Below are positions 1 to 41,948 of a stretch of 41,948 bases of DNA, in pieces. Below the pieces are notes generated by a model. It had not been told where the DNA came from. It made no database searches and saw nothing but the letters and a program-made list of their open reading frames with translations. The stretch is from Alistipes sp. (lineage in GTDB: Bacteria > Bacteroidota > Bacteroidia > Bacteroidales > Rikenellaceae). The stretch lies in contig JAFQOR010000009.1 of NCBI GenBank assembly GCA_017403125.1, positions 1 to 41,948 of the forward strand, read 5' to 3'. Both the position numbers and the translations under genes were made by a program. The number at the start of each line of letters is the position of its first letter. Position 1 is the first letter of the stretch.

Positions 1-187
1 GCGTGTCGGCATATAGGTCGCCAAGGACAAGATTTAGCCCCCTCTCTGCTGCACTTACAGAGATAACACTAACCTCTCGCTGTTCACTCTCATTTAACGA
101 CATTGGCGATGCCATATATACGTCATCGTGCCGACATGCCCCCACAGCGAGTAGCGACATCAAATAAAATAGATAAATCTTTCGCAT
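1..187 (-). CDS. Lipoprotein of unknown function (partial, N-terminal end only)
   Basis: The reading frame begins with an ATG at 187-185 and runs off the left edge, so only 62 residues are visible. The N-terminus is a lipoprotein signal: a Lys/Arg start, a hydrophobic run and a lipobox ending LLAVGAC, with the acylated cysteine at residue 18. The mature part starts with His-Asp-Asp and looks soluble. No domain can be recognised in the visible part. It presumably sits in the outer membrane or periplasm. I cannot say more without the missing C-terminal portion. Confidence 0.75.
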   Translation of the reverse strand, partial: MRKIYLFYLMSLLAVGACRHDDVYMASPMSLNESEQREVSVISVSAAERGLNLVLGDLYADT

Positions 188-329
188 AGCTCACTGTAAA
201 TTTAATCGGTTTAACCATCTTCCTCGTTGCAAGTTATAAATAATATTCTAAATTAGCAAGATTTTATTCATTATTTTTGTGTATGTGGATGGGGGCATTG
301 CAAAAGATGTGAGGCTCGTAGTAATCTTT

Positions 330-356
330 ACCCGCTTGTATGCGGGTACTATTTTT
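330..356 (+). terminator. Short GC hairpin followed by a T-rich run
   Basis: A six-base stem (acccgc/gcgggt, 330-335 and 342-347) with a six-base loop is followed four bases later by five T residues on the plus strand. No plus-strand gene is visible upstream, so its role is unclear. It may belong to a small RNA or be a remnant. Confidence 0.3.
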
Positions 357-561
357 AATACCCGTGCAGTGGGGCATGCGCTTTTGCTACGCATGGTGCG
401 GAGTTGAGAGGTAGGCTTCGAACTTGATTTAGGGTTTCGCCGAGATTGTCACGCTCACTTTCGATAGCTCGGAACGTCGTTATCGGCTTTACGCGCCTAA
501 AAAAATGATACCTATCTATTCTGCACCCCGCACCCCTCAACACCTACGCATCACAAACAAG

Positions 562-599
562 GCGGAGCACCCGCGGCACACACGCCGCAGATGCTCCGC
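562..599 (-). terminator. Intrinsic terminator of the M3 peptidase pair
   Basis: The outer arms gcggagca (562-569) and tgctccgc (592-599) enclose an inner stem gcggc/gccgc (573-577, 584-588) with an acacac loop. Reading leftward, the hairpin is followed by a TTGTTTGT stretch. It lies about 25 bases past the stop codon of the downstream peptidase gene, the expected place for its terminator. Confidence 0.75.
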
Positions 600-622
600 A
601 CACCATTTCAAGAGGGACTACC

Positions 623-2746
623 CTACTCCAAATTCATCTGGTCGATAAGCGCCTGTGTCTTGGGCTTGTGACCACGGAAGTTCTTGTAGAGTGTCATAGG
701 ATGCTCGTGACCACCCTTCTCCAAAACCTCGTGACGGAACTTCGAAGCTACCTTCTCGTTGAAGATGCCCTCCTCCTTGAAGTATGAGAATGCATCGGCA
801 GCAAGAACCTCTGCCCACTTATAGCCATAGTAGCCCGTAGCATAACCACCGCTAAACACGTGTGTGAACGCAGGGCTCATAGCCATGCCATCAACAATGG
901 GAACAACCTTCGTGGGAGCAATAGCGCGAAGCTCAAACTCGCGTATATCACCCTCGATAGGCGACTCGATAACGTGGTATGCCATATCGAGCATACCGAA
1001 CGAGAGCTGACGTACGTTGTAGTAAGCAGCAAGATAGTTCTTTGCAGCTACAATCTTCTCGATAAGCTCGGCAGGCATAGGCTCACCCGTCTGGTAGTGC
1101 TTCGCCCAGAGATCGAGGTACTCCTTCTCGGTAGCCCAATTCTCCATAATCTGCGACGGAAGCTCCACGAAATCGCGCTTAACAGAGGTGCCATTGATAG
1201 ACTCGTACTTACCACGTGCAAGGATACCGTGCAAGCCATGACCAAACTCATGCAAGAACGTTGTGAACTCGTCGAAAGTGAGCAACGATGGGGTATTCTC
1301 CGTAGGCTTCGTGAAGTTCATAACGAGCTGCACCAAAGGACGCTCCTCAACACCGTTCACGGTCTTAACACCGCGGAACTCGGTCATCCAAGCACCCTGA
1401 TTCTTCGACTCGCGAGGGAAGAAATCAAGGTAGAGAATAGCCAAAACCTCGCCCGTAGAGTCCTTAACCTCATATACGGTAACCTCGTCGTGATAGATGT
1501 CGATGTTGTGAACCTGCTCGAAGCTCAAACCATAGAGCTTCGATGCGAGCATGAAGACAGCCTCCTTGGCATTTTCGAGACGAAGATAGGGCTTAATCTG
1601 CTCATCGTTGATAGCATACTTCTCCTCCTTGTACTTCTCGCTATAATATGCCCAATCCCAAGGCATAATCTCGCCCTCGAAGCCCAACGTGTGGGCATAC
1701 TCCTCGATAGCCTTAACATCCTTGTGTGCATAGTCGATAGTAGCATCCAACAACTCACGAAGGAAGTTGTTTACAATCTTGGTGCTCTCCGCCATACGAT
1801 CCTCCAACACATAGTCGGCATAGCAATCGTAACCCAAGAGGTTGGCAATCTTCAAGCGCAACTCGGCAATGCGACGAATATTCTCCATATTGTCGTACTC
1901 GCCACCTATGCCACGGCTGTTATATGCACGATAGATCTGCTCCTTGATGTTGCGCTGCGACGAGTAGGTCATGAAGGGGACATAGCTCGGTGCATGTAGC
2001 GTAAGGGTCCAACCCTGCTCGCCACGCGCCTTGGCCTCGGCAGCCATGCCATCCTTAACAAAGTCGGGCAACTCCTCGACCTTCTTCTCGTCGGTAATAT
2101 TCAACGAGAAGTGGTTGGTTGCAGCCAAAGCGTTCTGACCAAACTCCAACGTGAGCTGCGAAAGCTCGGTGGTGTACTGACGATAGAGCTCGCGAGCCTC
2201 ACCTTCGAGCAAGGCACCCGAACGCGCAAAGCTCTTGTAGGTATCCTCCAAAAGCTGCATATCCTCGGTATCGAGCTTAAACTTCTTGCGATTTTCATAA
2301 ACGCTCTTAACACGTGCAAAGAGCTCGGGGTTGAGCGATACATCGTTCGAAAGCTCGGTGAGCTTCGGCGTAACGTTCATTGCAATCTGCTGCATCTCGG
2401 GCGATGTCATACAGTTGTTCAATACGAAGAATACGCCCGACACGCGGCTCAAAAGCGAACCTGCCTGCTCCATAGCGACAATCGTATTATCGAAGGTCGC
2501 AGGCTCCTCGTTGTTGATGATGGCGTCGATCTCGGCACGGTTTACTGCAATGGCGTAGTCGATCGCCGGCTCGTAGTGAGCTAACTCAATCTCGGCAAAG
2601 GGGGGTGTATCATAGGGAGTATTCCACTCCTCAACCAACGGATTGCCTACGAGAGTCTCGGGCATGGGCACATCTACGCTACCCATCTGCGCGCCTCCCG
2701 CAGAGGCGAGTGTCAATGCTGACATAATAATTGATGTTGTTGTCAT
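623..2746 (-). CDS. M3 family zinc metallopeptidase (Dcp / oligopeptidase A type), exported
   Basis: The 707-residue protein has the M3 catalytic signature HEFGH at residues 499-503 (zinc ligands H499 and H503, catalytic E500) and the third zinc ligand E528 in the DFVELPSQ motif. The length matches peptidyl-dipeptidase Dcp and oligopeptidase A (about 680-720 aa). The first 20 residues look like a cleavable signal peptide with no lipobox cysteine, so the enzyme is likely periplasmic. It probably trims short peptides for nutrition or turnover. The ATG at 2746 is preceded in frame by a TAA nine bases upstream, so no longer start exists. It lies 61 bases downstream of a second M3 peptidase and is probably cotranscribed with it. 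Whether it acts as a dipeptidyl carboxypeptidase or an endopeptidase cannot be told from the sequence. Confidence 0.95.
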   Translation of the reverse strand: MTTTSIIMSALTLASAGGAQMGSVDVPMPETLVGNPLVEEWNTPYDTPPFAEIELAHYEPAIDYAIAVNRAEIDAIINNEEPATFDNTIVAMEQAGSLLSRVSGVFFVLNNCMTSPEMQQIAMNVTPKLTELSNDVSLNPELFARVKSVYENRKKFKLDTEDMQLLEDTYKSFARSGALLEGEARELYRQYTTELSQLTLEFGQNALAATNHFSLNITDEKKVEELPDFVKDGMAAEAKARGEQGWTLTLHAPSYVPFMTYSSQRNIKEQIYRAYNSRGIGGEYDNMENIRRIAELRLKIANLLGYDCYADYVLEDRMAESTKIVNNFLRELLDATIDYAHKDVKAIEEYAHTLGFEGEIMPWDWAYYSEKYKEEKYAINDEQIKPYLRLENAKEAVFMLASKLYGLSFEQVHNIDIYHDEVTVYEVKDSTGEVLAILYLDFFPRESKNQGAWMTEFRGVKTVNGVEERPLVQLVMNFTKPTENTPSLLTFDEFTTFLHEFGHGLHGILARGKYESINGTSVKRDFVELPSQIMENWATEKEYLDLWAKHYQTGEPMPAELIEKIVAAKNYLAAYYNVRQLSFGMLDMAYHVIESPIEGDIREFELRAIAPTKVVPIVDGMAMSPAFTHVFSGGYATGYYGYKWAEVLAADAFSYFKEEGIFNEKVASKFRHEVLEKGGHEHPMTLYKNFRGHKPKTQALIDQMNLE

Positions 2747-2807
2747 AAATAGAGTTTAATTATACATTAGGTTTATTCTCTCAAATTTGGGGGCGACATC
2801 TCACAGC

Positions 2808-5063
2808 CTACCTCACCTTGGACTTGATGTCTTTGGGCGAAATTACGGGGCGCACGGGTAATCCGGGCTTTGGACGCTCTACCGTAGTATCGAGTTTCGA
2901 TATGTCGATTAGCATATCATCCGTCAACGTATCAACCACAGGCTCCGGCTCACGCCACAAACCACGGGCCTTCAACATAGCCGTCTTGTCGGGGTCGGCA
3001 CCACGGAACTTACGATACATCTCCATGCCGGGTTTCTGACCACCTTGCGCCAAAATATCGTAGCGGAAGCTATGTGCAAGCTCCGGGTCGCACAAATCAC
3101 GACTCTCGCGGAACGCCTCGAAGGCATCCTGATCCAACACCTCGGCCCAGAGGTAGAAGTAGTAGCCCGACGAGTAACCGCCATTGAAGATGTGGCCGAA
3201 ATAGGTGTAGCGGTAGCGGGGTGCTATCTGCTCGATAAGACCACGACGTGTGGCAAGGTTATACTCCTCGAAGGCCTCGACATCCATATCGGCAAAGCTC
3301 TCGATAGAGTGAATATCCATATCGATGAGTGCGGCAGCTGCAAGCTCGGTAGTGATAAAGCCCTGATTGAAGAGTGCAGCATTCTGCATCTTGCGAATAA
3401 GCGGATCGGGAATAACCTCCTTCGTGCGATAGTGTGTTGCATAACCACGCAAAATCTCAGGCTCGAACGCCCAATTCTCCATAATCTGTGATGGCAGCTC
3501 CACAAAGTCGCCCTCGACCTCCGCCAAACCGCGATACTTAACATCGCCAAAGAGGAAGTGCAGAGCATGACCAAACTCGTGGAACAGGGTCTCGGCCTCG
3601 TCCATAGTAAGCAACGACGGGGTGTCACCAACGGGAGGTGTAAAGTTGCATACGATGCCGATGACGGGGGCTACGCGCTCACCATCGCGATAGCGCTGCT
3701 CCGTGAAGTAGCCACACCATGCACCAACACCCTTCGTAGGACGTGGATAGGGGTCGATATAGAGGACACCAAGCACCGTGTTATCGCTATCTACAACCTT
3801 CCATACCGAGCACTCGCTGTGATAGCTCGACACCGTAGTCAAGGGATAAAAATCGATCTTGTAGAGGCGATTTGCAAGGTTGAACATACCCTGACGAACA
3901 TTCTCGAACGAGAGGTATTGGCTCACGGCAGCCTCATCCAACTGATACTTCTGCTTGCGCACTCTCTCGGCATAGTACCACCAATCCGAACGCTCAAATT
4001 CGGCATCGGGATACTCGTCGTGGAACAACTCCTCCATAGCCTCCAACTCTGCCTTGGCAGACTCCAACGCAGGCTCCCAAATCTCATCCAGAAGCTCGTA
4101 CACCGCCTCGGGCGTAGATGCCATCTGGTCGGCGGTAACGTAGTGTGAATATGAGTCGAAGCCGAGCAACTTTGCCTTCTCGACGCGCAGACGTGTCATA
4201 TCCTCTACAATCTGCTTGTTGTCATACTCGTCGTTGTTGTTGCAACGATTCAGATAGGCATCATATATCTCGCGACGGAGATCTCGGTTCGATGAGTAGG
4301 TAAGGAAGGGTATCATGCTCGACTTATCGAGGGTAAAGAGATAGCTACCCGTCTTACCGGCCCTCTTTGCCTCCTCCTGTGCCTGATTGCGTACACTCTC
4401 CGGGAGCTCGGCTACCTGCTGCATATTAAGCTCCAACGCATAGTTTGCATTCTCGGCAAGCATGTTGTTACCAAAACGAATCGAGAGCTTCGTAAGCTCC
4501 GAGTTAATTTGCATCAGACGCTCCTTATCCTCCTTGTTCAGCAACGCACCCGAACGCACGAAGTTATTATAGGTCTTTTCGGTAAGTCGCATCTGCAACT
4601 CGTCGAGACCGAGTTTATGGCGCTTATCATAGACCGCCTTGATGCGCTCGAAAAGCGGCTCGTTGAGCTTTATGGCATTGTAGTGCTCATCGACGATGGG
4701 CATAACGCGCTCCTGAACACTCTGCATCTCGGGCGTGAGGTCCGAACCCGAGAGCATGCCAAAGAGCAGATTTATATCCGTAAGCTTCATGCCCGAATTA
4801 TCGAAGGCGAGGATTACGTTCTCGAACGTGGGCTCCTCGGTAGAGCTGGCGATAGCCTCAATCTCCTCGTTATGCATCTTCATAGCCTCCTCGAAGGCGG
4901 GCTCGAAATGTTCGGTGCGAATCTTATCGAAAGGAGGCACCCCAAACTCCGTATTCCACTCCGTGAGCAATGGGTTTGCTTCGGGCTCGGCACTCTCCTT
5001 GGTACATGCACTGTTCATAGTCATTGTCATGATTAGTGATGATAATAGCAAAAGTCGTTTCAT
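2808..5063 (-). CDS. M3 family zinc metallopeptidase, lipoprotein paralog
   Basis: This 751-residue protein is a paralog of the next gene. It has HEFGH at residues 495-499 (H495, E496, H499) and the third ligand E522 in DFVELPSQ. The signal differs from its neighbour: a hydrophobic N-terminus ends in MNSAC, placing a lipidated cysteine at residue 20, so this copy is membrane-anchored. It also carries a Pro-rich tail of about 45 residues after the usual M3 end, rich in Asp, Pro and Val. The tandem arrangement suggests a duplication followed by different localisation. It is the first gene of a two-gene leftward unit and starts from a promoter shared with rsmE. Confidence 0.95.
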   Translation of the reverse strand: MKRLLLLSSLIMTMTMNSACTKESAEPEANPLLTEWNTEFGVPPFDKIRTEHFEPAFEEAMKMHNEEIEAIASSTEEPTFENVILAFDNSGMKLTDINLLFGMLSGSDLTPEMQSVQERVMPIVDEHYNAIKLNEPLFERIKAVYDKRHKLGLDELQMRLTEKTYNNFVRSGALLNKEDKERLMQINSELTKLSIRFGNNMLAENANYALELNMQQVAELPESVRNQAQEEAKRAGKTGSYLFTLDKSSMIPFLTYSSNRDLRREIYDAYLNRCNNNDEYDNKQIVEDMTRLRVEKAKLLGFDSYSHYVTADQMASTPEAVYELLDEIWEPALESAKAELEAMEELFHDEYPDAEFERSDWWYYAERVRKQKYQLDEAAVSQYLSFENVRQGMFNLANRLYKIDFYPLTTVSSYHSECSVWKVVDSDNTVLGVLYIDPYPRPTKGVGAWCGYFTEQRYRDGERVAPVIGIVCNFTPPVGDTPSLLTMDEAETLFHEFGHALHFLFGDVKYRGLAEVEGDFVELPSQIMENWAFEPEILRGYATHYRTKEVIPDPLIRKMQNAALFNQGFITTELAAAALIDMDIHSIESFADMDVEAFEEYNLATRRGLIEQIAPRYRYTYFGHIFNGGYSSGYYFYLWAEVLDQDAFEAFRESRDLCDPELAHSFRYDILAQGGQKPGMEMYRKFRGADPDKTAMLKARGLWREPEPVVDTLTDDMLIDISKLDTTVERPKPGLPVRPVISPKDIKSKVR

Positions 5064-5080
5064 TGATAGCTTTTTTTAAT

Positions 5081-5096
5081 TAACTTTGCAAAGTTA
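5081..5096. promoter_or_regulatory. Palindromic divergent promoter core between M3 peptidase and rsmE
   Basis: A perfect 16-bp palindrome reads TAACTTTGC on both strands, which fits the Bacteroidetes -7 consensus TAnnTTTG. On the minus strand a TTG at 5117-5115 lies 18 bases upstream of the box. On the plus strand the -33 position holds only TTT. The two start codons are 15 bases (rsmE, 5112) and 17 bases (peptidase, 5063) from its edges, so both transcripts would have very short leaders. Confidence 0.55.
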
Positions 5097-5111
5097 AATA
5101 AATTATCGACA

Positions 5112-5822
5112 ATGCAACTATTTTATGCCCCGGAATTTTCAATTCCGTGCTATACTTTACCCGAAGAGGAGTCGAAACACTGTGTCAGAGTGCTGAGAAT
5201 GGGTGTCGGCGACGAGCTTCACATAACCGACGGACGTGGCACGATGCACCGCTGCAAAATCATCGACGACAACGCCAAGCGATGCGTAGTGGAGGTTGTG
5301 GAGAGCATAGAGGAGTACGAAAAGCTACCCTACACGCTCTCGATGGCTGTGGCTCCAACCAAAAACATAGACCGATTCGAGTGGTTCTTGGAGAAGGCTA
5401 CCGAGATAGGCGTCAGCGAGATATATCCATTAGAGAGTGCCCACAGCGAGCGCCGACAGATAAAGCCCGAACGCGAGGAGAAGGTGATAACCGCAGCCGT
5501 CAAGCAGTCGCTCAAAGCCTACCACCCCACACTCCACCCGATGACCACGTTCAAGGCTTTGGTGCAGCAGCCTTTCGACGGAAAACGATATATTGCACAC
5601 TGCAATTCGTCGATTGGCGAGAGGCACTATCTCGGCTCGCTGATAAAAAAGGGCGAGAATGTGCAAATTTTAATAGGTCCGGAGGGTGATTTTTCGCCAG
5701 AAGAGATTACCTTTGCACTACAAAACGGATTTAAGGCAATATCGCTTGGCAACCAACGTCTGCGTACCGAGACGGCAGCGACGGTGGCAACGGTTATTGT
5801 ATCCACAATCAACATGCTATAA
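5112..5822 (+). CDS. rsmE: 16S rRNA (uracil-1498-N3)-methyltransferase RsmE
   Basis: The 236-residue protein matches RsmE in length and motifs. The C-terminal SPOUT domain contains the knot motifs GPEGDFSPEE and LGNQRLRTETAA, which form the S-adenosylmethionine site. The N-terminal part has the PUA-like RNA-binding fold with SKHCVRVLRM near residue 20. The enzyme methylates N3 of U1498 in 16S rRNA, near the decoding centre, in the cytoplasm. It is divergent from the M3 peptidases and lies 34 bases upstream of the complex I-like operon, so read-through into that operon is possible. Confidence 0.95.
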   Translation: MQLFYAPEFSIPCYTLPEEESKHCVRVLRMGVGDELHITDGRGTMHRCKIIDDNAKRCVVEVVESIEEYEKLPYTLSMAVAPTKNIDRFEWFLEKATEIGVSEIYPLESAHSERRQIKPEREEKVITAAVKQSLKAYHPTLHPMTTFKALVQQPFDGKRYIAHCNSSIGERHYLGSLIKKGENVQILIGPEGDFSPEEITFALQNGFKAISLGNQRLRTETAATVATVIVSTINML

Positions 5823-5856
5823 AACACAGAATTACGACCCAAATAACTGATTGGTT

Positions 5857-7845
5857 ATGTATCTCTATTCACTACTTGTGGTGGCACTTATCATAGCCGC
5901 CATATTCCTAACACCCGTAAAACGCAAGGTGTGGGTCGCTACCGCCTTCATCGGCATGGCTGCCATAGGCGCAATAGCACTCTCGGTAATGGCGTTTTGC
6001 AACGGGAAGGTTGAGCTTACCGAGTTTGCGACGTCGCTATTTGGCGTTGAACGCCTCTCGGTAGATATACTATCGTCGCTCTTCCTATGTATAATTGCCA
6101 TAGCTTCGATAGCCACAGTGCTCTATTCGAGAGGCTATGTTGCCAACTACCTCAAACGCTTCTCGCCGGCGCATATCTCTATGCACTACACGGCGTTGGT
6201 AGCGCTGGTCATCTCGATGATGTTCGTTGTGATGTCGAGCGGAGGCTTCTCGTTCCTGTTTGCATGGGAGCTTATGACCATCTCATCGTTTATCCTCATC
6301 CTGTTTGAGGCCGACCGTCAGGAGGTACGTCGCGCAGCTCTGAACTATCTGGTGATGATGCACATAGGCTTCATGTTCCTCGTTGCCGGATTCGTGCTTC
6401 TGGCAAACCATACAGGCTCGGCAAACTTTGAGGCACTGACCATCTATTTCAAGGAGTGCAACCCGTTACCTATATTCATAATCTTCTTCATAGGTTTCGG
6501 CATGAAGTCGGGCGTCTTCCCCATGCACATCTGGCTTCCGGAGGCCCACCCCGCAGCACCTTCACACGTCTCGGCAATCATGTCTGGCGTGATGATTAAG
6601 ACGGGTATCTACGGTATTCTGCGCCTTATGCAGGCCATCGACCACGATATCAACCTGCTCTACAACATAGGACTTATCATCCTGCTTTCAGGCATCGTAA
6701 CGGGTCTGTGGGGCATTATCCTCGCCTCGATGCAGAACGACATAAAGCGTCTGCTGGCGTATTCGAGTATCGAGAACATAGGAGTGATACTCATAGGCTT
6801 GGGCATTGCAGCCGTAGGTCACGCAGCAGGTAGCAACCTTATAGGTATGTGCGGTATGTGTGGAGCGCTACTCCACACACTCAACCACTCGCTCTTCAAG
6901 ACAATGCTCTTCTTTGGCGCTGGCAACATCTACTCGAAGCTCCACACGACATCGATGAACCAGATGGGTGGCTTGGCAAAGTACATGCCTCTTACGGCCA
7001 TCATGATGATGATTGCAACGGTGGCTATTTGTGCACTACCGCCACTGAATGGTTTTGTTTCGGAGTTGCTCATATACATAGGAATGTTCAACGGTGTAAG
7101 TGACGGTCACGAGCTTCTCTACTCGGTTGGAGGCATCATCGCCCTCTCGCTTATCGGAGGCATGGTGGTATTGGCATTTACCAAACTCTATGGCATTGTG
7201 TTCCTCGGCTCACCACGCACGACACACGTTGCCGAGAGCGAGGAGGTGGATGGCTTGCGCATTGCTGCTATGGCGATACCCGCCACGTTCATGCTCCTCA
7301 TAGGTCTCTTCCCGCAGTTTATCATCGAGCCTATATCGACCGTTGCCGGTGGCGTGACTGGTGGCGATAAGAGCATTACCATCGAGCACTTCACACCTAC
7401 GTTGCAGGCTGTGAGCATCGCCGGATGGACACTTATCATTCTGATTGCACTACTCTACACGCTGAAATACCGCGCACAACGACGTCGTAAGATTGAGGTG
7501 GGGCCCACGTGGGGTTGTGGCTTCACGGCTACGAATACGCGCATGCAATATACCGGAGAGTCGTATGCCGAGGGTGTGGAGAGCATCCTTGCAAAGGCCA
7601 TGACCAAGGAGCATGTCGATGGTCGCACAATCGACAAGAGCGAGATATTCCCCACGAAGCACAGCTACAACATTCGCCATAAGGATAAGGTAGATTCGTT
7701 GCTTGGCAGATGGTGGGTGCGTCTTATGCACCGTATCAACGAGTATGTGATGCGTCTGCGTACCGGACGTGTGAACAACTATATCACCTTTGCCTTGGTA
7801 TTCCTCGTTGCAGTATTACTGCTTACGCTGTTTAACCTAATGTAG
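5857..7845 (+). CDS. Antiporter-like membrane subunit, HyfB/NuoL family, of an Ehr-type complex
   Basis: A polytopic membrane protein of 662 residues belonging to the proton-conducting antiporter family (NuoL/NuoM/NuoN, HyfB). Repeated hydrophobic helices span most of the chain. Family landmarks include FAWELMTISSF, the Lys/His-containing MHIWLPEAHPAAPSHVSA motif and NDIKRLLAYSSIENIG. A soluble loop near residues 540-600 with GPTWGCGF and YTGESYAEG is typical of HyfB/HycC-type subunits. It would translocate H+ or Na+. The frame could start at TTG 5851, but the ATG at 5857 is preferred. It is the first gene of a six-gene operon with gaps of 2-25 bases. Confidence 0.9.
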   Translation: MYLYSLLVVALIIAAIFLTPVKRKVWVATAFIGMAAIGAIALSVMAFCNGKVELTEFATSLFGVERLSVDILSSLFLCIIAIASIATVLYSRGYVANYLKRFSPAHISMHYTALVALVISMMFVVMSSGGFSFLFAWELMTISSFILILFEADRQEVRRAALNYLVMMHIGFMFLVAGFVLLANHTGSANFEALTIYFKECNPLPIFIIFFIGFGMKSGVFPMHIWLPEAHPAAPSHVSAIMSGVMIKTGIYGILRLMQAIDHDINLLYNIGLIILLSGIVTGLWGIILASMQNDIKRLLAYSSIENIGVILIGLGIAAVGHAAGSNLIGMCGMCGALLHTLNHSLFKTMLFFGAGNIYSKLHTTSMNQMGGLAKYMPLTAIMMMIATVAICALPPLNGFVSELLIYIGMFNGVSDGHELLYSVGGIIALSLIGGMVVLAFTKLYGIVFLGSPRTTHVAESEEVDGLRIAAMAIPATFMLLIGLFPQFIIEPISTVAGGVTGGDKSITIEHFTPTLQAVSIAGWTLIILIALLYTLKYRAQRRRKIEVGPTWGCGFTATNTRMQYTGESYAEGVESILAKAMTKEHVDGRTIDKSEIFPTKHSYNIRHKDKVDSLLGRWWVRLMHRINEYVMRLRTGRVNNYITFALVFLVAVLLLTLFNLM

Positions 7846-7870
7846 TCTAACACCCAAATTTAATCCGAAA

Positions 7871-8788
7871 ATGTTAGTACAACTCTGCAATACACTTCTA
7901 ATGGTTGTTGTAGCACTCTCGATTACGGGTGTTATCAACCGCACACGCGCCCTGCTTGCCGGGCGCAAAGGCATACGCTTTGCACAACACATCTACAACG
8001 TTCGATTGCTCATGCGCAAGGGTGCTGTCTATTCATCTACTACAAGCATTCTCTTCCGCATCGCCCCCTGCATATATCTCGGAGCAACGCTCATGGCATT
8101 TCTCTTCATTCCCGTTGCAGACCTATGGCCTCTGTTCTCGTTCCATGGTGACATTGTGCTGGTGGCATACCTGCTCGCCTTGTCGCGCATGGCTCTGATA
8201 CTCGCCGCTTTGGATACGGGTAGCTCGTTCGAGGGCATGGGAGCCTCGCGTGAGGCACTCTATGGAGCTCTTGTCGAGCCGGCACTTATGATGGGATTGG
8301 CAACGTTGGCACTCTTCTGTGGCTACTCGTCGTTTGCCGACATCTTTGCTGATGCACAGCAGTTGGATATGAACCTCACGGTTATCATGCTATTGGTAGC
8401 CTACGTCTTTGTCGTCATACTCTTCATCGAGGCGGGACGCGTACCCGTAGATGACCCGAAGACACACCTCGAACTTACGATGATACACGAGGTTATGTGC
8501 CTCGACTACTCGGGCATCGACATGGCTATGATTCAGATTGCCGGCTGGTTGAAGAACGCTATCTTTGCAATGATTGCAGCAAATGCCATCGCAGTAGCCT
8601 TCTGCTTCCATTGGTGGTTTGCTACGCCTCTGGCCATCATCGCCACGGGTGTTGCCGTGGGCGTTGTGGAGTCGCTCCGCGCTCGCAACAAACTTTCGCG
8701 CAACGTAACCTACATCCTCACCATTGTTGCCCTCTCGGCACTTGTACTTCTCATAGGCTTCCTTCTAACCCAAAATATCGAAATTTAG
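7871..8788 (+). CDS. NuoH/HyfC-like membrane subunit
   Basis: A 305-residue protein with about eight hydrophobic helices, in the NuoH/HyfC/HycD family. It contains the conserved quinone-chamber type loop with FIEAGRVPVDDPKTHLELTMIHE (two halves: FIEAGRVPVDDP and HLELTMIHE), rich in conserved acidic residues. This subunit anchors the peripheral arm to the membrane arm and couples the redox or catalytic module to ion pumping. It follows hyfB by 25 bases and precedes the HyfE-like gene by 3 bases, so translation is probably coupled. Confidence 0.9.
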   Translation: MLVQLCNTLLMVVVALSITGVINRTRALLAGRKGIRFAQHIYNVRLLMRKGAVYSSTTSILFRIAPCIYLGATLMAFLFIPVADLWPLFSFHGDIVLVAYLLALSRMALILAALDTGSSFEGMGASREALYGALVEPALMMGLATLALFCGYSSFADIFADAQQLDMNLTVIMLLVAYVFVVILFIEAGRVPVDDPKTHLELTMIHEVMCLDYSGIDMAMIQIAGWLKNAIFAMIAANAIAVAFCFHWWFATPLAIIATGVAVGVVESLRARNKLSRNVTYILTIVALSALVLLIGFLLTQNIEI

Positions 8789-8791
8789 GTC

Positions 8792-9418
8792 ATGACACTA
8801 TCGCTGATAATACTATATGTACTGACGCTCATCTATCTGTCGATGGCAGAGCGCTTCCGCAACCACACAACAATACTTGCCATTCAGGGTCTGCTGCTCT
8901 TTGGCATTGCCATGTTGCGCCTACACTCGTTCCACCCCGTCGAGATGAGTTTCATTATCGTCGAGACGCTCGTATTCAAGGCTATTGTCATACCGGCAAT
9001 ACTTATGCACGTCATACGCAAGACAAAGATTAACCGCATACACTCCTCATCGTCGCAATTCGGCTCGCTCGCCATGTCGCTTGCAGCACTCATAGCAAGC
9101 TGTACTATAACGGTATATATGGCCGACCAAAACACCGACATGATATTCTTTGGTGTGGCACTCTACGCTCTGCTATCGGGACTTATCCTTATTGTGATGC
9201 GTAAGCGTATCTTTGCCCACCTGATAGGCTTCCTTGTTATCGAGAACGGAGTCTTTCTCTTTTCGATGGCAATAGGTGTCGAGCTCCCGATGCTTATCAA
9301 CCTCGCAATCATGCTCGACATCCTTATCTCAATACTCATCCTCGGCATGTTCCTGCGCCGTATGGATAACGACATTCATACCGACGAGACGGATGCTCTA
9401 ACCTCGATAAAAGACTAA
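8792..9418 (+). CDS. HyfE-like membrane subunit (NuoK-related)
   Basis: A 208-residue hydrophobic protein with about six or seven predicted helices and a charged C-terminus containing DNDIHTDETD. Length and position, between the HyfC-like and HyfF-like genes, match HyfE of hydrogenase-4-type complexes. The C-terminal half resembles NuoK (VIENGVFLFSMAIGVELP). It likely forms part of the lateral ion pathway. Spacing is 3 bases upstream and 4 bases downstream. Confidence 0.85.
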   Translation: MTLSLIILYVLTLIYLSMAERFRNHTTILAIQGLLLFGIAMLRLHSFHPVEMSFIIVETLVFKAIVIPAILMHVIRKTKINRIHSSSSQFGSLAMSLAALIASCTITVYMADQNTDMIFFGVALYALLSGLILIVMRKRIFAHLIGFLVIENGVFLFSMAIGVELPMLINLAIMLDILISILILGMFLRRMDNDIHTDETDALTSIKD

Positions 9419-9422
9419 CGCC

Positions 9423-10835
9423 ATGCTTACGTATATAATAATATCGGTACTTCTTGCCGTAGCACCTCTCATTGTTCGTTCGGAGCGTAGCACGAACATC
9501 ATCGCCGCGACATTCTTCATGGTGCAGGTTGCGGCCATAGCGGCAATATTCCACTTCGACCTTATCGACAGCACGCTGCTATCGATATTCACGGCCGACA
9601 CCACCGCCGTGGTATTCCATATTCTCATGACCTGCGTGCTGGGTTTTGCGCTTCTGCACTCGTCATCGTATCTGAAAGCCGAGGGCATCAGCCGACGCTC
9701 CTACAAGGCCTACTACACGATACTTATGCTGCTCGCCATAGCCGTGACGCTGGTATATTACTCAAACAACCTCGCTATGACGTGGGTGTTCCTCGAAGCA
9801 ACGACCATCTGCTCGGCAGGTATCATCTACCACCGGGAGTTCCGTCAATCGTTGGAGGCTACGTGGAAGTATATCTTCGTTTGCTCGACAGGTATCGCCA
9901 TGGCATACTTGGGCATATTGCTTCTCTCGACCGTAGCTACCGAGGGGTCGCTGGCGTATAGCGATTTGAGCAACGTCATCGCCGAGGGCAATCCCCTCTA
10001 CTTGAAGGTTGCATTTCTCTTTATCGTGGTGGGTTATAGTTGTAAGATGGAGATATTCCCTCTCTATACCGTGGGTGTCGATGCCAACTACGCCGCTCCG
10101 GCTCCCGCCTCGGCATTCATATCTACGGCGTTGGTAAACGCAGGCTTTGTGTCGATACTTCGCATCTACATGCTCTACTCCTCGACAGGCGAAGTCTTTG
10201 AGTGGGCGCGTCATGTTCTTATCCTCATCGGCGTACTCTCGTTGGCCGTGGGTGCCATGTTCCTACGCCGTACCAACAACTACAAGCGCTTCTTGTCATA
10301 CTCAACGGTCGAGAACATGGGTATAGTTGCCATAGGTATGGGCATAGGAGGCTTGGCATTGTGGGCTGCCGTATTCCACGTAATATGTCACACCTTTGTC
10401 AAGAGCTCGATGTTCTTCCAAGTGGGTATCGTGCGCCACATCTACGACAGTTACAGCATCAACCGCATAGGTAACTACATGAACATTAACCACATAGGCG
10501 CAATAGGCATCATCATAGGCACGCTCGTATTACTCGCCTTCCCGCCCTCGCCACTCTTCATCACCGAGATTATGATATTCTCCGAGATTATCGCAGTCGA
10601 GAGCTGGTGGCTGTTGGTGCTTATGCTTCTGTTGATGTGTATGGTACTCTACGCTATATGGTCGCGTACACTACGTTTAAGCTACCACTCGAATCAGGAT
10701 GAGTTACACCTATCAGCCGTAAATCGTCGTCTTTCGTACTCGGCTGCCGTGCTTCTGCTCGTAGCCATTGCACTTGGCTTGTGGCAACCCGAATTCCTGA
10801 CCGACGCTATTGACAACATCGTAAATCTTGGCTAA
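9423..10835 (+). CDS. HyfF/NuoN-like antiporter subunit
   Basis: A second antiporter-like subunit of 470 residues with about 13-14 hydrophobic segments. It shows the family core: MTWVFLEATTICSAGIIYHRE, KMEIFPLYTVGVDANYAAPAP (read as KMEIFPLYTVGVD and NYAAPAPASAF) and YKRFLSYSTVENMG. The position between HyfE- and HyfG-like genes matches HyfF. Two antiporter-type subunits in one complex suggest two ion-pumping channels. It ends 2 bases before the next gene. Confidence 0.9.
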   Translation: MLTYIIISVLLAVAPLIVRSERSTNIIAATFFMVQVAAIAAIFHFDLIDSTLLSIFTADTTAVVFHILMTCVLGFALLHSSSYLKAEGISRRSYKAYYTILMLLAIAVTLVYYSNNLAMTWVFLEATTICSAGIIYHREFRQSLEATWKYIFVCSTGIAMAYLGILLLSTVATEGSLAYSDLSNVIAEGNPLYLKVAFLFIVVGYSCKMEIFPLYTVGVDANYAAPAPASAFISTALVNAGFVSILRIYMLYSSTGEVFEWARHVLILIGVLSLAVGAMFLRRTNNYKRFLSYSTVENMGIVAIGMGIGGLALWAAVFHVICHTFVKSSMFFQVGIVRHIYDSYSINRIGNYMNINHIGAIGIIIGTLVLLAFPPSPLFITEIMIFSEIIAVESWWLLVLMLLLMCMVLYAIWSRTLRLSYHSNQDELHLSAVNRRLSYSAAVLLLVAIALGLWQPEFLTDAIDNIVNLG

Positions 10836-10837
10836 CT

Positions 10838-12355
10838 ATGGAACTATATATAAGAAGCAACAACAACTCGTCGGCAATAGAGCTTTCGAACATCCCCGTT
10901 GTAGATTACGTTGCGCTCTACAACGACCTTAAAGAGCGTATGACGGATAGCCGATACCACGTAGCACACTACTTCGCTACGGAGGTTGAGAGCGGATTGC
11001 GATTCTTCATACTTATCCTCGACGACCAAACGTCGGAGGTACTTATCTCGTCATTTGCTCCCGACTACTACTCCGAAGAGGGCTTGGCATCGCTCACTGC
11101 GCTGCATCCACAGTTCCACCCCTTCGAGCGTGAGATGCACGAACTCTATGGCATCAACTTCAACCACCACCCATGGCTCAAACCTCTGCGTTTCTCGCAC
11201 GACAGACGCAACCGCGAGTCGTCGATGGATAACTACCCCTTCTACCAAATCGAGGGTGACGAGCTACATGAGGTGAACGTGGGTCCCATACATGCCGGCA
11301 TCATCGAGCCGGGCGCCTTCCGCTTTATCTGTAACGGCGAACAGGTGTTGCATCTGGAAATAGCCCTCGGCTACCAACACCGTGGCGTCGAGAGTGAGAT
11401 GCTACGCAACCAGAGTCGCCTGCGCCAGACACTTCTCTCGGAGTCCATTGCAGGAGATAGCGCCATATCACACTCTACGGCATATGTCGAACTTATCGAG
11501 AAACTCGGCGAAAAGGGTATTGACCAGGATTTGAATCGCGAGCGCGCCGTAGCAATTGAGTTGGAGCGCATAGCGATGCACATCGCCGATACGGGAGCCT
11601 TGGCTACCGACATTGGCTTCCAGCTCTATCAGGTAGCGTGTGAGGCTTTGCGTACGATGACTATCAACACAACACAGGCGTGGTGTGGCAACCGCTTCGG
11701 CAAGAGCCTAATTCGTCCCTTCGGCACAAATCATCCGCTTACGACCGAGAAGATAGCGATGATACGCAACAATGTTAAGGAGATACGTCGTCGCTACAAC
11801 GAGGTGCGCTGCGACATATTGGAGGCACCTACACTCCTCTCGCGTTTCGAACAGTGTGGCTTGGTGCCAACAGCCGAGATGAAGCGCATTGGCGGTGTGG
11901 GCATGGCAGCACGTTCGAGCAACGTGCGCCGCGATATACGCGCAACACACCCATGGGGATTCTATGGCGAGGAGCTTGTACACGAGCCCGTAATGCATGA
12001 CGATGGCGATGTTATGTCACGCCTTATGACACGCATGGACGAGGTGTTGCAGAGTGCCACCTACGTTGAACAGATGCTCGCCAACTACACCCCCACAGGC
12101 AAGATTCCGACCCCGGATTACGATGTTAAGTTAAAGACTAATGCCCTATCATTCTCAATTGTAGAGGGCTGGCGTGGCGAGATATGCCATGTGGCTCTAA
12201 CAAACGATAGTGGCGACATCAAGAAGTACAAGATTAAGGACCCCAGCCTACACAACTGGCTTGGCTTGGCAATCGCTGTTCGCTCGGAGGGCATCTCGGA
12301 CTTCCCCATCAACAACAAGAGTTTTAACCTGTCGTACTGCGGTCACGACTTATAA
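10838..12355 (+). CDS. HyfG-like large subunit (NuoC-NuoD fusion) lacking the Ni-Fe cysteines
   Basis: A 505-residue fusion of an N-terminal 30-kDa (NuoC-like) domain, with HPFEREMHELYGI near residue 90, and a C-terminal 49-kDa/hydrogenase large-subunit domain. Group 4 hydrogenases bind Ni-Fe with two CxxC motifs. The first, normally RICGIC, reads SIAGDSA at residues 203-209, so both cysteines are replaced by A205 and S208. The C-terminal DPCxxC motif is absent; the chain ends in NKSFNLSYCGHDL. The fold is kept but a Ni-Fe site cannot form. This matches energy-converting hydrogenase-related (Ehr) proteins. It could instead interact with quinone, as NuoD does, or only transmit conformational change. 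Confidence 0.9.
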   Translation: MELYIRSNNNSSAIELSNIPVVDYVALYNDLKERMTDSRYHVAHYFATEVESGLRFFILILDDQTSEVLISSFAPDYYSEEGLASLTALHPQFHPFEREMHELYGINFNHHPWLKPLRFSHDRRNRESSMDNYPFYQIEGDELHEVNVGPIHAGIIEPGAFRFICNGEQVLHLEIALGYQHRGVESEMLRNQSRLRQTLLSESIAGDSAISHSTAYVELIEKLGEKGIDQDLNRERAVAIELERIAMHIADTGALATDIGFQLYQVACEALRTMTINTTQAWCGNRFGKSLIRPFGTNHPLTTEKIAMIRNNVKEIRRRYNEVRCDILEAPTLLSRFEQCGLVPTAEMKRIGGVGMAARSSNVRRDIRATHPWGFYGEELVHEPVMHDDGDVMSRLMTRMDEVLQSATYVEQMLANYTPTGKIPTPDYDVKLKTNALSFSIVEGWRGEICHVALTNDSGDIKKYKIKDPSLHNWLGLAIAVRSEGISDFPINNKSFNLSYCGHDL

Positions 12356-12367
12356 GAGGAGAAGAGT

Positions 12368-13126
12368 ATGATTATTGGAAAAGCAAAGATTCTGCGTAGC
12401 CATGGCTGGCAGTATATCCCCGATTTGGATGGCGTGACCCTGACCGAGGAGTTCCGCGGCTTCCCGCTACTTACCGACAGCGAAGATAAGAGCGCCATTA
12501 AGCGTGCCGCAGCAATATGTCCCACGCACGCCATCAACGTCTCACCCTTCACACTCGACATGGGTAGGTGTCTGTTTTGTGGCGAGTGTGCATGTTGTGC
12601 CCCGAAGAACATAAAGTTCACTAACGAGCATCGCCTTGCAGCCACGCGCCGCGAAGACCTTATAGTCATGGCTGGACAGACCAAGCCTTGTTTCAATCGC
12701 GAGGTCATACGTCCCGAAATATCTAAATTTTTTGGTAAGGCATTGCAGCTACGCGAGGTGTCGGCAGGTGGCGATGCCTCGATAGAGATGGAACTTGGTG
12801 CTACGGGCAACGTAAACTTCGACTTCGGACGCTATGGCGTAGGCTTCACCGCCTCGCCGCGCCATGCCGATGGTTTGGTGCTTACGGGTCCTATAAGCGA
12901 AAATATGGCAGAGGCACTCGATATATGCTACAACTCAATTGCCGAGCCCAAGATTCTGGTTGTGTGCGGTTCGGAGGCAATCTCGGGAGGTTTGTTTGCC
13001 GAGAGCCCGGCTGTTGAGCGCTCGTTCCTAAATCGCTACCATGTCGATTTATGGCTTCCGGGCACACCGACACACCCGTTGTGCTTTATCGACGGCATAA
13101 CGAAGCTACGCAAGAAGCAAAAGTAG
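12368..13126 (+). CDS. HyfH-HyfI-like fusion: ferredoxin domain plus small subunit without N2 cysteines
   Basis: A 252-residue protein. The N-terminal third is a half-degenerate ferredoxin: C51 (ICPTHAI) with C68, C71 and C74 (CLFCGEC) can bind one [4Fe-4S] cluster, while the ligands of the other are lost. The C-terminal part aligns with HyfI/NuoB (SPRHADGLVLTGP near 163-175), but all four proximal-cluster cysteines are replaced: D136, I139, E203 and T233 (PGTP where PGCP is expected). Electron transfer to the active-site position is therefore unlikely by the usual path. The start is supported by an AGGAG stretch a few bases upstream. It is the last gene of the operon, followed by a strong terminator. 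Confidence 0.88.
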   Translation: MIIGKAKILRSHGWQYIPDLDGVTLTEEFRGFPLLTDSEDKSAIKRAAAICPTHAINVSPFTLDMGRCLFCGECACCAPKNIKFTNEHRLAATRREDLIVMAGQTKPCFNREVIRPEISKFFGKALQLREVSAGGDASIEMELGATGNVNFDFGRYGVGFTASPRHADGLVLTGPISENMAEALDICYNSIAEPKILVVCGSEAISGGLFAESPAVERSFLNRYHVDLWLPGTPTHPLCFIDGITKLRKKQK

Positions 13127-13157
13127 ATACGGTAGCAAGCAGCGAAGTATAAATTGA

Positions 13158-13195
13158 GAGAGCATAGACCTCATCTTTATGATGTCTATGCTCTC
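13158..13195. terminator. Bidirectional intrinsic terminator between the Ehr operon and folA
   Basis: A 12-bp perfect stem (gagagcatagac at 13158-13169, gtctatgctctc at 13184-13195) is extended by a further tcat/atga pairing around a CTTT loop. TTTT follows at 13201-13204 on the plus side, and a TCAATTT stretch follows on the minus side. It sits between convergent genes, so it can end both transcripts. Confidence 0.85.
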
Positions 13196-13218
13196 CCTGC
13201 TTTTCAGGTATTACCCTA

Positions 13219-13701
13219 CTATCTTCGCTCGTAGGTCATAAACGCAAATGGCGACTCATACTCCTCACCACGCTCGAAACGCTGCTCCGATAGGAGTTTC
13301 CACACGCTATAATCTATCTTCGGGAACGAGGTATCACCCTCATAATCACGCTCGACACGCGTGATATACATCCTATCAGCCACAGTCAGCGCCTCGGCAT
13401 AGATCTGTGCTCCACCGATTATGAATATCTCCTCGTCGTCGCCCGCCATACGTATCGCCTCCTGCAACGAGTGGGCAGTAAGAGCACCTTCAAAGCTGCG
13501 CTCGGAGCGAGTAATGACTATATTCGTTCGCTTGGGCAGAGGCTTCGACCCCAGCGACTCGAAGGTCTTGCGTCCCATGATAACGGCATGACCCGATGTT
13601 GTGGTGCGAAAGAATCGCATATCCTCTTTAATATGCCACAAAAGTGAGTTCTTATCTCCGATAGTACCATTCTGTGCGATGGCGACAATGATGCTTACCA
13701 T
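13219..13701 (-). CDS. folA: Dihydrofolate reductase
   Basis: The 160-residue protein reduces 7,8-dihydrofolate to tetrahydrofolate with NADPH. Family landmarks are the start VSIIVAIAQNGTIG, the W22-H23 ... D27 active-site segment (LLWHIKEDMRFF), the NADPH loop VIMGRKTFESLG, and FIIGGAQIYAEAL. Length is normal. It lies downstream of thyA with a gap of 91 bases, the common pairing because thymidylate synthase generates the dihydrofolate that this enzyme recycles. It ends at the shared terminator. Confidence 0.96.
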   Translation of the reverse strand: MVSIIVAIAQNGTIGDKNSLLWHIKEDMRFFRTTTSGHAVIMGRKTFESLGSKPLPKRTNIVITRSERSFEGALTAHSLQEAIRMAGDDEEIFIIGGAQIYAEALTVADRMYITRVERDYEGDTSFPKIDYSVWKLLSEQRFERGEEYESPFAFMTYERR

Positions 13702-13792
13702 AGTATTAAGAGCTGTTCTGCAAATGAGTGTAAAAAATAATTAGTTGTCGGGAGCCTAAAATTCGGTCGCTTCTGAATCTATGAAACTGCCC

Positions 13793-14686
13793 TTAGAAGG
13801 ATAATGGCGCCTTGATAGCCGGATGTGGATCGTAGCCTAAAAGTTCTATATCGTCGTAGGTATAGTCAAATATAGACTTCACATCGGGGTTGAGCCTCAA
13901 CGTAGGAAGCTGACGCGGCTCACGCGAAAGCTGCTCGTCAGCCTGCTCAATGTGGTTCAGATAGAGGTGCGCATCGCCCAACGTATGTACAAAGTCACCG
14001 GGTTGCAAACCACACTCCTTGGCTATCATCATCGTAAGCAGAGCATACGACGCAATATTGAACGGCACACCAAGGAAACTATCGCCACTGCGCTGATAGA
14101 GTTGGCACGAGAGTTTACCCTCTGCAACAAAGAACTGAAACATCGTATGGCAAGGTGGCAGAGCCATCTCGCCCACCTCTGCCACGTTCCATGCCGAGAC
14201 AATCATACGCCTCGACGAGGGGTTATGCTTTATGGTGTCGATAACCTGCTTTATTTGGTCGATACTCTCGCCCTGATAGCTACGCCAGCTACGCCATTGG
14301 TAGCCATAGACATGGTTAAGGTCGCCAAAGCGATAGCCCTCAATAGGCGACTCGACACCCGCAGCAGCAAGGAACGTATCCATATCCACGGGCAACACTC
14401 CATGTTTGATACATAGTTCGTTGTAGTAGCGATAGGCATCGCTATCCCAAATATGAACGCCATTATCAACCAAATATTTGATATTGGTATCGCCTTTTAG
14501 GAACCACAACAGCTCGTGGATAACCCCCTTCATAAATACGCGCTTGGTGGTAAGCAGCGGGAAGCCCTTGCCGAGATCGAAACGCATCTGATAGCCGAAG
14601 ATACCCATGGTACCCGTACCCGTGCGATCGTCGCGCACTACGCCTTCGTGGCGAATCTTTGCAAGTAGTTCGAGATATTGTTTCAT
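13793..14686 (-). CDS. thyA: Thymidylate synthase
   Basis: A 297-residue ThyA that methylates dUMP to dTMP with methylenetetrahydrofolate. The nucleophilic cysteine is C179 in LPPCHT; the phosphate-binding Arg lies in RDDRTGTG and [11 protein letters not shown]. It is about 30 residues longer than the 264-aa E. coli enzyme because of an insertion at roughly residues 88-120, a variation seen in several ThyA branches. Its ATG overlaps the TGA stop of lpxH by four bases, so translation is probably coupled. Confidence 0.96.
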
Positions 14687-15429
14687 CCAATAGTGAATGT
14701 TTTAAGTTCAACATGTCCCTCGTCATCCATACGTGCGTATGTAGCCGTTTCGCCCGACCAGTCACTCATAAATAAGACACGCAATTCCTCCTCGCGATGG
14801 TCATGCGCAAGGTGCATGTGCCCGAAGATGTAGGTATCGGTGCCCTCTGCCGATGAATGGTGCTCGCGAGCATAATCTATGAGGAAGTTCAGGTTCTGGG
14901 GCGTGATACCCTCCTTGCTATGCGACTTACGCGACTTGCCGCTCCACCAGTGACCAAACTTCATCGCCAAGTCGGGGTGGATAAGCCAGCGGAAGAGCCA
15001 ACGCGCCACACCCGAACGGAAGAAGCCATTCATAAGGCGCAGCATGGGCTGCCCCTTGATATTCATATTGTCGCCATGCGCGAGGTGCACCCTGCGTCCT
15101 GCGAGAGTCACCACCTCGGGCGTGTAGTGCATCCTGACTCCACACTCTGCTTCGAGATAGCTTCGTGCCCACATGTCGTGGTTGCCCACAAAGAAGTGGA
15201 GCTCCACGCCCCTGTCGTGCATCGTTGCCAAACGACCCAACACGCGCGTAAAGCCCTCGGGGACAACACGGTTATACTCGAACCAAAAATCGAAAATGTC
15301 GCCCATGAGATATAGGGCACTTGCGTCGTCGGCAATGCTATCCAACCAACGACATAGCGCCTGCTCCGTGCGACGAGCCTCATCGGGGCTACCTGCACCA
15401 AGGTGTGTATCCGATACAAAATATATCAT
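14683..15429 (-). CDS. lpxH: UDP-2,3-diacylglucosamine diphosphatase, LpxH family
   Basis: A 248-residue calcineurin-like phosphoesterase. Metal-binding motifs appear in order: SDTHLG (D7, H9), GDIFDFW (D44), GNHD (N83, H84), HGD (H118) and GHMH (H204, H206). DFWFEYN after the second motif is typical of LpxH. It hydrolyses UDP-2,3-diacylglucosamine to lipid X in lipid A synthesis at the inner membrane face. The gene overlaps thyA by four bases and follows a lipoprotein gene by 8 bases, so four genes (lipoprotein, lpxH, thyA, folA) probably share a transcript. Confidence 0.9.
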
Positions 15430-15437
15430 ACCACACC

Positions 15438-16580
15438 TTAAAGTTGCTTAACGACAGCTCGCTCAATCTCCTCTACCGACGCTCCACAAGGCTCGATGTC
15501 GCCATTACGGTCGATGAGATAGCACATCGGAAGAGTCTGCACGTTGTAGGTAGCGAACGTAGAAAAGTTCTCGCCACCAAAGAGCGAAATCCATGGCAAT
15601 TTCTGCTGACGCACCGTCTGAATCCACAGTGAGCGATCGAGGTCGGCAGCCACATGGTATATCTCGAAACCACGGTTATGATACTTCTCGTAGAGCGGTT
15701 TAAGCTCCTCGTTAAGGTCGAGGCAGGGGTTAATCTCCGACGACCAGAAGTAGAGAAGCACAACGTTGCCCGCAAGGTCCGACAGACGATGCGAACGACG
15801 ATATATATCTTCGAGGTAGAGGTCCGGATAAGATACCTCTTTCACAGACTCTTCGAGGCGAACAATAGCATCATCGTCTGCTACGCGCTGCTCCAAGACT
15901 CCGACAACCGGTGAGTCGGGATACGCAGTACGCAAACCTTCGAGCAGTGCACGACGATGTACGGCACTAATGCCCTTACCATATAGAGTAGGTATCAGAG
16001 CCTCGACATTCGCATGATTTATAGCATAAAACGAGGCAAGTCTATCGCTATGCGTGCCTATAAACTTAACCTGATACTGCATGGCAGCAGTTGCCAAGTC
16101 GTAGAGCTCCTGTGCCAACTCCTTATCCATATCGTCGACACCGATAAACTTCGTTGCAAGCTCGTCACAGTAACCAAAGTAGGCATGGTTGAACTCGCAG
16201 ATAAGTGCCGACTCTGCCGAGCCCTCGACGCTATAACTATTGAATACATCACCCTCGGCTGCTACCGTAAGATTATCGCCCGGCGCCACAACAAGCACCA
16301 CAGGACGCGCCTCGTTGCTGAATGACAAACGGTAGAATCCCTCCTGCGCCACATCGAAGCATAGCTCAAACTCACCCTCCTCGGTAAGTTCTACGCTGGC
16401 TATGCGCTCGACAGAGGTTAGGTCATCGTCGAAACGTTCGAGGTAGAGTTCCTCGGCATCGCACGCCCTAAATTCGCCCTTTATGGTAGTTGCGACACCA
16501 ACATTCTCGCTCTTATCGGCATTGCCTCCACAGGCTACTAAGCCTGCTGCAAGCAACATTACAAAAAACAATCTCTTCAT
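15438..16580 (-). CDS. Thioredoxin-fold lipoprotein (TlpA-like) with a single active-site cysteine
   Basis: A 380-residue lipoprotein; the signal ends LLAAGLVAC with the acylated cysteine at residue 17. Residues 30-120 look like the DUF4369-type beta domain common in Bacteroidetes thiol-disulfide lipoproteins. The C-terminal third is a thioredoxin fold (VVLLYFWSSEINPCLDL, then LPMCYLIDRNGDI). The usual WCxxC is reduced to one cysteine, C286: the first cysteine position holds isoleucine. A classical dithiol reductase mechanism is therefore unlikely. It could act like a peroxiredoxin, resolve through C in the LPMC strand, or be non-catalytic. First gene of the leftward lpxH-thyA-folA unit. Confidence 0.85.
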   Translation of the reverse strand: MKRLFFVMLLAAGLVACGGNADKSENVGVATTIKGEFRACDAEELYLERFDDDLTSVERIASVELTEEGEFELCFDVAQEGFYRLSFSNEARPVVLVVAPGDNLTVAAEGDVFNSYSVEGSAESALICEFNHAYFGYCDELATKFIGVDDMDKELAQELYDLATAAMQYQVKFIGTHSDRLASFYAINHANVEALIPTLYGKGISAVHRRALLEGLRTAYPDSPVVGVLEQRVADDDAIVRLEESVKEVSYPDLYLEDIYRRSHRLSDLAGNVVLLYFWSSEINPCLDLNEELKPLYEKYHNRGFEIYHVAADLDRSLWIQTVRQQKLPWISLFGGENFSTFATYNVQTLPMCYLIDRNGDIEPCGASVEEIERAVVKQL

Positions 16581-16667
16581 CTATCTTCACTTAACTAAAA
16601 TCTTATACTCTAACACTATCGCCCCAAGCCATAGATAGCGTGCGATAATGCTCACACCTATGCCACG

Positions 16668-17360
16668 CTATTTGTGCACGCTGTGGTGCTGTGCACCCTT
16701 TGAGCCACTCTTCTGCGTGCGACGTGCATTGTTGGCGTTGTTGCTACGCTGCTGCGGCTTATTCTGCTTGCGATTCTTGATATTATTACGCTGCTGCGTA
16801 CCATGTCTATAATCGCAACGCAAGGCACTTATCGCCGACATATCAATCTGCATATCGTTGCCCGCCATAGCACGAATATCGCGAATTATAACCTCGTTAT
16901 TGGGATGGTCATTGTTAAATTCATAGCTCTTGACGCGCATATATCGCGCAATGTTGATAAGCTCGTCCGAAGCGTTGTTATCGCCTTGCGCCGCTGCCAC
17001 GGCACGAACCAACTGCTGCGTATATTTACCATAGTGCTTAAAGGCTATGTTCGACTGTGGATAGCGCAACTTTTGAGGCACAACCATCAAATCTTGGCGT
17101 GAAGGTTGTGGGTATGGCGAATCGACATCGAGTTGAAAATCGGACATGATAAAGAGATGATCCCACAACTTATGCTTAAAACCGTTGGTATCGCGCAACA
17201 GAGGGTTGAGATTGCCCATCACGGCAATGACAGCCTTCGCCTGACGTGTGCGCTCCTGACGGTCCTCTATTTCGAGCAACGAATCCACCATCTCCTGAAT
17301 ATGTCGTCCATACTCCGGAAGAAAGAGTTTACGACGTTTGTAGTTATAATTTTTTCTCAT
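16668..17360 (-). CDS. DUF4290 family protein
   Basis: A 230-residue soluble protein that I recognise as DUF4290, a Bacteroidetes-specific family of unknown function, from the N-terminal LFLPEYGRHIQEMV and the region DHLFIMSDFQLDVDSPYP. The last 45 residues are low-complexity and rich in Asn, Gln, Arg and Lys, suggesting a disordered, possibly nucleic-acid-binding tail. No signal peptide or membrane segment is present. Its stop codon lies inside an 8-bp inverted repeat (16635-16642, 16664-16671) without a T-run. It is divergent from the sigma-54 activator gene. Confidence 0.85.
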   Translation of the reverse strand: MRKNYNYKRRKLFLPEYGRHIQEMVDSLLEIEDRQERTRQAKAVIAVMGNLNPLLRDTNGFKHKLWDHLFIMSDFQLDVDSPYPQPSRQDLMVVPQKLRYPQSNIAFKHYGKYTQQLVRAVAAAQGDNNASDELINIARYMRVKSYEFNNDHPNNEVIIRDIRAMAGNDMQIDMSAISALRCDYRHGTQQRNNIKNRKQNKPQQRSNNANNARRTQKSGSKGAQHHSVHK

Positions 17361-17384
17361 TGTTTTATTATTTTCTTACCGAAT

Positions 17385-17418
17385 GATAACGCATGCAGCT
17401 CGTTGTGCAGTCGTTATC
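17385..17418. repeat. Inverted repeat in the divergent intergenic region
   Basis: Arms gataacg (17385-17391) and cgttatc (17412-17418) flank a 20-base loop with a second TGCA/TGCA pairing inside it. It lies 25 bases upstream of the DUF4290 start, between divergent genes, and may be an operator or a leader hairpin. No T-run follows on either strand. Confidence 0.35.
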
Positions 17419-17427
17419 GGGTCAATG

Positions 17428-17444
17428 TTGGATTGGTGGTTGCA
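17428..17444 (+). promoter_or_regulatory. Candidate sigma-54 (-24/-12) promoter
   Basis: The stretch has TTGG at 17428-17431 and TTGCA at 17440-17444, giving the GG-N10-GC spacing of sigma-54 promoters. The -24 part deviates from TTGGCAC. It lies about 110 bases upstream of a sigma-54 activator gene, so it could mean self-activation. A chance match cannot be excluded. Confidence 0.25.
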
Positions 17445-17554
17445 CGCCTCAATAAAATGATAGACCTTTATCAAATTATTTATCGCCTCACACCAACCGG
17501 ATGATACGTATTTAATTGTACAAAGTAAATGCAAATTATTCACATAAGCAAACT

Positions 17555-18697
17555 ATGGTCAAAATTTTACTTGTTTTTCACTCAAAAAAGATGCTCCATT
17601 CACTCACTGAGCGATTGCGCTTCGAGCAATTCACTACCTTCGAGGCCGAAGATGAGGGCTCGGCACGCGAAATATGCCGTACGTCTCATATCGACACCGC
17701 CATCGTTGGCGACGATATTTCGACCCAAGAGCTCAACTTACCCTTTATCGTTGTCACACAGCAGCCCAATATCGACTCTGCCGTAGATGCCATGCGCCAT
17801 GGAGCCATTGACTACCTCTCCGCCCCCATCGACATGAACCAACTTCTCGGCACCCTGCGACGTATCGACAACGGCGCAAAGGATGATACCCCACAGAGTG
17901 CACAGAGTGTTGTGCGCCACACACCCCGACGCACTAATTGTGCCACACAGCCCATCATCGGCGAGTCCGATGCCATAGAGCACGTGCGTAAGATGATACG
18001 CCGCGTTGCACCGTCAGACGCACGCGTACTTATCTTGGGCGAGAATGGCACGGGCAAGGAGCTTGTGGCACGATGGATACACACAAAGAGCTACCGTTCG
18101 TCGTCACCCTTTGTCGAGGTAAACTGCGCAGCCATTCCTGCCGAACTCATCGAGAGCGAACTCTTCGGACATGAGAAGGGCTCCTTTACATCCGCCATAA
18201 AGCAGCGCAAGGGGAAGTTCGAACTTGCCGACGGAGGTACACTCTTCATGGACGAGATTGGAGATATGTCGTTGGCGGCACAGGCAAAGGTGCTGCGCGC
18301 ACTGCAAGAGTGCAAGATTACGCGCGTAGGCGGCGACCGCGACATACCCGTAGATGTGCGTGTTGTGGCAGCCACGAACAAAGATATACGTCACGAGATA
18401 GAGGTAGGTCACTTCCGTGAGGACCTGTATCATAGGTTGAGTGTCATTGAGATAGACGTTCCTCCGCTACGCGAACGCCGCGGAGATATAGAGCTGCTTG
18501 TAACTCACTTTATCGAGGAGATATGCTCGCGCCGCGATATTTCGGCAAAGAGTATCGATAGCGATGCGATAGATATATTACGCACACGTCGTTGGAGCGG
18601 CAATATTCGCGAGTTGCACAATGTCGTCGAACGACTAATTATTTTGAGCGATGAGCGTATCACCGCCAACAGCGTAAAGATGTATTGCCGTGCGTAG
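17555..18697 (+). CDS. Sigma-54-dependent activator (NtrC-like AAA+) with degenerate receiver and no HTH
   Basis: The 380-residue product has an N-terminal receiver-like domain (about 1-105) and a complete AAA+ sigma-54 activation domain: Walker A GENGTGKE (K168), the loop GSFTSA (209-214, canonical GAFTGA), GGTLFMDEIGD, and the arginine-finger region FREDLYHRL. The receiver lacks the N-terminal acidic pair (reads LLVFHSKK), has Gly-Asp-Asp around the phosphoacceptor position, and SAPI instead of the conserved KP. The chain ends right after the AAA+ lid; the usual Fis-type helix-turn-helix is missing, with no frameshifted remnant downstream. The ATG at 17555 is preferred over an upstream TTG at 17516. 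It probably acts with a partner protein or from solution. Confidence 0.88.
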   Translation: MVKILLVFHSKKMLHSLTERLRFEQFTTFEAEDEGSAREICRTSHIDTAIVGDDISTQELNLPFIVVTQQPNIDSAVDAMRHGAIDYLSAPIDMNQLLGTLRRIDNGAKDDTPQSAQSVVRHTPRRTNCATQPIIGESDAIEHVRKMIRRVAPSDARVLILGENGTGKELVARWIHTKSYRSSSPFVEVNCAAIPAELIESELFGHEKGSFTSAIKQRKGKFELADGGTLFMDEIGDMSLAAQAKVLRALQECKITRVGGDRDIPVDVRVVAATNKDIRHEIEVGHFREDLYHRLSVIEIDVPPLRERRGDIELLVTHFIEEICSRRDISAKSIDSDAIDILRTRRWSGNIRELHNVVERLIILSDERITANSVKMYCRA

Positions 18698-18704
18698 AGA
18701 GAAG

Positions 18705-18827
18705 CAGAGTGATTATAATATGGGTAGTTTTAGGCGCGCGTAGTACGAAAAACCGCAGCATACTTGGCGTATGTGAGGATTTTGAGTACAAGTGCAACGA
18801 CAAAATACCCCTATTATAATCACTCTG
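18705..18827. repeat. Large inverted repeat between convergent genes
   Basis: Arms of about 26 bases (18705-18731 and 18802-18827) are complementary apart from two mismatches and one unpaired base. They enclose a second imperfect inverted repeat centred near 18766, with gtac ends at 18743-18746 and 18786-18789. The structure fills the whole gap between the stop codons of two convergent genes. It may work as a bidirectional terminator or be a mobile palindromic repeat. Only one copy is in the window. Confidence 0.75.
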
Positions 18828-18832
18828 ATGGG

Positions 18833-19195
18833 TTAGAAGGGCATATCATCCACCACTCCTGCTGCGGGAGTATATGTAGGCTCCTCAACAAAGGGAGGCA
18901 TCTCCTGCACGGGAGGCTGTGCCGCAGGCTGCAAAGGCTGTACGCGCCATGCACGAACATCGGTGTACCAACGGTCTTGATATTTGCGTGACTCTATGTC
19001 AAACGACACCGTATAGCTCTCACCAACACGGAGGGTTGCAACCTCCTGCGCTTTATTCATAAATGTTACGGCTATCTCCTTGCCATACTGCTTGTTGGGT
19101 TGCTCAAAGACCACCGTCTGACGCTCCCATGTGCCTCTGCTACTCTGTCCCGACACAGGAGGTAGAATCTCCAATACTCTTCCTTCAAATTCCAT
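18833..19195 (-). CDS. DUF3127 protein with an SSB-like C-terminal tip
   Basis: A 120-residue protein of the DUF3127 family (MEFEGRVLEILPPVSGQSSRG, then WERQTVVFEQP). Residues 1-85 look like a small beta-barrel of OB-fold type. A Pro/Gln/Ala-rich linker follows, and the chain ends VVDDMPF. Single-stranded DNA-binding protein ends with a closely similar acidic tip (DDDIPF) that recruits repair and replication proteins. A role in single-stranded DNA binding is therefore plausible, but I have no direct evidence. It lies 37 bases downstream of the radical SAM gene on the same strand. Confidence 0.8.
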   Translation of the reverse strand: MEFEGRVLEILPPVSGQSSRGTWERQTVVFEQPNKQYGKEIAVTFMNKAQEVATLRVGESYTVSFDIESRKYQDRWYTDVRAWRVQPLQPAAQPPVQEMPPFVEEPTYTPAAGVVDDMPF

Positions 19196-19232
19196 ATAAT
19201 TAAGTTTTTATTGTTCCACTAAAAAGGGCTTC

Positions 19233-20003
19233 CTATGCTACCGAGCACTCTATTCCGAGTGCCTCGACACGCTTGGCTATCTCGCGCAACTCATCCTTAT
19301 CGACCTTGCTAATGGTTTGGCACGGAGTGTCGCGGTCGAGAGAATAGACCATAACCTGACGCGGTGCAATCTCCTTAACAAGCTCCAACCACGCCGTAAC
19401 CTCCTCGTCGGTGGTATTATCAACCTTCTGACCGAGGTACTCGCCACGAAGAAACATGGTCTGCACGATGAGCCTACCCTCGAAGAGCTTCATGAGCTCA
19501 ACGATGCCACGCACCGTATAGCTTCCCTGTGGCTTATTCATAAGCTGCACCGTAGCATCGAACGCCGAGTCGAGTTTAAGGATGTTGTTATCGACACGCA
19601 ACAGCGCACGGCGCACATCCTCACGATGTATCTGCGTGGCGTTCGACAGCACCGAAACTCGCGCTGTGGGGCAATGTTTATCGCGCAGAGCAATAGTATC
19701 GTCGATAATCTGCTCGAAGTCGGGATGCATCGTTGGTTCGCCATTGCCGGCAAAGGTGATAACATCGGGGGGCGTACCCTCCTTGACCATACGCGCAAGT
19801 GTCTCATCGAGCATCGCACGAACATCTTCACGTGAGTTGAAACGTCGCTTACCGGGATGGTCACCATTCCAGCCACACTCGCAATAGATACAGTCGAAGC
19901 TACACAACTTCGACTCGATGGGCAGAAGGTTCACTCCGAGCGATAATCCCAAACGTCGTGAACGTATAGGCCCAAAAATTATGTTATTGTATAGTGAAGT
20001 CAT
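19233..20003 (-). CDS. Radical SAM protein (COG0731-like)
   Basis: A 256-residue radical SAM protein. The cluster-binding motif is C34-x3-C38-x2-C41 (LCSFDCIYC). Other landmarks are FAGNGEPTMHPDF, the GGE-like SAM-binding segment, and SVLSNAT. N-terminal IIFGPIRSRRLGLSLGVNLLP is typical of the COG0731 group, relatives of the tRNA wybutosine enzyme TYW1 without its flavodoxin part. The substrate in bacteria is not established. No signal peptide; cytosolic. Confidence 0.88.
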   Translation of the reverse strand: MTSLYNNIIFGPIRSRRLGLSLGVNLLPIESKLCSFDCIYCECGWNGDHPGKRRFNSREDVRAMLDETLARMVKEGTPPDVITFAGNGEPTMHPDFEQIIDDTIALRDKHCPTARVSVLSNATQIHREDVRRALLRVDNNILKLDSAFDATVQLMNKPQGSYTVRGIVELMKLFEGRLIVQTMFLRGEYLGQKVDNTTDEEVTAWLELVKEIAPRQVMVYSLDRDTPCQTISKVDKDELREIAKRVEALGIECSVA

Positions 20004-20105
20004 TTTATTGTTGTTTTAAGGTATGTTCTATTATAAGTTAGTAAATAAGTTATTTATTCCGCGAAACTCTATTCCTATCGCCTTGGGGCCGATTTCGGCA
20101 CGATT

Positions 20106-21302
20106 CTACCTCTTCGCACCCTTTGCACCGCCGAGCTTCGCACCATGCTTTGCCTGATATGCAAAGATGTTGTCCGAGTAGCTCGTAATCTTGAACTCCG
20201 AGTCACGCTTGCGGCGAAACGCTATGGCGATAAGCCTATCGACAAGCTCGTCGAAGCGCACGCCCGTAGCCTCCCACAGATAGAATGACAACGAGCCGGG
20301 GATGGTGTTAATCTCGTTTACGAAGATATCGCCCGTAGCCTCGTCAATCATGAAGTCGATACGCGATACGCCATCACATGCCAAGACGCGGAAGGTGCGA
20401 CAAGCCGTCTCGCGTATGAAGCGCGTAACACCATCGGGGAGGTTTGCCGGTATCTCGCGAACGGTAGAGTGCATACCCTCGGAGGGACGATTCTTCCCGC
20501 CGCCGAGATACTTATCCTCGTAGCTCAATATCTCGCCACTGCGCACCGGAGCCTCGCACACCGAAGCCTCGCAGTCGTAGTAGTCACCCAAAACCGAGCA
20601 GTTTATCTCCTTCAACCTCTCTACCAAGCGCTCTACGATGATACGCTTCGAATACTTTATGGCATTATCGACAGCCGCAACGAGCTCCTCGCGGTTGTGT
20701 ACAGCCTTGATACCCACCGACGAGCCGAGATTTGCGGGCTTGACGATAAGTGGATAGCTCAACGCCTCACATCGCAGGATGGTAGCCTCCTGCTCCGAGA
20801 GCCACTCCTTATCCGAGAACCACGCATAGTCCACAACGGGAATACCACTCTCGCGAAGAATCATCTTCATCGTAATCTTATCCATGCCATTTGCCGATGC
20901 CAACGGATTGGGGCATGCGTAGGGGATACCCGTCATCTCGACAAGACCCTGGAACGAGCCATCCTCGCCCGACGTGCCGTGCAACGCGGGAAGTATAACA
21001 TCGAGGGTGGTAACAACATCGCTTCCGAACATGGGTTTACGCACCTTATAGAGCCTGTTATCGCCATACACGGGACGCAAATACACCTCCTCGACCGAAT
21101 TAAGCAACTGCTTCATATCGCGATAGTTATCCGTAGATAACAGTTTATCGCCCGTGTACCAGTGCCCCTCTTTCGAGATGTATATTGGCACAATGTTATA
21201 CTTCTCGGTATTCATCGCAGCCATGGTCTGCGCAGCTGTGATAACCGAAATCTCGTTCTCGACGGAACGACCTCCAAAAATTACACCTACATTTATTTTC
21301 AT
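20106..21302 (-). CDS. ddl: D-alanine--D-alanine ligase
   Basis: A 398-residue ATP-grasp ligase that joins two D-alanines for peptidoglycan. Landmarks are GGRSVENEISVITA at the N-terminus, the glycine-rich ALHGTSGEDG, PLIVKPANLGSSVGI, and the C-terminal metal site FVNEINTIPGS. It resembles the DdlA type but has about 35 extra C-terminal residues ending in a Gly-Ala-Lys-rich tail, probably disordered. It follows murF by 23 bases; the two products act in consecutive steps of the same pathway. Confidence 0.95.
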   Translation of the reverse strand: MKINVGVIFGGRSVENEISVITAAQTMAAMNTEKYNIVPIYISKEGHWYTGDKLLSTDNYRDMKQLLNSVEEVYLRPVYGDNRLYKVRKPMFGSDVVTTLDVILPALHGTSGEDGSFQGLVEMTGIPYACPNPLASANGMDKITMKMILRESGIPVVDYAWFSDKEWLSEQEATILRCEALSYPLIVKPANLGSSVGIKAVHNREELVAAVDNAIKYSKRIIVERLVERLKEINCSVLGDYYDCEASVCEAPVRSGEILSYEDKYLGGGKNRPSEGMHSTVREIPANLPDGVTRFIRETACRTFRVLACDGVSRIDFMIDEATGDIFVNEINTIPGSLSFYLWEATGVRFDELVDRLIAIAFRRKRDSEFKITSYSDNIFAYQAKHGAKLGGAKGAKR

Positions 21303-21325
21303 CTTCTTATCACTTTGTTTTTCAT

Positions 21326-22885
21326 CTACTTAAACGAGTCGGGCAGGTCGTTCTCGTACAAAACCACATCGCCCCTCTTCAAGCGTGGTTGCAACTCGGA
21401 CATCGCCTCGGCAAACGACGCCACACAGCTAATCTGCGATGCAGGATAGCCACCATCGTTGAGCCCCTCGACAATTGCCTGACGGTTTACCTCATTTACA
21501 ACATATACCCTATCGGCGCGCGACTGTGCAATATCTCGTCCGAAGGCTCGATTATTGGCATACTGCTTCGCGCCCATCTCCACAAAGCCGGGGGTTATGA
21601 CATAGCGCGCCCCCTCGGTAATGAAGTCACCCAAGACCTCCAACGCCATGCGGGCACCCACAGGATTTGAATTATAGGCATCGTCGAGGATTGTTATTCC
21701 TCCCTGATGGCGCATACTCAAACGGTGCTCAACCTGCTCGATTTGACGCACAGCACGGTGCGCCCTTACAGAGTCGATGCCCATAGCATCGGCAACAGCC
21801 AATGCAGCAGTGATATTCAGGATATTACCACGACCCAAAAGGTGGGCTACAAACCCCTTGTCGGCCTCGTTGCCATGCTCGACGTCGAAAACCGTTTGCG
21901 TAGCTTCGTAACGTATGTTTACGGCGCGATAGTCTGCATCTTTGTTGTCCACGCCATAGCTTACGACATTTCGTCGCACGTTGGCAAGATGCGCAAGGGC
22001 TGCCTCCGAATCGATATTGACGAAGCCTATGCCGCACTCGGGCAACGCCTCGATAAGTTCGAACTTCGTGCGTGCAACACTCTCCACCGAACCAAAGGTT
22101 TCGAGGTGCATCTCACCTACCGACGTCACGATACCCATATGTGGTTCAACCAAGTCGCATATCTCGCGTATGTCACCCACCTGCTTGGCTCCCATCTCCA
22201 CGATAAAGACCTCGTGGTGTGGCTTGACATGCTCGCGTATGGTACGGACAACGCCCAACGTAGTGTTGAAGTTACCGGGAGTCATAACAACGTTATACTT
22301 CTCGGAGAGAACTCTATAAAGGAAGTGCTTGGTAGAGGTCTTGCCAAAACTTCCTGTGATGCCTATTACCTTCAAGTGGGGCATACTGCGCAAAATACGC
22401 TTTGCATCGTTGTAGTACCAGCGCGTGATAGCGCGCTCCATAGGTCGATTTATGAGGTTGGCAACAATGGTCCAATAGTCCGGTACGAAGAGCATCATCG
22501 CAACAAGCGTAAAGCGAGGAGCAAAGATGTGAACAAGTGCAACGCCCACAGCGGTGAGTAGTAGGCGCGTGCAAATCATGCGCTTGACACGCATGGTGTA
22601 TGCCAGCCCTATCTTGTAGCGTATCGCAAACTCGGCAATGGAGATAACCACCATCCATAGGCCAAAGATGAGTAGCACCGCCCAATGTGACGTAAAGATA
22701 AAGACAAGCGCCGACGTAACCGCCAAAAGATTGCTCCTCGACAGCCACTCGCCCGTAGCACGTAGCCATCGATTATAGCGCTCGACACGATAGGAGTTCT
22801 GCTGAAACATCTGCACCGAGTAGCGCATCGAACTCCAAAGGAAGAGGAGCCACACGACCGAGAATATGTGTATTGCCACAGCCAT
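21326..22885 (-). CDS. murF: MurF-like Mur ligase with an N-terminal membrane domain
   Basis: A 519-residue protein. Residues 1-140 contain about five hydrophobic segments (near 3-19, 52-66, 68-86, 104-121 and 122-140) in place of the usual soluble MurF N-terminal domain. From about 170 a Mur ligase core follows: ATP loop GITGSFGKTSTK (K182), NFNTTLGV, the EMGA motif, and the C-terminal LDDAYNSNP. MurF adds D-Ala-D-Ala to the UDP-MurNAc-tripeptide; the ddl gene immediately downstream supports this assignment. Membrane attachment would place the reaction at the inner membrane next to MraY. It could alternatively use another amino-acid ligand. It starts 4 bases after the hydrolase gene. Confidence 0.85.
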   Translation of the reverse strand: MAVAIHIFSVVWLLFLWSSMRYSVQMFQQNSYRVERYNRWLRATGEWLSRSNLLAVTSALVFIFTSHWAVLLIFGLWMVVISIAEFAIRYKIGLAYTMRVKRMICTRLLLTAVGVALVHIFAPRFTLVAMMLFVPDYWTIVANLINRPMERAITRWYYNDAKRILRSMPHLKVIGITGSFGKTSTKHFLYRVLSEKYNVVMTPGNFNTTLGVVRTIREHVKPHHEVFIVEMGAKQVGDIREICDLVEPHMGIVTSVGEMHLETFGSVESVARTKFELIEALPECGIGFVNIDSEAALAHLANVRRNVVSYGVDNKDADYRAVNIRYEATQTVFDVEHGNEADKGFVAHLLGRGNILNITAALAVADAMGIDSVRAHRAVRQIEQVEHRLSMRHQGGITILDDAYNSNPVGARMALEVLGDFITEGARYVITPGFVEMGAKQYANNRAFGRDIAQSRADRVYVVNEVNRQAIVEGLNDGGYPASQISCVASFAEAMSELQPRLKRGDVVLYENDLPDSFK

Positions 22886-22889
22886 AACC

Positions 22890-23654
22890 CTATTTCAAGT
22901 TTAAGAACGATTTAAGCGTTGCTTGCCACATGTCGGGTTGCTCCAACCACGCAAAGTGCCCTGCACCCTCCGCCACGACAAGAGCAGCATTGGGCATAAG
23001 GCGCTCCATTCTGTGGGCATCGGCAATGGGTGTTGCCGTATCTCTATCGCCCCAGAAGAGTAGTACCGGAGCCTTGACCCCGGGCATAAGATGACACAAA
23101 TCCTCGTTTACGCACTTCGAGAGTATGGCACGCATCATGGGTGTTGCCCGATTGTAGTCTGCCGAGCCCGACTTCGCACGACGCTGCTCCAAAAGCATAT
23201 TTGCCTTGGTGCGACCAACAAGCAGTGGCAACATGCGTTTCAAAAGTTTGTAGCTATATACCTTGCGATAGTAGCCCCACGAACGACGAGGTTTGACGCC
23301 CGCAGCATCGGTGAGAACCACCCTCTCTACACTATTGCGCGAGGCATAGACTATGGCCACACGACCACCAAACGAGTGTCCCACGAGTGTCGGACGCTCA
23401 ACACCGAGCTCATTCATAAGAGCCTCGACAGAGCGCGTGTACTCCTCGACACCCCATACCTCATGTGGCTCGGCACTCTCGCCAAAGCCTGCAAAATCTA
23501 CCGACACCACACAACAACTACCCGACAGCAACTCACGCGTTGCGCGCCATATCGTGCGGTCGCAACCCCAGCCGTGCAAAAGCACAACTACATCGCCCTG
23601 ACCTTCAATAGAATAGGCAAGCTCTACACCATCATATTTATAACGTGCGTCCAT
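22890..23654 (-). CDS. Alpha/beta-fold hydrolase
   Basis: A 254-residue alpha/beta hydrolase. The nucleophile is S94 in GHSFGG; the acid lies in FWGDRDTATP and the histidine in EGAGHFAWLE. The oxyanion segment LHGWGCD is near residue 27. There is no signal peptide. The substrate cannot be told. It heads a unit with murF and ddl, so a link to cell-wall precursor metabolism is possible, though such hydrolases often sit beside unrelated genes. Its promoter lies almost on top of the start codon. Confidence 0.88.
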   Translation of the reverse strand: MDARYKYDGVELAYSIEGQGDVVVLLHGWGCDRTIWRATRELLSGSCCVVSVDFAGFGESAEPHEVWGVEEYTRSVEALMNELGVERPTLVGHSFGGRVAIVYASRNSVERVVLTDAAGVKPRRSWGYYRKVYSYKLLKRMLPLLVGRTKANMLLEQRRAKSGSADYNRATPMMRAILSKCVNEDLCHLMPGVKAPVLLFWGDRDTATPIADAHRMERLMPNAALVVAEGAGHFAWLEQPDMWQATLKSFLNLK

Positions 23655-23658
23655 AGAC

Positions 23659-23689
23659 GCAAAGATACAAAAAAAAGATGAACACGCAA
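23659..23689 (-). promoter_or_regulatory. Promoter of the hydrolase-murF-ddl unit
   Basis: Reading leftward, TTG (23689-23687), 19 bases, then TATCTTTGC (23667-23659) is a full match to the Bacteroidetes promoter consensus. The last base of the box is only 4 bases before the ATG at 23654, so the transcript may begin at or within a few bases of the start codon. Confidence 0.75.
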
Positions 23690-23766
23690 CAATAATACAA
23701 CGAGATTTTTAGTTCAATAGCGGCATTATAGGAGAAGTTCCTCCTCTGCAACACATCCTACGATAT

Positions 23767-23810
23767 AAAAAAAAGACGAGCACTCGAACTACATCGAATA
23801 CTCGTCTTTT
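23767..23810 (-). terminator. Intrinsic terminator of the RibH-like gene
   Basis: Arms aaaagacgag (23771-23780) and ctcgtctttt (23801-23810) with further tcga pairing inside. Reading leftward, the hairpin runs straight into eight T residues (23774-23767). It lies about 65 bases past the RibH-like stop codon and upstream of the hydrolase promoter. Confidence 0.85.
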
Positions 23811-23875
23811 GTTCAGACAATCGGTCGCCTACGCCACATGGAGTCAAGCCCCACGACGAAAGAGCCTTTTGAGGG

Positions 23876-24304
23876 TTAGGAGATACCACGTTGTCCCTGT
23901 CCGCGCTCTGCCGCCTCAACCTCCATCTCATTCTGCATTGTAACCAACTCAACAGCATGCATAGCACGTTTGCTGTCGCCAGCCACAATAACCATATTCC
24001 ACTGAACTTGGAGCTGCACAATACCATTCATCACCGGTATTGAACTCATGAGACGATTCTCGGGCGCCAGGATAACAACGCCATCGACATCGGTATATTC
24101 GGCGAAGAAGTGTGTCGCCATAACCACGTCGGAGGTAGTTGCAACCTCCCTAACCTCGATATTCTGGGGCATACATCCTGCGCTTGCCAGGGAGTCGATG
24201 AGAGCCGGAAGCTCCAACATAACAAACTCCTCAAACTCACGCACAACGAGGACGCCGAACTTCATGTTCGACGCATCCAAACGCTGCTCTGCCTCGTACC
24301 CCAT
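23876..24304 (-). CDS. Divergent lumazine-synthase-like (RibH) protein, catalytic residues lost
   Basis: A 142-residue protein that aligns along its length with 6,7-dimethyl-8-ribityllumazine synthase: NMKFGVLVVREFEEF at the N-terminus, QNIEVREVATTSD, DGVVILAP and the C-terminal helix. The functional motifs are absent. The PGxFE segment reads TTSDV, and the GETxHxD motif with the catalytic histidine is replaced by ENRLMSSIPVM. The phosphate-binding region near the end is also changed. In related genomes ribH sits in this position, next to the TPR and recF genes. It is therefore probably a true ribH descendant that has changed or lost its function. The ATG at 24304 is preferred over a TTG at 24322. 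Confidence 0.7.
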   Translation of the reverse strand: MGYEAEQRLDASNMKFGVLVVREFEEFVMLELPALIDSLASAGCMPQNIEVREVATTSDVVMATHFFAEYTDVDGVVILAPENRLMSSIPVMNGIVQLQVQWNMVIVAGDSKRAMHAVELVTMQNEMEVEAAERGQGQRGIS

Positions 24305-24347
24305 ATTGCTACTTTCGACCAATTATCAAACCAAACTGCGCAGTCAC

Positions 24348-24986
24348 CTACTCGCGAATACGATTCTCGAACATGGCCTTGCACGAGTCGAACTTGGCAG
24401 AAGCCTCCTTGTAGAGAGCCTGTGCCTCGGCATCCATGCCAAGGTGCTCATAAACACGTGCGAGCTCCTCAACCGCCATACCATAGACGTTGGCATTCTC
24501 GCAACCATCGACTGCCGAGCGGAAGTGTGCAATAGCATCCTCCATGCGATCCTCCTCAACAGCAATGTCGCCGAGGGCGATGGCAACCTTTGCATCAACA
24601 ACAGTGCCGGCAACGCCGCCCACGTTGTTATACATTGCAAGGTAGGTCTTTGCGTTCTCCAAGTCGTTTACTTCGAGGTAACGTGCACCCGCCATCCATG
24701 CTGCGGTGTTAGCAGCTGCGCTCTCTGCATACTCGGCAACAACGCCTGCATAAGCCTCTGCCGTATCCTCAACCAAGGCGTTTGCCAAGGCAACATCTGC
24801 CTTCTGTGCCTTCTCACGCTCCTTGCCATCGGCATAGCTCTTGTAGATGAAGTAAGCACCGAAAGCGATAGCTACGATAGCAAGTGTCCAAAGAATCTTG
24901 TTACCATACTTGTCGAAAAATAGCTCCAACTTACCCTTGGTTTCAACCATAATGTCAGTCTGGGTGTTCTGTGTCTTGTGTGCCAT
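24348..24986 (-). CDS. TPR-containing single-pass membrane protein
   Basis: A 212-residue protein with a short cytoplasmic head, one membrane segment at about residues 30-48 (ILWTLAIVAIAFGAYFIY), and a helical C-terminal domain of tetratricopeptide type (for example DAIAHFRSAVDGCENANVYGMA near 150-175, in pieces). The layout resembles YfgM, a protein of the membrane chaperone network, though sequence support is weak. It lies 43 bases upstream of the RibH-like gene and is probably cotranscribed with it. Confidence 0.85.
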   Translation of the reverse strand: MAHKTQNTQTDIMVETKGKLELFFDKYGNKILWTLAIVAIAFGAYFIYKSYADGKEREKAQKADVALANALVEDTAEAYAGVVAEYAESAAANTAAWMAGARYLEVNDLENAKTYLAMYNNVGGVAGTVVDAKVAIALGDIAVEEDRMEDAIAHFRSAVDGCENANVYGMAVEELARVYEHLGMDAEAQALYKEASAKFDSCKAMFENRIRE

Positions 24987-25033
24987 AAAAGTGTTTATTT
25001 TTTAATTTTGTTATAATTTCTAAAATTCAACCT

Positions 25034-25042
25034 ACAAAGATA
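25034..25042 (-). promoter_or_regulatory. Likely -7 box for the TPR gene
   Basis: TATCTTTGT reads leftward at 25042-25034 and matches TAnnTTTG. It lies 47 bases upstream of the TPR start codon. I found no clear TTG at the -33 position. Confidence 0.5.
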
Positions 25043-25136
25043 CAACAAATAGTTCGAATATCATAGCGGTAGAGCTAAAAAATCAATCATTTTTGTAAAA
25101 GATGCCCCAAATCCGCACTTTTTGCCGAAAGTTTCG

Positions 25137-25145
25137 TATCTTTGT
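25137..25145 (+). promoter_or_regulatory. Likely -7 box for the DUF1295 gene
   Basis: TATCTTTGT at 25137-25145 matches the TAnnTTTG consensus and lies inside the longest open frame. It argues that translation starts at the ATG at 25189 and not further upstream. Confidence 0.55.
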
Positions 25146-25188
25146 ATTGGAATGGTTGTTGGTCAAACATATTCAAAACTATACGCAC

Positions 25189-25992
25189 ATGACATACCTT
25201 TGGTTACTTCTCGGCATATCGCTCGCCGTATCGGCTGTCGGATGGTTATACTTCATATACTTTTTCAGCATCGGATACGGACTATCGATAGCTGCTCTCG
25301 CCACCGCATCGCTTATCATCTTCAGCAACGCATTGAGTTTGCCAATGACGCTACTGCTTGCAACACTCATAGTCTATGGTATCAGACTCGCCACCTACCT
25401 CTTCCTGCGTGAACGCAGGTCGGCATCCTACAAGAAGATACTCTATCAGCCCGACAACACCAAGCGTCGCCCGCTGTTTGCCATGTTCATGATATGGTTC
25501 TCGTGTGCACTGCTCTACATAGGTCAGATAAGCCCCGCAACATTCTACCTCTACAATGCACAACATGGCATCGCCGTAAACTCGACTTGGGCATGGGTAG
25601 GAGCCATAATCACAATGCTCGGCGTAGCGATAGAGAGCATTGCCGATGCACAGAAGAGCGCTGCAAAACGCAAGCTGAGCAACCGCTTTGTCGATACGGG
25701 ACTATACCGCATTGTACGCTGCCCGAACTATTTTGGCGAGATTCTGATGTGGACCGGCTGTTTTATCGTATGCTTTGGATGCAGCTGCACCGCGGGTCAA
25801 TGGATAATTGCATCGTTGGGTTACATAGGCATCATCTATGTTATGTTTAGCGGAGCACGACGCCTCGAAATGCGTCAGGCAGAGAGCTATGGCAACGACC
25901 CGGAATTTCGAGCCTACGTCAAGCGTACGCCACTGCTCATTCCGCTTGTACCCATATACAGCGTAGCAAAGCATAAGTGGCTCAAAGCATAG
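25189..25992 (+). CDS. DUF1295 family membrane protein
   Basis: A 267-residue protein with about seven hydrophobic segments and the motif GLYRIVRCPNYFGEILMW near residues 175-195. These are features of DUF1295 proteins, relatives of steroid 5-alpha-reductases and isoprenylcysteine methyltransferases. It probably modifies a lipid substrate in the inner membrane, but the substrate is unknown. The ATG at 25189 is chosen over an upstream frame start at 25102 because the promoter box lies between them. Confidence 0.82.
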   Translation: MTYLWLLLGISLAVSAVGWLYFIYFFSIGYGLSIAALATASLIIFSNALSLPMTLLLATLIVYGIRLATYLFLRERRSASYKKILYQPDNTKRRPLFAMFMIWFSCALLYIGQISPATFYLYNAQHGIAVNSTWAWVGAIITMLGVAIESIADAQKSAAKRKLSNRFVDTGLYRIVRCPNYFGEILMWTGCFIVCFGCSCTAGQWIIASLGYIGIIYVMFSGARRLEMRQAESYGNDPEFRAYVKRTPLLIPLVPIYSVAKHKWLKA

Positions 25993-26041
25993 GTCAAGCC
26001 ATTGCAGCACTCCCGATGGCTGCGATAAACTATTTTTTAAC

Positions 26042-26050
26042 TATCTTTGC
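26042..26050 (+). promoter_or_regulatory. Likely -7 box for recF
   Basis: TATCTTTGC at 26042-26050 matches the consensus. CTG (one change from TTG) lies 19 bases upstream. The recF ATG is 30 bases downstream. Confidence 0.55.
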
Positions 26051-26079
26051 ACCATAAAGATTAGACACACAACCCGACG

Positions 26080-27168
26080 ATGAAACTCGACAGCATATCT
26101 ATCCTCAACTTCAAGAACATCGGCGACGAGCGCATAGTCCTCTCCGAGGGCATAAACTGCTTTGTGGGAGATAATGGCGCGGGCAAGACCAACATTCTGG
26201 ATGCCGTACACTACCTCTCGCTTGCCCGCTCGATGCACACCATAAGCGACAAACAGAGTATGCGCCATGGCGAGGAGAGTTTTATGCTCGACGGAGCCTT
26301 TCGCCACGACGACAACCGCCACGAGCAGGTGGTATGCTCCTACACCACGCGCGGAGGCAAGATGCTGAAACGCAACGGCAAGGAGTATGACAAACTCTCG
26401 GACCACGTGGGGCACTTTCCGATTGTTGTAGTATCGCCCGCCGACACCATACTTATCAGCGACTCGGCAGAGGAGCGTCGTCGCTACTTCAACCGCCTCA
26501 TATCACAGATAGACCGAGGCTATCTCGCCTCGCTCATTCGCTACAACTCGGCTCTTGCCGAACGTAATAAGCTACTGAAAACCAACCCATCAGAGGAGAT
26601 GCTCCTCATATACGACATGATGCTCGACGGCGCAGCCTCGGCCATATATCGTCGTCGCAAGGAGGTCGTAGAACGCATGTTACCCTTGGTCGCCGACTAC
26701 TACTCGGAGTTGAGCGGAGGGCGCGAGAGCGTGGGCATGGAGTATCGCTCGGAGTTGGAGAGCAGCCCCCTTGCCGATCTGCTACTATCGTCACGACGTC
26801 GCGACTTTCTGAACGAACATACGACATGCGGCATACACCGCGATGAGGTGGTGCTCACAATAGATGGTTACCCCTTGCGCAAGTTCGGCTCACAGGGGCA
26901 ACAGAAGTCGTTCCTTGTAGCGCTTAAACTCGCAGAGTATAGGATCCTTGCCGGCCATATGGAGGAGCGACCGATACTGCTTCTCGACGACCTATTCGAC
27001 AAGTTGGATATAGGTCGCGTGGCACATCTGTTGCGCCTTGTCGGTGGCGCAATGTTTGGACAGATACTTATCACCGACTGCAACAAGCTACGCTTGCAAC
27101 GCACGCTGGATGAGGCAGGTGTAGAATACAAACTGTTTAATATTGCCGAGGGCAAGATAGCACTATGA
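26080..27168 (+). CDS. recF: DNA replication and repair protein RecF
   Basis: A 362-residue RecF of normal length. It has the Walker A GDNGAGKT (residues 30-37), the ABC signature region, and a Walker B-like LLLDDLFDKLD followed by QILITDC. RecF loads RecA at single-strand gaps with RecO and RecR. It overlaps the DUF721 gene by four bases, a common arrangement in this group. Confidence 0.95.
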   Translation: MKLDSISILNFKNIGDERIVLSEGINCFVGDNGAGKTNILDAVHYLSLARSMHTISDKQSMRHGEESFMLDGAFRHDDNRHEQVVCSYTTRGGKMLKRNGKEYDKLSDHVGHFPIVVVSPADTILISDSAEERRRYFNRLISQIDRGYLASLIRYNSALAERNKLLKTNPSEEMLLIYDMMLDGAASAIYRRRKEVVERMLPLVADYYSELSGGRESVGMEYRSELESSPLADLLLSSRRRDFLNEHTTCGIHRDEVVLTIDGYPLRKFGSQGQQKSFLVALKLAEYRILAGHMEERPILLLDDLFDKLDIGRVAHLLRLVGGAMFGQILITDCNKLRLQRTLDEAGVEYKLFNIAEGKIAL

Positions 27169-27455
27169 GACGTTCGAATCCGGTACTCGTAGGCGACATC
27201 TTGAAGGAGTTTTTCGAGCGACCCTATGTTGCAGCAAAGATCGCCGAGGGCAAACTTCCAGACTTTTGGCGCGAGATTGTGGGCGAGCACATAGCAAACC
27301 TCACAACCTATCTAAAACTCGAAAACCACATATTATACGTGGGTGTGATGTCGAGTGTTGCACGCCACGAGCTCTTCTATCGTCGCGAAGAGCTTATGCA
27401 ACGCATGAACGAGCGTGCCGGCATCCGCCTAATCAATGCCATCATCGTGAGATAG
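27165..27455 (+). CDS. DUF721 (DciA-like) protein
   Basis: A 96-residue basic protein of the DUF721 family (LPDFWREIVGEHIANLT and a C-terminal NAIIVR strand). The family includes DciA, a helicase loader or operator in bacteria without DnaC. Its place after recF and the four-base overlap fit a replication or repair role. It is short, without the C-terminal extension seen in some DciA proteins. Confidence 0.85.
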   Translation: MRRSNPVLVGDILKEFFERPYVAAKIAEGKLPDFWREIVGEHIANLTTYLKLENHILYVGVMSSVARHELFYRREELMQRMNERAGIRLINAIIVR

Positions 27456-27495
27456 AGAGGTGGGGAAGGTAGGGAGATATAATATTTCGTTCCCC

Positions 27496-27531
27496 TTTAA
27501 CTCTCTAAATTTTCTAAACTTCTTAAACTCC
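27496..27531. repeat. 9-bp tandem repeat, first site (four degenerate units)
   Basis: Four consecutive 9-base units resemble CTAAACTCC: tttaactct, ctaaatttt, ctaaacttc and ttaaactcc. The same unit recurs at 31751-31795 in another gap. Confidence 0.6.
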
Positions 27532-27541
27532 ATAGCCCCCC

Positions 27542-27579
27542 AAAAAAAGCAACCGAGCGATTATACACTAATCGCCCGG
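27542..27579 (-). terminator. Intrinsic terminator of the 59-codon gene
   Basis: An 11-bp stem with one G-T pair (27553-27563 and 27569-27579) and a five-base loop is followed, reading leftward, by a run of seven T residues at 27548-27542. It begins 6 bases past the stop codon of the small gene. Confidence 0.88.
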
Positions 27580-27584
27580 GATGG

Positions 27585-27764
27585 TTATTTAGATTTTGTC
27601 ACGCTACTACTGCTTGCGCTTATACCAATGATTACGACTCCGATAATAAGTAACACCCACCACCATTCTGCCAAAAAACCGAATATGGTGTCTGATGCAC
27701 CCGTCTGACGATCTACTTGTGATGCCAAATAACCAGCCTTTGATGAAAGATTCAAAATATCCAT
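27585..27764 (-). CDS. Small single-pass membrane protein, 59 residues, unknown
   Basis: The ATG at 27764-27762 opens a 59-codon frame ending in TAA at 27587-27585. Residues 1-28 are polar to amphipathic (MDILNLSSKAGYLASQ, then VDRQTGASD), residues 29-49 are strongly hydrophobic with a Trp triplet (WWW near 34-36), and the tail is Ser-rich and ends KSK. The leader is AT-rich (AAAAACTTAAT), as in other genes of this genome. It is a monocistron with a strong terminator 6 bases after the stop. The size is compatible with a stress peptide, a membrane-complex accessory subunit or a type I toxin. No function is assigned. Confidence 0.7.
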   Translation of the reverse strand: MDILNLSSKAGYLASQVDRQTGASDTIFGFLAEWWWVLLIIGVVIIGISASSSSVTKSK

Positions 27765-27852
27765 AATATTAAGTTTTTAATTTGTTAGACTTCTGAATAT
27801 ATAGAGGTGGCAACCGCATCATATCTATCATCACACCTACAAATTGTGATAT

Positions 27853-27895
27853 AAAAACCAACTCGCCCTGCCACGATATACCTGACAGAGCGAGT
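27853..27895 (-). terminator. Intrinsic terminator of the HAD phosphatase gene
   Basis: Arms 27860-27870 and 27885-27895 (aactcgccctg and cagagcgagtt) pair with one G-T wobble. Reading leftward, the hairpin is followed by GGTTTTTAT. It lies 31 bases past the HAD stop codon. Confidence 0.8.
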
Positions 27896-27926
27896 TTTAG
27901 CCCACTATATATGTTAGGACGACATA

Positions 27927-28319
27927 CTACAACATCTCGTCGTACTCCAACCTCTCGCGCACCTTTGCCCAATGAACAACCGGGCGGCGCACACCGTCAA
28001 TAAAACGAATGGGGCAACCCAACGCCGAATCGTCGATATAGAGGTCGGCATAGACCTTAACCGACTCGGTCCACTCGTGCTGCTCGGGGTTGTGATTGAC
28101 ACCCCACAAATCGATCTTACGCTCCTTGAACCAGCGCACTGCCGCCGCAAGCTTATCACCCGAACGCATGGTGTAGAGTATGAGCCTATGTCCACGCCTA
28201 TTCAGAGCACGCAGCACATCGACAGCGCCCTCGACATCCATGCCCACCGACGGATAATCGTGCTCGACACACGTGCCATCGAAATCGATAGCTATGACAA
28301 TACCCTCACGTTTGCCCAT
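27927..28319 (-). CDS. HAD-superfamily hydrolase (BT0820-like)
   Basis: A 130-residue HAD-type protein: DFDGT (nucleophile D12, D14), the strand ending ILYTMRS, and the acidic IDDSALG. It is very short, a minimal core without cap domain, like the Bacteroides BT0820 group. The start codon overlaps the stop of the tyrosine autokinase gene by one base (TAATG), so translation is coupled. It may be a small phosphatase serving the polysaccharide unit. It is not a classical PTP-type partner of the kinase. Confidence 0.85.
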   Translation of the reverse strand: MGKREGIVIAIDFDGTCVEHDYPSVGMDVEGAVDVLRALNRRGHRLILYTMRSGDKLAAAVRWFKERKIDLWGVNHNPEQHEWTESVKVYADLYIDDSALGCPIRFIDGVRRPVVHWAKVRERLEYDEML

Positions 28320-30715
28320 TATCTACGCTTTTTGAATAATCTTCTAAACTTATGCCAATAACGACGCCACGCATTCATGTCGTCATCGTCGGTATAGTAG
28401 CCGTAGCCATAGCCATAACCATAGGTCCCCTTGCTGTGGGTTACGCCATTGAAGACAACTGCCATACTATCGAACTTCTTATCCTCGTACATACGCTCAA
28501 TATCGGGCAACTGACTACGGTCGAGGTAGTTTTGACGCACCACATAAATGGTTATATCGACCAAACGACCCACGATAAAGGCATCGGCAACAGCCATAGC
28601 GGGAACATTATCCACTATAATAATATCGTAGCTCTCGCGCAGTTCCTTGACAATATCCTCCATGCGCGACGACATAAGCATCTCGGCAGGATTAGGTGGC
28701 TGGGGACCTGCATACATTATATCTATATTAGGGCTAAGCTCTCCCTTGGTTATAGCCTCCGCCGTAGAGCCTATGCCACCCGCAAGCAATGTCGTTATGC
28801 CACGTCGGTCGTTACGATGTCCCATAAGCTTGGTGAGTGTGCGACGACGAAGATCAAGATCCATGATAAGCACTCGCTTGCCCGATATTGCATAGGTCAG
28901 AGCGAGGTTGAGCGACACAAAGGTCTTACCACTATGCGGCACCGACGAGGTGAGCATGACGACCTGAATGTTGCGATCCAACGTCATATAATTTATATTG
29001 GTACGCAGCATGCGGAACGCCTCCGACACAGCATCGCGACCATCATCCCTAACCACAATACCCCTCTCCGCTCTGCCTGTGTAGCGCGGTATCTCGCCAA
29101 GCATCGGCGCCGAAACATACTCCTCGATATCCTTGCGACTGCGTACCTTCGTATTGAATTTCTCACGCATATAGATAATAAGAAGCGGTACGACGAAACC
29201 CAAACATAGCGCCACGACGTAGATAAGCATCTTGCGCGGGCTCACCGGATTATTGCTACCATGCGCCCAATCTATTACGCGGGCGTTACTCTCGGCCGTG
29301 GCTCCCGTTAGAGCATTCTCTTCGAGCTTGGTAAGAAGGTAGATATATAGCTCCTCCTTCACCTTCTGCTGACGCATTATCGAGAGCAGCTCCTTCTCCT
29401 TCGTAGGAGAGTTATTCATCTGGCTATCTGCCATACGTTGCTCCCTCTCGATATTCTCGATATGGAGTTTTAGGCCCTCGATATGCGACTCCAACGACGC
29501 TACAATAGAGCCGCGCACGGTGATGATGCTTGCGCCGAGGTCGAGAACGAAGGGGTTGTTGTCCGACGACTCCGAAACAAGACGATTGTACAACAGCAGA
29601 TTTTCGTTATAGACCTCGATCTGCGACGCTAACGCCGTAGATGCGCCACTCATGGTTACCACCGACGCTGGTATCAGACCTCCAACACCGTCGGTTTCAC
29701 CGATATAGTCGAGGATATACTGCGCCATTTCGAGGTTTACGGCAAGCTCCATAGCCTCCTTCTTCAAACGCATAATCTCGTCGGCACCCATCGCAGCCTC
29801 CTCCGCGGGGTTGTAGATTTGGTTGTCGCGCTTGAACTCCGCGACATTATCATCGGCAATACCCAACTCGTTGCCAAGTGTCGCAAGACGCTCGATGATA
29901 AACTCCTCGGTAAGATTCGATATCGTGCGCTTATCCTCGATAGCATCGGCATTGTAGGCATCGATAATACCATTTATCACCTGCTCGGCACGCAGTATAA
30001 CCTCGTCGTTCATCGTAAGTTTGATGACCGACGCCTGCTTATCCGTAATCTCGCATTTTAGCTTATTGCGATACTGCTCCACAGTCGTATTGAGCGGCAT
30101 ACGGCTAACCAGAATTTCTTGGTCGTTGTAGCGATTGATATAGGGCGTAGGCAAAATCGCTACCCTACCCATAGGCGTTGTTACGGTGTCGCCCGGCACA
30201 ACCGATGCCTGAAATTCCCCACGCGAAAAGTTGTAGAGATTGACACTCTCGCCACCCGAGACAACATAATTGAACGCACCCGACAGGTTGTCGCCCGCAT
30301 CGAGAAACTTAACCTCGATAGGAGCACGACCATAGAGGTCGGTGGTGCGTATGCGACCCTTGGTCGTATAGCGCGTAGCCAAGTCGTAACGACGTACGAC
30401 CTGCTCCATCAGTTTGTAGGACTTGAAGATGTAAATCTCGTTATCTACCGAGCGACGACCCATGACGCCCGTAATGTCGCTAAATGCCGAAAACTCGGCA
30501 CTGCCACCCTTACGCGAGTCCTTGACCAACACCGATGCCGTACGCTGATATACGGGAGGGGTGCGACGAATATAGAACTCGGCACAGAGAACAAACAGAA
30601 GAAACGAGAGGACAAACCAATACCAATTGGATAGTATAAGGTTTAGAATATCGTAGAACGTAAACTTGCGACTTGTAGAGATCTTCTTATCGCTTTTCTC
30701 ACTACTTTTCGACAT
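28319..30715 (-). CDS. Polysaccharide co-polymerase / BY-type tyrosine autokinase (Wzc-like)
   Basis: A 798-residue inner-membrane protein. Its layout is a first membrane segment near residues 30-47, a Wzz domain with PVYQRTASVLVKD, a long coiled-coil periplasmic part, a second membrane segment near 490-510, and a cytoplasmic BY-kinase domain. The kinase domain has Walker A VPHSGKTF (K597), Walker A-prime VLIMDLDLRRRTL, and a C-terminal Tyr cluster GTYGYGYGYGYYT (residues about 763-775) followed by an Asp run. The phosphorylation state of such clusters sets polysaccharide chain length and export. The exporter gene lies directly upstream, 26 bases away. Confidence 0.93.
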   Translation of the reverse strand: MSKSSEKSDKKISTSRKFTFYDILNLILSNWYWFVLSFLLFVLCAEFYIRRTPPVYQRTASVLVKDSRKGGSAEFSAFSDITGVMGRRSVDNEIYIFKSYKLMEQVVRRYDLATRYTTKGRIRTTDLYGRAPIEVKFLDAGDNLSGAFNYVVSGGESVNLYNFSRGEFQASVVPGDTVTTPMGRVAILPTPYINRYNDQEILVSRMPLNTTVEQYRNKLKCEITDKQASVIKLTMNDEVILRAEQVINGIIDAYNADAIEDKRTISNLTEEFIIERLATLGNELGIADDNVAEFKRDNQIYNPAEEAAMGADEIMRLKKEAMELAVNLEMAQYILDYIGETDGVGGLIPASVVTMSGASTALASQIEVYNENLLLYNRLVSESSDNNPFVLDLGASIITVRGSIVASLESHIEGLKLHIENIEREQRMADSQMNNSPTKEKELLSIMRQQKVKEELYIYLLTKLEENALTGATAESNARVIDWAHGSNNPVSPRKMLIYVVALCLGFVVPLLIIYMREKFNTKVRSRKDIEEYVSAPMLGEIPRYTGRAERGIVVRDDGRDAVSEAFRMLRTNINYMTLDRNIQVVMLTSSVPHSGKTFVSLNLALTYAISGKRVLIMDLDLRRRTLTKLMGHRNDRRGITTLLAGGIGSTAEAITKGELSPNIDIMYAGPQPPNPAEMLMSSRMEDIVKELRESYDIIIVDNVPAMAVADAFIVGRLVDITIYVVRQNYLDRSQLPDIERMYEDKKFDSMAVVFNGVTHSKGTYGYGYGYGYYTDDDDMNAWRRYWHKFRRLFKKRR

Positions 30716-30741
30716 TTTCGCAGAGTTAATTTATTGAAGTA

Positions 30742-31545
30742 CTACTTTGATATGCTGAATATTGTTACGACCAACGTTGCCAACGATACCGCCGTGCTGG
30801 CAATCGAGATCCAGAACGAGCGATTCTGATTTATCTCTGCCGTGGCTGCACGATACTTATTTGGACTCACTATAAGCACGTCGTTCTGTTCGAGGTAGAA
30901 GCAGGGAGAGAGGAATATATCCTTCGAACGCAGGTCGAGTTTTGTAACCACATTCTTGCCCCCCTTTTCGCGTACGACAGCTATATTTTCACGGTCGGCA
31001 TAAATCGTGAGGTCGCCAGCCAACGCCAAAGCATCGAATATCGAAACCTTATCACGCTCGATATTGTAGCGTCCGGGTTTGTTCACCTCACCCACAATAG
31101 ATATGGCAAGGTTAGCAAAACTAACATTTACCTTGGCATCAGCGATGTAGCCACCCTCGATAATGCGACGCTCGATGTCGGCAGCAAGCTCCTGGCGCGT
31201 CATGCCGCCACAACGTATCTTACCCAGCACCGGGAAATCGATACAACCATCTCTATCGACAGTAAAGACCTGCACGCTATCCTCCGTCGCCGTGGTTATG
31301 GTGTTTGTGCCAATAAGTGCACTGTAATTCGACGACGAGTTGAAGGGTTTCGCCAACTCGGGATTCATGCTGTTTACCACAATCTTTATCTGATCATAGG
31401 GCTTTAAACGTATGATACAGTTTTCGGGCAGCTCGATTACAGCTCCGTCGGCGACATCCTGCAAGTAAAGAACACGCTGCCGCGCATTACACGCACAGAG
31501 GAGTAACGCGACACAAAGTGCTAAACGCTTGAAATATTTTGCCAT
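30742..31545 (-). CDS. Polysaccharide export lipoprotein (Wza-like)
   Basis: A 267-residue lipoprotein with signal MAKYFKRL and lipobox LCAC (acylated C19). It has a Poly_export domain (LKPYDQIKIVVNSMNPEL, then GCIDFPVLGKIRCGGMT), a SLBB-type region (NKPGRYNIERDKVSIFDAL), and a C-terminal hydrophobic segment typical of Bacteroidetes homologues. It would form the outer-membrane channel for the polymer assembled with the tyrosine autokinase. An open frame continues upstream to 31620, but the ATG at 31545 gives a proper lipoprotein signal and is chosen. Confidence 0.93.
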   Translation of the reverse strand: MAKYFKRLALCVALLLCACNARQRVLYLQDVADGAVIELPENCIIRLKPYDQIKIVVNSMNPELAKPFNSSSNYSALIGTNTITTATEDSVQVFTVDRDGCIDFPVLGKIRCGGMTRQELAADIERRIIEGGYIADAKVNVSFANLAISIVGEVNKPGRYNIERDKVSIFDALALAGDLTIYADRENIAVVREKGGKNVVTKLDLRSKDIFLSPCFYLEQNDVLIVSPNKYRAATAEINQNRSFWISIASTAVSLATLVVTIFSISK

Positions 31546-31849
31546 ATTCTTGTTGTTATATTTTTGTTTATCTACAAGGTTATCTGTTGCACAAATCAAC
31601 GCGCGTTGTATAATGCGCATAATTCGTGCAAATATACAATTTTTTTTCGAGGATATAGTTTTTCCCCTAAATAATTAAGGTATGGACAGCCTTCTGATGT
31701 CGCATACGGAGCGATGAGAAGAGAGCAGTTGGAGAGGTTAGGGATAACGGATTTTCTCCTTAAACTCCTTAAACTCTCTAAACTCCTTAACCCTGCCCTA
31801 CCCACGAGCATAACGCAGCAATTCGCCTTTATAATCGTTCGGGAAGGGG
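31546..31849. other. Gap between exporter and LytR-type regulator genes
   Basis: This 304-base gap contains a leftward -7 candidate TATATTTGC at 31636-31628, with a leader of about 75 bases to the exporter start, and the 9-bp tandem repeat at 31751-31795. An 8-bp near-complement, ggttaggg against ccctgccctacc, flanks the repeat. No credible coding frame was found. Confidence 0.5.
31751..31795. repeat. 9-bp tandem repeat, second site (about five units)
   Basis: Units in order: attttctcc, ttaaactcc, ttaaactct, ctaaactcc, ttaaccctg. The middle three match closely, and the unit is the same as at 27496-27531. Confidence 0.6.
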
Positions 31850-32626
31850 TTAGTTATCATCCAACCAAGACAAAAAATCCGATGTACGACTGCGACTAAC
31901 AACAACTTCATCGTCGGGACGAGGGACAAGTTGAAGTTTTAGGCGGGTACCGAGATGCTTGGAGATATTCTCGATGGCATTGATAGATACAATATAGCTG
32001 CGCGAAATTCGGAAGAAGAGGTGCGGGTCGAGCATCTCCTGAATGGTATCCAGCGAGTAGTCAAGAAGACGCCGCACACCGTTGCGACTAACGGCATAGG
32101 TGCTCTTATCCTCCGAATAGCAGTATGCAATATCCTCTACGGGAATTATTACAATCTTGTCGCCAGCCTTGACAATGAATCGCTTTTTGTACTCCCTGCC
32201 GGTTACGACATTAGCCCGCGCCACAAGATCCATAAGCGCCTCGACATCGGCAGGCTTTTGACGCTCTATACGTTCGCGACAACGCTCCCATGCACGCTCC
32301 AACTCCTCCTCGACAATGGGTTTTAGCAGATAATCAATACTATTGACCTTGAACGCCGTAATAGCATAGTTGTCATAGGCAGTAGTCACGATGACATTAG
32401 CACGCACATCGACCTTATCGAAGATATCGAAACCGATGCCGTCCGACAGTTCCACATCCAAAAAGATGACATCCACACCATCGGGATTCTCTTCGAGCCA
32501 CTTTACGGTAGATCGTACCGAGGTGAGTGTCATGACAATGGAGCTATCGGGACAACACTTATCGATAAGTTTTTTAAGGGTTATCTGCGCAGGAATCTCA
32601 TCCTCTACAATAAGTACTCGTATCAT
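31850..32626 (-). CDS. LytR/AlgR-type response regulator
   Basis: A 258-residue response regulator. The receiver has the acidic pair E8-D9, the phosphoacceptor D57 (VIFLDVELSDG), T in TTAYD, and K in LLKPI. The C-terminal half is a LytTR DNA-binding domain (FIVKAGDKIVIIPVEDIAYCYSEDK in pieces, then FFRISRSYIVSINAI). The gene overlaps its kinase gene by four bases. It likely controls a neighbouring locus, possibly the polysaccharide genes downstream. Confidence 0.93.
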   Translation of the reverse strand: MIRVLIVEDEIPAQITLKKLIDKCCPDSSIVMTLTSVRSTVKWLEENPDGVDVIFLDVELSDGIGFDIFDKVDVRANVIVTTAYDNYAITAFKVNSIDYLLKPIVEEELERAWERCRERIERQKPADVEALMDLVARANVVTGREYKKRFIVKAGDKIVIIPVEDIAYCYSEDKSTYAVSRNGVRRLLDYSLDTIQEMLDPHLFFRISRSYIVSINAIENISKHLGTRLKLQLVPRPDDEVVVSRSRTSDFLSWLDDN

Positions 32627-34035
32627 ACTATCGGAAGTTTTACTATAAATTCATCTTCGGTTTGCTGGACATCGATACTACGATGCGTAACATCGACATA
32701 TTGACGTCCGATATTTGCCAATCCAACGCGCGTCGAGGGCTGACCATGACGGCGCAGTTGAAGGTTGTTTCGCACCACCAGACAGTCGCCCTCGGCGCGT
32801 ATATCAATCGTAAGGGGCATATCTGCCGACACGATGTTGTGCTTCGTGGCGTTTTCCACCAAAAGTTGGAGTGAACAGGGGATGACATAACGCGACATTT
32901 GCCCCTCGTCGATACTAATGTTAATTATCAACCCATCCACAAATCTCACCTGCAACAAATCGATGTACATCTTTGCAAAATCGACCTCCTCGGAGAGCTT
33001 TACCAACGGTTTCTGATCGTTGTTGAGCATGTAGCGATAGATGTTTGCGAGCTTGCGAATAAAGGCACTCGCACGCTCGGTCTCGTGCTCCTGGACAAGA
33101 TAGTCGAGGATGCCCAACGAGTTGAACAGAAAGTGTGGATTTATCTGTTGTTTAAGCCTATCATACTGATACTCTGCACGATGTTTTTGCTCGCGCTCGA
33201 TGCGCAGCTCCTGCTTCGAACTTCGCAACGTGAGCAATATATAGCAGACCGAGATAACCAATAAGTTGAGTAGCAACGACGCAGAAACGAGCCTTAAAAA
33301 CTCGATATTGTCGTAACTTGCGCTGTTCAGATGCGGGATGTTAAAGTATGCTACAAACGCAGCTGCGAGAATTAGAGTAATAGACCAAAATAGGAATATA
33401 ACCCTAAAACGATATTGGAGCCGGTGCGGCAAATCTGCACGACGACGCATACGCATCGAAAGAATAATGTTTCCCACCACAACTATCAACACTGCCCACG
33501 TGTTCGAGAGTATGGTAACGATGTTATGCATAAGCGTTGCATTGTTATCCGTTGCATTGTAATCATCGGTTCTGAACAACACAATATATGCCATACGCAA
33601 CGCAAGTATCGACAAAGCTACCACAACGACATTTCGCGAGGAGGTTTGCCAGCTGCCTGCCGCCGCCTTAAAACGTTTTGAGTGTAGCGTTATTCGATTT
33701 ACCAACTCGCCCGAAACAACCGTAATCAGGAATGTCGAGACGGCGGATGCCAAGCCTACACTCCCTATCAAATTGCTGAGGGGCTTCCAGAGCCACGAAC
33801 CCAACAAAAATCCGAACAGCGTAGCTGCCAAAGCCAGTATCGCCATAATCTCGATACGGGTATTGTTTCGCATTGATACAACGATAACCATGGTGATAGT
33901 CAGGATGGTTAGCGGGATATCGTCGTAGTAGTCGAACATGCGGCTCAACATCGCCACGGCAAAGTGCAACATAGCAAAGAGCAACACTACGAAGATGTTG
34001 CTTGCGATAAGTCTATTTGGAGCAATATTGAGCAT
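32623..34035 (-). CDS. LytS-type sensor histidine kinase
   Basis: A 470-residue membrane sensor. About eight or nine hydrophobic segments fill residues 1-260; a short coiled coil (SKQELRIEREQKHRAE) leads to the kinase core with the phosphorylated H301 in QQINPHFLFN and an ATPase domain with VENATKHN and GLANIGRQY. The frame could extend to 34086, but the promoter's -33 and -7 elements lie between the two possible starts, so the ATG at 34035 is the real one. No ligand-binding domain is recognised; sensing is probably within the membrane. Confidence 0.9.
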   Translation of the reverse strand: MLNIAPNRLIASNIFVVLLFAMLHFAVAMLSRMFDYYDDIPLTILTITMVIVVSMRNNTRIEIMAILALAATLFGFLLGSWLWKPLSNLIGSVGLASAVSTFLITVVSGELVNRITLHSKRFKAAAGSWQTSSRNVVVVALSILALRMAYIVLFRTDDYNATDNNATLMHNIVTILSNTWAVLIVVVGNIILSMRMRRRADLPHRLQYRFRVIFLFWSITLILAAAFVAYFNIPHLNSASYDNIEFLRLVSASLLLNLLVISVCYILLTLRSSKQELRIEREQKHRAEYQYDRLKQQINPHFLFNSLGILDYLVQEHETERASAFIRKLANIYRYMLNNDQKPLVKLSEEVDFAKMYIDLLQVRFVDGLIINISIDEGQMSRYVIPCSLQLLVENATKHNIVSADMPLTIDIRAEGDCLVVRNNLQLRRHGQPSTRVGLANIGRQYVDVTHRSIDVQQTEDEFIVKLPIV

Positions 34036-34040
34036 AGTCG

Positions 34041-34073
34041 ACAAAGATATAATTTTTTTTCGCAAACTGCAAA
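34041..34073 (-). promoter_or_regulatory. Promoter of the lytS-lytR pair
   Basis: Reading leftward, TTTG (34073-34070), 20 bases, then TATCTTTGT (34049-34041). This matches the Bacteroidetes consensus. The box ends 5 bases before the ATG at 34035, so the leader is minimal or absent. Confidence 0.75.
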
Positions 34074-34460
34074 CCCGAGAGTGCATAACTATGTAGCGTG
34101 GCTACGCCTCGATGCTGCAACCAACACCGCAGCACAGCGTTCAACGACAACTTAACGAGCTACACCTACCACTACTTTTGTGACTACACCCACGAACTAA
34201 AAATCAAAACTTTAACCTTGCAGGTTGCACACATCGGCACCATGTTTGCAAACACCGCAAAATCCCAACAAATACCATTCGGTATCGAAATCGGACAATT
34301 CGTCGCCATAATTTATCATTTGAGCATAATTATCTTGGCAGTTTGCATTTTTTTTTGTAACATTGTATCGATATGATATGTCTGTTATTAAAATAATTTA
34401 ATATCACCTTTTCCATAAAGGAAAGATAGTTAAACCGATTGAACTTAAAATTTTACGATA
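34074..34460. other. Gap upstream of the glycan-uptake locus
   Basis: The gap is low in structure. A rightward promoter candidate has TTG at 34335-34337, 20 bases, and TAACATTG at 34358-34365 (one mismatch). A small hairpin tttcc-ataaa-ggaaa (34410-34424) lies in the predicted leader 36 bases before the transporter ATG. A 92-codon open frame at 34098-34376 has no recognisable features. No operator could be identified. Confidence 0.4.
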
Positions 34461-35789
34461 ATGACAAAACCTAATTTAACCACTGCTCAAATGTGGAATC
34501 TGAGTTTCGGCTTCTTTGGCGTTCAGATTGCCTATGCATTGCAGAGCGCAAACATTAGCCGAATCTTTGCGACGTTGGGTGCCGACCCCCACTCGTTGAG
34601 CTTCTTCTGGGTACTTCCACCGCTTATGGGTATGATAGTGCAACCCATTGTAGGCTCAATGAGCGACAAGACTTGGTGCAAGTGGGGCCGTCGCAAGCCC
34701 TATCTCTACATTGGCGCCATTGCAGCCATCATCGTGATGGTATTGTTGCCCAACTCCGGAAGTTTCGAGATGACGGTAAAGGCGGCGTTGGCATTTGGTG
34801 CTATAATGCTGATGTTGCTCGACACCTCGATTAACATGGCTATGCAGCCCTTCAAGATGTTGGTGGGCGACATGGTGAACGAGGAGCAAAAGACCAAAGC
34901 ATACTCGATTCAGAGCCTGTTGTGCAACGCCGGTTCGTTGGTGGGCTATCTCTTCCCATACATCTTCACATGGCTTGGCGTGAGCAGCGTAGCTCCGGAG
35001 GGTACTATTCCCGATACGGTAACGTGGTCTTTCTACATTGGCGCAGCGATACTTCTCGTCTGTGTATGGTACACCGGCATTAAAGTCAAGGAGTGGACCC
35101 CGGAGGAGTATGCAAAGTTCAACAACATCAAGGAGGAGGCGAAGGCCGAGAAGACAAATCTCGTATCACTACTCATCCATGCGCCCAAGACGTTCTGGCA
35201 GATTGGCTTGGTGCAATTCTTCTGCTGGTTTGCGTTCCTCTACATGTGGACATACACCACGGGTGGTATTGGTGAGACTGTTTGGGGTACGATAGACACA
35301 TCGAGTCCCGAGTATCAGGCAGCAGGCGACTGGACAGGTGTACTCTTTGCCGTTCAGGCGATAGGTTCGATATTGTGGGCTATGGTAATACCTTCGTTGC
35401 GCAATGCCAAGTTTGCCTACACGTTGAGCTTGATACTTGGTGGCATAGGCTTCATCTCAACGGCCTTTATCCACGATCAATACATGCTCTTTGTCTCGTT
35501 CCTGCTCATTGGTTGCGCTTGGGCTGCAATGCTCGCACTGCCTTTTGCGTTGCTTACTAACTCACTATCGGGTAAATCGCTCGGCTCATACCTTGGTCTG
35601 TTCAACTGCACAATCTGCCTACCCCAAATCATAGCATCACTCATCGGTGGCATCATCCTTGGTTTGGTTGGCGACGTTACCGGTGGCATACAGACGGGTC
35701 AGATTAACATGCTTGTTGTTGCAGGCGTATCGCTCTTGCTTGGTGCCATTGCCGTATTCGGCATCAGCGAGAAGCGCCATAACGCATAA
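34461..35789 (+). CDS. MFS sugar transporter (SLC45/GPH-like)
   Basis: A 442-residue inner-membrane transporter with about 12 helices. The family signature is PLMGMIVQPIVGSMSD followed by WCKWGRRKPYLYIG, typical of SLC45-like sucrose/maltose:H+ symporters found in Bacteroidetes glycan loci. QSLLCNAGSLVGYLFPY is also characteristic. It would bring the oligosaccharide released in the periplasm into the cytoplasm. It lies 125 bases upstream of susC on the same strand. Confidence 0.92.
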   Translation: MTKPNLTTAQMWNLSFGFFGVQIAYALQSANISRIFATLGADPHSLSFFWVLPPLMGMIVQPIVGSMSDKTWCKWGRRKPYLYIGAIAAIIVMVLLPNSGSFEMTVKAALAFGAIMLMLLDTSINMAMQPFKMLVGDMVNEEQKTKAYSIQSLLCNAGSLVGYLFPYIFTWLGVSSVAPEGTIPDTVTWSFYIGAAILLVCVWYTGIKVKEWTPEEYAKFNNIKEEAKAEKTNLVSLLIHAPKTFWQIGLVQFFCWFAFLYMWTYTTGGIGETVWGTIDTSSPEYQAAGDWTGVLFAVQAIGSILWAMVIPSLRNAKFAYTLSLILGGIGFISTAFIHDQYMLFVSFLLIGCAWAAMLALPFALLTNSLSGKSLGSYLGLFNCTICLPQIIASLIGGIILGLVGDVTGGIQTGQINMLVVAGVSLLLGAIAVFGISEKRHNA

Positions 35790-35795
35790 AAATCC

Positions 35796-35837
35796 TTGTG
35801 CGCGGGAGGAGGAGATGAAGCCCCCTCCCCTGCGCAA
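35796..35837 (+). promoter_or_regulatory. GC-rich hairpin between transporter and susC
   Basis: Imperfect arms 35796-35813 (ttgtgcgcgggaggagg) and 35821-35837 (ccccctcccctgcgcaa) flank a short loop. There is no T-run, so it is probably not a full terminator. It may slow polymerase or protect the 5-prime end of a processed susC message, helping susC and susD to be expressed more strongly than the transporter. Confidence 0.5.
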
Positions 35838-35914
35838 CGTGCTGCGTAACACACGAAACAAAATATAAGACACACAATTTTATTAACTCTTTATTAACTA
35901 ACACTAAAAACACT

Positions 35915-38900
35915 ATGAGAAAATTCTTAACTATGTGTTTGGGACTCGTACTGCTCGCGCTGGCGATGCCCACCCAAGTGTTTGCACAAAGCAAATACGA
36001 GGTTAAAGGTGTGGTAGTTGATACTACCGGAACGCCGGTTATTGGAGCCTCTGTTGTTGAACAGGGCACGTCGAACGGCGTCACCACCGATGTCAATGGT
36101 CAGTATGTACTGAGAGTTGACAGTGCAGAGTCTATCGTTGTAATCAGCTACGTTGGTTACAAGACGCAGGCGCTTGCCGCCTCATCAAGCCTCTTGCAGA
36201 ACGTTGTTTTGGAGGAGGATGCAGCACTTATCGATGACGTTGTAGTCATTGGTTATGGTGTTGTAAAGAAGAACGACCTTACCGGTTCGGTATCTACCGT
36301 AAAGGCAGATCAGACCAACAAGGGTCTTGCTACTTCACCCACCGACCTTTTGCGTGGTAAGTCAGCAGGTGTGGTAATCACATCGGGCGACGGTGCTCCC
36401 GGTTCGGCATCTACCGTACGTATCCGTGGTGGTTCATCACTTAACGCATCGAACGACCCCTTGGTAGTTATCGACGGTCTTCCCGTATCGAACTCTGATA
36501 TCGCGGGTACTGCCAACGCTTTGGCATCTATCAACCCCTCGGATATCGAGTCATTCACCGTATTGAAGGATGCTTCGGCAACCGCTATCTACGGTTCACG
36601 TGCATCTAACGGTGTCATCATCATCACCACCAAGAAGGGTTCGAAGTACGACGGTGCTGTTCCTCACGTAGATGTTGATTTCACAGCATCGTTGAGCCAG
36701 AACGCAAAGTATGTTGATGTTATGACAGGCGACGAGATGCGCCAGACTTTGGAGTGGTACTACGGTACTGATCACGACGCATATCGCTCGGCAACGAAGT
36801 ATGGTAACACCAATACCGATTGGCAGCGCGAGATCTACCAGCTCGCACAGTCTTACGAGGGTAATATCGCTTTGAGCGGTAACATCAAGATGGGTGAGAA
36901 GAATAACCTTCCTTATCGTGTGTCTTACGGTTATTTGAATCAGGATGGTACGTTGAAGACTTCTAACATGTCACGTCACACCATCTCTGTAAACCTTAAC
37001 CCTCAGCTCTTGGACAACCACCTCACCATCAACGTAAATGGTAAGGGTATGATTATGGACAACCGTTTCGCTGACGCGGGTGCCGTATCACAGGCTGTTC
37101 AGTTCGACCCCACCAAGCCTATCTACCTCGCTAACGAGGAGGGCGGCATCAATGGCTACTACACATGGCGCGGTACCGATGGTAAGCACAACACAATGGC
37201 TAACCAGAACCCCGTTGCTATGTTGAACGATAAGCATGACGTATCTAACGCAAAGCGTTTGGTAGGTAACATCCAGATCGACTATAAGATTCATGGTTTG
37301 GAGGATCTCCGCTTGAACCTTAACCTCGGTATGGACTACACCAAGTCGCATGGTACTGTTGATGTAGCTCCCGGTGCAGAGCAGTCACGCCACGCCACAG
37401 ATCAGGCTGGTTCGGGTTACCACACCAACTACTCACAGAAGCGTCGCGACCAGACTTTGGAGTTCTACGCTGCTTATGCAAAGACATGGGGCAAGCACTC
37501 ATTCGACATCATGGCAGGTTACTCATGGCAGAACTTCTGGCAGGAGTCATTCAACGAGTCTTATCGCATTGCTCTTATCGACAACGGTAAGGAGGGTGAC
37601 GAGTGGAATGGCGGTTGGGATCCCGATAGCGGCACTCCCTACATTCCTATCTCGAAGGATGCAGACAACTACTACATCAAAGCTCCCAAGACATCACGCG
37701 GCGAGTACTTCCTCGTATCGTTCTTTGGTCGTGTAAACTACTCATACGACAACCGCTACTCTATCACCGCTACTTTGCGTAACGATGGTACATCACGCTT
37801 CCAGAACCATAAGTGGGGTCTGTTCCCCTCTGTTGCTTTGGCATGGAACATCAAGAACGAGCAGTTCTTGGAGGATAACGATGCTATCTCGGCTTTGAAG
37901 CTCCGTTTGAGCTACGGTCAGACAGGTCAGCAGGAGGTAGGTGGCTACTATCCTACTTTGGCTACCTATGTTGATAATACACTCGGTTCGCTCTATCCCT
38001 TCGGCTCATACAGCGATGGTTTCTACCCCATCACAGCCGCAGGCTACAACCCCGATTTGAAGTGGGAGACAACTACTACCTACAACGCAGGTATGGACTT
38101 TGGCTTCCTCGATGGTCGCATCACTGCAAGTGCCGACTTCTACTATCGCGAGACCAAGGATTTGCTCAACCGTCTTCCCGTTCCCGCAGGTTCGAACCTC
38201 AAAAACCAGCTTGATGCTAACATCGGTGACTTGAAGAACATCGGTGTTGAGTTCGAGATCAACGCTATCGCTATCGATACCGAGGATTGGTACTGGAACA
38301 TTGGTGCTAACGTAGCATGGAACCGCAACGAGATTACTCGTCTTTCGAACGAGGATGAGAACCCCGACTACAAGGGCGTTACTACGGGCGTTATCTCTGG
38401 TGGTGTAGGTAACACTATCCAGGTACACCAGACCGGTCATCCTACCAGCTCGTTCTACGTATATCAGCAGATTTACGACGAGAACGGCATGCCTATCGAG
38501 GGCTTGTACGTAGATCGTAACAACGATGGCGTAGTCAACGAGAACGATAAGTATATCTACAAGAAGCCTGCTCCCGATGTAACCATTGGTTTCAATACAC
38601 AGCTCTCATGGCGTGCTCTTACACTCGCTATATCGGCTCACTCTAACATCGGCAACTACGTTTACGACAACATTTCGTCAAACGGCGAGCTTCTTACCGA
38701 CCTCTGGACTAACAACTTTACCAACAACCGTGTTGTCACAGCTCCTGTTACCAACTTCCGTAGCTCGGCACAGTACATGTCTGACTACTATGTACGTAAC
38801 GCTTCATTCTTGAAGATCGACAACATCACATTGAGCTACCGCTTCGATTTGGGTAAGGCTTGCGACCGTCCTCTCTCATTGAGCGTATTTGGTACTGTAC

Positions 38901-39019
38901 AGAATGTAGCTACTATCACCGGTTACAAGGGTATCGATCCCGAGATTTTCAACGGTATCGACAACAACATGTATCCACGTCCTCGTACCTACATCCTTGG
39001 CTTGAAGTTCAATTTCTAA
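35915..39019 (+). CDS. SusC/RagA-family TonB-dependent outer membrane transporter
   Basis: A 1034-residue protein. It has a signal peptide of about 25 residues ending VFAQ, a carboxypeptidase-like regulatory domain (VKGVVVDTTGTPVIGASV), the SusC hallmark DDVVVIGYG, a plug domain (LLRGKSAGVVI, GSRASNGVIIITTKKG), and a long beta-barrel ending in LGLKFNF with the C-terminal phenylalanine. It imports oligosaccharide across the outer membrane with the SusD lipoprotein as lid. No STN domain is present, so it does not signal to an anti-sigma factor. Codons ending in C and strongly preferred triplets are more uniform than in neighbouring genes, consistent with high expression. Confidence 0.96.
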   Translation: MRKFLTMCLGLVLLALAMPTQVFAQSKYEVKGVVVDTTGTPVIGASVVEQGTSNGVTTDVNGQYVLRVDSAESIVVISYVGYKTQALAASSSLLQNVVLEEDAALIDDVVVIGYGVVKKNDLTGSVSTVKADQTNKGLATSPTDLLRGKSAGVVITSGDGAPGSASTVRIRGGSSLNASNDPLVVIDGLPVSNSDIAGTANALASINPSDIESFTVLKDASATAIYGSRASNGVIIITTKKGSKYDGAVPHVDVDFTASLSQNAKYVDVMTGDEMRQTLEWYYGTDHDAYRSATKYGNTNTDWQREIYQLAQSYEGNIALSGNIKMGEKNNLPYRVSYGYLNQDGTLKTSNMSRHTISVNLNPQLLDNHLTINVNGKGMIMDNRFADAGAVSQAVQFDPTKPIYLANEEGGINGYYTWRGTDGKHNTMANQNPVAMLNDKHDVSNAKRLVGNIQIDYKIHGLEDLRLNLNLGMDYTKSHGTVDVAPGAEQSRHATDQAGSGYHTNYSQKRRDQTLEFYAAYAKTWGKHSFDIMAGYSWQNFWQESFNESYRIALIDNGKEGDEWNGGWDPDSGTPYIPISKDADNYYIKAPKTSRGEYFLVSFFGRVNYSYDNRYSITATLRNDGTSRFQNHKWGLFPSVALAWNIKNEQFLEDNDAISALKLRLSYGQTGQQEVGGYYPTLATYVDNTLGSLYPFGSYSDGFYPITAAGYNPDLKWETTTTYNAGMDFGFLDGRITASADFYYRETKDLLNRLPVPAGSNLKNQLDANIGDLKNIGVEFEINAIAIDTEDWYWNIGANVAWNRNEITRLSNEDENPDYKGVTTGVISGGVGNTIQVHQTGHPTSSFYVYQQIYDENGMPIEGLYVDRNNDGVVNENDKYIYKKPAPDVTIGFNTQLSWRALTLAISAHSNIGNYVYDNISSNGELLTDLWTNNFTNNRVVTAPVTNFRSSAQYMSDYYVRNASFLKIDNITLSYRFDLGKACDRPLSLSVFGTVQNVATITGYKGIDPEIFNGIDNNMYPRPRTYILGLKFNF

Positions 39020-39039
39020 TATAAAGTCGCTTAAACGTT

Positions 39040-40611
39040 ATGAAAAAGATAAAAATATTTATGATGTCTTTTGCCGCAGTATGTGCACTCGGCATGAGCT
39101 CATGTGTTAAGGATTTGGAGGTTACTCCTATCGATCCTTCTACACGCTTCCCCTCGGATGCGCTTAACAGCGAGCAGGGCTTCGAGCAGTTGCTTGCAAA
39201 GTGCTATGCCGGTTTGGCAGTTTCATCTTCGTATGGTGCCAATGGCGATCCCGATATCGAGGGCGTTGATGGTGGTTTTGGTCAGTACCTTCGTGCTTAC
39301 TTCAACCTCAACTGTTTGACTACCGATGAGGCTATTTGTGCATGGAACGATACCGGTCTGCCCGATTTGCAGAACATGAACTGGCAGTCTTCTAACCAGT
39401 TTATCATCGCTATGTACTACCGCGTATTCTATCAGATCAGCCTTTGCAACGAGTTCATTCGTCAGGTTAACAGCACCAACGTTGTCTTCACCGGCAACAA
39501 CCGCGCTGCCATGATTGCCGAGGCTCGTGCATTGCGTGCTCTCTCGTTCTACCACGCTATCGACATGTTTGGCGACGTGGCATTCCCCTCAGAGAATGAT
39601 CCCGTGAGCCTCACAGCTCCCCGCAAGATCAGCCGCGCCGAGCTCTTCGACTGGGTTGTTGCCGAGTGCGAGGATTTGGTAAATGGTAGCGACCTTGCAG
39701 AGGAGGGTCAGAACATCTATGGCCGTTGCGACAAGGGTTTTGCCCGCATGATTCTTGCCAAGCTCTACCTCAACGCCGAGGTTTACAAGGGTGAGGCTAT
39801 GTATGACAAGTGTGCCGAGCAGTGCGAGATTCTTATGTCGAAGTATCAGCTCCACCCCAACTTCGCTGACTTGTTCGCTGCCGACAACCACCTCTTCACC
39901 GCGAACACTACTCATGGCTCGACCAACGAGATTATCTTCGCTGTTCCCCACGATGGTATCAGAACTACATCTTATGGTGGTACCAACTTCCTTATCTTCG
40001 CCGGTACGGGTGGTGATATGAACCCTACCGAGATGGGTATCTCATCTGGTTGGAGCGGTTTGTCAGTGACCATGCAGGTTGCCGATCGTTACACCGAGAA
40101 TGATGCTCGCCACATGTTCTTCACCGCTTATGGCAAGGAGAACCCCGAGGCACAGAACTTCACAGCCGGTGGTTACAAATCTATCAAGTTCCGCAACGTA
40201 AATCACGATGGTGGTGCTGCACAGACTACCGGTTTCGTTGATACCGACTTCCCCTTGTTCCGCGTAGCTGATGCCTACCTTATGTTTGCCGAGTGCGCAA
40301 AGCGTGGTGGTGCAAGCGAGGCAGAGGGTCTTAAAGCTCTCAACGCTGTACGCGCACGCGCTAACATTATCGCGCATACAAGCTACACATTGCAGGATGT
40401 TCTCGACGAGCGCTCACGCGAGTTCTTGTGGGAGGGCTGCCGTCGTCAGGACCTTATCCGCTATGGTCAGTTCACAACAGCTGACTACGTGTGGGAGTAC
40501 AAGGGTTCGGTTAAGGAGGGTGCTGCGGTTGAGTCATTCCGCAACCTCTTCCCCATCCCCGCTGCGGAGATCAATGCTAACCCCAACCTCAGCCAGAACG
40601 AGGGTTACTAA
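39040..40611 (+). CDS. SusD/RagB-family glycan-binding lipoprotein
   Basis: A 523-residue outer-membrane lipoprotein with lipobox LGMSSC (acylated C22). It has the SusD fold: SEQGFEQLLAKCYAGL, the TPR-like helical core with AEARALRALSFYHAIDMFGDVAF (in pieces), and the C-terminal FLWEGCRRQDLIRYG and NLFPIPAAEINANPNLSQNEGY (in pieces), a standard end. It forms the lid over the SusC barrel and binds the glycan. It starts 20 bases after susC. Confidence 0.96.
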   Translation: MKKIKIFMMSFAAVCALGMSSCVKDLEVTPIDPSTRFPSDALNSEQGFEQLLAKCYAGLAVSSSYGANGDPDIEGVDGGFGQYLRAYFNLNCLTTDEAICAWNDTGLPDLQNMNWQSSNQFIIAMYYRVFYQISLCNEFIRQVNSTNVVFTGNNRAAMIAEARALRALSFYHAIDMFGDVAFPSENDPVSLTAPRKISRAELFDWVVAECEDLVNGSDLAEEGQNIYGRCDKGFARMILAKLYLNAEVYKGEAMYDKCAEQCEILMSKYQLHPNFADLFAADNHLFTANTTHGSTNEIIFAVPHDGIRTTSYGGTNFLIFAGTGGDMNPTEMGISSGWSGLSVTMQVADRYTENDARHMFFTAYGKENPEAQNFTAGGYKSIKFRNVNHDGGAAQTTGFVDTDFPLFRVADAYLMFAECAKRGGASEAEGLKALNAVRARANIIAHTSYTLQDVLDERSREFLWEGCRRQDLIRYGQFTTADYVWEYKGSVKEGAAVESFRNLFPIPAAEINANPNLSQNEGY

Positions 40612-40646
40612 ACAGTTAGTCCAAAAACGAATAAAACTAACAGAAG

Positions 40647-41948
40647 ATGAAAAAGTTATTATATAGCATTTTGGCTCTTGCCGGTGTCACCATGGCATCG
40701 TGTACACAGGAGCACGTTGAGGTGCAGTATGTCCCCGGCAACGTCGTAGCCCCCATTCTGGGCCAGATTGGCGACCTGCAACTCAAAGAGGGTAATAGCG
40801 ATATTACCATCGACTATGTAAAGGCTGACTTCGGCTTGCCCGCAGTATCGGCTGACGTTCTCTACGTATCGGTATCGGAGGATATGTCGTCGAAGAGACG
40901 TGTTAATGCAAAATTCGAGGATGGTGTTATCACCGTTACGAATCTCGATTTGAACACGGCAATCAACAATGCCGGTGCTACTCCCGAGGAGGCAACCCAG
41001 GCCTACTTCGCTATTATCTCATCACTCGTAACCGATAAGGGTGCTATCATTTCGAGCAGCGAGGTTATGTCGAACATTGTTTCGGCTAACGTAACTCCGT
41101 TCTTGTCGGAGATTATTCCTTCGTTGAAGTATGGTAAGATGTATGTTGTAGGTTCTTTCAATAACTGGGATCACCCGACTGTTGAGCAGAACTTCGACTT
41201 CCTCTACGACTACGAGGGCAATGGTCAGTTCTCTGGCGTTATCGACTTCCGTGCACCCGGAGCTATAGAGTTTAAGCTCACTGCCGGCGCATGGGGCGTT
41301 GAGGAGCACTCAATGTCAGGTCCTCACGACGACGAGGCATCGACTATCACATTGGTAGCAGGTGGTGGCAGCAACATCGACGCATGGGGAGCAAAGCGCT
41401 TCTATGGTGCAACATTCGACAAGTCTGGTCCTACCTTGAAGAAGTCTTGGAGCGCTGACCAGATTGGTATCGTTGGTGGATTTACCAATTGGGCAGATGG
41501 TGCTGATGTAGTAATGCAGTGGAACCCCAAGTGGGGACGCTTCTATGCCGATATCGAGCTTTCGTCCGATACAGAGTTGAAGTTCCGTGCCGATGGCGCA
41601 TGGGATTTGAACTGGGGTGCTGACTGTGCAGTAGGTGGTGACAACATCGCCGTTGCAGCAGGCAACTACCGTGTTTACTTCAACCCCATGAATGGCTTTA
41701 TTGAGTTCAATACAATGCAGTACGGCAAGGAGGAGGATATCACCGGTGGTAACACAGGTGGTGGCGGTAACGAGGAGCCCGAGCCTACTCCTACACCGAC
41801 AGGCGATTATGGCTTGGTAGGTAGCTTCAATGGTTGGGGTGGCTCTGACGACTTGTTGTTAGAAGAGTACCAGAATGGATACTTGTATTATACGGGTGCT
41901 ACATTCGAGGCTAACACCGAGTTTAAGGTGCGTTTCTACAATGACGGA
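40647..41948 (+). CDS. SusE/SusF-like starch-binding lipoprotein (partial, C-terminus missing)
   Basis: The frame is open to the right edge: 434 codons are visible. The signal ends TMASC (acylated C19). A SusE-type N-terminal Ig-like domain covers about residues 25-160. Three modules follow, each starting with a similar strand: VGSFNNWDH (168-176), VGGFTNWADG (276-285) and VGSFNGWGG (391-399), about 108-115 residues apart. These resemble the starch-binding modules of SusE and SusF, where Trp residues stack on glucose. A Gly-rich and Pro-Thr linker (about 371-388) separates the second and third. It would hold polysaccharide at the cell surface. It is 35 bases downstream of susD. Confidence 0.9.
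   Translation, partial: MKKLLYSILALAGVTMASCTQEHVEVQYVPGNVVAPILGQIGDLQLKEGNSDITIDYVKADFGLPAVSADVLYVSVSEDMSSKRRVNAKFEDGVITVTNLDLNTAINNAGATPEEATQAYFAIISSLVTDKGAIISSSEVMSNIVSANVTPFLSEIIPSLKYGKMYVVGSFNNWDHPTVEQNFDFLYDYEGNGQFSGVIDFRAPGAIEFKLTAGAWGVEEHSMSGPHDDEASTITLVAGGGSNIDAWGAKRFYGATFDKSGPTLKKSWSADQIGIVGGFTNWADGADVVMQWNPKWGRFYADIELSSDTELKFRADGAWDLNWGADCAVGGDNIAVAAGNYRVYFNPMNGFIEFNTMQYGKEEDITGGNTGGGGNEEPEPTPTPTGDYGLVGSFNGWGGSDDLLLEEYQNGYLYYTGATFEANTEFKVRFYNDG

Follow-up and report, generated by a model that had tools for sequence, protein, structure and literature searches.

An Ehr-type membrane complex of Bacteroidota without Ni-Fe ligands and without the cysteines of the proximal cluster

Complexes of the Ehr type possess a subunit set like that of group 4 hydrogenases and, in the passages that describe them, are defined by absent Ni-Fe ligands, most members lacking these residues; their function is not established. 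Examples are the products of GSU0739-45 in Geobacter sulfurreducens and complexes of Margulisbacteria, comammox Nitrospira and CPR bacteria. The MBS complex of Pyrococcus furiosus (6u8y) has likewise lost the Ni-Fe ligands and combines an antiporter-rich membrane arm with an altered ligation of the proximal cluster. According to passages of the same source, MBS keeps three clusters, of which the proximal one, held by three cysteine ligands, is the catalyst, and cluster N2 is present in complex I (PMC7684303). A missing proximal cluster is not mentioned in the passages of the Ehr literature, and no Ehr complex without N2 appeared among the titles and openings of abstracts covered by a literature search, outside which lay the main survey of Ehr, reportedly that of Marreiros et al. 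2013.

The window, i.e. the whole stretch of 41,948 nucleotides analysed here, comes from a Bacteroidota genome and carries at positions 5857-13126 six intact genes, B-C-E-F-G-I, all on the plus strand and separated by 25, 3, 4, 2 and 12 bases:

5857..7845, plus strand: gene B, HyfB/NuoL-M-like antiporter subunit, 662 aa (Proton_antipo_M, 6.5e-57)
7871..8788, plus strand: gene C, HyfC/HycD/NuoH-like subunit joining the two arms, 305 aa (NADHdh, 2.4e-24)
8792..9418, plus strand: gene E, HyfE-like membrane subunit, 208 aa (hydrogenase 4 membrane subunit, 1.5e-12)
9423..10835, plus strand: gene F, HyfF/NuoN-like antiporter subunit, 470 aa (Proton_antipo_M, 1.4e-36)
10838..12355, plus strand: gene G, large subunit, NuoC-NuoD/HycE-like fusion without Ni-Fe ligands, 505 aa
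12368..13126, plus strand: gene I, small subunit with a ferredoxin domain joined to a NuoB/HycG-like one, 252 aa

A reading of the locus made from sequence only had stated that all subunits are present, two of them of the antiporter type, and this holds. Family and PDB profile matches revealed homology to the group 4 hydrogenases and complex I, antiporter-type subunits included. The family scan located both Complex1_30kDa and Complex1_49kDa in the chain of gene G and both Fer4 and Oxidored_q6 in that of gene I; the small subunit is a fusion of a HycF/NuoI-like and a HycG/NuoB-like domain, a point that the sequence-only reading did not make. The NCBIfam model closest to gene B, hydrogenase 4 subunit B, scored 518 bits and stayed under its cut-off of 667. 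Gene E matched weakly, both the hydrogenase 4 membrane subunit (48 bits, below the cut-off of 136) and Oxidored_q2 (0.01). Going by the closest family models, these genes would probably be annotated as subunits of hydrogenase-4 or NADH dehydrogenase. The NADH-oxidising module NuoEFG is absent from the operon, whose flanking frames, read by eye, resemble RsmE and dihydrofolate reductase.

Aligned relatives were divided into rows of the window's type and a Cys-type set of 15 rows, one of which (G277, L045) was flagged with an internal stop; in another locus (L055) subunit C was split over two frames. Two remnants mark the lost Ni-Fe site of the large subunit:

11450..11461, plus strand: remnant of the N-terminal Ni-Fe motif in G, A205-G206-D207-S208 (G206 and D207 in 110/110 rows of its own type and 15/15 Cys-type rows)
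12332..12343, plus strand: remnant of the C-terminal Ni-Fe motif in G, S499-Y500-C501-G502 (S499 in 112/112 and G502 in 111/112 rows of its own type)

As had been claimed, A205 and S208 replace the cysteines of the first motif and the C-terminal CxxC is absent (S499...G502), so both Ni-Fe CxxC motifs are missing. S499 and G502 also occur in 15/15 Cys-type rows. The old Ni-Fe pocket residues H152, D207, H212, R446 and S499 are identical in the relatives that keep N2, and E157 is found in 14/15 of them. R293 and R365, present in 112/112 and 110/112 rows of the window's type, occur in only 2/15 and 3/15 Cys-type rows, respectively. The cysteines C165 (108/108 rows of the window's type), C450 (108/112), C501 (89/112) and C283 (84/112) were considered as a candidate new metal site; C165 and C283 are each present in 13/15 Cys-type relatives as well. 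The genome that the window comes from (88% complete) showed no separate gene that could supply the missing catalytic subunits: the large subunit had no further match there, and HypD (PF01924) had 0 matches.

The small subunit has lost more than one set of ligands:

12518..12589, plus strand: sole remaining [4Fe-4S] site in I, C51/C68/C71/C74 (124/124 rows of its own type, 15/15 Cys-type rows)
12773..12784, plus strand: proximal-cluster ligand positions 1 and 2 in I, D136 and I139 (D136 in 124/124)
12974..12976, plus strand: proximal-cluster ligand position 3 in I, E203 (D in 94 and E in 30 of 124)
13064..13075, plus strand: proximal-cluster ligand position 4 in I, T233, and invariant H236 (124/124)

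In profile alignments to MbhJ (6cfw) and HycG (7z0s), D136 and I139 fall at the CxxC cysteines, and the third and fourth cysteines correspond to E203 and T233, respectively. The replacement of all four proximal-cluster cysteines, noticed in the first reading, is common to 124/124 rows. That these positions would be conserved as non-cysteine is true only in part: cysteine occurs at 136, 203 or 233 in 0/124 rows of the window's type, but position 139 is cysteine in 79/124 (C79 V17 I9 T6 A6 N4 S1 P1 G1). Position 233 varies as well (N96 A25 T1 H1 S1), and the conserved ones are 136 and 203 alone, both acids, a pattern that had escaped the first reading. H236 is found in 12/15 N2-keeping relatives and therefore did not arise with the ligand change. 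A complete outer ferredoxin cluster set occurs in 0/124 rows of the window's type; C51, C68, C71 and C74 form the only complete cluster set in I, as had been proposed, and we take this cluster to be the medial (N6b-like) one from the ligand numbering. An alternative cysteine cluster was sought among the columns in which cysteine reaches 50% or more, and was rejected: C187 is present in only 93/124 rows, C139 in only 79/124, and no second invariant set emerged. The proximal site was rebuilt and not just stripped, given that 136 and 203 are always acidic; most of the long relatives sampled from other classes retain the cluster ligands. The alignments support a model in which the N2 seat has become a dicarboxylate site and the wire is cut after one cluster.

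The 124 rows represent 123 genes, one gene appearing as both L041 and L058, and were collected by similarity to sequences already of the window's type. Long relatives were also sampled from other classes within the phylum: 15 of 16 kept all four N2 cysteines, and the sixteenth (G208) was of the window's type. The two types were split in a tree built without the ligand columns (ultrafast bootstrap 92). Long matches were present in 94/200 sampled genomes of the window's family, and the 40 sequences read among them were without exception of the window's type. So were 80/80 named loci, which is not a census, since these were the best 80 of 525 relatives and the query's first row was itself of this type. 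Carriers in culture include Chryseolinea serpens (L090) and Arcticibacter (L110). Judged from these alignments, the variant appears to be widespread, and the N2 ligand loss in the window, shared by every row of its type, is more than chance.

The residues of the ion path known from the complex I superfamily (Lys/Glu/His antiporter residues, acidic NuoH-like residues) are kept in the operon proteins. In gene B, E138 is present in 97/97 aligned rows, and K217, K248, K297, H340, H344, K348 and E403 each in 97 or 98 of 98. E128, E136, E187, R190, D194, D195, H199, E201, H206 and E207 of gene C occur in 76/76 rows, and E125, K208, K288 and K327 of gene F in 86/86. These residues suggest that the complex would be an ion-pumping machine. 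Other membrane-arm residues are frequent in the window's type and rare in Cys-type rows: B H110 (95/97 versus 3/16), B H237 (97/98 versus 4/17), E E58 (79/79 versus 4/15) and F H323 (86/86 versus 4/15).

We favour, with some hesitation, an ion pump that is driven by ferredoxin and probably linked to menaquinone; an antiporter, redox-gated or non-redox, ranks just behind and is nearly as likely. In the pump, reduced ferredoxin would load the single cluster of I, from which electrons would reach an acceptor. The acceptor would most likely be menaquinone; its head group would enter the emptied proximal seat and receive protons from the acids and from histidines close by. The acceptor reaction would shift the loops between the arms, thereby driving H+ or Na+ transport by the antiporter subunits. 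Strong purifying selection (dN/dS 0.07-0.11 over five pairs for gene I and 0.10-0.20 over four pairs for gene G), the kept ion-path residues and the retained MbhJ/HycG fold speak for the pump, and the invariance of C51/C68/C71/C74, though the outer ferredoxin and proximal sets were lost, fits a continuing redox role. Menaquinone markers were found in 29/31 genomes, all 31 being carriers of the variant. Full-length MqnC occurred in 16 of them (above the curated cut-off in 11 and below it in 5), MenD over the cut-off in 13 further carriers, and no genome had both. The window's genome possesses MqnC and a UbiA-family gene; both Spirochaetes MAGs examined had MqnC under the cut-off. Against the pump, menaquinone is common in the phylum in any case, and neither MqnC nor MenD was detected in the two other carriers, G104 (96% complete) and G594.

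Tunnelling arithmetic, counted in favour of the pump, gives usable rates only for an acceptor no further than about 20 A from the cluster, which would place it in or adjoining the vacated seat. Counting against the pump, the old Ni-Fe pocket, unchanged relative to the N2-keeping relatives, gives no sign of having been re-aimed at an acceptor higher up. No partner oxidoreductase recurred downstream in 51 loci, which speaks for the pump; one neighbour family alone was shared by at least 4 of these (in 4), the flanks covered being mostly the downstream ones. In one locus (L059), G and I are separated by genes that were considered as a partner and rejected, as by-eye reading of the frames showed them to resemble NDK, a pseudouridine synthase and a PASTA protein. 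A further point against the pump is that RnfC was over the cut-off in 189/200 family genomes, including that of the window, which also has NqrA, so ferredoxin and quinone are already served by other enzymes.

It is possible, though we hold this more loosely than the pump, that the complex is a cation/proton antiporter, non-redox or redox-gated, in which the carboxylate pair would replace the buried negative charge of the cluster and cycle protons. The lone [4Fe-4S] cluster might then be a sensor or gate rather than a wire. Consistent with an antiporter are the acids at two old ligand positions in 124/124 rows, the type-typical basic residues of the large subunit (R293, R365) and titratable residues of the membrane arm (B H110, B H237, E E58, F H323), the old catalytic-pocket residues, which stayed the same when the wire was cut, and the missing downstream partner in the 51 loci. 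However, "typical of this type" is uncertain because the Cys-type sample is small, and an antiporter alone leaves the invariance of the four ferredoxin cysteines unexplained.

An unconventional cofactor in the rebuilt site, either a mononuclear metal or an Asp/Asn-ligated cluster passing electrons onward, seems improbable. The invariant D136, D/E203 and H236, N233 in 96/124 rows and C139 in 79/124 could be taken as its ligands, but nine residues occur at 139 and five at 233 (including A in 25/124), H236 did not arise with the change, and only two positions of the proposed set are both new and fixed. That the operon is a decaying relic or an assembly artefact is very unlikely and was rejected, in line with the first reading: although the two Ni-Fe motifs lack their ligands, as do the outer ferredoxin and proximal sets, and a single row (G106) of the 94 long ones in the family was flagged with an internal stop, the open frames are unbroken, dN/dS is low in both G and I, the pattern is invariant across representatives down to 40% identity and identical in the 80 named loci (the best 80 of 525), and a single-contig genome has retained all six genes although they are scattered.

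A central problem of complex I is how electron transfer at N2 becomes distant ion movement in the membrane arm. A clade without N2 ligands that keeps its ion path, and in which selection strongly maintains the seat, offers a natural test of whether coupling needs redox chemistry at that site, and the power source of an N2-less complex is a testable question. Conceivably, though we would not call it probable, this is a member of the complex I superfamily that moves ions without a redox centre at the coupling site, a protonatable carboxylate pair replacing the proximal cluster. If true, the electron-driven step of complex I would be proton-driven here and the remaining cluster would be a redox gate.

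Among known systems, the best PDB sequence matches of G and I were formate hydrogenlyase-1 and MBH (7z0s, 6cfw), and FHL was the top VIA row for both models, rows within 1 Z being tied for I. Unlike FHL-1 and MBH, the window's complex is without Ni-Fe and proximal ligands and has one ferredoxin cluster set instead of two; the absence of both Ni-Fe CxxC motifs and of HypD (genome 88% complete) separates it from the group 4 [NiFe]-hydrogenases Hyf, FHL and MBH. With MBS, as described in the passages cited above, it shares the Ni-Fe ligand loss, antiporter subunits and a changed proximal ligation, but I has no cysteine set at the proximal cluster, in which it differs from MBS and Mbx, and the MBS sequence matches (2.1e-12 for I, 1.8e-17 for G) were weaker than those to MBH or FHL. 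The C-D fusion, the NuoB/NuoI-like domains and the same fold recall the quinone module NuoB-NuoCD-NuoI of complex I; in contrast to the respiratory enzyme, the operon lacks the N2 cysteines and the NADH module and has a single ferredoxin cluster set. Mrp-type cation/proton antiporters have related antiporter subunits and need no redox chemistry, but the window's complex, compared with them by family matches, retains a NuoB-CD-like peripheral arm with a kept [4Fe-4S] site. Its group-4-like subunit set without Ni-Fe ligands is that of the Ehr complexes as the literature passages describe them, and the N2 cysteines, present in 15/15 Cys-type relatives, are gone from its type. Motif residues, aligned rows and these passages together support its placement as a probable variant of the known Ehr complexes, the affiliation first suggested by the sequence-only reading.

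The small subunit I of the Asp type, the window's variant without the N2 cysteines, was compared in a pooled alignment of 124 rows (123 genes). Position 136 was D in 124/124 and position 203 was always acidic (D in 94 rows, E in 30); position 139 showed nine different residues and position 233 was N in 96, A in 25, and T, H and S in one row each. Among 30 representatives below 70% identity (lowest pair 40%) position 136 was D in 30/30, position 203 was acidic in 30/30 and position 139 showed eight residues. The sequence-only reading had reported replacement of all four proximal-cluster ligands and asked whether the four positions are conserved as non-cysteine; 136 and 203 were conserved, both as acidic residues, and 139 and 233 proved to be loose. 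With 136 and 203 fixed as acids and 139 and 233 variable within one pocket, the seat does not have the pattern expected from relaxed loss. H236 and C51, C68, C71 and C74 were present in all 124 rows. The outer ferredoxin cluster set was complete in 0/124 rows, and 13 had a cysteine at its last position. In the large subunit G (window 10838-12355), Cys450 occurred in 108/112 Asp-type rows versus 0/15 rows of the Cys type (relatives with all four N2 cysteines); Cys165 was common to both types (108/108 and 13/15).

Subunit I was matched in 125/200 genomes of the window's family at 1e-3. By a hand count of the listing, 94/200 had long matches better than 1e-60, one of these rows (G106) being flagged for an internal stop; the remaining matches were short, NuoB-like or ferredoxin-like. 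From the family 40 small and 37 large subunits were read, the window's counted in. In a scan of named genomes, whose first query row was of the window's type, the best 80 of at least 525 relatives were taken. All 80 of these best loci possessed D136, D/E203, N233, H236 and the four ferredoxin cysteines. Their titles were mostly Bacteroidota; the others were MAGs labelled Spirochaetes/Spirochaetia, Phycisphaerae and Brocadiaceae, labels that are possibly wrong.

Several carriers had a modified locus. B was present twice (B-B-C-E-F-G-I) in many of L071-L138 and three times in L073, possibly as pieces instead of copies. In L111 the operon was split into divergent halves, with B-C-E-F on the opposite strand to G-I, and L136:1-8500, on a contig titled Candidatus Brocadiaceae, had another G-I pair located upstream of its operon. 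L061:4193-9031, from the same genus as G013 (see below) and on a long tree branch, contained F-G-I with B, C and E not directly upstream. In L032:83-1571 the small-subunit gene directly followed an RsmE-like gene and the other five subunit genes were not adjacent.

Compared with close relatives, I had a dN/dS of 0.07-0.11 over five pairs. For G, four pairs compared without gaps gave 0.10-0.20, possibly an overestimate for that reason; these ratios are rough because synonymous differences were large (pS 0.57-0.67). Ion-path residues of B, C and F were near-invariant. G013, a single-contig family genome (99% complete by listing) of which 2,418,001 of 3,149,227 bases (77% of the contig) were covered by the search, had one copy each of all six genes, at several chromosomal sites (L222, L246, L204, L058). 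B, C-E and I lay non-adjacent within approximately 27 kb and G and F elsewhere, with open frames from stop to stop of 610 (B; 662 in the window), 301 (C), 213 (E), 471 (F), 472 (G) and 247 (I) residues. Because all six genes were retained after the operon broke up, G013 argues for the complex as the selected unit.

Across 395 genomes sampled from the whole phylum there were 25 matches at 1e-20, of which 17 were long and 8 short and NuoB-like. The long group had two Asp-type members, the window and G208, from another class; the four N2 cysteines were kept by the remaining 15, none of which came from the window's class. This small set of 15 rows shared the window's gene order, with B doubled in L052-L054 and approximately 2 kb separating G and I in L057. 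The outer ferredoxin set was complete in 11/15 and incomplete in L044-L046 and L056. L044-L046, with intact N2 cysteines and an incomplete outer set, represent an intermediate state of the wire. It is likely that the outer ferredoxin cluster was lost first and N2 afterwards. With the ligand columns removed, the two types split (ultrafast bootstrap 92, root position untested) in a tree built on 63 taxa. Of these, 50 were Asp-type, including 30 drawn randomly from those named rows whose two genes were both nearly full-length, and 13 were Cys-type, L056 and L057 being dropped for gaps.

A separate gene supplying the missing catalytic subunits would have refuted the sequence-only reading; in the genome of the window (1.84 Mb, 88% complete) the large subunit had one match only, the operon's own G. 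HypD and MenD were not found in this 88% complete genome, which contained one [FeFe]-hydrogenase domain, RnfC, NqrA, MqnC and one UbiA-family gene. RnfC was matched in 199/200 family genomes at 1e-3 and lay above its cut-off in 189. Among 31 genomes tested, all carriers of the variant, MqnC was full-length in 16 (11 above the curated cut-off), MenD was above cut-off in 13 others, and neither was found in 2. Neighbouring genes in the window were:
5112-5822, RsmE-like gene (read from the ORF) just upstream of the operon; matched in 16/20 family loci L022-L041, some cut at the locus end
28319-31620, Wzc- and Wza-like genes (read from ORFs alone)
35915-40611, SusC/SusD-like pair after a sugar MFS transporter (read from ORFs alone)

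What might drive such a complex? In MBS, electrons are described as passing by way of a distal and a medial cluster to the proximal one, which lies at the chamber next to three loops coupling to the membrane arm (PMC7684303); the FHL proximal cluster is described at the place of N2 in complex I (PMC9474812). For a drop of 0.35 eV, tunnelling was estimated at 71-410 per second at 20 Å and 0.02-0.1 per second at 26 Å, both being assumed distances. On these rates the acceptor would have to get into the empty seat or close to it, and this limit favours a pump into which ferredoxin would feed electrons, the acceptor, probably menaquinone, sitting in the vacated N2 seat. We prefer this reading tentatively; against it, residues of the former Ni-Fe pocket are common to both types. 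Only slightly less probable is an antiporter, either redox-gated or non-redox, in which the acids at 136 and 203 would act as a proton switch; the lone cluster site is invariant, which speaks against it. An unconventional metal site in the former proximal seat seems unlikely, and decay is scarcely credible.

Ehr complexes without Ni-Fe ligands are already known and have no established function (PMC6349859, PMC10284858, PMC3569383, PMC7894505, PMC7304191). A clade also replacing the proximal cluster was not found in the open-access literature searched, a coverage outside which the main Ehr survey lies. An Ehr-like complex of this kind appears to be new beside the known ones, as far as that literature goes. 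MBS has distal, medial and proximal clusters, whereas the Asp-type complex has one cluster site left, which we take to be the medial one from the usual ferredoxin ligand pattern.
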